In this document: one piece after another, positions 1 through 56,052 of the stretch
Position numbering within the stretch: position 1 is the stretch's first letter
How the letters are laid out: every line of letters starts with the position of its first letter
Source of the DNA: a virus
IMG/VR virus record: IMGVR_UViG_3300005918_000027
Span: 1-56,052 of that record
Length of the DNA stretch: 56,052 nucleotides
Reading direction: 5' to 3' (one strand)
The notes under the pieces: generated by a model
Databases searched by the model: none
Told to the model about the DNA's origin: nothing
What the model saw: the letters and a program-made list of their open reading frames with translations, nothing else
Position numbers and translations under genes: made by a program

Positions 1-56
1 ATATGCGCGAGGAAATTTATAATCTAAATGCTGATGTAGATAGATTCGTTAACTAG
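1..56 (+). CDS. 3' end of a gene entering from the left (partial)
   Basis: An open frame runs from the window edge to a TAG at 54-56 and gives about 18 residues ending in DVDRFVN. It converges on, and overlaps by eight bases, the minus-strand endonuclease gene that ends at 49. The segment is too short to name. It is listed because it is open to the edge and the neighbouring gene ends exactly here. Confidence 0.35.
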   Translation, partial: MREEIYNLNADVDRFVN

Positions 57-957
57 CTATGGATTGTAACTCTTTTAGTGAGATTGAACATTTATCATTT
101 TTCATCATGTTTTCTTCCCAAGGAATCATTTCTAAATTGGCTATGTTTCCGATTATTTCTGGATTTACATCGTTTCTAAATCCCTCAGCGATAGAATATT
201 TATGGTCAAGATGGTACGCGCCGTCTTCTCCTGCTTTGCCTCTTTTGTCGAAGTTTGATAGTGATTGGAGGTCTTGCTTATTTGTGATGCTTCTGACTTT
301 TTGATGGTATTTTTTAAACTTTGGACGTATAGATTGAAATTCTTTATACGTATAACCAGTTCTAGCGAGGTAAATGTGGTCATGTAACCCACTCTCTTTG
401 TTTTTTGTTTTTGTTTCTCTGAATTTGTCTAAACTTTCCTCTGAAAACAGCCCTCCTCCATTATATGTGTTTTTCAATTCAGTTCTAATAATTCCCTCTT
501 TTTCTAACCAGCCTCTGACGCACCCATATGAAACACCTAAATCAGATGCTACTTCTTTTAGAGACATGCCATCTGTGTATTTTGAAATGATATCAGACTT
601 TAAGTCGGTTCTGCCTTTTTCGTAATCTGAGCTGCTCCTGAGTTTTATTTTTTCTTGCTTCAAAATTTTGGTCACACTCGTTCTTGAACATCCAATTTTA
701 TCTGCGATTTGATAAGATGACATTCCATCGTTATAGTGTTTAATGATTTTTGAGACAGGAAAAGAGTTTGGTCGTTTTTTGCCCGACATAGCTTTTGAAA
801 TGCTTCGAACTTCAAATCCTCGTCGTTTGATAACTTTCGTCACAAGGGTCGCGCTGTAACCAACCAACTTAGAAACTTCTAATGAAGACTTCTTTTGTTG
901 AACATATAATTCTATTATCTGTTTTTCCTCTTCGTGTGTTAATTTTCTCATTTCCAC
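49..957 (-). CDS. HNH-type homing endonuclease with three helix-turn-helix repeats
   Basis: The 302-residue protein has three successive helix-turn-helix-like units in its first ~160 residues (for example SLEVSKLVGYSATLVTKVI, SYQIADKIGCSRTSVTKIL and SLKEVASDLGVSYGCVRGWL). The C-terminus has an HNH-like core, YHLDHKYSIAEGF followed by NLEMIPWEENMMKND. This is the plan of free-standing phage homing endonucleases, in which HTH repeats read the target and the HNH domain nicks or cuts it. It lies beside the gp6 gene and points the same way. The host site cannot be told from the sequence. Confidence is good for the class and low for active homing. Confidence 0.75.
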   Translation of the reverse strand: MEMRKLTHEEEKQIIELYVQQKKSSLEVSKLVGYSATLVTKVIKRRGFEVRSISKAMSGKKRPNSFPVSKIIKHYNDGMSSYQIADKIGCSRTSVTKILKQEKIKLRSSSDYEKGRTDLKSDIISKYTDGMSLKEVASDLGVSYGCVRGWLEKEGIIRTELKNTYNGGGLFSEESLDKFRETKTKNKESGLHDHIYLARTGYTYKEFQSIRPKFKKYHQKVRSITNKQDLQSLSNFDKRGKAGEDGAYHLDHKYSIAEGFRNDVNPEIIGNIANLEMIPWEENMMKNDKCSISLKELQSIAS

Positions 958-1015
958 TTTGTTTGTAGAATGATAATCAACACATGTTCGAATCTAAAGG
1001 TCCTGACAAAGAAAA

Positions 1016-2881
1016 TTAAGAGGCAACACGGATTTTTACGTCCATATTTGGATTCCTGAGCTCAAACATAGCTAAAGAGCTTCCAAAAATGGCGTTGTCC
1101 TGTGGGTTCATAGCTACTCTGTATCCTCCAGTTCCAATGATGTTTTCAATTGCCCCTGTGGATTGAGCATGTAGCGTCTCTGAGTACCCACCTCCTTGCA
1201 TGTTGAAGAAATCAATGTCTACAACGTTTACTACGCCTGGAAGCTCTCTCAACATATCGGTAAGCTGCGATATGTAAATGTTTTGCCCCATTTGCCAATT
1301 GTCTACATCAAAGAATTTTTCGACTTCATCAATAGCGGCTGCTTTAATCTCCCTTGTGTTGAAGTTGTTGTTATCAATGTACAAATCAATGTTCAGTGAA
1401 ATATTTATAACTTTTGCATCGTTTATTTCTACAAAGTCATTTACCATTCTATATTTGGAAAGATAGGTCACGATGTTGCTTTTTATTCTACTGGTGGAAT
1501 TCGCAACAAGCTTCCCTTTTCCATTGATGGAAAGAATGTACATTTTAACTTTGTTATCTGAAACTTTAGAATGCAATCTGAATGGAACTCCAAACTTTCC
1601 ATCCATCTGGTATGCTCTAGATGTGTAATCACCTATGGTTACACATCTTTCTTGTGCAGCATGGTTAGCTGAGATGTTATATTTTATCTCTTCAGTAGAC
1701 GGCAGGCCTTTACCTCCAATCCCAGGAATAGGGTTGTTTGACTTGGTAGATGCAACTACTTCCGCGTTCGTAGCTTCACTTACCCCGTTTATTACTGATT
1801 CTATATTTGCGACAGAAGTAAGAGTTGAGGCTCCTACGTTTGAAAGCTGCCCTCCTCCTACTCGATATTGAACATAAACAGTTGCGCTCTGAGGAATTTT
1901 ATTTCCAAGAGCAGTGTTGTCTAAAATGTCTGAGACATTTAAGTTTGAATTATCCTGACATACGTCTTCTCCAGAAAGAGCGTTAATGTAAGTAGTGTAT
2001 GCAGCATAGTCTTCATCTCCTCCGCCAAAAGTAATTCGGCAACTTCCATCCGCTAGAAATTCTTTTTCAAATCGTTTAGGGACATCTTTCCAATAGCCTA
2101 TTTGAATTCCATTTACCTGAGAGAAATTATCGTTCTCCATGAATATTTGAGAGGTTGGCAAAAAGTCTACCTCATAGTATTTCATTGTGTCGTCGTTCCA
2201 CTCTGAGTAAGTAGGTATCTTGTTGACACCTGCCGATGTGTATACGATAATTGAAATTATTTCCAGCACATTTTTTTCAGGAAGTTCAATCTGGTAAAAA
2301 GGAACGCCCCCATCGGTTGTAACATCTTGCCTAAATGTCTTTGTTACTCCAGCGCGAATCTCTTCTCTTTTGACAATTCTATATTTTAGGAGGTCTTGGT
2401 TTGCGTTGAGAACTGGTTGAATAGTTCTGTTTGCTATTCCATTATCAGAAAAATCACTTGAAAAATCAATGTCATTGAGGGTTTCAAATATTTGACCAGC
2501 CCCTTTTACCTGCATACCCCTTCTGTATAACGGTAGATAAGTTATGCTTGGCCCAGTAGAGGTAGCGGGAACATCTATTATAACGTCAATCAGCGACACA
2601 GCTGGGCGAACGCCAGGCACTTTATACCCTTTTGTTTTAGCAAGGCGATAAACGGAGACTCTTTCTTGAACTCCATCCAAAAATAATTCATTAAACTTTT
2701 TGTCAGCAACATAGCTAAGCAAGTCGCCAACATAAGCATTTAGCTCAAGCATGGCCATTCCAGGTGACGCGACATTAAAATCTTGCCATTGGTCAGGAAA
2801 GTATGCTTTTAAATACTTTATTAGGTCCTGTTTTATTGTTTGAAAATCTCTGCTGAGATAGTTTACTTGAATTTGTCTCAT
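1016..2881 (-). CDS. 6: baseplate wedge subunit, T4 gp6-like
   Basis: This 621-residue protein begins with a gp6/baseplate-J-like N-terminus: NYLSRDFQTIKQDLIKYL, then FNVASPGMAMLELNAYVGD and an ELFLDG segment by residue ~70. In T4, gp6 forms the wedge ring that ties the baseplate arms together. T4 gp6 is about 660 residues, so the length fits. Its start overlaps the stop of the gp25-like gene by ATGA, so the two wedge genes are translationally coupled. Mid-to-C-terminal segments such as VSDNKVKMYILSINGKGKL fit later domains of the family. The assignment rests on the N-terminal block and the gp25 neighbour. Confidence 0.88.
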   Translation of the reverse strand: MRQIQVNYLSRDFQTIKQDLIKYLKAYFPDQWQDFNVASPGMAMLELNAYVGDLLSYVADKKFNELFLDGVQERVSVYRLAKTKGYKVPGVRPAVSLIDVIIDVPATSTGPSITYLPLYRRGMQVKGAGQIFETLNDIDFSSDFSDNGIANRTIQPVLNANQDLLKYRIVKREEIRAGVTKTFRQDVTTDGGVPFYQIELPEKNVLEIISIIVYTSAGVNKIPTYSEWNDDTMKYYEVDFLPTSQIFMENDNFSQVNGIQIGYWKDVPKRFEKEFLADGSCRITFGGGDEDYAAYTTYINALSGEDVCQDNSNLNVSDILDNTALGNKIPQSATVYVQYRVGGGQLSNVGASTLTSVANIESVINGVSEATNAEVVASTKSNNPIPGIGGKGLPSTEEIKYNISANHAAQERCVTIGDYTSRAYQMDGKFGVPFRLHSKVSDNKVKMYILSINGKGKLVANSTSRIKSNIVTYLSKYRMVNDFVEINDAKVINISLNIDLYIDNNNFNTREIKAAAIDEVEKFFDVDNWQMGQNIYISQLTDMLRELPGVVNVVDIDFFNMQGGGYSETLHAQSTGAIENIIGTGGYRVAMNPQDNAIFGSSLAMFELRNPNMDVKIRVAS

Positions 2882-3264
2882 TGTCCGTCATCAAAATTTA
2901 CTGTAATTGATACATCGTCTTTTAAACCCCCTAATTCTGGGATTTTATAAATAACATCCACAGTCAATGTATAGCTCTCTTCATTAAAACTGTAGTTGAT
3001 AGTACTTATGCTTATGTTTGGAATAAATTCGATAATTTTATCAGTAAGTTCCTTGTTTAATTCCGATTGAGCCCTTGAGTCCCACGGCTCGAATATATAA
3101 TCATACAGAGGTGAGTACAAGCGGTTGTTCATTACGCGCTGACCTCTCTTGGTGGTCAACAGCGAAATTAAATTCGTGCGTATAGCATCTGCATCTGTTT
3201 TTGTAGTAGAAAACATGCCCCCTTGGCTGGTTTGTTGGAAAGGAAATCGAACTCCGATATACAT
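2878..3264 (-). CDS. 25: baseplate wedge protein, gp25/GPW-like
   Basis: This 128-residue protein matches the gp25/GpW lysozyme-like wedge family in length (T4 gp25 is 132 residues) and in its signature region TNLISLLTTKRGQRVMNNRL followed by a conserved F-E-P-W segment. It ends in a beta-rich stretch. In T4 it joins the baseplate wedge with gp6 and gp53. It is the first gene of a minus-strand pair with gp6 (ATGA overlap). A late-promoter-like octamer lies 17 nt upstream of its ATG. Confidence 0.88.
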   Translation of the reverse strand: MYIGVRFPFQQTSQGGMFSTTKTDADAIRTNLISLLTTKRGQRVMNNRLYSPLYDYIFEPWDSRAQSELNKELTDKIIEFIPNISISTINYSFNEESYTLTVDVIYKIPELGGLKDDVSITVNFDDGQ

Positions 3265-3281
3265 CTGTAATACAGTTTCTC

Positions 3282-3289
3282 ATAAATAG
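3282..3289 (-). promoter_or_regulatory. late-promoter-like octamer before gp25
   Basis: Read on the minus strand this is CTATTTAT, 17 nt before the gp25 ATG. The same octamer recurs before several other virion genes in the window. Its likely reader is the gp55-like sigma factor encoded at 12145-13011. Confidence 0.55.
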
Positions 3290-3312
3290 AGGCGGGAAAA
3301 AAAGACCGCTAT

Positions 3313-3320
3313 CTATTTAT
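3313..3320 (+). promoter_or_regulatory. late-promoter-like octamer before the 3338 leader
   Basis: The octamer CTATTTAT lies 17 nt before an ATG at 3338, the same spacing as at gp25 and gp21. It is divergent from the gp25 promoter copy. It probably drove the tail gene that now starts at 4470, before an endonuclease gene was inserted between them. Confidence 0.55.
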
Positions 3321-3337
3321 TTAAAAAGCACACGTAG

Positions 3338-3358
3338 ATGTCAATTTTCAAGATATGA
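3338..3358 (+). other. six-codon remnant of the original start of the 4470 tail gene
   Basis: The ATG at 3338 reads M-S-I-F-K-I and then TGA. The downstream tail gene begins M-S-T-Y-K-I. The ATG sits at the usual distance from the promoter octamer, and its TGA overlaps the ATG of the endonuclease gene (ATGA). The simplest reading is that the endonuclease gene was inserted after codon 6 and supplied a slightly different copy of the first six codons at its far end. The short peptide may now act only as a leader that couples translation. Confidence 0.6.
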
Positions 3359-4473
3359 GGCGATTAACAACAATAGAGTTTATACAAAAATCTACAATGA
3401 TGAATAATTGTAGATATTCTTACAGTAATGTCATTTATAAAAATGCTAGAACAAATGTTGTAATAACTTGCATTAAACATGGTAATTTTTCTCAAAACCC
3501 CAGCGTTCATCTACATCAAAAAAGTGGGTGTCCTAAATGCAAATCTTATGCCAATGGCGTTTTAAAAAAATCAAACACTCACGATTTCACTGAAAAATCC
3601 ATAATTGTACATGGGGCTACATATGATTATTCTTTAGTTGAGTATGAAAATAATCAAAAAAAGGTAAAAATTATATGTAGTTCACACGGAGAGTTTAGCC
3701 AAACCCCAGCCAATCATTTATTTGGCAGCGGATGTAAACAGTGCGCCGATTGCAAATCGTCCAAAGCTCTAGTTTTGGGTCTTAAATCTTTTTCAGATAA
3801 AGCAAAAATGACTCATGGAGATAAATATAACTACTCCAGCGTTAACTACATTAATACAGCTACAAAAGTAAAAATTATATGCAGTTCACACGGAGAATTT
3901 AGTCAAACTCCAAATTCTCACCTTCAAGGAAATGGTTGCCCTCGGTGCTCAGGAAAAGCTAAGTACAACAAAAAAAAATTTCTTTTAAGAGCTATGGAAG
4001 TACATGGAAATCGTTATAAGTATACTGCCATAGGAAAAAATATTACCAATCGCACAAAAATTAATATCGACTGCTTAAAGCATGGAATTTTTGAGCAGTC
4101 GATTGATGCTCACATAAATAAAAAACAAGGATGCCCTGTATGTAATACATCGAAAGGAGAGCTATTAATACAAGAATATCTAACCCTTAGAAAAATAAAG
4201 TTTTTTCCTCAAAAAACTTTTAATGATTGCATTAACCCAAAAACTGGAAAAAAACTTTATTTTGACTTCTATGTTGACGAGTTAAATACATGCATAGAAT
4301 ACGATGGCGAACAACATGAGAAATCTATTGCACATTGGGGAGGGGAAAGAGGTTTTACTAAAAGGAAAGAACTTGATTCTATTAAAAATGATTACTGTGT
4401 AAAAAATGACATATCCTTGATTAGAATCAGGTTTGACGAAAAAATAAACTTAAAGCTTAACAACTTGCTATGA
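3355..4473 (+). CDS. homing endonuclease, zinc-ribbon repeats plus EDxHD/Vsr-like nuclease
   Basis: The 372-residue protein has four copies of a zinc-ribbon-like unit with the pattern C-x2-HG-x-F-x-Q plus GCP-x-C (residues ~20-265). A restriction-like fold follows: KLYFDFYVDE, CIEYDGEQH and a late ISLIRIRFDE. This is the layout of phage Vsr-like/EDxHD homing endonucleases. The gene sits between a leader remnant and the 4470 tail gene and overlaps both by ATGA, so it rides in the tail transcript without breaking it. Intact cysteines and catalytic acidic residues suggest it could be active. Confidence 0.78.
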   Translation: MRRLTTIEFIQKSTMMNNCRYSYSNVIYKNARTNVVITCIKHGNFSQNPSVHLHQKSGCPKCKSYANGVLKKSNTHDFTEKSIIVHGATYDYSLVEYENNQKKVKIICSSHGEFSQTPANHLFGSGCKQCADCKSSKALVLGLKSFSDKAKMTHGDKYNYSSVNYINTATKVKIICSSHGEFSQTPNSHLQGNGCPRCSGKAKYNKKKFLLRAMEVHGNRYKYTAIGKNITNRTKINIDCLKHGIFEQSIDAHINKKQGCPVCNTSKGELLIQEYLTLRKIKFFPQKTFNDCINPKTGKKLYFDFYVDELNTCIEYDGEQHEKSIAHWGGERGFTKRKELDSIKNDYCVKNDISLIRIRFDEKINLKLNNLL

Positions 4474-5891
4474 GCACTTATAAAATATACCCCTCGAAAG
4501 GTAATACGATAGCATCGGGAGCTTTCGCCAACTTCAATTCCAGTCAAAATGCTGTGACGGACTTGTTTTATGGTGGAGGTGTTGAAACCTCTGTTAATCT
4601 TAGGAACGCATTCTCTAGATTTCTTGTCCAGTTTGACTTAGCTGGCTTGACCTCAAAGATTGCAAACAGAGAGATTATGTCTGGGTCAGTGATATCTTAT
4701 AGACTTAGAATGAAGAACTCCATCCCTGCAGAAAGACTTCTGGAGAAGAATTGGGAGTTTGATAAGCTACAGCGACAGATAGCTGCTTCTTTTGATTTGC
4801 AAGTATTCCCTGTGAACAAAGCTTGGGACGAAGGTCGCGGGTATGATTTGGTTAAAGAGGATTATCTTGTGAAACAAAAAGGAAATCTCCTTATTTCGGG
4901 GTACTCGAACTGGAATTCGGCTTCTATCGCAACTGCGTGGGATGCTGCTGGGGTTTACACTAATCCATCTGCTTCCACGACAAGCTACGGAGAACAACAC
5001 TTTGCTATTGGAAACGAAGATTTAAACATCGATGTAACCGACATTGTTGCTGACTGGTTGTCTGGTGGTTCCGCAAACTATGGAATGATGGTTGCGTACC
5101 GACGAGATTATGAGGCTTTAAGTAGCGATACTCGAACGATTGCATCTTTCTTTACCCATAAGACCAATTCAGCATTTAAACCCTATATAGAGGTCTTATA
5201 TGACCAAACTATAAAAGATGACCGAAATCAAGTCACCAACAACAGAGCTTCAAGATTGTTTTTGTACACATTCTCTGGGAATACTCCTGCTAATTATTCG
5301 ACAGCGAGCACAGTAAACATTTTAAACTCCGCTGGGTCTGCTGTTCACTCTGGATTGGTTCCAACTCAATTAGAGAAAGGCGTATATTACATCGATGTGT
5401 TTATGAGCGGTACAACTCGTGGTCAACAATATAGAGATGTTTGGCAAGGCGTTTCTTTTAACACTGTATACGATACTCAAGATATCACTCAATACTTTAC
5501 GATTCAAGACAACTACTACACTGGGACACAGTTCCAGCCAGCTATAAATGATTACGTTCTTGATATTTACGGACTTCCAGAGGGCGGGATTGTTTATACA
5601 GACCAGCAGATTAGAGTTTACTGTAACATGCGAGCTGCATATTCGACTCAGCCTCCAAAAAATAATTACTCAATCAAATACAGATTGTACATGAACAATC
5701 AGATAGAGGCAGTTGGGTGGACCGAAGTGAATCAAGCAGTTATTAACAAGAAGAAACTAAACTATCTTACGTTGGACACAAGCTGGCTGCTTCATAATCA
5801 AACATATCAATTGCAGTTTCAAATAGAGGAGTGGGGCACCTCAAGAGTTTATCCTAAGACTATTGATTTCAAAGTGCAAAGACCTTTCTAA
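4470..5891 (+). CDS. virion tail/baseplate protein with DNRLRE-like beta domain
   Basis: This 473-residue beta-rich protein opens with YPSKGNTIASGAFANFNSSQ and includes RFLVQFDLAG, NIDVTDIVADWLSGG and KPYIEVLY. That order resembles DNRLRE-type carbohydrate-binding beta-sandwich modules. There are no signal peptide or membrane segments. It is encoded between wedge genes and a protease-like gene and is probably a structural tail or fibre-associated protein, possibly contacting host glycans. The ATG at 4470 overlaps the endonuclease TGA. The DNRLRE resemblance is by eye. Confidence 0.55.
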   Translation: MSTYKIYPSKGNTIASGAFANFNSSQNAVTDLFYGGGVETSVNLRNAFSRFLVQFDLAGLTSKIANREIMSGSVISYRLRMKNSIPAERLLEKNWEFDKLQRQIAASFDLQVFPVNKAWDEGRGYDLVKEDYLVKQKGNLLISGYSNWNSASIATAWDAAGVYTNPSASTTSYGEQHFAIGNEDLNIDVTDIVADWLSGGSANYGMMVAYRRDYEALSSDTRTIASFFTHKTNSAFKPYIEVLYDQTIKDDRNQVTNNRASRLFLYTFSGNTPANYSTASTVNILNSAGSAVHSGLVPTQLEKGVYYIDVFMSGTTRGQQYRDVWQGVSFNTVYDTQDITQYFTIQDNYYTGTQFQPAINDYVLDIYGLPEGGIVYTDQQIRVYCNMRAAYSTQPPKNNYSIKYRLYMNNQIEAVGWTEVNQAVINKKKLNYLTLDTSWLLHNQTYQLQFQIEEWGTSRVYPKTIDFKVQRPF

Positions 5892-6811
5892 TGCAAAATC
5901 AAATTATAGATGAGGGATTGTCGGAAGAAAAAGGCCTAAACGAACTGACCAGCGGCGTGTTGGTGGCTCTAGGTAATCAAATTGCTCAGGAGATTAATCA
6001 AAACAAAGGGCACTTGGACTTAGGAACATATGGTCTCGTTCATACAGGCGGTATATCTCAAAAGTATCAAGAGAAATTAGGTCCAAAAGTTAATTCATTT
6101 TGGGAACAGCTGGACCTGCTGGTGTCAATTGTAAGAAGTAACGCAACTGGTTCGGCCCAATACATACACTCACCTAAAGCTGATGGCACATATAATTACG
6201 GTGCAACAAAGCGTATTGAGCTATTTGTGTCCCCAGAAGACATGCAAGAACTGGCAGATAAAGTGATTGAGTATAAAGATGAAGTCACAGGAATTGATGT
6301 ATATTTCAAGCTGTACTACTTGTTCCATAGTTTATTGCTGCATGAATTACGTCATGCGTTTGATGACATGCGTACCGATGGAATGATATTTAAGAATAAA
6401 AAAACTATAAGGTTCCAAGATAAGCACGGCCACATGAATACTGAGCCAACAAGTGATGAAGACCCAGAAGTATTCAAAAAACAAAGAGGAAAAGCTTACC
6501 TTCAGCAACCTCACGAAATATGGGCTAGAGCATCTCAGGCAATGCATAATCTAAGATACACAGTTGGCACAGCCGAGTTTGATGAGACCATTAGAATGAT
6601 TCCTTTAAAGCTTGTGGTGACACAATTCAGGACTAACTTTAAATGGTGGAATAATATTTCTGATAAAGCAAAAAGAAGACTTGTTAAAGCAGTTGCAAAT
6701 CAGTGGAACGAAGTGGATATTGATTTAAAGCAAAAGAATGCATCAAACAGCGTGGAGCTCGCTGAGCTACGCCGTTACATCAGAAGTGTCGTGGCTGAGG
6801 TGGTCAGCTAA
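5891..6811 (+). CDS. putative zinc metallopeptidase (HExxH) of the tail region
   Basis: The 306-residue protein carries a zincin motif, HELRH, at about residue 153 (LLLHELRHAFDDMRTDGM). A downstream acidic candidate for the third zinc ligand is in QQPHEIWARASQ. It starts by TAATG overlap with the DNRLRE-like tail gene, so it is probably made with it. It could cleave a virion or host protein or help penetrate the envelope; no substrate is evident. Its 3' end overlaps the convergent methyltransferase gene by 45 bases. The HExxH is clear, but the family was not recognised. Confidence 0.5.
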   Translation: MQNQIIDEGLSEEKGLNELTSGVLVALGNQIAQEINQNKGHLDLGTYGLVHTGGISQKYQEKLGPKVNSFWEQLDLLVSIVRSNATGSAQYIHSPKADGTYNYGATKRIELFVSPEDMQELADKVIEYKDEVTGIDVYFKLYYLFHSLLLHELRHAFDDMRTDGMIFKNKKTIRFQDKHGHMNTEPTSDEDPEVFKKQRGKAYLQQPHEIWARASQAMHNLRYTVGTAEFDETIRMIPLKLVVTQFRTNFKWWNNISDKAKRRLVKAVANQWNEVDIDLKQKNASNSVELAELRRYIRSVVAEVVS

Positions 6812-7540
6812 TCGCTTTGTTGCGATTTCGAAATTCTCTTCATCTTTTTCTATTGCAATAAATCTCCTGCTTTCTTTTAAAGATGCTATTGGAGTTGTTC
6901 CAGAGCCCACGCAATTATCCAAAATGAGCTCTCCTGGGTTAGAGTAAGTTCGAATCATGTACCTCACAAGCTCTTCTGGCTTTTGTGTGGATATAAACCT
7001 TTGCTCTGCTCCTGAGTTGTCGTTGTTGACAGTGACCCACTCCTGGACGCTCGTTGGGTATCTATCTGTTTGTCCGCCTCCTTGTATGCCTTTCTTGGTC
7101 TTTCCGTATGTGGTTCCATCGGAAGTGTGCTTCGTGAATGAATTAACAGGCTTGTGTCCTGTTGTTTTCTGAGGATTGTAGGTGCATGGCTTCTTGTAAA
7201 AAACAAGAACGTTCTCATGTTTTTTAAGAGGCTGGTGTTTTGCGTTCAAAAAGTTAGAGGACCTGTTTTTAACCCAAATCCATTCATACTTTAACCATTT
7301 GATGTTGGATACTCCAAGAATTTTGTCGAAAGGGGTTGATGCTGTTAGCACATATGCACAGTTCTCTTTTCCAATGCGCTTGTACTCTTTCCACAAAAGC
7401 TCTAGGTCAATGGGTGAATCCCATTTGTTTTTAGTCTGGTTGTAAGGTAAATCACAAAAGACCATGTCCACTGAGTCTTTTGGAATAAGTTTCATCACCT
7501 CAAGGCAATCACCGAAATGAATAGTGTTTTCGTTCAGCAT
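6767..7540 (-). CDS. DNA (adenine or N4-cytosine) methyltransferase, beta class
   Basis: The 257-residue protein has the catalytic motif IV as DLPY (residues 30-33; DPPY in most relatives). Near the C-terminus is the SAM-binding motif LDNCVGSGTT followed by FIAIEKDEENFEIA. Motif IV before motif I marks the beta class of amino-methyltransferases. It probably methylates phage DNA against host restriction. The ATG at 7540 is preferred: it falls just after the upstream gene stops at 7548, whereas the ATG at 7573 would overlap that gene. The last 45 bases overlap the convergent metallopeptidase gene. Confidence 0.82.
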   Translation of the reverse strand: MLNENTIHFGDCLEVMKLIPKDSVDMVFCDLPYNQTKNKWDSPIDLELLWKEYKRIGKENCAYVLTASTPFDKILGVSNIKWLKYEWIWVKNRSSNFLNAKHQPLKKHENVLVFYKKPCTYNPQKTTGHKPVNSFTKHTSDGTTYGKTKKGIQGGGQTDRYPTSVQEWVTVNNDNSGAEQRFISTQKPEELVRYMIRTYSNPGELILDNCVGSGTTPIASLKESRRFIAIEKDEENFEIATKRLADHLSHDTSDVTA

Positions 7541-7547
7541 ATTTGTC

Positions 7548-8078
7548 TTATAGGGCTCTCCCTCTTTCTTCAATAGGAATTGCTTGGTTTACTTCATTAT
7601 AAATCAGTCGAGCCAATTCGTAGATTGCAAAGTAGCGTGCCTGGCTAATGCTTTGCTCTACATCTTCCGTCAACTGAACCACTCTTGTGTAAGTCCTCAA
7701 ACTGCTTACTGCGGAAATAACTACACAGTTTGTTTTTTTGTTGACCTCTGATATGAAAACGCTATAGCTTGAGCCATATTTCAGTCTACTTTTTTTAGCT
7801 ATTTTTTCGGCAGCAAGGTCGGTACATAAAGATGTTTGGATGTTTACTTCGTGAAGTTTAAAAAAAGAACGAATCATAGCAGGCCTTGGGGAGGTAATTC
7901 CACATTTATATCCAATTTCTATATTTTGAGACAACTCTGACAAAGCAGTTCCAACCGTCCCCATTGTATATATTTCGACAGTGGTAATGGTAATTTTATG
8001 TTCTTCAATAGATTCAGCAATAATGCCTAAGAGTTCTTTTTTGCTGTAGCTATTTATAGCCGTTTTTTTCCAAATCAT
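7548..8078 (-). CDS. CinA C-terminal (PncC nicotinamide-nucleotide amidase)-like protein, divergent
   Basis: The 176-residue protein follows the CinA_C/PncC pattern: an N-terminal helix, ITITTVEIYTMG where PncC has the TxAESCTGG catalytic strand, then MIRSFFKLHEV, DLAAEKIAKKSRLKYG and YSVFISEV. Authentic members deamidate NMN in pyridine-nucleotide recycling. Here the SC and GG of the catalytic signature are replaced, so activity is doubtful. It overlaps the zinc-ribbon gene upstream by 29 bases and is followed by the methyltransferase. The fold assignment is by pattern only. Confidence 0.45.
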   Translation of the reverse strand: MIWKKTAINSYSKKELLGIIAESIEEHKITITTVEIYTMGTVGTALSELSQNIEIGYKCGITSPRPAMIRSFFKLHEVNIQTSLCTDLAAEKIAKKSRLKYGSSYSVFISEVNKKTNCVVISAVSSLRTYTRVVQLTEDVEQSISQARYFAIYELARLIYNEVNQAIPIEERGRAL

Positions 8079-8307
8079 TTACACTGGGATAACGTAATTC
8101 TTTATTGCACACTTGGCACACTACTTTAAGCTCTGACGAACCCTTGTTTGACGAAACAAACTTTAACTCATCTTTTGGGTGTTCACAAAAGTTTTGAACC
8201 TCTTGCAGCTCTTGCTCTTGTTTTAAGATTCCGCTCTGCAGTTTCTTAGCTTTCCCTTTTAAGATTGTTTCTGCTTCTGTCAAATTGCGTTTTTTATTAT
8301 CAGCCAT
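8050..8307 (-). CDS. small zinc-ribbon protein
   Basis: This 85-residue protein has an N-terminal basic coiled-coil half and a C-terminal zinc-binding pattern, C-E-H ... C-Q-V-C. It starts 23 nt after a late-promoter-like octamer (8331-8338, minus strand) and overlaps the CinA-like gene. The function is unknown. Confidence 0.6.
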   Translation of the reverse strand: MADNKKRNLTEAETILKGKAKKLQSGILKQEQELQEVQNFCEHPKDELKFVSSNKGSSELKVVCQVCNKELRYPSVNDLEKNGYK

Positions 8308-8330
8308 TTAGTAGAACTATTGGTGCTCTA

Positions 8331-8338
8331 ATAAATAA
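8331..8338 (-). promoter_or_regulatory. late-promoter-like octamer before the 8307 gene
   Basis: The minus strand reads TTATTTAT, 23 nt before the ATG at 8307. It matches the octamer seen before other virion genes. Confidence 0.45.
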
Positions 8339-8429
8339 CAGGCCTAGCGTTGTTTGTGCACCGTTTTCAAAACGTGCGATTATAAGCTATATTACAATTA
8401 TAATATCGAATTCGCAAGAAATCTTTAAT

Positions 8430-9395
8430 TTAATTGACTCTGATGTGCTTCGAAATAAGTTTTTGAAGCTCGCCCTCAACTGTATAATTCAGTAGTTTTT
8501 TTGAATTTGAGTTCGGTGCGAGTGGCGCCTGAGGAGTGTGTACATGTGTTAAAAGAATCCTAATCATCAAGTCTAAGAGTTTTATAAGTTCATCACCGAA
8601 CACTAATGGGTGAAGCCTGCTTGCTAACTCGCCCAACTCTTTTAGGTCGTCATTTATTTCAAATTTTTCTAAACTTTTCTCTCTAAACTTTCCTCTTGGT
8701 GAGTATATGTTTACAACAGTGGAAGTTAGTTCTCCAGCGCTGTATCGTGATATTTCAGCATTATCTCCAGTGTTCACTATTTGTTTTAACCTTAAATAAG
8801 AAGGGTGTTCAATGTTCGCTTTTATTGTTCCTGGGCTGAAAAGACCAGCAGCAATAAATATTTCTTTAGGCCTTAGTATAACGTGAGTGTCATCTCGACC
8901 TTGTAGCGCGACATCGCTTCTTTCAGGGAGAACTAGAGACGGTTCACTCCTAGAAAGAAGAGTCTGGTTAGGGTTGAAGCTAGATTTATCAAATACTCTA
9001 ATTGCGTCTCTATAGGATTGAAAGTTGAATTTAAGTTGAGAAGTAATTACTGGTCCAATCCAATACCTTGGAGCTGTTATTTCTGATGGGTTTTCCATTA
9101 ACAGTATAACCATTTCCCCAGGAATAGGCCTCATGTGAATAAAGCCAGGCATTAGAGGAATGGCATACTGTAGTTTTTCGTTAGAAATATTTCTATCTCT
9201 TCCGCCAGTAATTTCTCCTTTTTCATCTAAAGCAACGATACGCGCAACCAAGCGACCTTGTTCGGTCGGGTCTTCTTCATTTACAACAATTGCAGGGTAA
9301 AGGTTTTTCATGCTTGACAAGTTTGTTTTTGCCTGGTCAAACCTTTGTCCATTATCCTGTTGTAAGCTTTTTGCGTAATCGTCTATTCCTGGCAT
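8430..9395 (-). CDS. 5: baseplate hub/spike protein with gp5-type OB domain
   Basis: The 321-residue protein has an OB-fold-like core at residues ~30-130: LYPAIVVNEEDPTEQGRL, AIPLMPGF, PIPGEMVILL and PRYWIGPVI. This resembles the N-terminal domain of T4 gp5 and phage baseplate V proteins, which form the base of the central spike. No lysozyme domain is present, and the C-terminal third is helical rather than a needle. It is the last gene of a run of tail genes read from 11736. Good as an OB-fold hub protein; less sure as a strict gp5 orthologue. Confidence 0.6.
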   Translation of the reverse strand: MPGIDDYAKSLQQDNGQRFDQAKTNLSSMKNLYPAIVVNEEDPTEQGRLVARIVALDEKGEITGGRDRNISNEKLQYAIPLMPGFIHMRPIPGEMVILLMENPSEITAPRYWIGPVITSQLKFNFQSYRDAIRVFDKSSFNPNQTLLSRSEPSLVLPERSDVALQGRDDTHVILRPKEIFIAAGLFSPGTIKANIEHPSYLRLKQIVNTGDNAEISRYSAGELTSTVVNIYSPRGKFREKSLEKFEINDDLKELGELASRLHPLVFGDELIKLLDLMIRILLTHVHTPQAPLAPNSNSKKLLNYTVEGELQKLISKHIRVN

Positions 9396-9397
9396 TT

Positions 9398-9601
9398 TTA
9401 AAACTTATCTAGTAGCTGTTTGTATTTATGTTCGATGTCATCTAATTTCATTCTTGAGGTTTCTATTGCTATTTTTATAACTTCTTTTTGTTTTAAGTCC
9501 TCTTCGGAATCTAGTTGTTCACACATCTCTATGATGGTCGACTTGAGTTTTCCGTGCTCCTTCCCAAGTATTTGTAAATCTTTAAGCGTATCTTGTTTCA
9601 T
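9398..9601 (-). CDS. small coiled-coil protein
   Basis: A 67-residue, highly charged, helical protein (LKDLQILGKEHGKLKSTIIE and onward). It overlaps the preceding gene by ATGA and ends two bases before the gp5-like gene, so it belongs to the tail operon. The function is unknown; a small assembly chaperone is possible. Confidence 0.6.
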   Translation of the reverse strand: MKQDTLKDLQILGKEHGKLKSTIIEMCEQLDSEEDLKQKEVIKIAIETSRMKLDDIEHKYKQLLDKF

Positions 9602-10014
9602 CGTGGTACTCCAATTCCTGTGTGAGGTGCAATAGAGGCTCCGATGGCGGTAACTGGACCACCAGCGTTTCCTCCAGATGCTTGCACTTTAATTCCTGTA
9701 TCCACAGCTAAATCTATTCGGCATTGGCTTTGTATGTGGTCAACAATCTCCTCAGAGAATGCTTTTACAAACGCTTCCATGACATTATTCGTACCATCTT
9801 CTATAGTGCCTGTTGGGATACCGATTTCTCCGAATCTAGAAATCATAGATGAGGCCAAAAGCTCAGACGACATGCCAGCTCTGCTTTTTGCAAAAATGAT
9901 TTGAGGCAAAGAGAGCCTTGGAACAGGAAGCCTGTCCTCTTCTAGCATATATAGGAAAAATGTCGCGATTTCCTCGGACAAATTTAAACTTGGGTCTTGT
10001 TGAAATAGTGACAT
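9598..10014 (-). CDS. conserved tail-operon protein, unknown
   Basis: This 138-residue protein starts MSLFQQDPSLN. The ATG at 10014 is chosen because the upstream gene stops at 10016; a longer frame to 10071 would overlap that gene by over 50 bases. The C-terminus is rich in glycine and alanine (GGNAGGPVTAIGASI). There is no membrane segment. From its position between the gp5-like hub and the 432-residue protein it is probably a baseplate or tail component. Confidence 0.65.
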   Translation of the reverse strand: MSLFQQDPSLNLSEEIATFFLYMLEEDRLPVPRLSLPQIIFAKSRAGMSSELLASSMISRFGEIGIPTGTIEDGTNNVMEAFVKAFSEEIVDHIQSQCRIDLAVDTGIKVQASGGNAGGPVTAIGASIAPHTGIGVPR

Positions 10015-10015
10015 A

Positions 10016-11314
10016 TTAAATCGGTGTTTGTCCTGCAAGTATTGGCGCAAGGGATGCGGCTGCCTTAGCATACGCTACGGCTTTCTTGGCGTCCTCAATG
10101 GTGTTTTCTGCTTCTGCCGTTAAAGCAAAGCGGGCTTTGATTTTGTCAAGTTTTCGCTTTCCTCTTTCTCTATAAATTCTTGCGAAGTAGTTTTTTGCTA
10201 ATTTCTTAAATTCTCGTATAGCGATAATTAAAATCATATTCACGAGTAGCTTGTACAGCTGGTTAGCCAAGCTTTCCCCGAATGCTTTTTTGTTTGGGTT
10301 GGGAGATGATTCATTCATAATCTCACACGTGTTGGTGACCAAGTCATCCACACTGGGGTTATAATCTTCTGGGAAGTCTAACTGAATAGAACCCAGCAGT
10401 GGCCCAATAAATGGCTGTACCAGGTTGGTGATGTTCGAAATAAACTTCTCCAAAAAAATCTGCATAAAAGTCTTTCCACCAGATTTTGCGTTCTGCTGGT
10501 TATTTATTTGCTGTGCAGTGCTTTCTACATAAGTTGCAAGTATCTCAATGCTTTGAGCTGGGGTTGTGGGGTTGCTAGATAGCGTTTGGATTCCTCCGCC
10601 TTCAAATATCCACGAAGGGTCCTCTGGAAGAGTGATTTTTACTTTTTGACAGGATATTTCTAGGATGACTTCTCCTTTCTCCAGCTGCCTGGCCAAAGCT
10701 ATCCTATTGTACTCAACATCTTCATCGCGGATAAAGCCGTTGTTTGAAAGCGAATACGCATCGACTGCACAAACTGCGTTTTCGATGATTCGATTTCTTT
10801 CATCCGCATTGGGGTTTAGATATTCTGCTGCTGGCCCTTCTTTGGGCCCGAAAACCGCTAGAGTGAGGTCTTTTACTATTTTCTGCTTTGCTGTCTGCAG
10901 GAAGTTTGTTAATCCAGCCTCATCCATTTTTTGATTTATAGCAGATGCGTTCCCTTTTGCAATTGCGTCCCTACTTGCGGGGTCTGACTCGGCAAGGTTA
11001 AATGTTCCTCCAGGCATTTGAACGCCCGCGTACATAACTTGAGTAGCCAGTCCTTCTACGATTGTTTCCTCTAGGAAAGTTCCAGCTTCATCAAGTACAC
11101 GAGAGAAAAATTGTTGGAATATAACCTCTGGGCTGATTCCCATCGACTCAAGTATCCTCAATAAATAATCGAAAGTGGAAACCTGGTCCAGTTTTGGAAT
11201 GTTTTTAAACTCCAAAAAAGGCAACTCCAAAAGGCTCTTCATAGAACCTATTTTGGCTGTTAATTCACTTTGTGTGGATGTAAGCGGATTTGATTTTGGG
11301 ATGTTTAGTGGCAT
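10016..11314 (-). CDS. probable virion structural protein, unknown
   Basis: A 432-residue protein with a mixed helical N-terminal half, a hydrophobic stretch near residue 350 (LLVNMILIIAI) and a basic helical tail (YRERGKRKLDKIKARF). It is coupled to the upstream gene by TAATG. In this operon a large protein could be a tape-measure-adjacent or baseplate component, but no family was recognised. Confidence 0.6.
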   Translation of the reverse strand: MPLNIPKSNPLTSTQSELTAKIGSMKSLLELPFLEFKNIPKLDQVSTFDYLLRILESMGISPEVIFQQFFSRVLDEAGTFLEETIVEGLATQVMYAGVQMPGGTFNLAESDPASRDAIAKGNASAINQKMDEAGLTNFLQTAKQKIVKDLTLAVFGPKEGPAAEYLNPNADERNRIIENAVCAVDAYSLSNNGFIRDEDVEYNRIALARQLEKGEVILEISCQKVKITLPEDPSWIFEGGGIQTLSSNPTTPAQSIEILATYVESTAQQINNQQNAKSGGKTFMQIFLEKFISNITNLVQPFIGPLLGSIQLDFPEDYNPSVDDLVTNTCEIMNESSPNPNKKAFGESLANQLYKLLVNMILIIAIREFKKLAKNYFARIYRERGKRKLDKIKARFALTAEAENTIEDAKKAVAYAKAAASLAPILAGQTPI

Positions 11315-11736
11315 TATTCTTCATTTTCATCAGCACCACTATCATTGCCATTATTTCTTCTTTTTTCCCTACGGTCCTTAACAATATTCTGCATCCTCTC
11401 AGCCATGAATCGTTTTTCTTCGTCAGACATAACTGTGTTGTTTATAATTGTTGGTTGGTCTGTCTTATGAATAATCTTACCCATTTCTTTAACGATGTCA
11501 TTCAGAGTGTTAGATGCGTTAGAGGCGGCTTGAAGATATCCTAAAGCTGACTTACTCATCGTGAACACTTCTTCTTTAGTCTGCATGTCAGCATCAACCC
11601 TACGATATCTATCTAGGGCCATATCTCGCTCTTCAACTTTAAATTGAGCCACTTTATTAAGAAGTTCTGCATGGCCGTCTGCGGTCATTTCAATCTTCTT
11701 TTCACTTGTAGCTTTAGGGTTATCTGTTGCGTCCAT
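11314..11736 (-). CDS. acidic/basic helical protein of the tail operon
   Basis: A 140-residue, strongly charged helical protein with a low-complexity end (RREKRRNNG and then an acidic tail). It begins 13 nt after a late-promoter-like octamer and is the first gene of the run 11736 to 8430. The function is unknown. Confidence 0.6.
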   Translation of the reverse strand: MDATDNPKATSEKKIEMTADGHAELLNKVAQFKVEERDMALDRYRRVDADMQTKEEVFTMSKSALGYLQAASNASNTLNDIVKEMGKIIHKTDQPTIINNTVMSDEEKRFMAERMQNIVKDRREKRRNNGNDSGADENEE

Positions 11737-11749
11737 AGCTTCTTTTGTT

Positions 11750-11757
11750 ATAAATAG
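11750..11757 (-). promoter_or_regulatory. late-promoter-like octamer before the 11736 gene
   Basis: The minus strand reads CTATTTAT, 13 nt before the ATG at 11736. It appears to open the tail operon that runs down to 8430. Confidence 0.55.
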
Positions 11758-11769
11758 AGCTTGGAATTT

Positions 11770-12144
11770 TTATGGTATGTTCAAAAATAAGCCCATTCTT
11801 AAAATTGCGTCAGCTCTAACAGACTCTAATGCGCTTTTTACCTCATCCTCTGACATCATGGTTTTGTCTCGCAAGTACTCTACAACAAAAGTATCATATT
11901 TAATCATGTCAGCCGTTTGTTGTTGGTCCATTTCTGGGAATGATTCTAAAACACTTACAATAGCGTCGCACACTAAAAAATCTTCATCATCCTCCTGAAG
12001 AAGAACTTGAGACTTCGACTCTAATCCATCCATTAGGTAATGATAGAACTTAATGCAATTGTCTTTCGTTATTCCTGTTAGCTCATTCTTAAATAGCGAT
12101 TGAGCAAGTGTTATAAATGTGAGCTTTTTTAAGTCTAGTTCCAT
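11770..12144 (-). CDS. small helical protein after the sigma factor gene
   Basis: A 124-residue acidic helical protein (SLFKNELTGITKDNCIKFYH; C-terminal MSEDEVKSALESVRADAIL). Its ATG abuts the stop of the gp55-like gene, so the two are co-expressed. Whether it is a partner of the sigma factor, as gp33 is in T4, cannot be told from sequence; T4 gp33 is of similar size (112 residues), which makes the idea worth testing. Confidence 0.55.
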   Translation of the reverse strand: MELDLKKLTFITLAQSLFKNELTGITKDNCIKFYHYLMDGLESKSQVLLQEDDEDFLVCDAIVSVLESFPEMDQQQTADMIKYDTFVVEYLRDKTMMSEDEVKSALESVRADAILRMGLFLNIP

Positions 12145-13011
12145 TTACTCGTTTTTCTTTCGTAGGTACTCTGTCTTTTTTGTGTCGTAGATGCCTTTGA
12201 TTCTTGAAAGTGAATAAGTAACCTCTCTAGACTCTAACTTTGTCTCATCAAGTATTGCATGTCTAATAGATTGTTTAGCATACTTTCCTTCTTCGTAAGC
12301 ATCTTGATTCTCCATCACTTTCAGAATTGCGTTTATCACCTTTACGTCATTTGGAGGAATGTTCTTTTTGTTGAGCTCATTTTCCATCATGCTGTGAACA
12401 TATTCGAAAAATTCAAATGTTTCATCCTGTTCCACATCAGCGTCCATTTCAAAACTTTCTTGCCTTTCGGTCTCGTCTTTATGGTCTTCCCAAGAGAGGT
12501 TTACAGATTTTAAATCATCTAAATCTTTTTTTCTGTTTTGAAGGTAGTGTTTAGCTACTGTTCCATAGTAAGAAAAAGACTTGGCGCCATTATCAGGGTC
12601 AAAATTTGCAAATTTAAGATAAAGGTGGGTGACACACAGTTTCTGAAGTGTCTTCACGTCTACATCGTGACTAAATAGCTTGTAAGTGAAGATGATGTTC
12701 TCTACCAGTCGGTAAAGTGGCTTTTCTATATCATCTCTAAAGATTCGCTCTTTCCTTGCTTGGGTTTCTGGGGAGTACGCACCTGTGATTCTATACTCTA
12801 ATTCAGCTACATAACCGTCATCAATTGTTTCGTCTAATTCCCCACGCTCGATAAGATATTTATCGAGTTTTCTTTCAAGGTAGACTGTGTCAAGGTTTAA
12901 AAAAACTTTAACAGCGTGTTCAGTGCCTTGTGTCCAGTACACTTTGCTCTTCTTTTTCTCAATACCATTATCCGCCGTGGTGCCTGTTTCGGATGGACTA
13001 ATTGTTTCCAT
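12145..13011 (-). CDS. 55: late-transcription sigma factor, T4 gp55-like
   Basis: The 288-residue protein contains the gp55-type sigma region 2 core near residues 125-170: LYLKFANFDPDNGAKSFSYY followed by VAKHYLQNRKKD. T4 gp55 directs host RNA polymerase to the short late promoter TATAAATA. The protein is longer than T4 gp55 (185 residues), with extra acidic sequence (MDADVEQDETFEFFEYV) between the core and a C-terminal helical part. It starts by TAATG overlap with a glycosyltransferase gene. The recurrent YTATTTAT octamers are its likely targets. Confidence 0.72.
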   Translation of the reverse strand: METISPSETGTTADNGIEKKKSKVYWTQGTEHAVKVFLNLDTVYLERKLDKYLIERGELDETIDDGYVAELEYRITGAYSPETQARKERIFRDDIEKPLYRLVENIIFTYKLFSHDVDVKTLQKLCVTHLYLKFANFDPDNGAKSFSYYGTVAKHYLQNRKKDLDDLKSVNLSWEDHKDETERQESFEMDADVEQDETFEFFEYVHSMMENELNKKNIPPNDVKVINAILKVMENQDAYEEGKYAKQSIRHAILDETKLESREVTYSLSRIKGIYDTKKTEYLRKKNE

Positions 13012-13955
13012 TATGCTTCGATATATTCAATTTGTTCATCATCCTCTACGAAATAAGCATCAGTTGCTGTTTTGTGCCAGAACTCAGCTTCTTTCTGAGG
13101 CATGCCACCTTTGTCTATAGGAATCTGGACCAGATTTTGAGGAAGTTTGCAACTAGTGTGGCTGTAAGAGTCTCTTCTTAGAATTCTCTGCTCGTAACCC
13201 AGCCTTGGAACGTTCATTATCAAAATGTCGTTATAAGCCATCCTCAAGAAAAATTCGTAAGGCGATACTAATTTAATGTTTGACTTCATTGGATATAGAA
13301 CATCGTCTCTTTCTTCAATCGCATCCTCTTCTTCGGTCATAGACGAGACTTTGTATAAAGCGCCAAGAGGGGATAGGCAGTTGAATTTCAGAAGAAGATT
13401 TTGGTCATATTTACCAGCTACCTCAGCCATTCCTTCTGCCCAACAAGCTTCGTTATAGTACCCTTGGAATGCTCCGTGAACTACATTTCGAATTACTGGA
13501 GTGAAAATTCCAACTTCTGGATTCTCCGATGCATATATCTTAGCTGTGTGTATCCAGGACGTGCTGTATACGTCTTCTGGCTCCGCGATTGAGAAAAACT
13601 CATACCCGCTTTCGACTGCGCTTTGAAATCCTAAGTTAAAAGCCTCTGCAAAATTGGTTACATCCACTAAGTGAATTGTGTATTCCAATGGAAACACAGA
13701 CGATACTGGCTCTCTTATTAATTCACCTGGTTTTTTAGGGTCTTCTTTTGTCTGTTGGATAGTCGGTTTATCAATTACGCTTTGAAGCACATCTAGCTCC
13801 TTTTGGCTTAGGCCCCCGTGCATCAAAAGCACATCAACGGGCTCACGTTGCATTGCTAACGAGTAAATAAACTCATGAAGAGACTCCACCATAGGCAGTT
13901 CTCTGAAATACGCTGCAATTAGCGTGTTATGCTTCTTTTGCTCTGTTAAATTCAT
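13011..13955 (-). CDS. GT-A-like glycosyltransferase family 2-type protein
   Basis: A 314-residue protein resembling divergent family-2 glycosyltransferases: a VDVLLMHGG strand, then FAEAFNLGFQSAVESGYEFF and SIAEPEDVYSTSWIHTA, where the usual DDD/DxD region would lie. It overlaps the preceding GT4-like gene by 29 bases and the sigma-factor gene by TAATG. A role in decorating the virion or host glycans is inferred from the wider glycan cluster. Confidence 0.5.
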   Translation of the reverse strand: MNLTEQKKHNTLIAAYFRELPMVESLHEFIYSLAMQREPVDVLLMHGGLSQKELDVLQSVIDKPTIQQTKEDPKKPGELIREPVSSVFPLEYTIHLVDVTNFAEAFNLGFQSAVESGYEFFSIAEPEDVYSTSWIHTAKIYASENPEVGIFTPVIRNVVHGAFQGYYNEACWAEGMAEVAGKYDQNLLLKFNCLSPLGALYKVSSMTEEEDAIEERDDVLYPMKSNIKLVSPYEFFLRMAYNDILIMNVPRLGYEQRILRRDSYSHTSCKLPQNLVQIPIDKGGMPQKEAEFWHKTATDAYFVEDDEQIEYIEA

Positions 13956-15141
13956 CGATTCTTTCGTTTTTGTATTCTTCTATAATCTCAAGGACTCTTT
14001 TTTCTTCACCTTCTACGGTGTATTTATCAAGCGTTTTTTCATACTCAGCTTGAAGGCTAGTTTCCAAATCTATTTGTCCACTAACCCATTTATCCGCAGC
14101 TATTCCCAAAAGCTCTGCTAACCCAAATAGATTCCCATTTTGAGACCAGAATCCGTTTTTATCAGTAGCATATTCTCGTCCTCCTGGTGCATCGAATCCA
14201 ATTACGTGGGTTCCGCAAGCCATAGCTTCAAGTGGAAGCGTACCGAATCCAGCAATGTCATCTGTATATAAAACAAATGCACAATCTCTCAGTCTTTCTG
14301 CGAATTCATTTCGGCTCATTCCGCTCATTTCCATGAATCGGAACCAACGCATATGAGGATTGGCAGCATAGAACATTTTAATGATTGTGTGCATTTTCAT
14401 TTCTGACTCTGGGCCGCGACCTCTTTGATACCCAATCAAAGGCATTTTGTCGCTGAGCTTTTCAGGCTTATAAAAAATGTCACGATTGATTCCTTGCTTA
14501 AGAGATTTGATTTGAATCCCTGGCATAATAGCTCCTATATATTGACTAATGCAATCGGATACAGAAACTACATTATTGATTCCGAAATTTTGCCACATCT
14601 GACCGTTCTTCATTCCAGCTAAAACATACAACCAGCTCTGGGCTAGAATGATTCTCTTACACGGTGCGTTTATTGTTCTCTCCATTACATTTGGAAAGCC
14701 CTCTGGGATAAACATAAAGTCCTCAGTAGCTAATTGAAGTGAGAAAGTTTGTTTCACCTTTCCGTCTGTGCAAATTATTTTTCCGTCTTTAGACTCTTTC
14801 AATGGGAAGAACTCGATGCCTGAGATGTCAAAGTCAACCCAGTTTGGGTTGAATATGTCAAATACTTCCACTTCTTTTTTTGCTTGCTGAGAAGCTTGCA
14901 TTGATGCCTCTCTGTTCATGCTTGGTTCATACCAAACCTTGACATTGAACCCTTGTTTTTTGTAAGCTGCGGCGACTCTTAAAAGAACTCCGATTCCGCC
15001 AGAAGGCTGATTCATTGCTGGACAATAAAAATGGATGTTGAACTCATTTTTCTCTAATTTAGAGATGAGTCCATCGATAACCTCTCCTTTTGTAGGTTCG
15101 ATTTTTTCCACCACTTTTTCTTGTTCTACTGCTTTTTCCAT
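13927..15141 (-). CDS. GT4-family glycosyltransferase
   Basis: The 404-residue protein has a GT-B fold pattern: an N-terminal PSGGIGVLLRVAAAYKKQGF and a C-terminal donor-binding motif, GFGTLPLEAMACGTHVIGF with downstream GGREYA. Such enzymes transfer sugars from nucleotide donors. It is separated from the main glycan operon by the 15273-16525 pair and overlaps the next gene by 29 bases. Confidence 0.8.
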   Translation of the reverse strand: MEKAVEQEKVVEKIEPTKGEVIDGLISKLEKNEFNIHFYCPAMNQPSGGIGVLLRVAAAYKKQGFNVKVWYEPSMNREASMQASQQAKKEVEVFDIFNPNWVDFDISGIEFFPLKESKDGKIICTDGKVKQTFSLQLATEDFMFIPEGFPNVMERTINAPCKRIILAQSWLYVLAGMKNGQMWQNFGINNVVSVSDCISQYIGAIMPGIQIKSLKQGINRDIFYKPEKLSDKMPLIGYQRGRGPESEMKMHTIIKMFYAANPHMRWFRFMEMSGMSRNEFAERLRDCAFVLYTDDIAGFGTLPLEAMACGTHVIGFDAPGGREYATDKNGFWSQNGNLFGLAELLGIAADKWVSGQIDLETSLQAEYEKTLDKYTVEGEEKRVLEIIEEYKNERIDEFNRAKEA

Positions 15142-15225
15142 CGTTGTGATTAATTCGTTTAGAAAAATGTAGTTGAATAAGACCCTAAAATTAAAGGCAC
15201 AACTTAAAAAAAATGATTTTATGCC

Positions 15226-15233
15226 CTATTTAT
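15226..15233 (+). promoter_or_regulatory. late-promoter-like octamer before the 15273 gene
   Basis: CTATTTAT lies 39 nt before the GTG start at 15273, a wider gap than at most other copies. The stretch 15142-15272 holds this site and otherwise AT-rich spacer. Confidence 0.45.
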
Positions 15234-15272
15234 TTGCATGCGCTTTAAGTACAGCATCTTAAAAAATATTTC

Positions 15273-15803
15273 GTGAAATCAAATAAACTAAACAACACAG
15301 GTCTGGCAAAGCTCGTTCAAGAGCATGTTTCAGCTAATGGTCGAATCGATGAGATGGAACAGCACTTAAAAGATGTTGACTCTTTAATTGAGCGATTTGA
15401 AAGCGGTGAAGAAATTACTGATGAAGAGCTAAACGAGCTCTTAGGAGGTTTAGGAGCTATTGGTAAGTGGGGTGCAAAAAAAGCAAAATCTGCTATGGGT
15501 AGCGCTGGTAAAGCGATTGGTCAAGCAGCTTCAGATGTTAAACAGCAGTATCAGACAGGTCAGCGTGCTTCTGCAATTAACAAGCAAAGAAAAACTGTAG
15601 ACAAGCAGCAAGGGGCAAACAACGAGAAGGTGATGGATTTAGCTGCAAGAGGAAGGTCTATTAATGATACAATAAAAAAGTATCGAATGGCGTTGAGTAA
15701 GATTGGTGCTGAATATCAACAGCTGACAGGGAAAGAGTATGTTCCAGGGCGTGCTATCGCAAATGCTCAGCGTTATATCGATGAATCCCAAAAAAAAAAG
15801 TAA
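15273..15803 (+). CDS. alanine/glycine-rich helical protein, possibly the short product of a frameshift pair
   Basis: A 176-residue protein from a GTG start, with acidic coiled-coil segments (LKDVDSLIERFESGEEITDE), a GLGAIGKWGAKKAKSAMGSA hinge and a basic C-terminus. The frame ends with three lysines on a run of ten A followed by TAA at 15801. The -1 frame stays open through the next gene and has no ATG, GTG or TTG until 15911, so a fraction of ribosomes may continue into it. The function is unknown. The layout resembles the gpG/gpGT tail chaperone pairs of other phages. Confidence 0.6.
   Translation: MKSNKLNNTGLAKLVQEHVSANGRIDEMEQHLKDVDSLIERFESGEEITDEELNELLGGLGAIGKWGAKKAKSAMGSAGKAIGQAASDVKQQYQTGQRASAINKQRKTVDKQQGANNEKVMDLAARGRSINDTIKKYRMALSKIGAEYQQLTGKEYVPGRAIANAQRYIDESQKKK
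15787..15803 (+). other. candidate -1 frameshift site (A10 run before TAA)
   Basis: CCC is followed by ten A, G and an in-frame TAA. A -1 slip on the A-run enters the frame of the 15911 gene, which is open from 15785. A one-base homopolymer error in the assembly would look the same and is the main alternative. Confidence 0.4.
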
Positions 15804-15910
15804 GAAAAGTCTATAAAAACAGAGTCGAAGAATCTTATGTTTTAGGTAATTCAAATATTAGCAATGCGTATGCTAACGAGATTATTTCTATCGCAAAAGA
15901 CCTGGACGAA

Positions 15911-16525
15911 ATGGCGCAGGGAATGCAAAAACTTCTAGATAAGAAGGCTACACTTTTTATTGAACACAAGCAAAAAATTTCAGAAATACGTCAACAGGTA
16001 ATGAAATTTGACTTCAACCAATTGTTTGCCGTACCAGGTAAATTTGATTCTCCAGACGAAAAGAATTCAGCGGTGCAAGCTGTTTTGGAATCAGTCACAA
16101 CAAAACTCCCTAGAGTATACGAGATGTTTCCACACTTATGGGACCAACACCAAGGGTATTCTGATGCTAACCGTAAAATTGGTGGAAGAAAAACTTCAGG
16201 TATCGTGCCTGGGGCTTGGAATGAAATTGTAAATGACTACGGCGTTATCAACAACGAGAAAGGTTGTATTGAGCTTTTAAGAAAAGTTGAAGAATACAAT
16301 AGCACTTGGCAAAATGAATTCGAATTGCGTGACATCCAGGAAGAAAGTAAGTCTGGATTTATTGAACTATCTCAAGCTATAGAAGCCGCAATAGGGGCTA
16401 TTGATTCAAGCATGAGTTACGAGACTCTTGCAGACGCAGTTGCGAAAATAATTAAAGATTCATACGGAGAACATCTGTACGAGCCATTCTCAAGAAGGCT
16501 AATGAATAATCTGTACGGAGAATAA
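15911..16525 (+). CDS. unknown protein; possibly the C-terminal part of a frameshift product
   Basis: From the first ATG the protein is 204 residues, but coding-like sequence in the same frame extends back to about 15785 with no start codon (ISNAYANEIISIAKDLDE just before the ATG). The start therefore lies in the upstream gene by frameshifting, the assembly has an indel, or the ATG at 15911 is real and the upstream similarity is incidental. The N-terminus is coiled coil (KKATLFIEHKQKISEIRQQ) and the rest is mixed, with W-rich turns. A rho-independent terminator follows at once. No family was recognised. Confidence 0.55.
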   Translation: MAQGMQKLLDKKATLFIEHKQKISEIRQQVMKFDFNQLFAVPGKFDSPDEKNSAVQAVLESVTTKLPRVYEMFPHLWDQHQGYSDANRKIGGRKTSGIVPGAWNEIVNDYGVINNEKGCIELLRKVEEYNSTWQNEFELRDIQEESKSGFIELSQAIEAAIGAIDSSMSYETLADAVAKIIKDSYGEHLYEPFSRRLMNNLYGE

Positions 16526-16544
16526 TAGAAAATTACATCAATGC

Positions 16545-16581
16545 AAAAAAAAGAGAGCTCTTACGGGCTCTCTTTTTTTTT
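16545..16581. terminator. bidirectional rho-independent terminator
   Basis: AGAGAGC pairs with GCTCTCT around a short loop, flanked by A-runs on the left and T-runs on the right. It sits between the convergent genes ending at 16525 and 16592 and could serve both. Confidence 0.75.
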
Positions 16582-16591
16582 GATACTGTGT

Positions 16592-16801
16592 CTATTGCTT
16601 GCCGTGTTTTGAAGTCATAGTTTTATGCAAGGACTCAATCTCTTTAGAGGCTGCTGTTTTAAACATAAACGGAAAAAAAGCGTGAACGATTGAAACCCCC
16701 CAAATCCACCCGCCAGCTGAGGCGGTCCCAAGTGCAAATAACAAATGTTTTAAGTAAGACATTTTGTTCTCGCTAGGGTGATGTGTGAAGGGGTTTCTCA
16801 T
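16592..16801 (-). CDS. small membrane protein
   Basis: A 69-residue protein with one long hydrophobic stretch (LLFALGTASAGGWIWGVSIV) and a charged C-terminus. It starts by TAATG overlap with the vWA gene. It could sit in the inner membrane. A holin-like role is possible from size alone, but no lysis partner is adjacent. An alternative start is at the internal methionine 14. Confidence 0.55.
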   Translation of the reverse strand: MRNPFTHHPSENKMSYLKHLLFALGTASAGGWIWGVSIVHAFFPFMFKTAASKEIESLHKTMTSKHGKQ

Positions 16802-17634
16802 TACTTTTTCCTCTTGTCGTTTTTCTCTTTCTCGTCATCAATCAACTGGTTCAGTGCGGTCATGTTAAGTGATTCTGACATTTGACCATCCACAGTAACG
16901 GTTGATGCAAATAAATCAGACTTCAAGCTGACACCTTTTTTCTTCGCGTACCCACGAGAGTAAAGCGCATTTGAAATCCCTCTTGAGGACTCTGTGTATG
17001 CTTGAGCGCTTGATGTGTCAACGAATGATGTATTCTGAATCCCAAGAGTGTCGGCGGCGTTTAAAGCTGAATCTTTGCTGGCTCCAATGAAAGAAATGGT
17101 CCAGTTGTCTTTTTTGTCAACTTCCTTGATAAGGTCTGCAACATCGCTTCCTTTCCACTCAGCAGAGGCGTTTTCATGTCCATCTGTTAAAATCATAATC
17201 AAAGCTTCGTTTTCCTCTTTCTTTAGCTCTTTCATCTGTCTTTCTTTTAAACTTGTGACAGTGATTCCAATTGCATCATGCAAAGCTGTTGAGCCTCTTG
17301 GGACATATGTTTCTTCGTCTAAAAGCTCAATCTCATCGAGAGGCTTGTCTTTGTAAATGGTTATGATTTCATGGTCGAACAAGCAGAGAGTAATGAAGTA
17401 CTTCTCCTCAGGAGAGTCTTCCTGCAAAGCTCTTAATGTCCCAATTTGCTCATTGAAATTGTCAATGGTTTCTTTTTTGATTGGATTCATCGAATAAGAA
17501 CGGTCGACTACAAATGCGTAGTAAGTATTCCCTGGTGTTTTTTCAACAATAGTTTCCTCAACTATCGTCGTCGTCGTCGTTGTGACTTTCTTTGTGGCCT
17601 TAGCCTCTTTCGAGTCCTTTTTCTTTTTTGTCAT
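16801..17634 (-). CDS. von Willebrand factor A domain protein
   Basis: The 277-residue protein begins with a lysine/threonine-rich leader and then a complete vWA domain. The MIDAS residues are DRSYSM, a Thr in RGSTALHDAIG, and Asp in ILTDGHEN, so divalent metal and ligand binding should be intact. The frame opens at 17697, but MTKKKKDSK at 17634 is preferred because it follows a TAnnTTTG promoter (17666-17698). A second, larger vWA protein lies at 44847-47144. The role is unknown; such proteins often work as binding modules in complexes. Confidence 0.82.
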   Translation of the reverse strand: MTKKKKDSKEAKATKKVTTTTTTIVEETIVEKTPGNTYYAFVVDRSYSMNPIKKETIDNFNEQIGTLRALQEDSPEEKYFITLCLFDHEIITIYKDKPLDEIELLDEETYVPRGSTALHDAIGITVTSLKERQMKELKKEENEALIMILTDGHENASAEWKGSDVADLIKEVDKKDNWTISFIGASKDSALNAADTLGIQNTSFVDTSSAQAYTESSRGISNALYSRGYAKKKGVSLKSDLFASTVTVDGQMSESLNMTALNQLIDDEKEKNDKRKK

Positions 17635-17665
17635 GTTGATGTTTTGCTGTGTTATTGTTCCAGTG

Positions 17666-17698
17666 CAAATATAAGTAGATAAAAAAATAATTCCCAAG
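17666..17698 (-). promoter_or_regulatory. Bacteroidetes-type promoter before the vWA gene
   Basis: On the minus strand TTGG is followed, after 20 nt, by TATATTTG. This fits the Bacteroidetes vegetative pattern (TTG near -33, TAnnTTTG near -7). The ATG at 17634 lies about 30 nt downstream. It suggests the gene is read by the unmodified host polymerase. Confidence 0.4.
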
Positions 17699-17724
17699 CT
17701 GGGAAGTATAATAATTTATTCACA

Positions 17725-18516
17725 TTATATTTTTTCTTTCAACACAATGTTTTTTAGAGCACCATTTTTGTTTAGAGCTGCAAGGGATTCGAATGAAATC
17801 GGTGTCTTGTCCCACTTGTTCCAAGGTCTTTCAATTTTTATCAATTCTTTACCCATTGGCTTTGAGTGGATGGCTTCTGGGGTGTCATCTATCAAGATGT
17901 CACACAGGTCCCACTTCTCTTCATTGCTGTCGACAAAATGGATGCTTTGCACTCGGCAGTGGTGAGTGCTTAGGAAGGCGAATGTTGCTGGGATTGCTCC
18001 TTGTTTACATGTTGAAACCAAAATGGTTTTGTAGAGCCCTTTGTCCCGACCGAAAGCTTGGATTTTATTGACAGTCTCCATTGCATCTTTGTACTGGTCT
18101 GCCCTGCCGAATATCTGAAATGGGTAGTCTTCGTAGATAAATTTGTCTAGCACCTCCATAGAGGTTAAGCGAATTGGTTCATCGTCACCTTTGTTGTCAT
18201 CAAACGAGATAACTTTTAACTTCTTTGGTTCGAATCGATAGTGATTTGTTAAATCGTCCGTGTCCACTGGGAGAGAAAGGAGTTCGTTTTCTTTTTCTTC
18301 AATCATTGCAGCTAGTGCGTCCATTTCTTCTTCTGAGAATTCCTCTTTCAGCTGAAAAGTGCTTTCATCTATATTTCCTGATGCAACATCTGTGTGGGTT
18401 GGAATATTTCCATCTACTTCGCTTGCGTTGTGAATGAATTTCTTGCGGTATATGAAATCGAACTTAGAAATGAAGTCTCGAATTGTCCCGTCTATGTTTA
18501 TTGCTACTGTTTTCAT
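17725..18516 (-). CDS. HAD-like phosphatase domain protein, motif I altered
   Basis: The 263-residue protein starts VAINIDGTIRDF, a HAD motif I in which the usual nucleophilic Asp (DxDGT) is Asn. Later it has ILVSTCKQGAIP (motif II region) and CDILIDDTPEAI (motif IV). The middle carries an acidic insert (EFSEEEMDALAAMIEEKENE). With Asn at the nucleophile position, catalysis is doubtful unless a neighbouring residue substitutes. The ATG at 18516 is preferred to the GTG at 18552 because the protein then opens at the HAD strand. Confidence 0.6.
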   Translation of the reverse strand: MKTVAINIDGTIRDFISKFDFIYRKKFIHNASEVDGNIPTHTDVASGNIDESTFQLKEEFSEEEMDALAAMIEEKENELLSLPVDTDDLTNHYRFEPKKLKVISFDDNKGDDEPIRLTSMEVLDKFIYEDYPFQIFGRADQYKDAMETVNKIQAFGRDKGLYKTILVSTCKQGAIPATFAFLSTHHCRVQSIHFVDSNEEKWDLCDILIDDTPEAIHSKPMGKELIKIERPWNKWDKTPISFESLAALNKNGALKNIVLKEKI

Positions 18517-18551
18517 TTGTTTAAAATTAATAGTCCTATTGTCCGATGACA

Positions 18552-18974
18552 CTATATCTCATTCTTAGATTTCATCTTTTCGAACTCTTTTAAAGAAGCG
18601 ATGTAGTCACTTTTTTCGTAATTAGTATCACAAAGAACAAGTAAGACGCTTTTGTCTTCTTTATATTTTTCTTCTGCCCACAGCCCTTTAGGGATTAGTA
18701 ATGCTGAATTTGGTTTATTCAATAAACACTTTTTCCATGTGGTTCCGTCAAAACAATTTACTTCTACACGTCCTGAAATACAAATTAATAATTGATTTGT
18801 ATTATAATGAGCATGCTTTCCTCTTGTTGTGTTGATTGGTACATTGTAAACGTAAAATGTTCTTTTAATTAAAAAAACACTATCAAGTCCTGACTCTATA
18901 GGAACTAAATTGCCAAGCTCGTCTTTAAAGGTTTTTAGCTGTATCTCTAAAACATCTTCAATTGTTGATTTCAT
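18552..18974 (-). CDS. fdtA: dTDP-4-oxo-6-deoxyglucose 3,4-ketoisomerase (FdtA/WxcM-like cupin)
   Basis: This 140-residue cupin has the FdtA/QdtA/WxcM pattern: GNLVPIESGLDSVFLIKRTF, a metal/sugar-site region RGKHAHYNTNQLLICISG, and LLVLCDTNYEKSDYI. FdtA moves the keto group of dTDP-4-oxo-6-deoxyglucose from C4 to C3, after which FdtB aminates it. A FdtB-like transaminase is encoded at 27884-29044, so both steps toward a dTDP-3-amino-3,6-dideoxyhexose are present. The RmlA/RmlB steps would come from the host. Confidence 0.82.
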   Translation of the reverse strand: MKSTIEDVLEIQLKTFKDELGNLVPIESGLDSVFLIKRTFYVYNVPINTTRGKHAHYNTNQLLICISGRVEVNCFDGTTWKKCLLNKPNSALLIPKGLWAEEKYKEDKSVLLVLCDTNYEKSDYIASLKEFEKMKSKNEI

Positions 18975-20025
18975 TATTATAGTTTGTTAATTCTAATTCA
19001 AAATCTGGTGCGGACTTCGATATTTCTGATTGATACTTTATTGCTCTATCCATTAAATCTGGAATAGTAATAGCTAGACTATTATCTCCTAGGGAAATCT
19101 CACAATGTCTACCCATTCTAAAGTCTAAGTTTTTATGATAAAAGCTCTTTGTATTAAATTCTTCACCAGAAGCTCTTGGTAAGTTTTGTATTCGCTTCAC
19201 GAGTGTATCAATAGAATGTTCTTCGCTAACATGGTTTTTGATATCATCATGAGGCATGGGAGAAGATTCTAGTTGATTCAGCGCTTTCAGAGTTTGTTCA
19301 GCATAATATTTATCATGTTGGACACGATAAAAAAAAGGCTCATTATTAAATTTGTTCGGCAGAAATGTAGCTAAATCAGGATGACCTACTACGGGTATGC
19401 CACTTGCCCATGCGTAGCTGCATAGTCTCGAATGCCGTTCTCCTTTTGCAGCGTGAATGAAAACTTTTGAAGACTTGTAAAAATGAGCTAAATAATACTT
19501 ATCCAATGTAAATGGGTAATCATAATCAAAAAAAAGCGCTACAAAATTTCTTCTCTCTTCTCGTGTGAATTGCTTTAAATATTCTTCTTTAGGGTTTTCA
19601 GGAGAAGCTCCTTCCTCTGGGATTGAGCAAATTAACATTATTTTAATATCAGGCTTCAATCTGAGTAATTCTTTACAAGTGTTAAAAAACACTTGTAAAC
19701 GCTTGAACCCAACTGCTCGTGTTATATATAAAACATCAATGTCTTTTGTGCTATCTCCAGGGCGGTAGATTTCTGGAGAAAAATTACAGCAGTCCATATC
19801 TAAACAAGACCCTCCCCCCACTAAATCTCCTGGATTGCAAAGGCTGGCATCAAAAAAAGAGTTGTGACTACAAGGTTGCCAATTGTGATGTATCAGATAA
19901 ATCCATTTATGCTGTTCAGCAATAATGTGGTCAAGTGTTTTATTGTTTATTTGGAGACGGACTTCATTGGAAGTAAAGGAAATCACTCCTTTTGATTCGT
20001 CTGGTGTTTTTAGAATGCAAGCCAT
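18958..20025 (-). CDS. GT4-like glycosyltransferase
   Basis: A 355-residue GT-B-like protein. The second domain shows VLYITRAVGFKRLQVFFNTC, SSKVFIHAAKGERHSRL and CSYAWASGIPVVGHPDLATF, the family-4 donor-site layout. It overlaps the FdtA gene by 17 bases and the methyltransferase stop by one base. The acceptor is unknown. Confidence 0.7.
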   Translation of the reverse strand: MACILKTPDESKGVISFTSNEVRLQINNKTLDHIIAEQHKWIYLIHHNWQPCSHNSFFDASLCNPGDLVGGGSCLDMDCCNFSPEIYRPGDSTKDIDVLYITRAVGFKRLQVFFNTCKELLRLKPDIKIMLICSIPEEGASPENPKEEYLKQFTREERRNFVALFFDYDYPFTLDKYYLAHFYKSSKVFIHAAKGERHSRLCSYAWASGIPVVGHPDLATFLPNKFNNEPFFYRVQHDKYYAEQTLKALNQLESSPMPHDDIKNHVSEEHSIDTLVKRIQNLPRASGEEFNTKSFYHKNLDFRMGRHCEISLGDNSLAITIPDLMDRAIKYQSEISKSAPDFELELTNYNNEINN

Positions 20026-20648
20026 TATTTTTTTGTATATATTTCTAAAACGTTATTTTCACCAGCCTGAGCTTTGTGAACTAAAGATAAATTGTATCTT
20101 TGAACTATGTATTCCCAGTAGTTTTTTCCCATTTTTCTTCTAATATATGGTTTAAACTCGCTTTTTGAGTGTGGATTTTTACCAATAGTAACAATGTCGT
20201 GCTCATACTTCGGAGTGTCATACCAGTGAATAGCTACGTAAGTTGCTGCCTTCGACGCTTTGTCCATAATCATATCAGGGCTTTCAATGCATTCAATCAT
20301 ATGAGACAATACAGCGAAGTCGTATTTTTCTTTATTCGAGTTCATAAAGTCAAAAATGTCAGATTTAACTATTTCTCCATCACCTTTTACAACTTCCTTA
20401 GCTGCGTTTACCAGCGTCTCTGAATTGTCTACTCCTAAATATTTTATGTCTTGGTTTTGAGATTTTAAAATCGGGTATATTTGAGCGTTTCCACAGCCGA
20501 TATCTATTACCGACGGAGAGTCAGACACACTCTTCATATATTTGCTCAACTCTATCTTCATTTCTTTAGAGTAATAATGTAAGTAGTCTTTAGCAATCTT
20601 ATCTGAAGGATTCCATGAGTCTTTTGTTATATCTGTGTTAATATTCAT
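20025..20648 (-). CDS. SAM-dependent methyltransferase, class I
   Basis: The 207-residue protein has the glycine-rich SAM motif VIDIGCGNAQIYPIL, followed by YLGVDNSETLVNAA and DFAVLSHMIEC. In a sugar-donor cluster it probably methylates a sugar or peptide acceptor, but the substrate cannot be read from the sequence. It is adjacent to a second methyltransferase gene. Confidence 0.78.
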   Translation of the reverse strand: MNINTDITKDSWNPSDKIAKDYLHYYSKEMKIELSKYMKSVSDSPSVIDIGCGNAQIYPILKSQNQDIKYLGVDNSETLVNAAKEVVKGDGEIVKSDIFDFMNSNKEKYDFAVLSHMIECIESPDMIMDKASKAATYVAIHWYDTPKYEHDIVTIGKNPHSKSEFKPYIRRKMGKNYWEYIVQRYNLSLVHKAQAGENNVLEIYTKK

Positions 20649-20661
20649 TACTGTTTTTTAT

Positions 20662-21297
20662 TTATGTTGTTTCATTCTTTTTTAAAACCACCTTAAAAGT
20701 GTTGTTTTTGTTTTCTTTGTGAAAAATTTCATAACCTAAAGATTTGTTAGATTCATAAAAATCTTTCCACTCTGACTCTGTTTTTATGTTTATATGAACA
20801 TTATCAAATCCGTTCTGCCTTGATATACCATCTAAATGAGCTGTCCCCATTGCGTTGGCATGAAATACCCATTTACTAGTTACTCTAAGTTCTTCCTTAA
20901 GTGTTTCTAGCTCCCATTTAACTGGAACATGTTCCATTCCATCTAAATGCTGCACAATGTCATAGGAATCATTTTCCATATCTATTTTATGACAGCTCAT
21001 GTGAAATGCATTTATACCTTCTTTTTTAAGTTCTTTTACAACCCAGTCAGAGATATCTATACCAGCATACTTCACCCCTTCTTTGTGTAGGTGTTTAACT
21101 ATTTCACCACTACCTAATCCTACCTCCAGGATACTAGCTCCCTTACTGTATTCTTCCTGCCATATTTTATGAAATTTATCTGAGTCGTTTAAAAGAAGAT
21201 TTAGCTGTCTACCATACCCTGTTTGGCTTTCATGAAGCCCTGTGTATTGGTGAATAGAGTTGTATTTATCTTGCTCATGCTTGAATAAGTCAGTCAT
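20662..21297 (-). CDS. SAM-dependent methyltransferase, class I
   Basis: The 211-residue protein has SILEVGLGSGEIVKHLHK, YAGIDISDWVVKEL and DIVQHLDGMEHV, the ordered motifs of class I methyltransferases. It overlaps the NeuA-like gene by eight bases. It differs clearly from its neighbour at 20025 and is not a recent duplicate. Confidence 0.78.
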   Translation of the reverse strand: MTDLFKHEQDKYNSIHQYTGLHESQTGYGRQLNLLLNDSDKFHKIWQEEYSKGASILEVGLGSGEIVKHLHKEGVKYAGIDISDWVVKELKKEGINAFHMSCHKIDMENDSYDIVQHLDGMEHVPVKWELETLKEELRVTSKWVFHANAMGTAHLDGISRQNGFDNVHINIKTESEWKDFYESNKSLGYEIFHKENKNNTFKVVLKKNETT

Positions 21298-21943
21298 TTT
21301 GTTTTTTTTGTTGTATTAAAGTTTCTATCATAAACCAATCTTCTGGTTCATCTATTTCTAAATAAGTTTCTGGCGAACACTCTACCATACCAACTTTTCC
21401 GTAAAGCCTGCATGAATTTTCGATTACACCTTTTGCTCTTGAGATATAAAAAGCTCCATTTTCAACTAAAAACCCATCCCACTCTTGTCTTCTAGGGCGC
21501 TTATGAATATTATATGTAGGCGTCCCGTCTTCGTTCCATATAAATCTTTTTTGCCTAACGACACTTAAAGATGAATCATAGCCTTCGTTTAGCACTTGCT
21601 TAATTCCTGTATCCAATTCTTCTACATCCACAAGCGGAGATGTAGCTTGTATAAAAACTATAACATCTTCTGGTTGTATGGTTTTAGCAAATTCAATAAG
21701 CACGATTTCACTAGAAGCTTCATCAGTAGAAGATTCTTTTGACCTAGAAAACATTTCAGCGCCTTTACATTTCTGGAATATATCATCCAAATCTGTTGCT
21801 ACGATTACACTATTTACCAAGGTAGACTTATTTGCTGTGTCAATAGACCATTGTAATAGAGGTTTACCATTTATGAGCTTTATGTTTTTTTGTGGTATAC
21901 TCTTACTCCCTGAACGTGCTGGTATAAATGCGTAAATATTCAT
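21290..21943 (-). CDS. neuA: CMP-nonulosonate cytidylyltransferase (NeuA-like)
   Basis: The 217-residue protein starts with the nucleotide-binding signature FIPARSGSKSIPQKNIKLI, followed by NSVIVATDLDDI and VIFIQATSPLV. This is the acylneuraminate cytidylyltransferase family, which makes CMP-sugars from CTP and sialic, legionaminic or pseudaminic acid. It sits beside the NeuB-like gene, so a CMP-nonulosonate pathway is encoded. The exact sugar cannot be fixed from sequence. Confidence 0.88.
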   Translation of the reverse strand: MNIYAFIPARSGSKSIPQKNIKLINGKPLLQWSIDTANKSTLVNSVIVATDLDDIFQKCKGAEMFSRSKESSTDEASSEIVLIEFAKTIQPEDVIVFIQATSPLVDVEELDTGIKQVLNEGYDSSLSVVRQKRFIWNEDGTPTYNIHKRPRRQEWDGFLVENGAFYISRAKGVIENSCRLYGKVGMVECSPETYLEIDEPEDWFMIETLIQQKKQND

Positions 21944-21946
21944 AAA

Positions 21947-22642
21947 TTAAAAATAATATTGTGTAATAGCTTTTCTTTCATCTGCTTCAATTACTTTCCC
22001 CCTATGAATATAAGTGGTATCCGCTAATATAACAGTTCCTTTAGGCCCTGTTATGTTAACAAGCTCACAAGATTTATTTGTTTCAACTATACTATCTACA
22101 ACATCGTCTGCATATCTAGTATTATAAGATGCAGTTCTAGGAGTGGGGTATCCTATGTGTCGTTTAGAAGAATTAGTAATCCATTGAAAATTTCCTTGAG
22201 ACTCGTCAACATCAGTAAGGTACATGATAGATTTAAACTGGCAATCATGGTTGTCTCTGTGCCACCCTCCTCCGCTACTGTTAGTGACTCCTTTTTTAAA
22301 TTTTAATTGATTTATCAATGTTTTTTTTAAATTACCAGCCCTGCTTGTATAAGAGTTGCTTAATTTATTTAAAAGAGCATGGTCAGCATAGTTGTCTTTT
22401 ATAAAAGGAGAAAGTTTTTGTGCATGAAAAATACGTTCGTCCTTAGAGCAGTCTTCTTTATCTAAAACATCTATAAGATTCTTGTGTTCGATAAAAATCC
22501 TGTCGAATTCTGATGCAATATCGTCAACAACCTCGCTTGTGAATAGGTTTTTAATTATTACTATACCATCATTATTAAGCGCTTGTAAAAAAACGTCATG
22601 AGAGTTTTGAATAGAAAAATCTATAGCTTGTATTTGTTCCAT
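21947..22642 (-). CDS. phytanoyl-CoA dioxygenase (PhyH)-type Fe(II)/2-oxoglutarate oxygenase
   Basis: The 231-residue protein has a PhyH-like facial triad: His and Asp in GWHRDNH (residues ~128-134) and a distal His in TYIHRGKVI, followed by an Arg for 2-oxoglutarate (EADERKAI). PhyH enzymes hydroxylate small molecules and some sugars or peptides. It lies between NeuA and NeuB, so a modified nonulosonate precursor is a plausible substrate. This is inference from position. Confidence 0.72.
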   Translation of the reverse strand: MEQIQAIDFSIQNSHDVFLQALNNDGIVIIKNLFTSEVVDDIASEFDRIFIEHKNLIDVLDKEDCSKDERIFHAQKLSPFIKDNYADHALLNKLSNSYTSRAGNLKKTLINQLKFKKGVTNSSGGGWHRDNHDCQFKSIMYLTDVDESQGNFQWITNSSKRHIGYPTPRTASYNTRYADDVVDSIVETNKSCELVNITGPKGTVILADTTYIHRGKVIEADERKAITQYYF

Positions 22643-22646
22643 ATAA

Positions 22647-24545
22647 TTATAAAATGTTTTTATATTCGTGTAATAGTTTCAAAGCTTTATATGCTCCAGC
22701 GCTTTTATGGAGGTGTCCACTCCATATTTCTGTCACCCAAGAAAAGTTAAAACCTTCCATCTCCTTAATTAGAAGAGGAAAGTTGATGTCCCCAAGGCCT
22801 ATTTGCACACCTTCTCCGTTAATTCCGAGAGCATCTGATATGTGCAAATGCTTAGCAATAGGCATTACAGTTTTTGTGTATTCAATCAAGTCTTTACCAT
22901 GCTCTGCGCAATAAAGTTGAGCATGGCAAACATCATATGTCATACCAAGATTGTAGTGGTCGCAGAACATTCGCATATCTTCTGCTGACGCAAATCCATG
23001 CTGGTACCATTCTCCTCCTAAGTACCAGGGTCTTGATGGTAAGTTTTCAGGCATAATATCTACAACATCTTTGTATACATCAAACTCTCTGAAGTTTTTT
23101 ATAGCATTTTCCATCATCTCGGTCGTATCATCCATCTTGCGAATGTTTAACGACATACCGCCTAAGTGGACGACAATTCTAGGCTTTGTAGATGGAAAGT
23201 GCTTATGTAAAAGCAGTGTCTTGCTTATTGTTTTATGCAGAATATCTTGCGACCGTTTTACTTTATCTAAATCGTTAGAACAAATGTCAAATAGCTCTCT
23301 GTCAAATATTTCTGGAGCATGAACTATTAGCTGATGAGGATTAGGGGTTATTTCAGGTTTGAAATCAATGTCTAAATCGTTTTGAGAACAGTGGAATTCG
23401 ACAACTGGAGCAGGTAATGTATCATATGTCTCAAAGTCGTGAAATCTACATTTAAAACCCCAATTATTTGAATATTCGAAATTCTCCCAATCTGCTACCT
23501 CTATTATATCTTCAAAATTATACTTCGTTATATATTGCTCTTTATTTACAGAGTTGTTCAACACTTTCCCATAATAGCTTTTTATCTCATGAGGGAATAT
23601 TCCTTTTCCTGGGGATTTAAACACAACATCTTCTTTTGTGAGAACATGTCCTGGTAGTAATTCTGTTTTTGCTACGGCTGATTTGGCAAACAATTCTTTG
23701 TTCAGGGTTTCAGCTTGGTTTACCTCTTTCTTATTTCCTATTGACAACTCAAGCATTCGAATATTGTGAACCATAGTCTTCCACTCTTCTGGAAGCATTG
23801 ATGCCTTGTGGTCAGGGCCTTTGCTTAAAGTGTCAAAAGTTATATGTTTTTCTATTATTCTGCACCCCAAGCTAACCGCTGCGATAGGAATAAAAATTCC
23901 TCTTTCATGACCAGAGAACCCTACAACTTTGGAGTATTTTTTCAATTTCTGTATAAATCCTAAATTCAAAGATTCATATGGTGATGGATATGTAGATTGA
24001 GTATGAAGAAGTATGTATTTTATCTTTTTATCTGAAAAAATAGTTGCACATGTAGAAATGTCTTCTTCGCTCCACATTCCTGTTGATATAATAACAGGTA
24101 AATTATAAGTAGCACACTTTTCTATTAATGGAATATTTGTCATATCCGCTGATGATATTTTAAAAGCAGTAACACCTATGTCTGCACAAAAAACAACTGA
24201 ATTTTCATCAAAAGGGGTTATGATAAGGTCAAGCTCTAGCTCATCACACAGTTTTCTAATTTGTAAATAGTCACTTTTTGACAACTCAGTTTCTTTTAAA
24301 AGCGGAATTAGGTAGTCAAAGCTCCATTCAGAGTTGTTTGAGTCCTCAAGCACATCTGAGCTGTATATGCTTGGTAAATCTCTTTTTTGAAACTTTACTG
24401 CATCAACTCCAGAATCTTTTGCAGCGTGTATTAGTTTTATAGCTTGAGAAATGTCCCCATTGTGATTTATCCCTATTTCACATATAATGTAAGTTGAGTC
24501 TGATTTACCCTCAAGTATATTATCTATTTTATTGGTTCTATACAT
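22647..24545 (-). CDS. neuB: nonulosonic acid synthase (NeuB) fused to an AP-endonuclease-2/sugar-isomerase TIM barrel
   Basis: Of 632 residues, ~1-350 are NeuB-like: TYIICEIGINHNGDISQAI, DAVKFQKRD, FKISSADMTNIPL, STGMWS, FSGHERG, EKHITFD and a SAF-like tail (ELLPGHVLTKEDVVF). NeuB condenses PEP with an acylamino-sugar. Residues ~390-632 form a second domain resembling xylose-isomerase/AP-endonuclease-2 barrels (LIVHAPEIFD, IVVHLGGMS, GMTYDVCHAQLYC, KHLHISDALG, WVTEIWSG), which may supply an epimerase or isomerase step. Single NeuB proteins are about 340-350 residues, so this is a genuine fusion. Confidence 0.85.
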   Translation of the reverse strand: MYRTNKIDNILEGKSDSTYIICEIGINHNGDISQAIKLIHAAKDSGVDAVKFQKRDLPSIYSSDVLEDSNNSEWSFDYLIPLLKETELSKSDYLQIRKLCDELELDLIITPFDENSVVFCADIGVTAFKISSADMTNIPLIEKCATYNLPVIISTGMWSEEDISTCATIFSDKKIKYILLHTQSTYPSPYESLNLGFIQKLKKYSKVVGFSGHERGIFIPIAAVSLGCRIIEKHITFDTLSKGPDHKASMLPEEWKTMVHNIRMLELSIGNKKEVNQAETLNKELFAKSAVAKTELLPGHVLTKEDVVFKSPGKGIFPHEIKSYYGKVLNNSVNKEQYITKYNFEDIIEVADWENFEYSNNWGFKCRFHDFETYDTLPAPVVEFHCSQNDLDIDFKPEITPNPHQLIVHAPEIFDRELFDICSNDLDKVKRSQDILHKTISKTLLLHKHFPSTKPRIVVHLGGMSLNIRKMDDTTEMMENAIKNFREFDVYKDVVDIMPENLPSRPWYLGGEWYQHGFASAEDMRMFCDHYNLGMTYDVCHAQLYCAEHGKDLIEYTKTVMPIAKHLHISDALGINGEGVQIGLGDINFPLLIKEMEGFNFSWVTEIWSGHLHKSAGAYKALKLLHEYKNIL

Positions 24546-25461
24546 TGTTTCTCCAGAATTTTAATGTGTCTTTTATAGTTTCTACTAGAGTGTATCTAAA
24601 TTTAAAACCTAACTCTATTATTTTTCTATTATCTGAAAGAAGAATGTTGTTTAACTTATTTCTTTCATTGATTGTCTGACGATTAACTATCTTTACCGCT
24701 GTTGTTACGCCAGATTCTTTTATAGCTGTGTCTAGTAAATGCTGTATTCGTGTAATATTTCCAGAACCAATGTTATAAACCTCTCCTGTGTTTCCTTTCT
24801 CAAAAATTAGTTTATACGCCCTAGCTGCGTCTCTACCATCAATAAAATCCCTTTGACAGGAGAGGTCTCCAACGTTTAAAACAGCCTCAGCTCCTCTTTC
24901 TATTTCAATCAACCTTGAAGCAAATGCAGATAGCACAAAAGACTTTCTCTGCCAAGGCCCTATAGCATTAAACTGTCGTACATAAACAATCGGAAGCCCT
25001 TTGCTATAGTAATACATAGAAGTGTTGTATAGAAACACTTTACTTAGCCCGTATATAGAGGAAGGGTATAAAGAACTTTCTTCTTTTAACGCTTCTGAAC
25101 CTTTCGCATATTCTGCTGCTGAGCCAATGATTATTATTTTCTCAAGAGACTTTAGGTTCTTTAAATTTTCATATAATTGCTCCAAGGCAACAGCTATGGG
25201 AGTGACATTTTCTTTAATTGACTGATTAATCGTGTTGTTGTCTTTTACTAATGAATTTCCCTTGGCAAAAAGAATGTAATTAGGCTGAAATTCCAGCGCA
25301 TAGTCATAAATGTTTTTTGAAACCTTCTCTTGCCTGCATTTAAATTTAGGCAAATCATGGTTATGATACAGTACAAACACTTCGTTTTTTGAGTTTGAAA
25401 AAACATCACTAACATGTCTTGATAAAAAACCTGAACCAATTATAAGGATTTTTTTATTCAT
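24538..25461 (-). CDS. NAD-dependent epimerase/dehydratase (SDR, extended)
   Basis: The 307-residue protein starts ILIIGSGFLSRHVSDVF (Rossmann motif) and has the catalytic pair in YGLSK, an RQFNAIGPWQ substrate loop and FIDGRDAARAY. Extended SDR enzymes interconvert nucleotide sugars, for example as 4-epimerases or dehydratases. It overlaps NeuB by eight bases and the unknown gene at 25454 by eight bases. The catalytic Tyr-Lys is intact. Confidence 0.82.
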   Translation of the reverse strand: MNKKILIIGSGFLSRHVSDVFSNSKNEVFVLYHNHDLPKFKCRQEKVSKNIYDYALEFQPNYILFAKGNSLVKDNNTINQSIKENVTPIAVALEQLYENLKNLKSLEKIIIIGSAAEYAKGSEALKEESSLYPSSIYGLSKVFLYNTSMYYYSKGLPIVYVRQFNAIGPWQRKSFVLSAFASRLIEIERGAEAVLNVGDLSCQRDFIDGRDAARAYKLIFEKGNTGEVYNIGSGNITRIQHLLDTAIKESGVTTAVKIVNRQTINERNKLNNILLSDNRKIIELGFKFRYTLVETIKDTLKFWRNNV

Positions 25462-26182
25462 ATTTTATTTTTTCACTCCAATCACTTTCTGGAATGGCAT
25501 ATGCCATTCCAGAAAGTGTAACTTCATTGTACAAGTTGGTTAATAATTTTAAAGACTCTTCTTTAGGGCGAATCAAGGAGCAGTCAAGCTTCATTTTCTC
25601 AGTGTCGATTATACTGCAGAAAGTTGCATCAATCAAATCTTTATCATGTAAGTATTTGATTAATGAAATTTCTACATTAGCATTGTGCATTGTTTTGTTG
25701 ATGGATAATTTATTGATTTGGTGGTTTTCATTTTCTTCTGTTTTTATAGAAAACCCTATTATAAAAGGCTTTACACCGCAATTTATAGATTGAGTTATAT
25801 ATGAAAATCCGCACCTGAGTTCAAAGTCTATTTTTATCGGTATTTTATTTTTAGTTATTATCTGTCGCATAAAACTTGTATTATTGGAAGGATATGTTAC
25901 AAAACTGCTTTTTGTTTCATGAATGTATTCTTTAAAAGAATCTATCACCTCTTTATTTACGATTGAATCATACACAGAGAAGTCTTTATCTAGATAATGC
26001 TTATACACATGACAGTTCAGCACTTGAACACTAGATTCCCTTGTTCCATATCCAACATTATTCATTAACATGTTATTTCTAACTATTTCTTCAAAAGAGT
26101 CAACAATACAGTTTAATGATTTTTTATAATGCTTTGACCCGCATATAATCGTTGCATTTTTTTGTAAAATTAAATCAGACAT
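25454..26182 (-). CDS. unknown protein of the glycan operon
   Basis: A 242-residue protein with no motif I could recognise. It overlaps both neighbours by eight bases, so it is a firm member of the operon. The C-terminal ~25 residues are encoded by a perfect 36-base palindrome (25483-25518). There is no signal or membrane segment. It could be a sugar-modifying enzyme, but nothing in the sequence shows it. Confidence 0.6.
   Translation of the reverse strand: MSDLILQKNATIICGSKHYKKSLNCIVDSFEEIVRNNMLMNNVGYGTRESSVQVLNCHVYKHYLDKDFSVYDSIVNKEVIDSFKEYIHETKSSFVTYPSNNTSFMRQIITKNKIPIKIDFELRCGFSYITQSINCGVKPFIIGFSIKTEENENHQINKLSINKTMHNANVEISLIKYLHDKDLIDATFCSIIDTEKMKLDCSLIRPKEESLKLLTNLYNEVTLSGMAYAIPESDWSEKIKYE
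25483..25518. repeat. perfect 36-base palindrome inside a coding region
   Basis: The arm CACTTTCTGGAATGGCAT is followed directly by its own reverse complement, with no spacer. It lies inside the 3' end of the 25454 gene, where it is read as coding. As RNA it would form an unbroken 18-base-pair stem; as DNA it could extrude as a cruciform or bind a dimeric protein. Confidence 0.85.
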
Positions 26183-27155
26183 GATTCGTTTTTTTTAAAC
26201 TAAGCTTTGATGCGAGTTTTTCTACTATTTGCTTCACTTTTTTGCGCTGCTCTGTTGTTGCCAGCGGGAATGGTGCGCGAGTACAAGGTGCTTGTAGTCC
26301 CATTTCTTGCAGCGCCGTCCTAAAGCCTAAGTGCCATCCTATATTCATAAGAGCTTCAAAGCCCTCAGCCTCGCGAGCTAGGTAGTAACGAGTTGATAAA
26401 CCTTGCTGTTTAAGGTCTAAGTAGTTTATAGCATATTCTGGAAAAAGGCTTCCTATACCAGTTAAGAATGAGCATGCTCCATTATCATGTTGCATTTCAA
26501 ACCTGCTCATAGAGCCTTCTGCTAATATTATCGCAAACTCTTCTGTTTTAACATCTTCAATTACTTGAGTAGCTTTCGCCATGTGAGAACTTTCCTCTTT
26601 CATCCCAATGATGTTCGGGTGAGAAGCTATTTCGTTAATCAAGTTGGCTTCAAAATCTACTGAGTAACCATGTTTTGCATGCTTCATCGGTTTCCCGTCA
26701 AACAAGCAAGGTCTTTGAGCGTGGTCAGTTAGCTCAAAGAAATAGTCCATAACTATGGCATCGTCGTAATACCTCTCTGGATAAAGCCACATGTAATAAA
26801 CCTTGTCCAAGTGGTCTGCTGCAATTCTTTCAAACTCCTCTACAAACTTCTTTGCAGTTCTGGTGTCATACGCAGGGACTCCAACGACCACTTTGCCAGG
26901 AAAATTCTCAACCACAATGCGATTGAACTGCAATATCTCTGAGAACCCTAAAAGATTGTATGCAGATGTTCCCGCTGTCGTCATTACAATTTTAGCTTGT
27001 TTAGAGGCGAGGTGCTGAACATATAACCCAATTTGGGGTAAATCGAGCTCGTTTCCGTGTTTCGCTCCATCATCTCCCAAATAGGTGTCAGTAAATGCTG
27101 GTGGGATTGGGAATATAGGTGTTGAAAATATTTCTTTATGTTGCTTTTTTTCCAT
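26175..27155 (-). CDS. DHDPS/N-acetylneuraminate lyase family aldolase
   Basis: The 326-residue TIM-barrel protein has VMTTAGTSAYN in the substrate loop, the Tyr region YYMWLYPERYYDD and the Schiff-base lysine in IIGMKEES. In this family NanA-like members cleave or form nonulosonates, DapA-like members make dihydrodipicolinate, and others act on sugar-derived oxo acids. In a nonulosonate cluster an aldolase role in sugar supply is likely. The exact subfamily is not clear. Confidence 0.78.
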   Translation of the reverse strand: MEKKQHKEIFSTPIFPIPPAFTDTYLGDDGAKHGNELDLPQIGLYVQHLASKQAKIVMTTAGTSAYNLLGFSEILQFNRIVVENFPGKVVVGVPAYDTRTAKKFVEEFERIAADHLDKVYYMWLYPERYYDDAIVMDYFFELTDHAQRPCLFDGKPMKHAKHGYSVDFEANLINEIASHPNIIGMKEESSHMAKATQVIEDVKTEEFAIILAEGSMSRFEMQHDNGACSFLTGIGSLFPEYAINYLDLKQQGLSTRYYLAREAEGFEALMNIGWHLGFRTALQEMGLQAPCTRAPFPLATTEQRKKVKQIVEKLASKLSLKKTNHV

Positions 27156-27265
27156 TTTAACAGTTGTTGTCAGTATAATATATTTACTTTTCCTGACTTT
27201 TTCAAGTATAATAGGAATTCTCGTTCTCTATTGCAGCTGTGACAAGACTCGTTTAGGTCTCTATC

Positions 27266-27506
27266 TTAAAGGTAATGCGTGATTACAGCTCCTTCATTTA
27301 CGCTGAACCCGTAAAGGCTTAGTACTATTCCAGGCTCTACGCAAGCATAAACCATCATAATTCCAACAGTGGAAATTTTATTATTTTCAGGGATGCGAGC
27401 ACAGCCTCTATTGAGATATCCGACATCAAATTTATTTACATTTGAACTGCTGCCTACGATTGCGACATTCGTGTGTGAGTAAACTTTAGGATTGGTCCAT
27501 TTTCAT
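27266..27506 (-). pseudogene. remnant of a GT29/sialyltransferase-like gene, frameshifted
   Basis: An ATG at 27506 overlaps the stop of the 27503 gene (ATGA), but this frame stops after six codons. Dropping a single T restores a frame to the TAA at 27266: VAIVGSSSNVNKFDVGYLNR, then ISTVGIMMVYACVEP and LSLYGFSVNEG. That order resembles the sialyltransferase-type L motif and the later YGFDFF region, with the middle part missing (about 75 residues against 200 or more). A frameshift plus an internal deletion has probably killed it. Without the edit the frame has no usable start codon. Confidence 0.5.
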
Positions 27507-27808
27507 ATCCATTCACCATTTTCCCAAGACCTAGCATTAATAGCTTTATCATCAATAAAAACATCAAAAGGAGGCTTGTCCAATCTTAAATAATGATATT
27601 TAAGACCTGCTTCGTCAAGCTGTTTCTCCGTCAAGTCTCTCCAATCTATCCCTGTCTTTGCTCCACGCGCTGTCCACACAGTGATGGTGTGGCCTTGGTC
27701 AAATAGTACGTTGATTTTATTGATATTTTCTGATATAGACGTAGCTCCTTCGTAATCCATACCTTCTGTTTTCATCAGAGTCTCATCTATATCTACATAA
27801 ACATCCAT
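27503..27808 (-). CDS. small HAD-family phosphatase
   Basis: This 101-residue protein is a compact HAD: VDIDETLMKT (motif I, both Asp present), TVWTARGAKTG (motif II region) and VFIDDKAINA (motif IV). Small HADs of this type dephosphorylate sugar or nucleotide precursors. Its last codons overlap the start of the sialyltransferase-like remnant, so the two were probably one transcription unit. Confidence 0.75.
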   Translation of the reverse strand: MDVYVDIDETLMKTEGMDYEGATSISENINKINVLFDQGHTITVWTARGAKTGIDWRDLTEKQLDEAGLKYHYLRLDKPPFDVFIDDKAINARSWENGEWI

Positions 27809-27883
27809 TGTTGTATTATTTTTTTATTGTAAGTCTATTTCTGTATTTATAATTTTTTGCGCTCTCGTATGTAAAACACTTTA

Positions 27884-29044
27884 TTAACCGTTATCTGCGT
27901 AAAAATCTTTAATAATGTTGACAACAAACTCAACTTGCTCTTCGTTCATAAAAGGGTGCATTGGGAGGCTTAGTATAGATTTTGAGTTTTTCTCAGTGTT
28001 ATTGTTTTCATACCCAAAAACCAACCCTTTATTGCAGACGCTGCTTTGAATGGAAATTGGGTAATGGATTACTGTGTGAACGCCATTTTCTATTAAGTGT
28101 TTTTGGAGTTCTTCTCTGTTTTCAACTCTCAAGCAATAGATGTGAAACACTTGTTCTTCTGAATATTCAGCTTCGATAGGTAGTTTTATCTGCTTGACAT
28201 CTTTAAGTTTTTCACTGTAAAGAGCAGCGATAGAGCGGCGTTGAGAATTCCACTGGTCTAAGTGAGTTAATTTCTCTTTTAAAAAAATAGCTTGGATACT
28301 GTCCATCCTATTATTCCATCCATCAACAATATGTTCATATTTTTTTATACTACCTAAATTTCTGAGAGCAAGAAGCCTTGTTCGATACTCCTCGATATTA
28401 GTAGTAATAACTCCAGCGTCTCCTATGGCTCCTAAATTCTTTCCAGGGTAGCAACTATATACACAAAGGTCTCCATATTGTCCAACCATTTTCCCTTCGC
28501 TTGTTCGAGCTCCATGAGCTTGAGATGCATCTTCAATCACATAACATTTAAACTTTGATGCAATGCGCGAAACTTCTTTCATATCAGATACGTGTCCATA
28601 TAGGTGGACGGGCAATAAAACAATGTTGTCAAAATCTTTTCGACGGTTTTCTAGGTGGGTTTCTAAAAGTTTTGTGTCTATTTGAAAATAATCATCATGG
28701 TCAATAAGCTCTATATCAAAATCTCCGTGTTGATATTTAACAGAGTAGATATCAGCAATATATCCATTTGCTGGCATTATCACTTGAGTCCGACCTTTGA
28801 GCTCAAGTGCTTGAAGAGCTAATTTAAGGCCGTCTGTGCCATTAGAGCACCCGATAGCATAGTTTGTACTGGTATACTCTGCAAACGCTTCTTCAAAAGC
28901 CTCCACTTCGCCTCCGCCGATGTAGTAGCCTTTTTGAAAAAATGCATCCAACTTTGGTTGAACCACATCTTTAATTGCATCCCACTGCGCTCCTAAGTTA
29001 TTGAAATCAACTTTAACTTGTTTTCGTACTTTTCCTTTGCTCAT
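27884..29044 (-). CDS. fdtB: DegT/DnrJ/EryC1 sugar aminotransferase (FdtB-like)
   Basis: The 386-residue PLP enzyme has GCSNGTDGLKLALQALEL, EDASQAHGAR, and the PLP-lysine segment CYPGKNLGAIGDAGVITTN. This strongly resembles FdtB, the 3-aminotransferase that works after FdtA. With the FdtA homologue at 18552-18974 it would give a dTDP-3-amino-3,6-dideoxyhexose. It is followed by a small gene and the exostosin-type transferases. Confidence 0.85.
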   Translation of the reverse strand: MSKGKVRKQVKVDFNNLGAQWDAIKDVVQPKLDAFFQKGYYIGGGEVEAFEEAFAEYTSTNYAIGCSNGTDGLKLALQALELKGRTQVIMPANGYIADIYSVKYQHGDFDIELIDHDDYFQIDTKLLETHLENRRKDFDNIVLLPVHLYGHVSDMKEVSRIASKFKCYVIEDASQAHGARTSEGKMVGQYGDLCVYSCYPGKNLGAIGDAGVITTNIEEYRTRLLALRNLGSIKKYEHIVDGWNNRMDSIQAIFLKEKLTHLDQWNSQRRSIAALYSEKLKDVKQIKLPIEAEYSEEQVFHIYCLRVENREELQKHLIENGVHTVIHYPISIQSSVCNKGLVFGYENNNTEKNSKSILSLPMHPFMNEEQVEFVVNIIKDFYADNG

Positions 29045-29208
29045 TGTTCTAGAATTTTTAATGTTGTTTTCGTTAGATGATGTTGTTTATCCATGTCTTC
29101 TTTTGTCATTCTAAAAAATGCTTGGATAGAATTTTCTAAAGGAGAAGATTTGGCGTCTGATGTAATGATGTTCGACTTATTTTTCCTTTTTACTACTTTC
29201 GTTGTCAT
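29041..29208 (-). CDS. small basic protein, unknown
   Basis: A 55-residue basic protein (MTTKVVKRKNKSN and onward). The ATG at 29208 is chosen because it overlaps the upstream stop as TAATG. It overlaps the aminotransferase gene by four bases. No function was recognised. Confidence 0.5.
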   Translation of the reverse strand: MTTKVVKRKNKSNIITSDAKSSPLENSIQAFFRMTKEDMDKQHHLTKTTLKILEQ

Positions 29209-30155
29209 TATACGTCGGCTGTTTGGCATTCTAATTCTAAAATAAAGTTAGACAACCATCCCCAGGGAGCCAAATATTTTTCCCACAATTGTCTATTATA
29301 TGTTTGTAATTTTGTAATTACGAATCTATTTCGTTCCATCCAAGCATCGATATGCTCAGCAATGTTTGGTAGCTCGCTTTCTGGTATAATGATGGCGCAG
29401 TCCTTGTAATTGATTTGGTCTTCGAATGGTAATATTTGGTCGGAATCTATTATTAAAGGAATTCGGCCCATCATCATTGTTTCGTAGAGTCTATAGGAGA
29501 AGTTTCCTGCGCCTCTTGCACAGAGAATAAACACGTTGTTTCGAAGATTGTCTATGAATTCTCTTCGGGCCTGACCCTTGGGGAGCTCTGGTGCCCAGAA
29601 TCCTTTTCTCAGAATGAAATCTGTTTCTAGAATGGTTTGTTTTCTGAGTTTTTGTATAGCTTTTCTTCTCACGGGGATAAACGCTTGGCCACAGAATCCA
29701 ACAGACAACTGTTTATTTGGGTTATCGATTATCTTCGATTGGTCGTAAAAATCTCCTGTGAACGCTGGAAATGCATATTCATTCTCTTTTCGGTCTCTGG
29801 TGTTGAATGATGTTCGAAACACATAACCTTGTTCTGGCCTAACATTTATTGGGTTTTCATCGTCATCGTTGTAAATCACAATTATCTTCTTCCCTGCGTC
29901 GTTTGCTTCTTTGATTAACTCTTTGGTCTGAAGGGTGTCTTCATATTTATAAGGAAGGACTGCATAGTCACAATCCTTCAAAGATGCGTATTGAATGATG
30001 GAGTCCCCGCTGGACATTACTCTTGAGAATCTGTCGTTGTGAAGTGGCTCCTGGGGCCAGTTTGATGTATCCTCAAAAGGCATACAGAAGATGGTCTCGG
30101 TCATCCCTCCATCTTTTCCTTTGAAAGCTTTTTTGTTGTAGTATATTTTGGTCAT
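29208..30155 (-). CDS. exostosin-like glycosyltransferase (GT47 type)
   Basis: The 315-residue protein has the exostosin-type core FILCARGAGNFSYRLYETMM followed by MGRIPLIIDSDQILPFEDQI. This is the donor-binding region of the GT47-like fold. It forms a run with the 30152 and 31000 transferases, each overlapping the next by four bases. Confidence 0.75.
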   Translation of the reverse strand: MTKIYYNKKAFKGKDGGMTETIFCMPFEDTSNWPQEPLHNDRFSRVMSSGDSIIQYASLKDCDYAVLPYKYEDTLQTKELIKEANDAGKKIIVIYNDDDENPINVRPEQGYVFRTSFNTRDRKENEYAFPAFTGDFYDQSKIIDNPNKQLSVGFCGQAFIPVRRKAIQKLRKQTILETDFILRKGFWAPELPKGQARREFIDNLRNNVFILCARGAGNFSYRLYETMMMGRIPLIIDSDQILPFEDQINYKDCAIIIPESELPNIAEHIDAWMERNRFVITKLQTYNRQLWEKYLAPWGWLSNFILELECQTADV

Positions 30156-31003
30156 ACCAGTTTTCGTATTAACTCCTTAGCTCCTCCAGCTGACTGGAAG
30201 TGAAGAGTGTTAAAAACGACATTCTCTCCAGTAATTATGTTTTTAATCACGGGCATACCGTCAATCATTTTGAATTTTTTAACAAAAATCTTTCTACCTA
30301 ACCCTATGTCTTGTTCAACCATTTCGTACTCAACTCGCTCTTGGTTCTCTGCCGCGTTGATGTTGTGGTCAAAAGTGGAGCCTTCAAAAACGGATGTCAT
30401 GCATTCGACTTCGTTTTCTTGAGCATACAAATACAATAGAGTCATGTCGCAAATTCCGCCTGGCTGTTTATTTTTGATGTGATGTGCTTGCTTGCGTTTG
30501 AGACGTTTTCGAGCAGATTTTTCTACATACTGAGCCTTCATAAACACCCAAAGCTTCTCTAACTCTGTAACCGTCATGTAGGACGTGTGCGCGGAGCAAC
30601 TCCAGCGATATTCTGGCTGGTGAGTTGGCACGCTCATCCCTATTGAGTTGTGACGAATTCTGGCAGTAATATTCTCGTTTAGGTTTTTGAAAATCAAAAC
30701 ATCTGAATCCAAATAAACTGCTGCTATGTGCCCTTTTTCTTTTAAAAGGTTCAGCATCATTTTCCACCTTACAATGCAAATGTGTTCAACCCAGGCTGAG
30801 TTGGTTGACATGTGCGTGTATGTGTCTGTGAATTCCTGAACTCCTTCTAAGTAATCTTCCGATTGGACCACTTCAATTCCTTCGTACTTAACTTTTTGGT
30901 CCGTAATCAAATAGACTGTGTCATGAAATTTCCTCGCTTGCTTCAAGACAGGCTCCAAATACCAGGCTGCTCCAAAATGGATAAAAACTATTGGTAGGTT
31001 CAT
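30152..31003 (-). CDS. GT-A glycosyltransferase with DSD motif
   Basis: The 283-residue protein has an N-terminal Rossmann-like half and the metal-binding motif DSDVLIF after HIAAVYL (residues ~94-107). A conserved GGICDMTLLYLYA lies further on. This fits the nucleotide-diphospho-sugar transferase group. The substrate is unknown. Confidence 0.68.
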   Translation of the reverse strand: MNLPIVFIHFGAAWYLEPVLKQARKFHDTVYLITDQKVKYEGIEVVQSEDYLEGVQEFTDTYTHMSTNSAWVEHICIVRWKMMLNLLKEKGHIAAVYLDSDVLIFKNLNENITARIRHNSIGMSVPTHQPEYRWSCSAHTSYMTVTELEKLWVFMKAQYVEKSARKRLKRKQAHHIKNKQPGGICDMTLLYLYAQENEVECMTSVFEGSTFDHNINAAENQERVEYEMVEQDIGLGRKIFVKKFKMIDGMPVIKNIITGENVVFNTLHFQSAGGAKELIRKLV

Positions 31004-31800
31004 AATGATAACTCTATTGATTTATGAAAATTCTCTGGGCTCAAGTAGTTGTCGTAAACATCTTTCATCGCAACACGCATGGTATTTATGTCGCTCAAAG
31101 AGAACTCTTCTAATACTTTTGAAATGGTCTTTATCTTTTTCTCTGGGATAGTAACCGAGATTAGGGCCCAATCAATGTCTTCGTGTAAAGGTGGTCTGTA
31201 TCCATCTGCTATGATAACAGGTATTGTGCCCATAGCCATCGCCTCAAACATTCTAACCGAGCTTATCCCTGTTCCTCTCGGACAAAGAGCAAACTCACAG
31301 CTAGCCAATGCGTTTGTGTAATTTTTTGAGAACTCCTCTCCCAAGTTTACATCTAGACCCCAGTGGACTCCACTGTCAGTACATTGGTCAGGAAACAACT
31401 TTACTATTCCCTTCCTAGTGTGATGGGTTGTGGTCGAACCTAGGAATCCAAACAGTTTCGTGCGACCGCAAGGCTGCTCAGAGACATTAACAGGGAAATG
31501 CGGAATAGATATTACATTATTGCTGTCAGTGGCATGTGGGCTACACATGACGCTGTTGTTGTCTACTTGCAGTTGATTCACAAGAATATGCTGACACACA
31601 AGTATTTTTTTCTCCTTCGGGTCCAAAGAGTCTATGACGCTCTGCGTTGCTGGGGCACCAATGTTATTTATCATGTGAGCCAATGGCAGCATGTGAAGAA
31701 CCCAGTCATCACTAATAGTGGATTCCTTCAGCTTTTGAAACATTGTTTCTTCTGTCGGAATGTATGGGTCTTTGCCATAATTGTGTTCTACTACTTTCAT
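31000..31800 (-). CDS. exostosin-like glycosyltransferase (GT47 type)
   Basis: The 266-residue protein has FALCPRGTGISSVRMFEAMA followed by MGTIPVIIADGYRPPLHEDI, the same core as the 29208 gene. The two are related but not close copies. Its ATG overlaps, as ATGA, the out-of-frame 3' end of the FkbM gene upstream, which shows the FkbM frame once ran up to this start. Confidence 0.75.
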   Translation of the reverse strand: MKVVEHNYGKDPYIPTEETMFQKLKESTISDDWVLHMLPLAHMINNIGAPATQSVIDSLDPKEKKILVCQHILVNQLQVDNNSVMCSPHATDSNNVISIPHFPVNVSEQPCGRTKLFGFLGSTTTHHTRKGIVKLFPDQCTDSGVHWGLDVNLGEEFSKNYTNALASCEFALCPRGTGISSVRMFEAMAMGTIPVIIADGYRPPLHEDIDWALISVTIPEKKIKTISKVLEEFSLSDINTMRVAMKDVYDNYLSPENFHKSIELSL

Positions 31801-32398
31801 AGTTGAATAAATGTAATCTCTGTTCGTTTAGGGTTTGTTTTCAAAATGACGTAGTCATTTTCCTTCATCATCTCAATCATTTTTTCGGTATCTATTGAGA
31901 TTTATCATCCAAACAAAAATGGTGAAACTCTACGCATATTTGCTTAATTCCTACACACTCTTGAAGACACTCATATTCAGAACCCTCTATATCCATTTTG
32001 ATGACGGAAATATTGCTATAACGTTCTCTAAGTTCTTTGAATGAAACACATTTAGCCGTATAAGTTTCTCCCCCAACGCTAGCGTGATTTGGAAGAGCGC
32101 TCTCACTAACCCAGTCGGGGTTTGTATTTTTATGCATCACTATCTCTTTCACTCCGTGTGGGGCCACAGCCTTTTCTAGTAGTTCGAAGTTTTTTGGATT
32201 TAACTCATTAACATGATTAATGCTTTTTTCAGTTGGGTCCACTCCGACTATTTGTATTTTTCGATGTTCTTGGAGCTCTAAGGGGAAAGTAATGTCTTCT
32301 CCTAGGCCAGCATCGATTATAAAATCGCCGTCTTTAATGTGGTCTAAATCTACGGTCCAACCGCCGTAATCGGTTCCAAAGTGTCTTATATTAGGCAT
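31797..32398 (-). pseudogene. FkbM-family methyltransferase with its last ~30 codons out of frame
   Basis: The in-frame part (31892-32398, 168 residues) is FkbM-like: FIIDAGLGEDITFP, QIVGVDPTEKSINHV, VIKMDIEGSEYE and CVEFHHF. It stops at TAG (31892). The next frame (-1) continues IDTEKMIEMMKENDYVILKT to a TGA that overlaps the ATG of the 31000 gene. A single-base change near 31893 has split the gene. A sequencing error would look the same. The catalytic core is intact, so a truncated protein may still be made. Confidence 0.65.
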
Positions 32399-33038
32399 AT
32401 GTTTTCATTTGTTGCTTTACATACTCAAACATCTCTGCTTTCTTCTCTACTCCAACAGTGAAGTTTGCGTGATGCGCCATTATGTTTCTTGGTAGGATAA
32501 AGTTTTTTTCTCCATTCCAAACTTTCGCTCCGTTAACTGAGGCGATTGTAAAATATTTATCCTGGGGAAGCAATTTATACCGCACTCTACCCTTGTGGAC
32601 GTTCATGGCTACTTGGTCGTTTGCAAAGTCAGGAGTAACCTTGTGGATGTGTTTTAAGAATTTCTTCATAACCTTTGTTCCTCTTCCGATGAAAAGTCCA
32701 GCGCATATTGTTCCGTTATCAGATTGAGCAACCATATCAGTCTTGTCATCTATATACGTCAGTATGTCATCGTGGAAATTATCAAAGAACTGAATGTCAC
32801 AATCGGCAAAAACAAATGGTTGGTCTGAATTTTCTTCTGCGGCCCGAATCAAAATATCGACTTTATCAACCATTGTGTCGTTGAAACCTTTTGTTCCGAA
32901 ATCTCCGTTTCCTTTTTGACCCACAACTGTAACGTCTAACTCAAAGTCTTTATCCAAACCCAATCGATTGAATGACTCCAGAAAATAATTTTCGTAGAGC
33001 TCTCTGTGGGACTCGCTATAGAATGTGTAGATTTTCAT
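32391..33038 (-). CDS. GT-A glycosyltransferase with DCD motif
   Basis: The 215-residue protein has PFVFADCDIQFFDNF (DxD metal motif) and a conserved NDQVAMN further on. It resembles nucleotide-diphospho-sugar transferases. It overlaps its neighbours by eight (FkbM) and four (33035 gene) bases. Confidence 0.7.
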   Translation of the reverse strand: MKIYTFYSESHRELYENYFLESFNRLGLDKDFELDVTVVGQKGNGDFGTKGFNDTMVDKVDILIRAAEENSDQPFVFADCDIQFFDNFHDDILTYIDDKTDMVAQSDNGTICAGLFIGRGTKVMKKFLKHIHKVTPDFANDQVAMNVHKGRVRYKLLPQDKYFTIASVNGAKVWNGEKNFILPRNIMAHHANFTVGVEKKAEMFEYVKQQMKTYA

Positions 33039-33481
33039 CTGAGCTGTCTTTTTATGTTTGATTTAAAATCTTCCGAAACGGTTTTAAGCTCACTTCTCAT
33101 TAAGTCTAGCTCAGACGAGTTTGGGTCTCGCTTGATTAATTCGATATTGACGATGTCGTGTTTGCTTATTCTGTTTCTGCATATCATTCTAATTCCAATC
33201 ACGGGAATAAAAAATCTAGCGTTTGGGTCCGCTATGGTGTCGACGATTAAATCCATCATAGTATCTGGGAAAACAGGCATAATTTCTAAGTTGTACTCTT
33301 TGCTTTTCAGCCTTACCGCTGTTTCTAAAATGCTATGATTAATTTGGTCGAACCGTCTTAGCTGTACATAATCGAACTCCCCTGAGTTGTTTTTTACTCC
33401 TTTAATCCAAACTTGGAAATCTGCAAATGTCTTTACAGATTTCAACCGAGTTAGATTTACGATTGAATTACTTACTTTCAT
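33035..33481 (-). CDS. unknown protein between transferase genes
   Basis: A 148-residue protein with no motif recognised (FADFQVWIKGVKNNSGEFDY; basic C-terminus). It is tightly packed with the transferases, overlapping one by four bases and lying two bases from the other. The function is unknown. Confidence 0.55.
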   Translation of the reverse strand: MKVSNSIVNLTRLKSVKTFADFQVWIKGVKNNSGEFDYVQLRRFDQINHSILETAVRLKSKEYNLEIMPVFPDTMMDLIVDTIADPNARFFIPVIGIRMICRNRISKHDIVNIELIKRDPNSSELDLMRSELKTVSEDFKSNIKRQLR

Positions 33482-33483
33482 TA

Positions 33484-34176
33484 TTATGTTTGTTTTAGAG
33501 CGAACCTTTTATTCTTTCTATCTTCAAAAGTTGTCTTATCAACATGAATAGGACCTTCGTTTTTCTGGTAAAGACCGTCCATTTTCCCAAATCCCCACGC
33601 CCAATGCTGGTGCTCAATAATGACCATTGGTGAGTAGTGAACTTTATTTAGAGCCCTGGATACTTCCATGAATTCGTTATCACAATAAAGCGATACGTAA
33701 GATGGGTGGTATATGTACCCGAACCTATTATAGTATTTTTTTCCGAGTATGCAAAGTGTGTTCAGTTTATCTCCCTGGTGTCCGTCGTTAAAATGGAGCA
33801 CGCCATCAAAGTCTGGGAAATGTTTTTTGAAACCTTTTCGAATATGCATGTCATATCCTTGAATCTTTGGCATCATATCATCCGACACCAGCACCACGAT
33901 ATTCCAAGGTTCTTCGTGCTCTTGGATGTCTCTGTTGCAAGCGAATATTTTCCCTTTGGATTCTCCCACAACTGCGTTTAGATTCTTGTACTCCGATAAT
34001 CTCTCTAACACCTCAGGGGTGTTTAATATTTCATCGTCGTGGTCAATCGAAATAAGGAATGTGAAATTTTTTTTGTCCACCATTAGACCGTAGTACTGGT
34101 CGAGTTTCTCGAAAAGTTTGCCTTTGCGCTCTCGCGCAGGAAACTTAAATAAGATATGTGCGTCTTTCCAACTCAT
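33484..34176 (-). CDS. GT-A-like glycosyltransferase
   Basis: The 230-residue protein has the GT-A start FTFLISIDHDDEIL (DDE metal site), NAVVGESKGKIFACN, and later VVLVSDDMMPKIQGYDMHI, with a W-rich C-terminal acceptor region (HQHWAWGFGKMDG). It overlaps the 34173 gene by four bases. Confidence 0.7.
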   Translation of the reverse strand: MSWKDAHILFKFPARERKGKLFEKLDQYYGLMVDKKNFTFLISIDHDDEILNTPEVLERLSEYKNLNAVVGESKGKIFACNRDIQEHEEPWNIVVLVSDDMMPKIQGYDMHIRKGFKKHFPDFDGVLHFNDGHQGDKLNTLCILGKKYYNRFGYIYHPSYVSLYCDNEFMEVSRALNKVHYSPMVIIEHQHWAWGFGKMDGLYQKNEGPIHVDKTTFEDRKNKRFALKQT

Positions 34177-34985
34177 TCTACAGCTGCGTCTTTTTTACCT
34201 GTGAGCAATCGAAGTATGCCTATATCTTTATGAATCTCTTCCGTTTTTGAAATATCGAAAAAATGAAGCTTGTGACGTTCTCCTTTCATTAGCTGAATAT
34301 TAGTGAGCATTTTTGTGAGAAAGGAAGTTTTTTCGTTTTGGTCTGGCTTCTGTGTGAACAAAACGCTTTTTTTTGGACACAGAGATTTATGTCGATGATA
34401 ATTGCCGAACATTTGAAACCCTTCCTGAAGGTCCTCTCGTGTTGTAAACGGAATTGCTTTGATTATTTTGGCGATTTCCTTTTTACGGTAGATACTTCCA
34501 GCGATGGAAAAAGGTTCATTGAAATCAACATAATGGACTGTCCAGTCATATTTAAGAAGCTTCCCCGACTTGCCTTCTGGCTTAAAAATGTTTTCAGCTC
34601 CTAAAGATGAGTTTTTCTTAATGTTCTCACCAAGTCTTGTGTGAATAGATAAGACCTCTTCATCTGAAAAAGTTTTGTCTAAGTCTGGAATAACAAAAGC
34701 GCGATAGAACACATCTTCTGTTGTGCAAAGACAAACATAGTCTTGGTCTGTTCGCTCGTTGATGTCTTTCAGAAAAGCATCTTTGTAACTGTCTACTTTT
34801 ACAAAGTCTAGTTTTTCGCTTTTGTATTCACGAAATATTAGCTCGTACATCAAGGAATAATCCGATGTAGAAGCTTTGTATATTATTGTAGTGGAGTAGT
34901 CTCCAATTACGTTCTCCTTTAAGCTCTGGAGAAAGAGGCGTGTATTAAACGCGGAGTCCTCTGAGAGGGCAATAAATTTCAACAT
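34173..34985 (-). CDS. probable glycosyltransferase-like protein
   Basis: A 270-residue protein. FIALSEDSAFNTRLFLQSL and DYVCLCTTEDVFYRAFVIPD fit a GT-A-like first half, but the DxD motif is replaced by TEDV, so activity is uncertain. It sits at the upstream end of the run of transferases, just after thioredoxin. Confidence 0.45.
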   Translation of the reverse strand: MLKFIALSEDSAFNTRLFLQSLKENVIGDYSTTIIYKASTSDYSLMYELIFREYKSEKLDFVKVDSYKDAFLKDINERTDQDYVCLCTTEDVFYRAFVIPDLDKTFSDEEVLSIHTRLGENIKKNSSLGAENIFKPEGKSGKLLKYDWTVHYVDFNEPFSIAGSIYRKKEIAKIIKAIPFTTREDLQEGFQMFGNYHRHKSLCPKKSVLFTQKPDQNEKTSFLTKMLTNIQLMKGERHKLHFFDISKTEEIHKDIGILRLLTGKKDAAVE

Positions 34986-35017
34986 TGTTTTCTGCTTGCC
35001 TGGCTGGCAATAAAAAC

Positions 35018-35338
35018 TTAGGAAATGTGCTCGTCGATTTTGTCACTTAACGCTTTTACTGTCTGCATGCCTATAAGAGAAGCTACGCTCTCTCCTTCTT
35101 TGATTAAGAACATCTGAGGAATACTTCTAACTTTGTACTCTTTTGCGAGCTCAGAGTTTTCGTCCACATTAATTTTAACAATGCGAATGCTATCATATTT
35201 ATCAGCAACTTCATCAAGTACTGGACTAAGGGCTCTACAAGGCCCACACCAGTCTGCATAAAAATCTACAAGAACGAGGGTGTTTTCTTGGATTGTTTGT
35301 TTGAATTCTGCGGTATCTGCATTTGCTACTTCTGCCAT
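35018..35338 (-). CDS. trx: thioredoxin
   Basis: The 106-residue protein has the thioredoxin active site FYADWCGPCRAL (about residue 30) and the cis-proline segment VRSIPQMFLI. The length matches free thioredoxins. It reduces disulfides in the cytoplasm. In T7 the host thioredoxin serves as a polymerase factor; no such link is visible here. It is the first gene of the long minus-strand glycan run, and a CTATTTAC-like site lies before it. Confidence 0.93.
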   Translation of the reverse strand: MAEVANADTAEFKQTIQENTLVLVDFYADWCGPCRALSPVLDEVADKYDSIRIVKINVDENSELAKEYKVRSIPQMFLIKEGESVASLIGMQTVKALSDKIDEHIS

Positions 35339-35368
35339 TTTGTTTGTGTTGTTGTAAGTGTTGTAATC

Positions 35369-35377
35369 GTAAATAAG
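35369..35377 (-). promoter_or_regulatory. late-promoter-like site before thioredoxin
   Basis: The minus strand reads CTTATTTAC, a one-base variant of the octamer, about 30 nt before the thioredoxin ATG. Confidence 0.35.
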
Positions 35378-35453
35378 ATTATAATGCTAAAGTAACAAAA
35401 TTCTTTTTCTATGCCTCAATCCGCGTCAACTAAAAAACCTCTATTCCACTTTT

Positions 35454-35501
35454 CCCAGCTATTTACTTACACAGCCAGAGTTTATATACCTCTAAGCTGG
35501 G
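35454..35501. repeat. inverted repeat in the divergent intergenic region
   Basis: CCCAGCT (35454-35460) pairs with AGCTGGG (35495-35501), and flanking CTTT/AAAG can extend the stem with a bulge. It lies between thioredoxin and the 35559 gene. It could be a structured leader or a protein site; nothing shows which. Confidence 0.3.
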
Positions 35502-35533
35502 TGGAAAGAGAAGCAAAATCAACTTTTTCTTAA

Positions 35534-35540
35534 TATTTAT
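35534..35540 (+). promoter_or_regulatory. late-promoter-like motif before the 35559 gene
   Basis: TATTTAT, with preceding AA instead of YT, lies about 18 nt before the ATG at 35559. Confidence 0.45.
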
Positions 35541-35558
35541 TACAAAACACACACTTCG

Positions 35559-35942
35559 ATGTCTAAGAAATTAAGTCCGACGCTTGTACAGGAAGCTATC
35601 CTTGCAGAAGCAAAGGTAATCAAGAGAAAAAGAGAAATCTACACTCAGCTGCAAGCTTTGAATGAAGAGATTCAACAGCTCGATGAGCGTGGCATGGTAG
35701 GGACCTTCGGTTTTGAAGGAAACCCTAACGACCGAGTTCATACTTCAAAAACTGGGTTCGTAAACGACTTCCAAAACATTTCACACGTTGCCAGGTTGGC
35801 AGCTGAGTTTGCTGAGGCTGACGCAATAGATGAGTCAACCCAAGAAGAGAATACAAGGCTAAGAGCTAAGCTTGATGAACTGCAGGCTCAGTTGGATGAA
35901 TCCAACAAAGCAGTAAAAGCGGAGAAAGCAGAAAAAAACTAA
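35559..35942 (+). CDS. coiled-coil protein, possibly head-associated
   Basis: A 127-residue charged protein with a coiled-coil N-terminus (AILAEAKVIKRKREIYTQLQ) and an acidic helical C-terminus. Its N-terminal ~45 residues resemble those of the next gene, so the two may be paralogues in that part. A structural or scaffolding role is inferred only from charge pattern and company. Confidence 0.55.
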   Translation: MSKKLSPTLVQEAILAEAKVIKRKREIYTQLQALNEEIQQLDERGMVGTFGFEGNPNDRVHTSKTGFVNDFQNISHVARLAAEFAEADAIDESTQEENTRLRAKLDELQAQLDESNKAVKAEKAEKN

Positions 35943-35966
35943 GTAATCAATCCCGATAACACAATC

Positions 35967-36755
35967 ATGAAAAAAGTAATTGCAAAATTAACAAAAACAG
36001 AGCTTAATCAGTTGATTGCTGAAGAGTATGCAAACCTTAAGAAGGTAGTATCGCTTAAGGCAAAAAAGGAAGCTATCCAAAAAGAGATTAAGCAGCTAAA
36101 AGAGTCTTACGGGCTTAGTGAGGTTGAGGTTTCTGGTCACAAAGATAAAGGAGATGCCTATTTTATGAAAGGTCTTCCAGTTCAAAAATTCGAAAAGAAA
36201 GGGACTCACTTGAAAGAGATGGACCTTGACGATGAAGAGATGGACACAGAGATGGACACAGAGATGGGTGCAGAAATGGGTGAAGAAGAATGTGGAGAAA
36301 TCGAAAGCATGCTTCGCGACCTCGGTAGAAAGCTTGACGCACTAGTTGACGGAAATGAAACACCTGTTGATGCAGGCATGGAAGACATGGAAGACATGGG
36401 TGGAGACGAAGAAGAGCTTGAAGTTGACATGGGTGGAGACGAAGAAGAGCTTGAAGTTGACGAGCAGTCACAAATACCAGTCGCAGGAGGCGATGATTCT
36501 TTTTCTGAGGAAGATATTGTTTCTGATGAAGATGACGAAGACACAATCGACGAACAAGACGGAGAAACTGTGGTTAACGCTGCAAAAGAAGACACCGTTA
36601 ATGATAACATGAGTAAAGTTGATAACAAGAACGCTGAGGCAGACAAACTCTACGAGGGAGCTGGTAAAGGCAGAGGTTCTAGACTTAATCCAAAAGGAAG
36701 TAGGGTTATCAACGAAGAGCTTCAAAGAATGCGAAAACTCGCAAATCTTATTTAA
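35967..36755 (+). CDS. very acidic protein with scaffold-like C-terminal tail
   Basis: A 262-residue protein. Residues ~1-50 are basic coiled coil; residues ~85-200 are mostly Asp/Glu with internal repeats (MDTEM units and two MGGDEEELEVD units). The last ~15 residues, EELQRMRKLANLI, resemble the C-terminal tail of the gp22-like scaffold. Such a composition suits an internal capsid or core protein. It is followed nine bases later by the 36764 gene. Confidence 0.6.
   Translation: MKKVIAKLTKTELNQLIAEEYANLKKVVSLKAKKEAIQKEIKQLKESYGLSEVEVSGHKDKGDAYFMKGLPVQKFEKKGTHLKEMDLDDEEMDTEMDTEMGAEMGEEECGEIESMLRDLGRKLDALVDGNETPVDAGMEDMEDMGGDEEELEVDMGGDEEELEVDEQSQIPVAGGDDSFSEEDIVSDEDDEDTIDEQDGETVVNAAKEDTVNDNMSKVDNKNAEADKLYEGAGKGRGSRLNPKGSRVINEELQRMRKLANLI
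36393..36458 (+). repeat. 33-base tandem repeat, two copies
   Basis: Two in-frame copies of a 33-base unit (36393-36425 and 36426-36458) encode DMGGDEEELEV twice in the acidic region of the 35967 gene. This is a recent in-frame duplication. Confidence 0.85.
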
Positions 36756-36763
36756 TAATAACC

Positions 36764-37075
36764 ATGAAAAAACAGTTTCGGGATATACTGAGAGAGAGTC
36801 TACAAGAGCAGGCTATTTCTGCTAATTTCGACTCTAAGATAAGCGAAATTGATATTCTTATAGACGCTCATGAGCGTGCGCTTGAAAAGGCTGATAAGGA
36901 TATGAATACTGAGGACCAACCTGCACACAGTGAGGCTTTAAATCGTAGAATCTCGGAACTCGAAAAGCTTATTCCTTTATACGCTAGGAAGGAGCAGTTG
37001 ATGATTCAGACGCTTGATGCAAGCAGGGGAGAGGCAATTGACGCAGTTGACTATGGAGCAGCAGCGGCAGGATAG
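36764..37075 (+). CDS. small coiled-coil protein
   Basis: A 103-residue helical protein (SKISEIDILIDAHERALEKA) ending in an alanine-rich tail. It is the last gene before the terminator at 37094-37129. It forms a unit with the two preceding acidic proteins. The function is unknown. Confidence 0.6.
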   Translation: MKKQFRDILRESLQEQAISANFDSKISEIDILIDAHERALEKADKDMNTEDQPAHSEALNRRISELEKLIPLYARKEQLMIQTLDASRGEAIDAVDYGAAAAG

Positions 37076-37093
37076 AACTCTCTTACATGGAAA

Positions 37094-37129
37094 CAAAAAA
37101 AAGGCAACCTTTACGGGTTGCCTTTTTTT
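37094..37129 (+). terminator. rho-independent terminator
   Basis: GGCAACC (37103-37109) pairs with GGTTGCC (37116-37122), followed by seven T and preceded by an A-run. It ends the plus-strand run and may also serve the minus-strand gene that stops at 37146. Confidence 0.8.
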
Positions 37130-37145
37130 GTTTGAACAAATTAAC

Positions 37146-37295
37146 TTAGGTCAACAGCTCTTTTCCATCATCAGTGATAATTTTTTCATCACTTCTTTCG
37201 ACGATGTCGTTGTTTCGTTTTACCTTTTTGGTTATCTTCTTTAGAGAACCAGACTCAATTTCTTCTGGATTTATAAGGTCTTTCTTGTCGCTCAT
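37146..37295 (-). CDS. small paralogue of the 37302 protein
   Basis: A 49-residue basic/acidic protein starting MSDKKDLINPEEIESG. It ends EKIITDDGKELLT, nearly the same as the last residues of the neighbouring 70-residue protein (YKIQTLDGRELLT), so the two share a C-terminal module. The tail may be a binding or packaging signal. The function is unknown. Confidence 0.6.
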   Translation of the reverse strand: MSDKKDLINPEEIESGSLKKITKKVKRNNDIVERSDEKIITDDGKELLT

Positions 37296-37301
37296 GATTG
37301 T

Positions 37302-37514
37302 TTATGTTAATAGTTCTCTCCCGTCAAGGGTTTGAATTTTGTAATTTTTCTTCTCTTGTAACTCTGTTACGGAATGGGCCATTCCAAATGATTTCTCCTT
37401 CTGTTCCATCACTCTGTCTTCTTGACTCATTAATCCGTCATGAAGTGTTTTTGCCTTCTCAGCTTTTTCTGGTTGCTGTTGTCCAGCAAAACCATATGCA
37501 CCTAAAATGTTCAT
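37302..37514 (-). CDS. small protein with DGRELLT tail
   Basis: A 70-residue glutamine/lysine-rich protein (FAGQQQPEKAEKAKTLHDGL) ending YKIQTLDGRELLT. It starts 13 nt after a late-promoter-like site and is followed by its shorter paralogue, so the pair is probably co-transcribed. The function is unknown. Confidence 0.65.
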   Translation of the reverse strand: MNILGAYGFAGQQQPEKAEKAKTLHDGLMSQEDRVMEQKEKSFGMAHSVTELQEKKNYKIQTLDGRELLT

Positions 37515-37527
37515 GTTGTGTTTTCAT

Positions 37528-37535
37528 GTAAATAG
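37528..37535 (-). promoter_or_regulatory. late-promoter-like octamer before the 37514 gene
   Basis: The minus strand reads CTATTTAC, one base from the consensus, 13 nt before the ATG at 37514. Confidence 0.4.
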
Positions 37536-37599
37536 GCTGATTTTCACAAACATTACCTTATACCCGTTAGTCTCTACTTCTGTGCTTGCTGGGGCGGAG

Positions 37600-39459
37600 T
37601 TAGCTTTTTAATTCAAGTTTATACCTCTTCATAACATCTATTAGAATACCTGAGCGAACGATTTCATCTTCTGTGAATTGTATAAAACCAATTTTTGGAA
37701 GGCCTTGAAACCTATTAAAAGCATCGTCTAATCCTGAGCGCTGACCATTTCTTAGATAAAGGTCTGTTTGGTCTGTGTCTCCGATAATTATAAGCTTTGA
37801 ACTTTCTCCTTTACGAGAAATCCAAAGCTTTAACCCAGCTACTGTTGTATTCTGCGCTTCATCAATTATTGCTACTGAATTTTCAAACGTTTCACCACGA
37901 AGATATGCAAGAGGAACATATTTAACAACGTCATTCTGAATGAAGTCCTTTGTCTTTGTTGAGCCTACAAGTTTTTTAAAATTTCCCAAAAATGAGTCCA
38001 TATAGGGGTCTATTTTTGAGTCTATGTCTCCAGGTAAGAACCCTATTGATTCGCCAGCTTCTACAATTGGTTTTGTGAGTATAATCTGGCTATATTCGTT
38101 GTCAATTTTCAGTAATTCTAAAGCAGTTTTTAAACTAAGTAAGGTGTTGTGAGTAACATTATAATCTCTTGTCACATATAAATGTCTTGGGTGGTCTATG
38201 TGAATACAAACACACTCTTCTTCTCCTTGTTTTTCGACACCAGTAATATATTTTATTTTCATTCTTTTTTTATCAGAAAATAGTCCTGCTTTTCTTGATA
38301 ACTTAAAAGGGTTAAGCGTTTCAAATAAAACAGTGACAACATAGCATATCTTTCCTTGCTTTTTTTCTCCAAATTTATCTGTAAAAAAGGGTTTTTTAGT
38401 TCTAATTGAAGAAATACCACCAAGGCTTCTAATTAGCTCCATGACTTGACTAGCTAAAATTTGCGACGTGGTGTAATATTCAATAGAAGAGCCATTTTTA
38501 GGGATATGCCCATCTGTATCCATTAAACCCCTTAGTAACTCCACCCTATCTTCAACAGAAGAGTAGAGATATTTATCAGGAATTATTTTCTCATGAGATT
38601 TTTGACCCATTAAACCTAAATCCCTCACCTCAAAGAGGAGTAAATTATTCGCCTTATTTGACCTTGTCTTAGTTGTTATGTAATAATCATAATTATCTCC
38701 AGGTTTTTTACTTATCTTAACAGGGTGAGGGAGGCTTTGCTTAAACTCACAAATAATTTCTTCGTCCGCAGAGCTAAACGAGACAAAATGTTGGCTGTAG
38801 CACCCGTCGCCTATTAAACAGCCCATTAGATAAGGGTTAATTATTAGTTCTTTATTTGCAAACTGTATAGGATTGCAGATGGGGATTGAGTGGTTTTTCC
38901 TGCCTCGGTTAGTCAGTAAGCTCTCTTTTATTTCAAAAGTAGTTTTTACTGCTCCTGACAGCGGCTCTCTTATTGCAACCCCATTCCTTTTTTTTCTATT
39001 ATTTCTATCAGCTTCTGTTTGTGTTTCCCATAAATGCTCACCACAGCATAGTGTATGCGTTCCATCAGAAAAAGACACCTTATAGACATCTTTTTCTCCT
39101 TGTGGATGAATAGAGTTGACATTTACAGGTGTTCCATCAACCGAAATTACTTTATCTCCAGGACGAATGCTTCCGATTTCCACAAAACCGCCAGGCGTTA
39201 ATATAGGCTCAGTTAGTGGTTGCGCCTTACCTGTCCCAGCAGCTCCAGCAACAAATGTGATTTCATTTTCCATGATAGTTTTGCACAGAAGCTTTTGCTT
39301 AGCGTTTTTGTGCTTAATATCTTTGTTGATTTGAAAATGAGATATTGCATTAAGCCTATCCATCTGAGCTTCCTTATCTCTCTCTAAGCCCATTTTTTCC
39401 AAGTCGCTTTGTATCTCACGAGATGTTTTTTGGCGTTGTACTTTTCTGTTTTTATTCAT
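37600..39459 (-). CDS. phoH: PhoH-like ATPase interrupted by an intein
   Basis: Of 619 residues, 1-78 and 439-619 are the PhoH exteins and 79-438 an intein. The host parts give a ~259-residue PhoH protein: FVAGAAGTGK (Walker A), the post-splice TLLSLKTALELL, IILTKPIVEAGESIGFLPGD, VAIIDEAQN (Walker B) and LIIIGDTDQTDL. PhoH proteins are P-loop ATPases found in many phages; their role in infection is not settled. The intein sits directly after the Walker A lysine, so the ATPase should be inactive until splicing. The mature form would be TGK-TLLSL, a complete P-loop. Confidence 0.88.
   Translation of the reverse strand: MNKNRKVQRQKTSREIQSDLEKMGLERDKEAQMDRLNAISHFQINKDIKHKNAKQKLLCKTIMENEITFVAGAAGTGKAQPLTEPILTPGGFVEIGSIRPGDKVISVDGTPVNVNSIHPQGEKDVYKVSFSDGTHTLCCGEHLWETQTEADRNNRKKRNGVAIREPLSGAVKTTFEIKESLLTNRGRKNHSIPICNPIQFANKELIINPYLMGCLIGDGCYSQHFVSFSSADEEIICEFKQSLPHPVKISKKPGDNYDYYITTKTRSNKANNLLLFEVRDLGLMGQKSHEKIIPDKYLYSSVEDRVELLRGLMDTDGHIPKNGSSIEYYTTSQILASQVMELIRSLGGISSIRTKKPFFTDKFGEKKQGKICYVVTVLFETLNPFKLSRKAGLFSDKKRMKIKYITGVEKQGEEECVCIHIDHPRHLYVTRDYNVTHNTLLSLKTALELLKIDNEYSQIILTKPIVEAGESIGFLPGDIDSKIDPYMDSFLGNFKKLVGSTKTKDFIQNDVVKYVPLAYLRGETFENSVAIIDEAQNTTVAGLKLWISRKGESSKLIIIGDTDQTDLYLRNGQRSGLDDAFNRFQGLPKIGFIQFTEDEIVRSGILIDVMKRYKLELKS
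38146..39225 (-). mobile_element. PhoH intein, apparently class 3 (WCT), with LAGLIDADG endonuclease
   Basis: The intein spans residues 79-438 (360 residues). It starts with Ala, not Cys or Ser, and ends VTHN before a +1 Thr. The candidate WCT residues of class 3 inteins are Trp144 (GEHLWE), Cys418 (ECVCIH, block F) and Thr436 (NVTHN). Class 3 inteins splice through the block F Cys instead of residue 1. The homing endonuclease domain has the two LAGLIDADG-type motifs YLMGCLIGDG and LLRGLMDTDG, both with catalytic-type Asp, so it may be active. Confidence 0.75.
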
Positions 39460-39530
39460 TTAACATTATTATCAGGCATGTGTATCAAGAGTAATCAACC
39501 CTCTTCTCAATATCAATGGATTATTCCAAG

Positions 39531-39538
39531 CTATTTAG
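39531..39538 (+). promoter_or_regulatory. late-promoter-like octamer before the 39555 gene
   Basis: CTATTTAG, one base from the consensus, lies 16 nt before the ATG at 39555. Confidence 0.4.
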
Positions 39539-39554
39539 AAGAAACGTTTTATAG

Positions 39555-40646
39555 ATGTCTGAAAAAATTAGCAACGAAGAACTTAAACACAAGATTGTTA
39601 CCACCATAAGAGAGGAAGGTCTTGACGGAATCTTTGGGGAGGAGGTTGTGCTTGCTATTCAAGAAAAAGTTAAGCACATGTACAAACAGCAGCTTGAGAA
39701 GTCTGTATTTGAAGACGTACCGCAAGAAGAGCTTCAAGAGGAAGTTCAGGAAGAGGAAGATGGGCTTCAAGAAACGGATACTAGACCGCCTGTGCAAGGT
39801 GGTCCAAATCAGTTTCCTTATGAAGATGATTTTATTGACTCAAATGCTGTACCAGGGCAAGACGTTGAGCAGGAAGATATAGGGATGACAGCTGGAGAGG
39901 CTGTGTCAAATGTTCCTTACACTCCTGTTCGTGCAAATACTGCACAAGTTCCCAAGCCATTACAAAACCAGGAGCCAGGTGAGATAATTGTGTTTGACTA
40001 TAATGATGTTGCAGCAGTAAGTGGCGAAGGGTTAGCTAACAAACCATTTAGAACAATGGATGACCCAGAGTCTTTGAAGACTATTCACGACTTTTGGATG
40101 CAGGAGGGTAAGACTGATGTTAAAGTGTACGCCGCTAAGTTTGAACAAATAGGGATTGTTAAGTACGATTACCGAAGTGGCACTGCACTGTTTACAGACG
40201 ACAAAGAAGCTCCAGAAGTGATAAAGCCTTCGTATCAAGAAAATCCTTATGCTACACCTAGCACTCCTCATATAGATGAGCCTTCAACAGAAATCGACCT
40301 CAGAAAATCTATTGAGTCATCTGTCGATTTGGAGGCTGTTTTGCTAAAGGTAATGAAAGACATTTTAAAAGATGGACTAGGTGTTGCGCAAGAGCCGACT
40401 GTGCCTACCGAAGTACCAACTGCTCCAGCTGCTCAGCCAGTATATGAGAGACAGACGAAAGAGAACGTTATTAATACGTTTAAAAAAGTTGAAACACCAG
40501 AGGCCATTCAAAATAGACTTCTGGGCGAAAATGATAATCGTGTGGAGTATTTAGGTCAGTCGTCAGAGTATGCGACGTATTTATTTAAAGATAAAAGATA
40601 CGTCGTTTTTAATGAGAATGAAAAGACAGCATATCGTCAACCTTGA
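39555..40646 (+). CDS. acidic, proline-rich protein of the head region, unknown
   Basis: A 363-residue protein with a coiled-coil N-terminus, an acidic linker (PQEELQEEVQEEEDGLQE), a folded middle (FDYNDVAAVSGEGLANKPFR) and a Pro/Ala-rich linker before a small C-terminal domain (EYATYLFKDKRYVVFNENEK). No family was recognised. It starts the plus-strand run that leads to the 40687 gene. Confidence 0.6.
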   Translation: MSEKISNEELKHKIVTTIREEGLDGIFGEEVVLAIQEKVKHMYKQQLEKSVFEDVPQEELQEEVQEEEDGLQETDTRPPVQGGPNQFPYEDDFIDSNAVPGQDVEQEDIGMTAGEAVSNVPYTPVRANTAQVPKPLQNQEPGEIIVFDYNDVAAVSGEGLANKPFRTMDDPESLKTIHDFWMQEGKTDVKVYAAKFEQIGIVKYDYRSGTALFTDDKEAPEVIKPSYQENPYATPSTPHIDEPSTEIDLRKSIESSVDLEAVLLKVMKDILKDGLGVAQEPTVPTEVPTAPAAQPVYERQTKENVINTFKKVETPEAIQNRLLGENDNRVEYLGQSSEYATYLFKDKRYVVFNENEKTAYRQP

Positions 40647-40686
40647 TATTAAGAGGATAATTGACTATTAATTATAAAATAAAAAC

Positions 40687-40962
40687 ATGGAAACAGTTTG
40701 GAAAATAACTAACACAGGAAGATTAGACAAGATTAAGTTCACCGTTGCTATCGCATCGAATAAATCTCCAGGAGTATTCTTAAAGAAAGACGAATTTATT
40801 CTTTCACAAAAAAGAATGACTACAATGCTTGATGCCCAAGCCAAGAGAGGCTACGTGGCAATTGAAGAATTTGAAAATGTAGACAACATCGTTATCGGAG
40901 AGGTAATGAAGATGTCGGATTCTGAGTACGCTCAGAAGCGAGTTCAAGATTACTCTAAGTGA
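40687..40962 (+). CDS. small protein, unknown
   Basis: A 91-residue protein starting METVWKITNTGRLDKIKFTV and ending in a basic tail. It lies just after the 39555 gene and before the hairpin-rich region. The function is unknown. Confidence 0.6.
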   Translation: METVWKITNTGRLDKIKFTVAIASNKSPGVFLKKDEFILSQKRMTTMLDAQAKRGYVAIEEFENVDNIVIGEVMKMSDSEYAQKRVQDYSK

Positions 40963-40966
40963 ACTA

Positions 40967-41182
40967 CCCACCCACGCCAGAGGCGATGGGATGGGCTTCA
41001 AGGGTCAACGCTCCAACTAGTGTTGGCAACTTACCTTGATTTTTTCTGTCAGTTCCTGACAAAATATTTCTTAATGTACAAAAATACAAAAGTTTAAAGA
41101 AATAACAAAATTTATTTAAAATAATTAAGATAAGGTCGCTTACATCCCACCCACACTACGTGATGAGTGGGCTTTACGCTCC
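40967..41182 (+). ncRNA. candidate structured RNA or element end with four hairpins
   Basis: Four inverted repeats occur in the 600-base gap before the 41569 gene: 40967-40995 (CCCACCCACGCC against GGC-TGGG-TGGG), 41013-41026 (CCAAC-tagt-GTTGG), 41047-41061 (TGTCAG-ttc-CTGACA) and 41146-41171 (CCCAC...GTGGG). The first and last are followed by GGGCTT...ACGCTCC, so they are two copies of one unit. Read on the minus strand (GAAGCCCA...GTGGGTAGTTC) the first copy looks like the subterminal hairpin of IS200/IS605 elements, but no transposase or TnpB is present. Confidence 0.3.
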
Positions 41183-41186
41183 GTAA

Positions 41187-41579
41187 TGTAAAAATGCAAT
41201 TCAAGGTCAAAAAGAAGGAAGGCTAAAATGTGCTCCAGTATCAAAAGCTGAAAGAGAGATAGTAAATAGACTCAGAGAAAAAAGCATAAAATCTGAATCT
41301 CAGTTTTCGTTAGAATCATTCAAGTTCGACATATACATCCCTGATAAAAATCTTCTTATAGAATATAATGGAGACTATTGGCATTGTAATCCTTTAAAAT
41401 ATTTACCTAGTTTTATTCATCCTCATAAAAACAAAACAGCTAAAGAACTTTGGAAAGCTGATGATAATAAGAAAAAGCTTGCAATTAAGTCTGGATTCAA
41501 TCACCTTACTATTTGGGAATCTGAATATAATGCAGATAAAAATAAAATAATAGAATCACTGATATCATATGGAGAATAA
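41187..41579 (+). pseudogene. 5'-truncated EDxHD/Vsr-like homing endonuclease
   Basis: An open frame without a start codon gives ~130 residues. It includes CAPVSKAEREIVNRL, FKFDIYIPDKNLLIEYNGDY and KKLAIKSGFNHLTIWESEY, matching the C-terminal nuclease of the 3355 protein family (FDFYVDE, CIEYDGEQH). The zinc-ribbon N-terminus is missing. Its stop overlaps the start of the 41569 gene by 11 bases, much as the intact endonuclease overlaps its downstream gene. It is probably a decayed insertion. Confidence 0.55.
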
Positions 41580-42858
41580 AAGAATTAAATTGCTAGTTTG
41601 CCCGTCAGATGTGCAAGGCGTCGGGCATTTTCGCTCAATCTGGATGGCTCAGCAACTTAGGAAATCCCACAAAGAGGAGCTCCAAATTAAGATTGATGTC
41701 ACTCCTGATTTTACCAATATAAACTACCTGTCATCATTTGATATAATTCATTTCCACAGACAGCTTGGGCCATTTGAAGCATCTGAGAAACTATTCGCGG
41801 AGCTTCAATCCAAAGGGACTGTGCTGGTGATGGATATTGACGACTTCTGGAGTCCGCCTCCAACTCACCCTCTTTATGATTTGGTGAAAGCTGAAAAAAT
41901 TGACAAGCATATAGAGAACAATTTGAAACTTGTTGATTGGGTCACTACGACCACAGAGATTTTTGCAGAAAAAATCAAAGAGGTCAATAAAAATGTGGTT
42001 GTGATTCCGAACGCTGTAAACCCCGAAGCTAAGATGTGGAGGAGTGAAGCGGTTCCAAACCCTACTGACCGTACAAGAGTTGCTTGGATTGGTGGGTCAT
42101 CTCACTTACATGACTTGTTTCTTCTGCGTGACTCAATGGAGATGCTTAATAAGGACCAAGAGCTGAAGGATAAGACACAGATTGTAATGTGTGGATTTGA
42201 TACCAGAGGTAATCTGACCAGCATCGACGACAATGGGAACAGGCACGAAAGACCTATCCAACCACACGAGACGATTTGGATGCAATTCGAAAGAATATTT
42301 ACAGCAGACTACCAGATTCTAAAAGAGGACAAGGAGTATTTTAACTGGCTGTATAAAATTAAAAATGAAAAGTATCCAAACATGGATGAAAAACCATATT
42401 TGAGACGCTGGACTTTACCTTTAAAAACATATGCAACCCATTACGACCATTGTGATGTTTGTTTAGCTCCTCTAGTAGACCATTACACTCAACAAGTAGG
42501 TCAGGGCCAGAAGGCGAAAATAGTTAAGCGACCTCACATTTTCAATAAAGTAAAATCTGAGTTGAAAGTTATTGAAGCGGGTGTTAAAAGAAAAGCGCTA
42601 ATCGCGCAAGATTTCGGAATCTATTCTAAGACTATTAAAGACGGCGAGACGGGTATTTTGGTTAAGAACAACAAAAAGGGGTGGTATAACGCCATTAAGC
42701 AGGTTGTCGATGACCCTGGGTACCGACAGGAGCTTGCAGACAATCTTCACGACTGGGTGATGGATGAATATTCCATCGATAGAATTAATGGAATCAGAGC
42801 AAGTTTCTACGAGCAAGTTTACGAGGGAATGAAACAAAAAGACAAAATCATCGTATAG
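41569..42858 (+). CDS. GT4-like glycosyltransferase
   Basis: The 429-residue GT-B-like protein has SDVQGVGHFRSIWMAQQLRK at the N-terminus, DIIHFHRQLGPFE and VVVIPNAVNPEAKMW in the hinge, and KVIEAGVKRKALIAQDFGIY plus GETGILVKNNKKGW in the donor domain. It is separate from the main glycan cluster and sits beside the endonuclease remnant and the S24-like gene. Confidence 0.75.
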   Translation: MENKRIKLLVCPSDVQGVGHFRSIWMAQQLRKSHKEELQIKIDVTPDFTNINYLSSFDIIHFHRQLGPFEASEKLFAELQSKGTVLVMDIDDFWSPPPTHPLYDLVKAEKIDKHIENNLKLVDWVTTTTEIFAEKIKEVNKNVVVIPNAVNPEAKMWRSEAVPNPTDRTRVAWIGGSSHLHDLFLLRDSMEMLNKDQELKDKTQIVMCGFDTRGNLTSIDDNGNRHERPIQPHETIWMQFERIFTADYQILKEDKEYFNWLYKIKNEKYPNMDEKPYLRRWTLPLKTYATHYDHCDVCLAPLVDHYTQQVGQGQKAKIVKRPHIFNKVKSELKVIEAGVKRKALIAQDFGIYSKTIKDGETGILVKNNKKGWYNAIKQVVDDPGYRQELADNLHDWVMDEYSIDRINGIRASFYEQVYEGMKQKDKIIV

Positions 42859-42915
42859 TTAGGTATAACTACATGAGAACAAAGATACAGCTTAGATAAG
42901 AAAATAAAATGATTA

Positions 42916-43110
42916 GTGAGAAGAAACTATAAAATAGAAAGGCTGGAGAACGGTGAAACGTTTACCACAAAAGAACGAGGGAACTCAATGGTTCCTTTGA
43001 TTCATTCAAACCAAGAACACGTCCTGGCTCCATTAGAACTAAGTAATGCAAAAGTAGGCGACATTGTCTATTGCAAAGTAAGAGGAGGGCTTTACACAAA
43101 TTATCACACT
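42916..43110 (+). CDS. S24/LexA-like small protein, 5' part of a split gene
   Basis: From a GTG at 42916 the frame reads a small S24-like core, RGNSMVPLIHSNQEH followed by KVGDIVYCKVRGGLYTN, and then runs into sequence that no longer fits. The continuation VKALDPQKGCLIGNN is found 1.25 kb downstream in a compatible frame. The Ser of GNSM is the usual S24 nucleophile. Phage proteins of this type are short (about 100 residues). The gene is either interrupted by an intron or broken by an insertion. Confidence 0.55.
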
Positions 43111-43195
43111 CTCCCCTCTTCTTGTGCGCCGCCCTTCTTCCATCGATGAAAGCTGTACTCTAAGCTCTCTCTATTTTTTTGGCTTATGAGTTTCA

Positions 43196-43327
43196 TTAAA
43201 AACCTTCTTCGATATAGTCCATACTATCGTATATCTCACTTAGATATTCTCTGTTTATAGAAATTCCAACTTTCAACTTATCTGAATTTCTTTCACCAAC
43301 TTCCTCCAGGGTATCCGATAATCTCAA
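43196..43327 (-). CDS. small overlapping frame, doubtful
   Basis: A 43-residue frame from a TTG, LSDTLEEVGERNSDKLKVGI and onward, overlapping the lipoprotein-like gene in a shifted frame. It looks coding (charged, helical) but has no ATG. It may be the displaced 3' part of the lipoprotein-like gene or a nested gene. Confidence 0.25.
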   Translation of the reverse strand: MRLSDTLEEVGERNSDKLKVGISINREYLSEIYDSMDYIEEGF

Positions 43328-43388
43328 CCAGAAGCTCGCACCCTATAAAGAGCAGTACTGTTAAAATTGTAAATATTAATGTTTTCAT
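43293..43388 (-). CDS. tiny lipoprotein-like protein
   Basis: 31 residues, MKTLIFTILTVLLFIGCELL and onward: a hydrophobic signal followed by a lipobox-like FIGC. Small lipoproteins with a nested partner frame recall Rz1-type spanin subunits, but the length is short and no match is claimed. It lies inside the element that splits the S24 gene. Confidence 0.3.
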   Translation of the reverse strand: MKTLIFTILTVLLFIGCELLVEIIGYPGGSW

Positions 43389-43494
43389 GATTTTATTTTA
43401 ATATACGTGGTTATTAGAAAAAAGTTTCTACGAGTGTAAAAATTTACAGCACTGTTCACTGTGAAGTACGAGGACGACTACATGTTATTTTTAC

Positions 43495-43502
43495 TTATTT
43501 AT
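43495..43502 (+). promoter_or_regulatory. late-promoter-like octamer before the GIY-YIG gene
   Basis: TTATTTAT lies 15 nt before the ATG at 43518, inside the inserted element. It suggests the endonuclease is expressed late from its own promoter. Confidence 0.5.
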
Positions 43503-43517
43503 AGGTAAAATACATGC

Positions 43518-44354
43518 ATGATAATCTACAAAACAACGAACGTAATAAATAAAAAAATCTACATAGGGCAAGACTCAAATGACAATCCTAAATATTTAGG
43601 GTCGGGGTTACTTCTTCATAAAGCGATTAAGAAATATGGAAAAGATAATTTTAAAAAGGAAGTGCTAGAGGTTTGTTCCGACAGAAAGTGTTTAAATAAG
43701 CAGGAAATATATTGGATTAAATTTTATAAAGCGACTGACAAGGAAATTGGATACAATATATCTGAAGGCGGAACTGGTGGTAAATTAGTTCTTGTTGAGG
43801 GTAAAAAAGGTAAAACTTATGAAGAATACTATGGAGAGAAGAAAGCGAAAGAGCTAAAGGCTCTTTTTTCTAAAATTAGAAAAGGAAAAAAAAGAAAATA
43901 CGTCAATATAACAGCTGAGGAAGTAGGTAAAAAGGTAGGCAAAGCATTAAAAGGGAGAAAAGTATCCAATGAATGTAAGGGTAAAATTAGTAATACGCTA
44001 AAGAAGTATTTTCAAACAGAAAAAGGGATTAAATCAAGAAAAAGCATTAGCGGATTTCACACTGGAAGAAAACATAGTGAAGAAAGTAATAAAAAAAGAA
44101 GTGACGCCATGAAAGGGAGACGGCCAAAAATAATGGACATTCACCCCAGTGCTCGATATTGGTTTTTTTATGACAATAAAAATAAACTAATTTTCGAAAC
44201 ACTTGGAGATAAAAAGCATGCCTTAGAAAAGCTAAAAACAAATCAAAGAAAATTAGTGACTTTTGATAATTTGAACGATTGCTTAAATTATAAATTAGAA
44301 GACAGTAAGCATTTTAAAGTTTTTTATAAAAAGTATTATAAAAAGAAAACCTAA
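43518..44354 (+). CDS. GIY-YIG homing endonuclease with NUMOD3 repeats
   Basis: The 278-residue protein has an N-terminal GIY-YIG-type domain (MIIYKTTNVINKKIYIGQDS, with ELYWI-like QEIYWIKFYK) and NUMOD3-like DNA-contacting repeats: EEYYGEKKAKELKALFSKIR and GFHTGRKHSEESNKKRSDAM. Such enzymes cut a target gene and move the sequence that carries them. The interrupted S24-like gene is the obvious target. It is rich in lysine and very AT-rich. Confidence 0.82.
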   Translation: MIIYKTTNVINKKIYIGQDSNDNPKYLGSGLLLHKAIKKYGKDNFKKEVLEVCSDRKCLNKQEIYWIKFYKATDKEIGYNISEGGTGGKLVLVEGKKGKTYEEYYGEKKAKELKALFSKIRKGKKRKYVNITAEEVGKKVGKALKGRKVSNECKGKISNTLKKYFQTEKGIKSRKSISGFHTGRKHSEESNKKRSDAMKGRRPKIMDIHPSARYWFFYDNKNKLIFETLGDKKHALEKLKTNQRKLVTFDNLNDCLNYKLEDSKHFKVFYKKYYKKKT

Positions 44355-44358
44355 CCTG

Positions 44359-44469
44359 GTCAAAGCTTTAGACCCGCAAAAAGGTTGTTTGATTGGAAAT
44401 AATAAAGGCGGTACAAACGGGTGGACTCGACAAGTATACGGAAAGGTTACTGAAGTTCTTCCTCAATAG
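44359..44469 (+). CDS. S24/LexA-like small protein, 3' part of the split gene
   Basis: The frame VKALDPQKGCLIGNNKGGTN followed by GWTRQVYGKVTEVLPQ ends at the TAG at 44467-44469. IGNN-x-G-x3-GW is the usual C-terminal region of small S24-like phage proteins. It overlaps the convergent 44447 gene by 23 bases. See the 5' part at 42916. Confidence 0.55.
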   Translation, partial: VKALDPQKGCLIGNNKGGTNGWTRQVYGKVTEVLPQ

Positions 44470-44761
44470 ACTCTTCCCTCGGCGCTGGCTTATTCAAAAG
44501 CACTCTCAGGGCCGAAACGGATTTCATAAACTCTTGCTTATCGTCAGCGTCGCCAGCATCAAGCATGCTTACGGTATTTTCCTCTAGTTGTCTGTAAAAT
44601 ACATCTGGAGCTTCGAACGTTTTCTGCTCAAACAACTCTCCTGAGACGTGGTCGAAGAAATTGTTCAGGCACATATTTAAAACTTTCGTCTTATCCTTCC
44701 CTTTTTTTCCAGCTATCTCAAGAATCTCTAGAATTTGTTCTGCATGCTTCGTTGCGTCCAT
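44447..44761 (-). CDS. small helical protein
   Basis: A 104-residue acidic helical protein (MDATKHAEQILEILEIAGKK). The ATG at 44761 is preferred; the longer frame to 44809 runs into the terminator of the vWA gene. It overlaps the S24-like 3' part. The function is unknown. Confidence 0.6.
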   Translation of the reverse strand: MDATKHAEQILEILEIAGKKGKDKTKVLNMCLNNFFDHVSGELFEQKTFEAPDVFYRQLEENTVSMLDAGDADDKQEFMKSVSALRVLLNKPAPREESIEEELQ

Positions 44762-44790
44762 TTTTATAATATTAATTTTCAAATATAGCG

Positions 44791-44828
44791 AAAAACAAAA
44801 AGGCCTCACATTTCTGCAAGGCCTTTTA
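44791..44828 (-). terminator. rho-independent terminator after the large vWA gene
   Basis: AAAAGGCCT pairs with AGGCCTTTT around a 12-base loop and, read on the minus strand, is followed by a T-rich tract. It lies between the vWA stop (44847) and the 44761 gene. Confidence 0.7.
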
Positions 44829-44846
44829 TTTTAAAACTTTTCAACT

Positions 44847-47144
44847 TTAAATCTTGATTGCAGACATCTTGTCTTCAAGAATAAACTTGCGCTCCTGGTT
44901 GTCCACCTCAAGCGTAAGCTCTTTGTCGTCTCTCGACTCCAAATCCGTGAACCAGCTCTTTCCGACAATAGTCAAGAACTTCGTTCTAGAAATACTGTTC
45001 TCCAGGTCACGTTTTTCCTTTCTGATTAACTCCGACTTGTTGTCAATCCAATCTTGAATCATGTTTGTGCGCTTTGTGTCATCCATCGATTCAACCATTT
45101 TATAGAATTCAGAAAACTCCTTGATGTGTGGTTCGAGAATTTCTTCTCTCTCAGTAAGCGGCTTGCTTGCCTCAAACTTCTCAACAACTCCCTTAGCGGA
45201 AGGAAGAGAAGATAGTTTGTCGATTTTAACCTCCATCGTATTCACCATCGCTTCCTCAGTTGTTGGAGTCAAAGTTACTTTAGGGTTGAATCCATAAGAA
45301 CTAATTCCAATCTCTTTCAACCACGCAGTAGCTTCTTCACCATAAGTGTCAGCGAATGATTTCGATGCACCGTCTAGGTAACACTTCTTGTAGTAGTTGA
45401 ATACTGAGTTTCTCGCTTTCAACTTGGTAAGAGCGTAATGGTTTCTGAACAACTCCTCGGCGGATGCTTCTCTAACCATTTTCTGATTGATAACTGGAAG
45501 ACTTGAAAAGTCTAAGTCATAAACAGAATTAGCGTTGTAGATTTCATCTTTAAGGAGTCCGTTGTCCTGGAGTTTTTCGAATGTATCCGAATCCAATGAT
45601 ACTGGAAGGATATATGTGTGAATCACTCCGTCTTTAATGATGTTGTAGTTACGAAATATGTTCGTGTCAAACCTTTCTGGTAAACCAAAACTGTTTGTTG
45701 GAAGACTTACGTAGCCTTTATACGTCACTTGAACAGAAAGGTTTGCTCTTTTGTTATTCCACGTGAGTGAAGTAATTGGGAAGCCTTTGTCTTTGTCTTC
45801 GTTGATGAAGCCAATTTTGTTGTCTTTGATTTTTTGCAACATAGACATTGCATCATCAATCTTATTCTCAGAGAGAAGTAAGTCAACTTGTTCTCTATCC
45901 GTGTCTGAAACGTCTTTGCGCTCAGTTTTTCTAGACATGCGCTTGTACTTCATTTGAGAAGGATACCATTTAGCGTCCTCAGAAGTCATTAAGTCGTCAA
46001 TCATGTCCATGACACAATAAGCATCTTCTGCAGGCTCCAAGTCTGGGTTATATCCATCCCTGAACATTTTTTCAGGGTCTTGCATCGTTGCCATCAACTC
46101 AGCTTCAAGCTCGTTGATTTTCTGAGTACCAAAAGTGTTTGCTTTTCTTACAATGAAATATGCGTCACCCACTACTCTAAGCATGTCAGAGATTGTGTTG
46201 AAGTCGTTACTTCTTGAGTAAGCCATCATACCAGCGTACATCGGTTGTAAGATGTTAGAGTACGCATCTGGGGTTCCTGATGCAAGTTTATAGTCCACGG
46301 TATCGATTTCCGTCGAAGTACGCGGCGCTGAGCTTGTCATGTAAGATACAGTGCTGATTGATTCTGGGTCAACGAAAACTTCGTTGTCAGAGTTTACTTT
46401 GTAAGAGATGACATTTCCTTCGTCGTCATACGAGTAAGCAAAGCCATCAATGGCGTTCTCTGAGAGAGTAACATACTTTCTCGCTGACATCATTTTCTGA
46501 GTAAACTGCTTTTCCATGTACGGCTCGTAGTCTTGGAAGTCTTCTGCGAAGATGTGTGCTCCACCAACCTCAGTAGCCATCTTGTTTAACAAGTCTTTGT
46601 TGCAGTAGTAACCGTACTCAACAATCGTAGCCGAAGCCAGGTTTGGAGCAATTTCACTTACTGATTCTAGAATTTGGCTCTCGCTCCATCCGTTGTCATA
46701 ACCATCTGTCAAAAAGAATAGCGAGTAAAGCTTGCCTGAATTTCTCTCTCTATCGTTGTTAATTAGGGCCTGAGCTTCTTGTAGTGGTTCACAGAATGTT
46801 GTAAGTCCACGTGAAGTAAGTTGTGAATCAATAAGTTTTTTAAGGTTTTTAAGACTTGTGTCGCTTTTGACCTGGAAGTCTTCAACAAGTACGCCGTACT
46901 GCCCTTTTCCAGAAAACCAGATGATTGAGACCGAATCTGTATCTCTTAGTAGGGTTGAGATTTTGTTGTATAGGTCTTTTCTGATTTCCAATAATTCATT
47001 CCACATCGAACCTGAACAGTCGATTATAAAAAGATGGTGAGTAGGCGACGCCGTTGGCTTTATGTCCCTGGGTGTGTCTGTTGTGAATTCTTCACTCAAA
47101 AGAAATCGACCATCCTTTAATTTAGTGTGTTTATAATTAGCCAT
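44847..47144 (-). CDS. large von Willebrand factor A domain protein
   Basis: A 765-residue protein with an N-terminal vWA domain (residues ~35-215). MIDAS residues are FIIDCSGSMW, a Thr in RGLTTFCEPLQ and Asp in LFFLTDGYDNGW. The rest is long and mainly helical, with many charged segments (KTERKDVSDTDREQVDLLLS), and has no recognised catalytic motif. It stands alone between two terminator or promoter gaps and is a second vWA protein in the window. It may act as a binding scaffold in head or host interactions. Confidence 0.8.
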   Translation of the reverse strand: MANYKHTKLKDGRFLLSEEFTTDTPRDIKPTASPTHHLFIIDCSGSMWNELLEIRKDLYNKISTLLRDTDSVSIIWFSGKGQYGVLVEDFQVKSDTSLKNLKKLIDSQLTSRGLTTFCEPLQEAQALINNDRERNSGKLYSLFFLTDGYDNGWSESQILESVSEIAPNLASATIVEYGYYCNKDLLNKMATEVGGAHIFAEDFQDYEPYMEKQFTQKMMSARKYVTLSENAIDGFAYSYDDEGNVISYKVNSDNEVFVDPESISTVSYMTSSAPRTSTEIDTVDYKLASGTPDAYSNILQPMYAGMMAYSRSNDFNTISDMLRVVGDAYFIVRKANTFGTQKINELEAELMATMQDPEKMFRDGYNPDLEPAEDAYCVMDMIDDLMTSEDAKWYPSQMKYKRMSRKTERKDVSDTDREQVDLLLSENKIDDAMSMLQKIKDNKIGFINEDKDKGFPITSLTWNNKRANLSVQVTYKGYVSLPTNSFGLPERFDTNIFRNYNIIKDGVIHTYILPVSLDSDTFEKLQDNGLLKDEIYNANSVYDLDFSSLPVINQKMVREASAEELFRNHYALTKLKARNSVFNYYKKCYLDGASKSFADTYGEEATAWLKEIGISSYGFNPKVTLTPTTEEAMVNTMEVKIDKLSSLPSAKGVVEKFEASKPLTEREEILEPHIKEFSEFYKMVESMDDTKRTNMIQDWIDNKSELIRKEKRDLENSISRTKFLTIVGKSWFTDLESRDDKELTLEVDNQERKFILEDKMSAIKI

Positions 47145-47256
47145 GTGATGTATTGATTTTGTTTAATTTGTGTGTTATAATTCTAACGAAAATCAATATT
47201 TTTATCCACAAAGCAGCCCTATTGCTTCAATGGGTTTTCTTTTTCTCTTTTGTCAG

Positions 47257-47264
47257 TTATTTAT
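47257..47264 (+). promoter_or_regulatory. late-promoter-like octamer before the 47277 gene
   Basis: TTATTTAT lies 12 nt before the ATG at 47277. It argues that a possible TTG start at 47250, upstream of the motif, is not used. Confidence 0.5.
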
Positions 47265-47276
47265 GAAAAACACGCA

Positions 47277-48104
47277 ATGATGAAGATGACTTCACTAAAC
47301 TTCGGAGTATTAAAGGAATCAATCGCTAAAAAGGCATCTGTCGAACTATCTAGAGGATACGAGGGTGACACTCTTATGCGATTTATGGAAACTGTAAAAA
47401 AGAGTCCTTCTCTGAAAAGACAGCATTTTATTTATAAAAACATTGAGATGGCTAAGCCGTTTGAGAAAGAGAGTCTTGCTGAGAGGTTTCTTAATCAGAA
47501 TTTAACTTTAATTAAAAGCCTTAAGTGGCACAAGATTACTGCTGAGAATTTAAAGCTTAGAACAAATCTTCTTGGAGCTCCAGATAAATCAACTGTTACA
47601 GCACGCGAAGACAAAAGAGGTTTGTATGAGGCAATTAACACACTAATTGAATCTAACACAAACACTGCTTTCAACGATTTTGAGTCAGAAGCAAATGCTT
47701 ACAGTGAAATAATTACCCATCTTACACGAGAAGTAAAAGAAGAATCTTCTAAGAGCGACGAAATAGCAACTCATCCTAAACTTGGTAAAGCTTGGGAATA
47801 CATCACAAAAAATGCTGTATCAAACTTTAACGAAAGATTTTCTCACTTAAATGAAGACGAGCAACAGTTGTTTAAGGTTCTCACTGCAGAAGGAGAGCAG
47901 AGAATAACTTATATAAAAACACTTAGAGAGGAAACTCGAAAAAATCTTCAAAGGAAACTAGATGTGTGCACATTAAGAGAAGACATCACTTTGCTTGAGA
48001 CGTTTAAAGAAAAGCTTATGCGAGAAGTTGGGGCTGAAATTTTAGTGAGTGACGAGTACATTTTTCACGTAGCAGACTTAAACCAGACGCTTAAGAAATT
48101 ATAA
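47277..48104 (+). CDS. unknown helical protein of the head module
   Basis: A 275-residue, highly charged helical protein, MMKMTSLNFGVLKESIAKKA at its start. The ATG at 47277 is chosen because the promoter octamer lies just upstream; two further ATGs follow. The genome position just before gp21, gp22 and gp23 suggests a head or portal-adjacent role, but no family was recognised. Confidence 0.6.
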   Translation: MMKMTSLNFGVLKESIAKKASVELSRGYEGDTLMRFMETVKKSPSLKRQHFIYKNIEMAKPFEKESLAERFLNQNLTLIKSLKWHKITAENLKLRTNLLGAPDKSTVTAREDKRGLYEAINTLIESNTNTAFNDFESEANAYSEIITHLTREVKEESSKSDEIATHPKLGKAWEYITKNAVSNFNERFSHLNEDEQQLFKVLTAEGEQRITYIKTLREETRKNLQRKLDVCTLREDITLLETFKEKLMREVGAEILVSDEYIFHVADLNQTLKKL

Positions 48105-48140
48105 ATTTGATTTTTTAGAAACTCATTACTATATTATGTA

Positions 48141-48662
48141 ATGAGCAGAGTAATTGAAAGAGCCGCAAGAGAGTTAGCAGTTCCATCAGTGGAATTAAAT
48201 AATTCTAAAGTAAAAGTAAAGATTGGAGCAACTGAAAAACGTGATGCCCCAACTACGGTTTATATTCAAGTAAGTTTTTGGACGAAACCAGCACCAAAGC
48301 ACGTCAACATGTCAAATCAAGAGTTACATCGACTTATTGATAAAAACATAAACAGAGCTTTTAAAAGCTCTGCTTCTAAAGAGCTTGAACAGCATTATTA
48401 TTTTACAAAGCCAAAAGACAATATCACAATTTGGAATATTCCAGATAACTTGAATTATAACTCTAAAAGAAATTACATCTCTCTAGAGTTGTATCTCCAC
48501 ACACTAAACACCGACAGCAAAAATGAGAGCTATCCGCTCCATTCTAAGAAAGACAGAAGGTTGTACGAGTCTGCCTTAGACATAGCTAATGTGTTTGCCG
48601 ACTCAGCTTTCTTCCAAGGTGAGGGAGACTTCCAAATATTCAAAACCGCATCTCAAGTCTAA
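48141..48662 (+). CDS. unknown protein before gp21
   Basis: A 173-residue protein (SRVIERAARELAVPSVELNN; NMSNQELHRLIDKNINRAFK). There is no recognised family or membrane segment. It lies 36 nt after its neighbour and 51 nt before the prohead protease gene, so a head-assembly role is likely by position. Confidence 0.6.
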   Translation: MSRVIERAARELAVPSVELNNSKVKVKIGATEKRDAPTTVYIQVSFWTKPAPKHVNMSNQELHRLIDKNINRAFKSSASKELEQHYYFTKPKDNITIWNIPDNLNYNSKRNYISLELYLHTLNTDSKNESYPLHSKKDRRLYESALDIANVFADSAFFQGEGDFQIFKTASQV

Positions 48663-48688
48663 AGGGCTGCATTCTGCGAATTTCCAAT

Positions 48689-48696
48689 CTATTTAT
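48689..48696 (+). promoter_or_regulatory. late-promoter-like octamer before gp21
   Basis: CTATTTAT lies 17 nt before the gp21 ATG, the same spacing as at gp25. Confidence 0.55.
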
Positions 48697-48713
48697 GGGA
48701 AACACAGAATGCT

Positions 48714-50531
48714 ATGAGCGGACTTATTTCCGATTACCAAGATAAATATATCATTTCCGAGTACTATACATTTAATGCTCCAACCCGTGAAATGATTATA
48801 GAGGCTGAAAAAAAATATCAGCCTATCGTGATGTCTGGAATTCTTCAGATAGCAGATACGTTAAATAAAAACGGTCGAATTTACCCATACGAAATTTTAA
48901 AGCGCGAGGCTGATAAGTACATGGAGCTCGTAAAGGAAAACGTGGCTGGTGGTGAACTTGACCATCCTGATTGCAACTCATTAGACACTAGCATTTTAAC
49001 CATTAACGGCTGGAAGAAGCTAATAGATATTGCAGAAGATGAGTTTATATATACTTTAAATCAGGAAACTAATAAAATTGAGGCTCATAAGATTGATAAA
49101 AAAATCTTAGAACCCTATAGTGGTAAGATGTATCACTTTAAGGGTAAAGGAATTGATTTGATGGTTACTCCAAATCATAGATTTATACTTGAGACATCTG
49201 ATGGGGTATCTTTTGAGAAGACAGCATCTGAGCTGTCTGAGTATAGAAGCGGAAAGTGGAGAATTCCTAAAAAAGGAAATTGGGATGGAATTAATTACGA
49301 TTCCTATATAATCCCTGGAATCGAAGAGTTTAAACCACACATAAGCAATGAGCTTAAGGATAAATATTCTCAAAACCTTGTTGTTAATGCAAAAGCGTGG
49401 TTTGCTTTTTTAGGTTTGTATCTAGCTGATGGAACTTCTGCTGGAGTGTGTGGGAGCAAAGCAAAACACAACCTCGTTAAAATTACACAGAAGAAGTCTG
49501 AGAATTTTGAGGCAATTAGAAAAATATTTGATGATTTAGGGATAGAGTATAACGAACGTGTTTATAGAGATGGGAAAATAGATTTTCAAATTTACGATGC
49601 ACGACTTAAGCAATATCTATTTCCTTTAGGGAATAGTTCTGAAAAATACATTCCAGAAGATATAAAAGCAGCTAATTCAGAATTGCTGACTATTCTTTTT
49701 GAAAATTTTCACATGGGAGATGGAACATCTAAAACATCTTATCATAAAGACAAAGGATATGTGTGTAAAAAGATTTTTTCTACTTCAGAAAAGATGATTA
49801 AAGACTTTAGTGAGGTGCTGTTAAAAATAGGGCTCCACGGAAATATAACTCAAGAACAACCTGTAGATAGATATATAAATGATGTAGTCGTTCTTGAAAA
49901 AGAAGTGGTGATGTCAGATGGGGCTGTAGAGATGGTTAAAGAAGAAATTTTAAAACCAAGATTGATTGAGGCTAAAAATAGTAAAACTAAATTCATCCTT
50001 AATGTTAGCACTACAGATTTTATTTACATGGATGAGAGATTTTTAAAAATCTCTCAAATCCAAAACCCGTTTGATAAAGTAGCTTGTGTCAGAGTTAAAA
50101 ACGGAAATTTCTTTGTAATGCGTAATGGTAAATCCCATTGGACTGGAAACTCCGCAGTTGTATCTCTCGCTAATGTTTCACACCGTGTTGTTGAGATGTG
50201 GTGGGAAGGAAAAGAATTATGGGGCCGAGTGCAAATTGCTGAAACAGATGCAGGCAACACGTTGAAGGGTCTTCTAAAAACTGGATTCAAATTAGGAATT
50301 TCTTCTCGTGGAGTAGGAAGTGTTAAGTCTCAGGGTGGACAAGACATTGTGCAAGATGATTTTGAACTAATCGCTTTTGATTATGTATCAAACCCATCAA
50401 CCCCAGGGGCTTACCTTTTTAAAGAAGGTTATATGAGACCACTTAAAGGGGTTAAAGAAAAAGCTAAATCAATAGGAGAGTTTAACCGTTTACAACTTAT
50501 TTCTCAGAAATCTTTCTGGCAATCAGCGTAA
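48714..50531 (+). CDS. 21: prohead core protease, gp21-like, interrupted by an intein
   Basis: Of 605 residues, 1-86 and 480-605 are the protease and 87-479 an intein, leaving 212 residues, the size of T4 gp21. The N-extein ends GGELDHPD (catalytic His); the C-extein starts SAVVSLANVSHRVVEMWW and holds LGISSRGVGSV with the catalytic Ser. gp21 cuts scaffold and capsid proteins at (I/L)xE sites inside the prohead. The intein sits two residues after the catalytic His, so splicing is needed for an active enzyme. Followed by gp22 and gp23 as in T4. Confidence 0.9.
   Translation: MSGLISDYQDKYIISEYYTFNAPTREMIIEAEKKYQPIVMSGILQIADTLNKNGRIYPYEILKREADKYMELVKENVAGGELDHPDCNSLDTSILTINGWKKLIDIAEDEFIYTLNQETNKIEAHKIDKKILEPYSGKMYHFKGKGIDLMVTPNHRFILETSDGVSFEKTASELSEYRSGKWRIPKKGNWDGINYDSYIIPGIEEFKPHISNELKDKYSQNLVVNAKAWFAFLGLYLADGTSAGVCGSKAKHNLVKITQKKSENFEAIRKIFDDLGIEYNERVYRDGKIDFQIYDARLKQYLFPLGNSSEKYIPEDIKAANSELLTILFENFHMGDGTSKTSYHKDKGYVCKKIFSTSEKMIKDFSEVLLKIGLHGNITQEQPVDRYINDVVVLEKEVVMSDGAVEMVKEEILKPRLIEAKNSKTKFILNVSTTDFIYMDERFLKISQIQNPFDKVACVRVKNGNFFVMRNGKSHWTGNSAVVSLANVSHRVVEMWWEGKELWGRVQIAETDAGNTLKGLLKTGFKLGISSRGVGSVKSQGGQDIVQDDFELIAFDYVSNPSTPGAYLFKEGYMRPLKGVKEKAKSIGEFNRLQLISQKSFWQSA
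48972..50150 (+). mobile_element. gp21 intein with LAGLIDADG-type endonuclease
   Basis: The intein spans residues 87-479 (393 residues). It starts Cys (CNSLDTSILTINGWKKLIDI), has the block B-like VTPNHRFIL, and ends HWTGN before a +1 Ser, so the penultimate residue is Gly instead of His. Endonuclease motifs are FLGLYLADGTSAG and ENFHMGDGTSK, both with Asp. It is a class 1-type intein, unlike the one in PhoH. Confidence 0.8.
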
Positions 50532-50546
50532 AACACGTTTTCTGAA

Positions 50547-50554
50547 TTATTTAT
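50547..50554 (+). promoter_or_regulatory. late-promoter-like octamer before gp22
   Basis: TTATTTAT lies 21 nt before the gp22 ATG at 50576. Confidence 0.5.
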
Positions 50555-50575
50555 TCACAAGCAACCAAATTAACG

Positions 50576-51961
50576 ATGCCACAAAACGAGCAAACATCAT
50601 TAGAAAAAGCATTCTTGGACTTCAAATCTTTGAAGGACACAGCTAAGGCTGAACTCATGAACCAACTCGAAGAAAAAGTAGAAGAACGAATTCTTTCGCT
50701 TATGAACGAGGAGATTCAAGAGGACGTTCCTCTAGAGGACAAAGAAATAGTAAGTGAAGGTGTAACCGTAACAATAAATGTCGATGGCGATGACGTATCA
50801 GTAGATGCGGGAAGCGACGAAGATTTGGAAACAGTAACAGCACCAGAAGAAGACGCAGATGAGATGTTTGAAATCTCAGATGACGCCGAATCATATCAAA
50901 TTAAAAACGAAATGAATTACCTCGACGAACAAGAGCCATTGGCACCAGAAATGGGGGCGGCTCCTGAGGCGGCACCAGCACCAGCACCAGCACCAGCACC
51001 AGAAGCTGTGCCAGAGCCAGAAATGGGAGAAGGGCAGCCAGAAGACCAAATCATTAGCGGAATAAAAGCTTTGATTGCTCAAAGCGGAGGAGAGTTAGGG
51101 GCGGACCCAGCAGCGGGTGGAGAAATCGACATCGTAGACGATGCGCCAGAGGCAGCAATGGCTCCTCCAGTGGCAGAAGAGTTTGACATGGAAGAGATTT
51201 TCGAAATCATTGATGAAATGGATGCCGAAGATGATGAATATCTAGGTATGGATGGAAGATTTGGTGCGAAAGACAGAGTTGGTCCGAATGACGATGATAT
51301 CACAATGGACGATATCATGGAGGACGAAGACGAGTTATATGAAATCGCTCTTGATTTAGATGAAGAGGAAGATGAACTCGACGAAGTGAAGATGATGGGA
51401 CACAGCCATTCAGTGCAAAGAAGTACTGGCACAAGTGCAGGTCCTGAGGTTGCTGTTAAAAACAGAAGCCGCAAAGCCGCAGTAAAAGAATCTACTTCCC
51501 AAAAGGGAAACAAGAATACAGCTCATAATGAGGCGAATATCGCTGAGCTTAATAAGGAAAACGAGAGTTTAAAAGCAAAAGTCAACGAGCAGAAAGGTGA
51601 AATTAAGAAATTCCATCAGTCGTTTGTTGAACTCAGAAGTCAATTCAACGAGATGCAGACTTTTAACGCCAAACTTGCTTACGCTAACAAATTGTTTGCA
51701 AATGGTGGATTCTCCGAGAAAGAGAAACTTCAAATCGCAGAGTCTTTTGATAAAGCAGCTAACGCTGATGATGCAAAGAAGCTGTACAACAGTATTATTT
51801 CTGAAAACAAACTAACTGTAAAAGACATCAAGTCTGAGATTTCAGCAACTCCTTCGAGAGCTGCGAGACCGCAGAACCAGTCTGAGCATGTAGTTCTTCA
51901 TGAAAGTGCTGAGATGAAGAGGATGAAAAAACTCGCAGGAATCAGTCGTCGCGAATCATAA
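50576..51961 (+). CDS. 22: prohead core scaffold protein, gp22-like
   Basis: A 461-residue, very acidic protein with a Pro/Ala repeat tract (APAPAPAPAPEA near residue 140), long acidic regions (EIIDEMDAEDDEYLGMDG) and a coiled-coil C-terminal third. It lies between gp21 and gp23 as in T4. The tail AEMKRMKKLAGI resembles the tail of the 35967 protein. Scaffolds of this group fill the prohead and are cut up by gp21. Confidence 0.78.
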   Translation: MPQNEQTSLEKAFLDFKSLKDTAKAELMNQLEEKVEERILSLMNEEIQEDVPLEDKEIVSEGVTVTINVDGDDVSVDAGSDEDLETVTAPEEDADEMFEISDDAESYQIKNEMNYLDEQEPLAPEMGAAPEAAPAPAPAPAPEAVPEPEMGEGQPEDQIISGIKALIAQSGGELGADPAAGGEIDIVDDAPEAAMAPPVAEEFDMEEIFEIIDEMDAEDDEYLGMDGRFGAKDRVGPNDDDITMDDIMEDEDELYEIALDLDEEEDELDEVKMMGHSHSVQRSTGTSAGPEVAVKNRSRKAAVKESTSQKGNKNTAHNEANIAELNKENESLKAKVNEQKGEIKKFHQSFVELRSQFNEMQTFNAKLAYANKLFANGGFSEKEKLQIAESFDKAANADDAKKLYNSIISENKLTVKDIKSEISATPSRAARPQNQSEHVVLHESAEMKRMKKLAGISRRES

Positions 51962-52009
51962 TTGACTGACGAATTAACTAATTAATAATAAACACAAAAA
52001 CACAACACA

Positions 52010-53656
52010 ATGAGCGAATTGCTAAGAAGTGGTAAGGTTGGAATGACAACATTCAAGAACCTTGCTGAACAACGCACAGCTATCGTGAAGAACTGGGATG
52101 ACTCAGGTCTATTGGAAGGTTTGCGTGGTACACAGAAATCGAACGTAGCACAGCTTCTTGAGAATCAAGCACAGGCGATGCTTAACGAGGTAACACTCGA
52201 TGCATCAGCTGGTCGTTTCGACACAGTTGCTTTCCCTATCGTAAGAAGGGTATTCTCTCGACTACTTGCTAATGAGCTTGTATCTGTACAACCACTCGCA
52301 CTTCCATCTGGACTACTGTTCTACATGGATGCTAGAGTTTCCTTTAACAATAGTGACAATACATTTAACAATGAAATCGGTAGAACTGCCGAAGTTGCTG
52401 GAGCATCTAAAACTGCACCAAAAAACACAGCCAACCAAAACGTAGGGCCTAATTTTGCTGACACTACTGCATACGAACGTTTTTACAACAATCACGGGTT
52501 TGACCTTTCCTTTGGAACGGGTGAAACTGTTACAGGTACGTTTCAAATAATTTCAGGTAGTTCGTTTGTAGGTGGTCTTTCTAATATAACGTTTGCATTG
52601 GACACTGGATTCGACGTGTCGAAGCAGCAATCGTCTGCAACATTACGTTATTCATCTACTACGGAAATCTATTACTCTGCTGGTTCTTCGAACACGCTTG
52701 TAGTAGCAGCTGGTGGCTCAGTACCATTCTTTAGCCAAATTCAAACTTGGACAGAAGACCAGTACGCTGGAAACAATGCTGATGTGGTCCTTGACCTTCG
52801 TCCAGCAGGTGTTTACGGTTCTGACTTCGCAGTTGCCAACTTGAACTCAGGTGGAACTGAATTCGGCGCAGCCGTGAGGTTCACCATCACTCCAGCTTAC
52901 GAAATCTTCAACGACCTAGAGGCGAAAAGTGAGATGGCTGAAATCACAATCCGTTTCTCTTCTGTTACAGTTAACACTGTTACTAGAAAGTTGAGAGCAC
53001 ACTGGACTCCTGAGCTTGCTCAAGACCTTGAGGCTTACCACTCAATTGATGCAGAAGCTGAGCTTACAGCTCTTCTTTCTGAGCACGTTGCAGCGGAAAT
53101 CGACAGAGAAATCATTATCGACCTTATTAACGGTGCGCCGTTTAAAGCTCGTTGGGATTACAACGGATTGGCTAACAACGCCAACTTCTTTGGAACACAA
53201 AAAGATTGGAATCAAACTCTCATCACTCGTGTAAATGAGCTATCAGCTCAAATTCACAAGGCGACATTGAGAGGTGGTGCTAACTGGATTGTATGTTCTG
53301 CAGAGGCAGGTGCTATTTTCGATGACCTCGAATACTTCCACGTTGACGGTTCTGCTTCACCAGAAGCTGAAAAGTACAACTTGGGTGTTGAGAAAATCGG
53401 TAACTTGGCTAACAGATATGTTGTCTACAAAGACCCATATTTGCCAGCACAAATCGTTCTTCTAGGACACAAGGGTAACACCTTCTTGGAAGCAGGTTAT
53501 ATCTACGCGCCGTACATCCCTCTTCAATTGACGCAAACAATTTATGACCCGAACGACTTTACACCTCGTAAAGGTATCATGACTCGTTACGCCAAGAAGA
53601 TGGTTAACAACCGTTTCTACGGAGTCGTATACGTTGACAATATCAACACTTACTAA
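52010..53656 (+). CDS. 23: major capsid protein, gp23-like
   Basis: The 548-residue protein has the T4-like capsid N-terminus: LLEGLRGTQKSNVAQLLENQ at residues ~35-54, then FPIVRRVFSRLLANELVSVQ, where the HK97-type fold begins. The C-terminus (YIYAPYIPLQLTQTIYDPND; RKGIMTRYAKKMVNNRFYG) matches the gp23 P-domain end. The LLE segment is a candidate gp21 cleavage site that would remove the first ~52 residues. A terminator follows at 53695. Confidence 0.93.
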   Translation: MSELLRSGKVGMTTFKNLAEQRTAIVKNWDDSGLLEGLRGTQKSNVAQLLENQAQAMLNEVTLDASAGRFDTVAFPIVRRVFSRLLANELVSVQPLALPSGLLFYMDARVSFNNSDNTFNNEIGRTAEVAGASKTAPKNTANQNVGPNFADTTAYERFYNNHGFDLSFGTGETVTGTFQIISGSSFVGGLSNITFALDTGFDVSKQQSSATLRYSSTTEIYYSAGSSNTLVVAAGGSVPFFSQIQTWTEDQYAGNNADVVLDLRPAGVYGSDFAVANLNSGGTEFGAAVRFTITPAYEIFNDLEAKSEMAEITIRFSSVTVNTVTRKLRAHWTPELAQDLEAYHSIDAEAELTALLSEHVAAEIDREIIIDLINGAPFKARWDYNGLANNANFFGTQKDWNQTLITRVNELSAQIHKATLRGGANWIVCSAEAGAIFDDLEYFHVDGSASPEAEKYNLGVEKIGNLANRYVVYKDPYLPAQIVLLGHKGNTFLEAGYIYAPYIPLQLTQTIYDPNDFTPRKGIMTRYAKKMVNNRFYGVVYVDNINTY

Positions 53657-53694
53657 TCTGCAAAGATTGGTTGGTTTGACCAACAATACCATAA

Positions 53695-53728
53695 AGAAGG
53701 GTTCCCAAAAGGGAGCCCTTTTTTTTGC
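53695..53728 (+). terminator. rho-independent terminator after gp23
   Basis: AAGGGTTCCC pairs with GGGAGCCCTT (one G-U pair) around an AAAA loop, followed by eight T. It ends the head transcript and abuts the convergent 53729 gene. Confidence 0.8.
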
Positions 53729-54130
53729 TTAAGCCTGTTCGTAATATCCTTCGATTTGTCTTTTTGCTCCTGCTCCAGCTGTGAAGTCATGCGTGTCTTG
53801 GAATACTCCGTCAACACATGCAACCAAATGGTCTGTTGCCAAGGCTGCAATTGTTCTTTTTGGCATTAATTCATTCTGTGGTGGCACTGGACGACGCATA
53901 TTTGTCCATTTCCATCCATGCTCAGCCATATACTTATCGAGTACGTGGAACTGAACTCCACTACCCTCATGCTTGGGGTCATCATCCAAGCTTAGTTTAA
54001 GCAGAACATCATGAACTTTTTGGTATGGCTCCTTAGTAACAATAGCTACAGCTCGATAAACACAAGCTCCATCTGTGGGTTCGAAGCCAGCCTCGACTCG
54101 ACCTCCATCATTTTGATTCCATTTCATCAT
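53729..54130 (-). CDS. putative papain-like cysteine protease fold protein
   Basis: A 133-residue protein. It begins MKWNQNDGGRVEAGFEPTDG followed by ACVYRAVAIVTKEPYQKVHD, then GWKWTNM, HLVACVDGVFQDTHDF and a Tyr-rich end. Small proteins with this Cys...His...Asp order (C in ACVYRA, H in HLVA, H-D in DTHD) look like minimal papain-like or C39-like folds found in phages and bacteria. The catalytic role is a guess from the residue order. It lies between gp23 and the tandem array and is separated from the array by about 75 bases. Confidence 0.4.
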   Translation of the reverse strand: MMKWNQNDGGRVEAGFEPTDGACVYRAVAIVTKEPYQKVHDVLLKLSLDDDPKHEGSGVQFHVLDKYMAEHGWKWTNMRRPVPPQNELMPKRTIAALATDHLVACVDGVFQDTHDFTAGAGAKRQIEGYYEQA

Positions 54131-54203
54131 AAACTAGTATTTAGATATGTAACGGGTTGTTTTTAATAGCATAACCAATATACGCAATAAACCAGAAAAA
54201 GTT

Positions 54204-54269
54204 TCAAGTTACATCTTGTTGTGTTGTCGTTTTTAGTCTCATATCAATTTTTGTTGTCTTTAGTCTCAT
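54204..54269 (-). pseudogene. truncated last copy of the tandem family
   Basis: An ATG at 54269 overlaps the stop of the 54266 gene (ATGA). The frame gives only MRLKTTKIDMRLKTTTQQDV and ends at TGA. It is the family's N-terminal pentapeptide MRLKT duplicated and then broken. It marks the downstream edge of the array. Confidence 0.6.
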
Positions 54270-54529
54270 GCCAATATAAGTCTTATTGTAGTCCAATCCC
54301 ATTCAATCCAGGGGACAGGCCTAGCGGTCCCCTTGTGGATTTCAACGAACCAATCCCCAGGGAATCCATCAGGAAACCACACTTCATAAACCTCACCTGG
54401 CCTGTTTTGAAGACGCAACGCTACCAAATATGGGTACCGCTTCGTGGGTTCAAACCCACCACGAATCAATGCGTCTTTGCATGCATCACTTGCATTACAT
54501 GCATCTGTTTGTGCTGTTTTCAGTCTCAT
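54266..54529 (-). CDS. tandem-family protein, copy 6 (last complete)
   Basis: 87 residues, starting MRLKTAQTDACNASDACKDA, with GDWFVEIHKG and WDWTTIRL near the end. It overlaps the remnant downstream and copy 5 upstream by ATGA. The function is unknown. Confidence 0.75.
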   Translation of the reverse strand: MRLKTAQTDACNASDACKDALIRGGFEPTKRYPYLVALRLQNRPGEVYEVWFPDGFPGDWFVEIHKGTARPVPWIEWDWTTIRLILA

Positions 54530-54786
54530 ACCAAACTAAATATTATTGTATTGGTCCAATCCCAAGAAACAAAGCTGATGGTTTTGGGGCCAACAACGGT
54601 CCCTTTGTCGATTCGAACGAATCTATCCCCAAGGTATCCATAAGAATGGAAGTGCGCTCCATAAACCACTTCACCTGGCTTATTTTGAAGCCGCAACTGC
54701 CACGGGCTGATAGTTTTAAACCCACCACGAATCAATTGTTCTTTGCATGCCTCTGTTGATGTCGTTTTTGCCGTTTTCAGTCTCAT
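54526..54786 (-). CDS. tandem-family protein, copy 5
   Basis: 86 residues, starting MRLKTAKTTSTEACKEQLIR. It departs most from the others in the middle (AHFHSYGYLGDRFVRIDKG instead of VWFP...GDWFVRI), so it is the most diverged complete copy. It overlaps its neighbours by ATGA. Confidence 0.75.
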   Translation of the reverse strand: MRLKTAKTTSTEACKEQLIRGGFKTISPWQLRLQNKPGEVVYGAHFHSYGYLGDRFVRIDKGTVVGPKTISFVSWDWTNTIIFSLV

Positions 54787-55046
54787 ACAAATATAAGTGT
54801 TATAGGATTAGAAGAATCCCATTCAATAAAGCCACGATGGTCTTTAGAGGCAAGCGTAACTAAAGACCCTTTATGGATTCGAACGAACCAATCACTGCGG
54901 TATCCATCAGGAGAGAGCCACACTTCATAAGCCTCACCTGACTTTTTTTCACCAAGCCACAACCGCCAGAGGTGCCTTATCGAGGCTTCGAACCCACCAC
55001 GAATCAATGTTTTTTGGCATGCATCTGTTGCTGTTTTTAGTCTCAT
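54783..55046 (-). CDS. tandem-family protein, copy 4
   Basis: 87 residues from the ATG at 55046 (a frame to 55082 would start inside copy 3). It reads MRLKTATDACQKTLIRGGFE, then SDWFVRIHKG and IEWDSSNPITLI. It overlaps both neighbours by ATGA. Confidence 0.75.
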   Translation of the reverse strand: MRLKTATDACQKTLIRGGFEASIRHLWRLWLGEKKSGEAYEVWLSPDGYRSDWFVRIHKGSLVTLASKDHRGFIEWDSSNPITLIFV

Positions 55047-55309
55047 ACCAATATAAGTGTTATTACATTGGTCCAATCCCAATCAACCCAACCATCGCTG
55101 ATTTTGGGGCCAGCAACGGTTTCTTTGCGGATTCGAACGAACCAATCCCTTCGGTCTCCATCGTGAGGAAACCACACTTGATAAATCACTGGACCTGGCT
55201 TTTCTCCACCAAGTTGCAAAACCAAACACTGTGGGTTGTTCGCGTCTTCGAACCCGCCACGAAGCAATGTCTCTTGGCATGCGTTTGCTGTTGTCGTTTT
55301 CAGTCTCAT
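55043..55309 (-). CDS. tandem-family protein, copy 3
   Basis: 88 residues, MRLKTTTANACQETLLRGGF at the start, QVWFPHDGDRRDWFVRIRK in the middle and VDWDWTNVITLI at the end. A good consensus copy. Confidence 0.75.
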   Translation of the reverse strand: MRLKTTTANACQETLLRGGFEDANNPQCLVLQLGGEKPGPVIYQVWFPHDGDRRDWFVRIRKETVAGPKISDGWVDWDWTNVITLILV

Positions 55310-55584
55310 ATCAATTTAAGCCTTATTTCACTGGTCCAATCCCAATCAACCGAACTGTTGGAGGCAGGCCCAATGGTCCCTTTGTGGATTCGAAAAAATA
55401 AATACCAACGGTATCCATCGCGAGGGAACCACACATCATAAGCCTCACCTGGCTTGTCTCCTCCAAGACGCAACTCAAAAGCCCGCGAGCTGTACGTCGT
55501 GTCTTCGAACCCACCACGAATCAATGCCTCTTGGCATGCATCGCTTGCATCGCATGCATCTTTTGTTGTCGTTTTCAGTTTCAT
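55306..55584 (-). CDS. tandem-family protein, copy 2
   Basis: 92 residues, the longest copy. It starts MKLKTTTKDACDASDACQEA, with an expanded DAC repeat in the first helix, and has DVWFPRDGYRWYLFFRIHK in place of GDWFVRI. It overlaps its neighbours by ATGA. Confidence 0.75.
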   Translation of the reverse strand: MKLKTTTKDACDASDACQEALIRGGFEDTTYSSRAFELRLGGDKPGEAYDVWFPRDGYRWYLFFRIHKGTIGPASNSSVDWDWTSEIRLKLI

Positions 55585-55844
55585 ACCAATCTAAGTATTA
55601 TTTTGTTGGTCCAATCAACCCAACTGATGGTTTTGGAGCCTCCAACGGTCCCTTTGTCGATTCGAACGAACCAATCTCCACGGTATCCATCACGAGGAAA
55701 CCACACATCATAAACCTCACCTGACTTGTCTCCACTAAGACGCATCCAAACGCCCCGCGCGTTGGTTACCCTTACTTCGAACCCACGACGAAGCAATGCC
55801 TCTTTGCATGCGTCGCTTGCATCTTTTGTTGTTTTTAGTCTCAT
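55581..55844 (-). CDS. tandem-family protein, copy 1
   Basis: 87 residues, starting MRLKTTKDASDACKEALLRR, with DVWFPRDGYRGDWFVRIDKG and WVDWTNKIILRL. A 62-base stretch (55725-55786) is identical to one in the next copy upstream, so part of this unit was recently copied or converted. Confidence 0.75.
   Translation of the reverse strand: MRLKTTKDASDACKEALLRRGFEVRVTNARGVWMRLSGDKSGEVYDVWFPRDGYRGDWFVRIDKGTVGGSKTISWVDWTNKIILRLV
55725..55786 (-). repeat. 62-base exact repeat, first occurrence
   Basis: Bases 55725-55786 are identical to 55991-56052. In protein terms the repeat covers FEVRVTNARGVWMRLSGDK in two adjacent family members that differ elsewhere. Confidence 0.85.
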
Positions 55845-56052
55845 TCCAATCTAAGTATTATTTTGTTGGAAAAATCCCAATCAACCCCGCTGATGGTTTT
55901 GGAGGCAGCAACAGTCCTTTTGTAGATTGCAACGAAGTAATCCCCAAGGAATCCATCACTAGGGAACCACACTTCATAAACCTCGTCTGGCTTGTCTCCA
56001 CTAAGACGCATCCAAACGCCCCGCGCGTTGGTTACCCTTACTTCGAACCCAC
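55841..56052 (-). CDS. tandem-family protein, partial copy at the right edge
   Basis: An open frame from the window edge to a TGA at 55841 gives ~70 residues, GFEVRVTNARGVWMRLSGDK and EVYEVWFPSDGFLGDYFVAI. The N-terminus lies outside the window. The stop overlaps the start of copy 1 (ATGA). It departs from the others in having DYFVAIYK instead of DWFVRIxK. Confidence 0.75.
   Translation of the reverse strand, partial: GFEVRVTNARGVWMRLSGDKPDEVYEVWFPSDGFLGDYFVAIYKRTVAASKTISGVDWDFSNKIILRLE
55991..56052 (-). repeat. 62-base exact repeat, second occurrence (at the edge)
   Basis: Identical to 55725-55786 as far as the window shows. The match may continue past the right edge. Confidence 0.85.

Follow-up and report, generated by a model that had tools for sequence, protein, structure and literature searches.

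Organization of the tandem array

The window, i.e. the whole stretch of DNA analysed here, is 56,052 nucleotides long (positions 1-56,052 of IMG/VR record IMGVR_UViG_3300005918_000027), and its array of small paralogous genes lies at 54204-56052. Six of its units are complete in the window (86-92 aa), a further one is interrupted by the window edge and there is a truncated tail, all on the minus strand. The edge-cut unit W1 (55841-56052) lacks its 5' part, and its start is found as the last unit of locus L008 in another record. It is followed by W2 (55581-55844, 87 aa), which is absent from the other allele described below (best match 80.5% identical), and by W3 (55306-55584, 92 aa), which is identical to unit A7 of locus L009 and is the first of a block common to both alleles. 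The remaining units are W4 (55043-55309, 88 aa; identical to A8), W5 (54783-55046, 87 aa; differing from A9 at one base), W6 (54526-54786, 86 aa; identical to A10) and W7 (54266-54529, 87 aa; identical to A11), the last complete unit. At the end of the array there is a remnant (54204-54269), an ATGA-coupled 21-codon ORF MRLKTTKIDMRLKTTTQQDVT on the same strand with two degenerate unit starts, both reading MRLKT.

The distances between unit starts are 257, 260, 263, 275 and 260 bases, and the start of one gene overlaps the stop of the previous one as ATGA at all 20 junctions examined (7 of 7 in the window, i.e. six between units and one into the remnant, 10 of 10 in L009 and 3 of 3 in L008). 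Some units are also readable from an upstream in-frame TTG, and the coupled ATG was taken as the start. The counts, coordinates, start spacing of 257-275 bases and ATGA junctions of the original prediction were all confirmed, while its array of at least seven genes is real and proved longer than the window shows, with 11 units in one allele and probably about 10 in the other. Each unit closes with a conserved end ACTtAgATTGGTATGA, which codes for the C-terminus and lies ahead of the next start. Before the first unit, the in-frame last codons of a unit are found in both alleles (in allele A, by reading, LDWTNTIILKLV followed by a stop), so that partial units stand at both ends of the array.

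When the 55581-55844 copy was used as the query, it matched the six other window units with E values from 3.1e-30 to 1.0e-18. The conserved words quoted in the prediction are broadly right, and conservation is looser than it stated: only G21, L36, I62, K64, W78 and I82 (numbering of the 55581-55844 copy) are invariant in the 16 rows of units. The copies are diverging paralogues, as had been proposed, and their variation is indeed concentrated just after GGFE, with further variable stretches. The G+C content of the array is 0.463 versus 0.383, above all 31 windows of 1,780 bases (0.338-0.433), which fits an origin outside the phage and is no proof of it.

Gene surroundings and expression signals

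The array lies between two genes. Directly upstream, on the same strand, is an asparagine--tRNA ligase gene (L009:2173-3369, +, 398 aa; TIGR00457, 370.9 bits with a cut-off of 342.6), and a 53% relative of this gene is held by the distantly related record L018, with no array beside it. About 4 kb upstream of the array, L008:83-559 (-) encodes an HNH-type nuclease, which matches part of an IscB model (E 9.6e-08, below the cut-off). After the array comes a 133-aa gene (53729-54130, minus strand; phrog_3754, function unknown, E 6.7e-07), which would be on the same transcript as the array. Between this gene and the convergent major capsid gene there is a weakly supported hairpin (53692-53722, minus strand; z -1.79, with 12 of 200 shuffles folding equally well), which was not listed by a consensus scan of the same stretch in L009 and is possibly a terminator.

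An SD-like 4-mer precedes 2 of the 47 ORFs picked as likely genes, with 6.4 expected by chance, and thus a Shine-Dalgarno sequence is not to be expected at the units. Bacteroidota are hosts of this kind, and a Bacteroidota-like host would be our guess. For L009 3200-7000, eight sigma-70-like sites were counted against 6.9 in shuffles, and no promoter stands out. The heptamer TATTTAT precedes 8 of 48 ORFs, and neither allele has it in its array leader. It is located 20-28 bases before the window ORFs 2878-3264, 11314-11736, 35559-35942, 43518-44354, 48714-50531 and 50576-51961, and it is possibly a late promoter motif, the major capsid gene being without it.

The carrier phage

The carrier is a T4-like phage, with a gp23-type capsid, a gp21-type protease and a UvsX-like recombinase, the last found in record G001, which would belong to the same strain. 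The major capsid gene is at 52010-53656 (phrog_138, E 2.5e-67), the prohead protease gene at 48714-50531 (Peptidase_S77, E 1.1e-22), and a baseplate wedge gene is also present. The nearest named relatives of the capsid protein are those of Microcystis phage Mel-JY01 (43.9% over 62%) and then Rhodothermus phage RM378 (36.2% over 65%), the latter being given in PMC4360716 as the sole Far-T4 reference genome at that time. Megablast of window 44900-54200 matched nothing in 50,697 phage records, and the annotation of Mel-JY01 shows no series of small paralogues at a distance of up to 8 kb from its capsid gene.

Besides, several other genes of the window deserve mention. Two of them carry apparent inteins, namely a PhoH gene (37600-39459, -), in which LAGLIDADG_3 (306-355) and similarity to intein-bearing proteins come before PhoH (438-613), and the prohead protease gene (48714-50531, +), in which Intein_splicing (below the cut-off) and LAGLIDADG_3 come before Peptidase_S77 at 483-568. 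In a run of minus-strand genes, a NeuB-family domain, a SAF domain and a xylose-isomerase-like TIM barrel are fused (22647-24545, -), and a search of genome contigs for a relative of this NeuB-type protein as a clue to the host found none. The 765-aa product of the gene at 44847-47144 (-) contains a von Willebrand factor A domain and matches phrog_2426, whose function is not assigned (E 2.7e-152).

Two alleles of the array in related records

We scanned IMG/VR with one unit and found five records, and a second unit found the same five. The upstream gene found these five and the distant relative L018, which is without any unit (5 of 6 records match), while the gene after the array found two of the five. 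The array is complete in two records, G002 and G003, where it has 11 units and is flanked by the asparagine--tRNA ligase gene and by the 133-aa gene beside the major capsid gene. Their stretches L009 and L010 show no difference over 10,276 bases; L011 and L012 are the same as each other, and both match L009 over 5,108 common bases. Because an identical, complete 11-unit array was assembled in two records from different IMG metagenomes, an assembly artefact, which the original prediction had named as a possible refutation, is disfavoured.

These four records make up allele A, and allele B is made up of the window and G001 (IMGVR_UViG_3300022843_000009, 141,051 bases), whose array locus is L008. 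G001 ends in unit W1 with a 69-base exact overlap with the window edge, and the window and G001 are probably neighbours in one strain. Since L008 ends in the cut unit of the window, allele B would have about 10 units, one of them split across two records. The window contains the first 62 bases of this edge twice; from this repeat and the overlap with L008, the edge is most likely an assembly break inside a repeat. The first 1500 bases of the window, at its other end, had no match in any of five records, in a comparison run without a positive control.

Outside the array the two alleles are nearly the same. The flanks of the window and G002 differ by 23 SNPs with no gaps in 45,974 bases (9 of 20,000, 12 of 20,000 and 2 of 5,974 by stretch), and G001 differs from G002 by 1 SNP in 19,898 bases. 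Nearer the array, in stretches that partly overlap these, the 3,454 bases leading to the first unit contain 2 differences and 3,957 bases beyond the array contain 3. In the array itself, the five downstream units (A7-A11 and W3-W7) differ by a single SNP. The upstream units are different: six in allele A (A1-A6) versus five in allele B (B1-B3, W1 and W2), and the 30 cross-allele pairs are 71.6-81.8% identical over aligned bases, with best partners at 76.5-81.8%. Elsewhere, in roughly 66 kb compared, the alleles differ by 0.05% or less.

The boundaries of the differing block are located close to junctions between genes. The identity of the window and L009 ends 12 bases before the start of the first common unit. 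At the left boundary the alleles differ at 40, 5 and 1 bases ahead of the first ATG and again at 4 and 8 bases past its A, and from 14 bases on, inside the first unit, they are out of register. It is well supported that a block of units was replaced, with edges at or close to the junctions of units. Only two alleles are known. Allele A was identical in all four of its records where these were compared, indicating that the array does not change from one sample to the next.

Coding status and selection

Gaps, codon differences and recombination statistics were counted with the cut unit W1 excluded. In a DNA alignment made without codon guidance, every gap run is a multiple of three (93 of 93 when each sequence is counted by itself, 26 of 26 when each distinct span is counted once), and all 15 complete distinct units are open. 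When the same substitutions were scattered randomly, 2.1 of 15 units stayed open on average and 7 at most, and all 15 were open in 0 of 2000 runs. The open units and frame-keeping gaps establish that the units are protein-coding.

Differences per codon position are flat in the units (0.265/0.258/0.250), and the substitutions from the consensus number 215, 229 and 189 at codon positions 1, 2 and 3. For the one control gene, the neighbouring tRNA ligase gene compared with its relative in L018, the pattern is an ordinary one, with values of 0.370/0.245/0.581, at an amino-acid identity of 54% versus a mean of 57% for the units. Omega is 0.83 with a bootstrap interval that includes 1 (0.58-1.15), and 0.95 (0.59-1.45) in the variable columns, which were picked after viewing the alignment. 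In the variable blocks, dN and dS are both high. The reading frame is strongly selected, and many of the residues are free of such selection. Positive selection, which the original prediction had raised for the variable loop, is not supported so far, and by these estimates it is neither shown nor excluded.

Mosaic units and recombination

Several pairs of diverged units hold exact segments in common. For instance, A5 and B3 have 70 exact bases in common at their starts (82% identical overall), W1 and W2 have 60 (88% overall), A3 and B2 have 56 (79% overall), and A2 and A5 have 44, which are internal (86% overall). None of 1000 permutations reached the Sawyer-type sum of squared shared fragments, and the same was true when permutation was confined to variability classes. 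Significance was lacking for the longest-fragment statistic in two of three versions and for the PHI test (p 0.07-0.16 over four window sizes), and incompatibility showed no increase with distance (p 0.40). It turned out that the comparison of the alleles gives good support to the exchange of units by recombination, which we consider very likely, and recombination within units is moderately supported. A candidate gene for such a process, encoding a UvsX-like recombinase, is present in G001 (RecA family, E 4.4e-9).

Family and structure searches

We searched the 16 rows of units against several libraries. NCBIfam gave no match; Pfam gave two (E 0.034 and 0.13, the second below the cut-off), in one member each; PADLOC gave one, in a single member (E 0.036); and PHROGs gave 12, none of them better than E 0.027 and none obtained with more than one member. 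The best match among PDB sequences had an E value of 1.4. No convincing relatives of the units were found in named phages and plasmids, and no relative of one unit in genome contigs, for which the scan by exact peptide patterns was a weak one. As predicted, no known family was recognised in Pfam, PHROGs, NCBIfam, PADLOC or PDB, and the match to a housekeeping family that would have spoken against the prediction did not appear: the library matches are single-member, at E 0.027 or worse, and we therefore rejected a known or housekeeping family.

With tblastn, one unit matched five related jumbo-phage records (E 0.1-0.2, 28.8% identity), four of which are annotated as fibre or long tail fibre. 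A relation to tail fibres was rejected, since the match is within noise and was not repeated with another unit. Two structure predictions had mean pLDDT of 59.1 and 53.0, with a low-confidence secondary structure of one N-terminal helix and five or six strands, and Foldseek returned no match at E 0.001 or better in PDB and BFVD. In view of the low pLDDT and the Foldseek result, no fold is claimed. Searches of the open PMC library for phage arrays of tandem paralogues gave no title or abstract that describes an array like this one.

Possible function of the array

The partly different unit sets in near-identical phages suggest a recombining repertoire aimed at the host. We put forward, tentatively and with slightly less than even confidence, that the array is a translationally coupled repertoire of small host-facing, probably counter-defence phage proteins. 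The original interpretation is partly supported on the whole, and the anti-defence, anti-receptor or structural role that it offered is not directly supported so far.

In the proposed mechanism, an upstream leader, which is present in the related records and lies outside the window, would be followed by 10-11 small genes chained by ATGA, and the stop of each unit would let the next gene reinitiate at ATGA. The last ~15 bases of a unit would give both its C-terminus and the start region of the next gene; as these bases serve both neighbours, units could be exchanged, added or removed with the chain kept intact. Through the conserved unit ends, homologous recombination between units and between co-infecting phages may replace whole blocks of units and make mosaic units. 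The proteins would be kept open and yet be free to vary, as for small binders of a variable partner, and the likeliest partner would be a polymorphic host factor, i.e. a defence protein or toxin, with each unit fitting a different variant.

The repertoire reading is supported by the ATGA coupling, the open units, the hypervariable island, the shared segments and the flat codon positions, and also by the partial end units, the RecA/UvsX-like gene in G001 and the high G+C of the array. It is weakened by the PHI result, an omega not above 1, the finding of only two alleles and the lack of a promoter and of a homologue or usable fold. A further version is polarised: units would enter or be replaced at the leader end, the downstream units would stay fixed and the far end would decay. 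The coupled chain would be expressed most at the leader end, and the array would be a protein-coding counterpart of a CRISPR-like archive in its polarity, built by recombination at self-contained ATGA junctions. Drawn from one allele pair, this version seems doubtful.

The units could instead be virion components (decorating, internal or fibre-associated), a mixed set diversified where it faces the host surface or is injected. This is unlikely, in our opinion. The array is indeed near the head genes for the protease (48714-50531) and capsid (52010-53656), and the faint tblastn match leads to fibre-annotated records. However, the array is convergent with the head genes, that match is within noise and unrepeated with another unit, and TATTTAT, which the array leader lacks, is found 24-28 bases ahead of the genes for protease and scaffold, a weak point as the capsid gene also goes without it.

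It is rather improbable that the units are immunity proteins or decoys against toxins of competing bacteria or phages, and not inhibitors of host defence. The genes of the EsaG and TipC immunity proteins form tandem strings of small non-identical paralogues with conserved blocks and mosaic genes (PMC9484751), which speaks for this explanation, but no unit has a Pfam or NCBIfam match above the curated cut-off, and no toxin family was found among the few neighbouring genes scanned, a thin test.

Still less probable is that the array is a by-product, a self-amplifying repeat kept by recombination, whose protein is under relaxed selection. Flat codon positions, an omega near 1 and truncated units at both ends would all agree with such a repeat, whereas 15 of 15 open units and gaps that are all in frame are not expected from relaxed selection. 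That a diversity-generating retroelement or other targeted mutator made the variation is scarcely credible and was rejected: the variation does come in blocks with high dN and dS, but reverse transcriptase was found in none of three records, which are fragments (3 of 14 control genomes were positive), and the differences include many in-frame indels and shared segments.

Comparison with known systems

T-even internal head proteins are small, variable gene sets in T4-like phages, and some of them are counter-defence proteins. The units may be likened to them, and none of the PHROG matches of the units is better than E 0.027.

A second comparison is with T4, in which recombination tandemly amplifies the dmd-tifA locus under pressure from a defence system; tifA is gene 61.4 and encodes 85 aa (PMC9391042; related PMC13096335). 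This precedent indicates that amplification of a small counter-defence gene in this manner is within reach of a T4-like phage. The likeness is that of a T4-like phage in which a small gene is tandemly multiplied by recombination and beats a host defence, while the difference is that a two-gene locus was amplified there in laboratory evolution, and here diverged units are exchanged between natural alleles. No homology to TifA or Dmd was seen, with hhalign probabilities of 0.3% and 0.1% in a comparison that had single sequences on one side and could miss a distant relationship.

The closest resemblance is to the EsaG/TipC immunity-gene strings of type VII secretion loci, in which variable regions lie between conserved blocks and paralogues are created, lost and reshuffled by recombination; strain RN6390 has 12 esaG genes (PMC9484751). 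The phage units are likewise tandem, non-identical small paralogues on one strand, with conserved DNA blocks separated by variable regions. In contrast, EsaG/TipC strings are on a bacterial chromosome with a linked toxin, and the present array is in a phage, is coupled by ATGA and has no toxin found. None of the 16 rows scored above any Pfam or NCBIfam cut-off, these libraries being assumed to hold the EsaG/TipC models. The array thus closely resembles these strings in what appears to be its manner of evolution, not in membership. It is by analogy with this kind of evolution, together with the T4 dmd-tifA precedent, that the array would be read as a repertoire.

In conclusion, if the units inhibit variable host factors, they would offer a ready catalogue of 16 natural variants on one scaffold, in two alleles with hardly any other difference across the ~66 kb compared, and the role of a phage's most variable genes would become directly testable. 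If the reading is true, the recombining-paralogue strategy of bacterial immunity genes would extend to T4-like phages.
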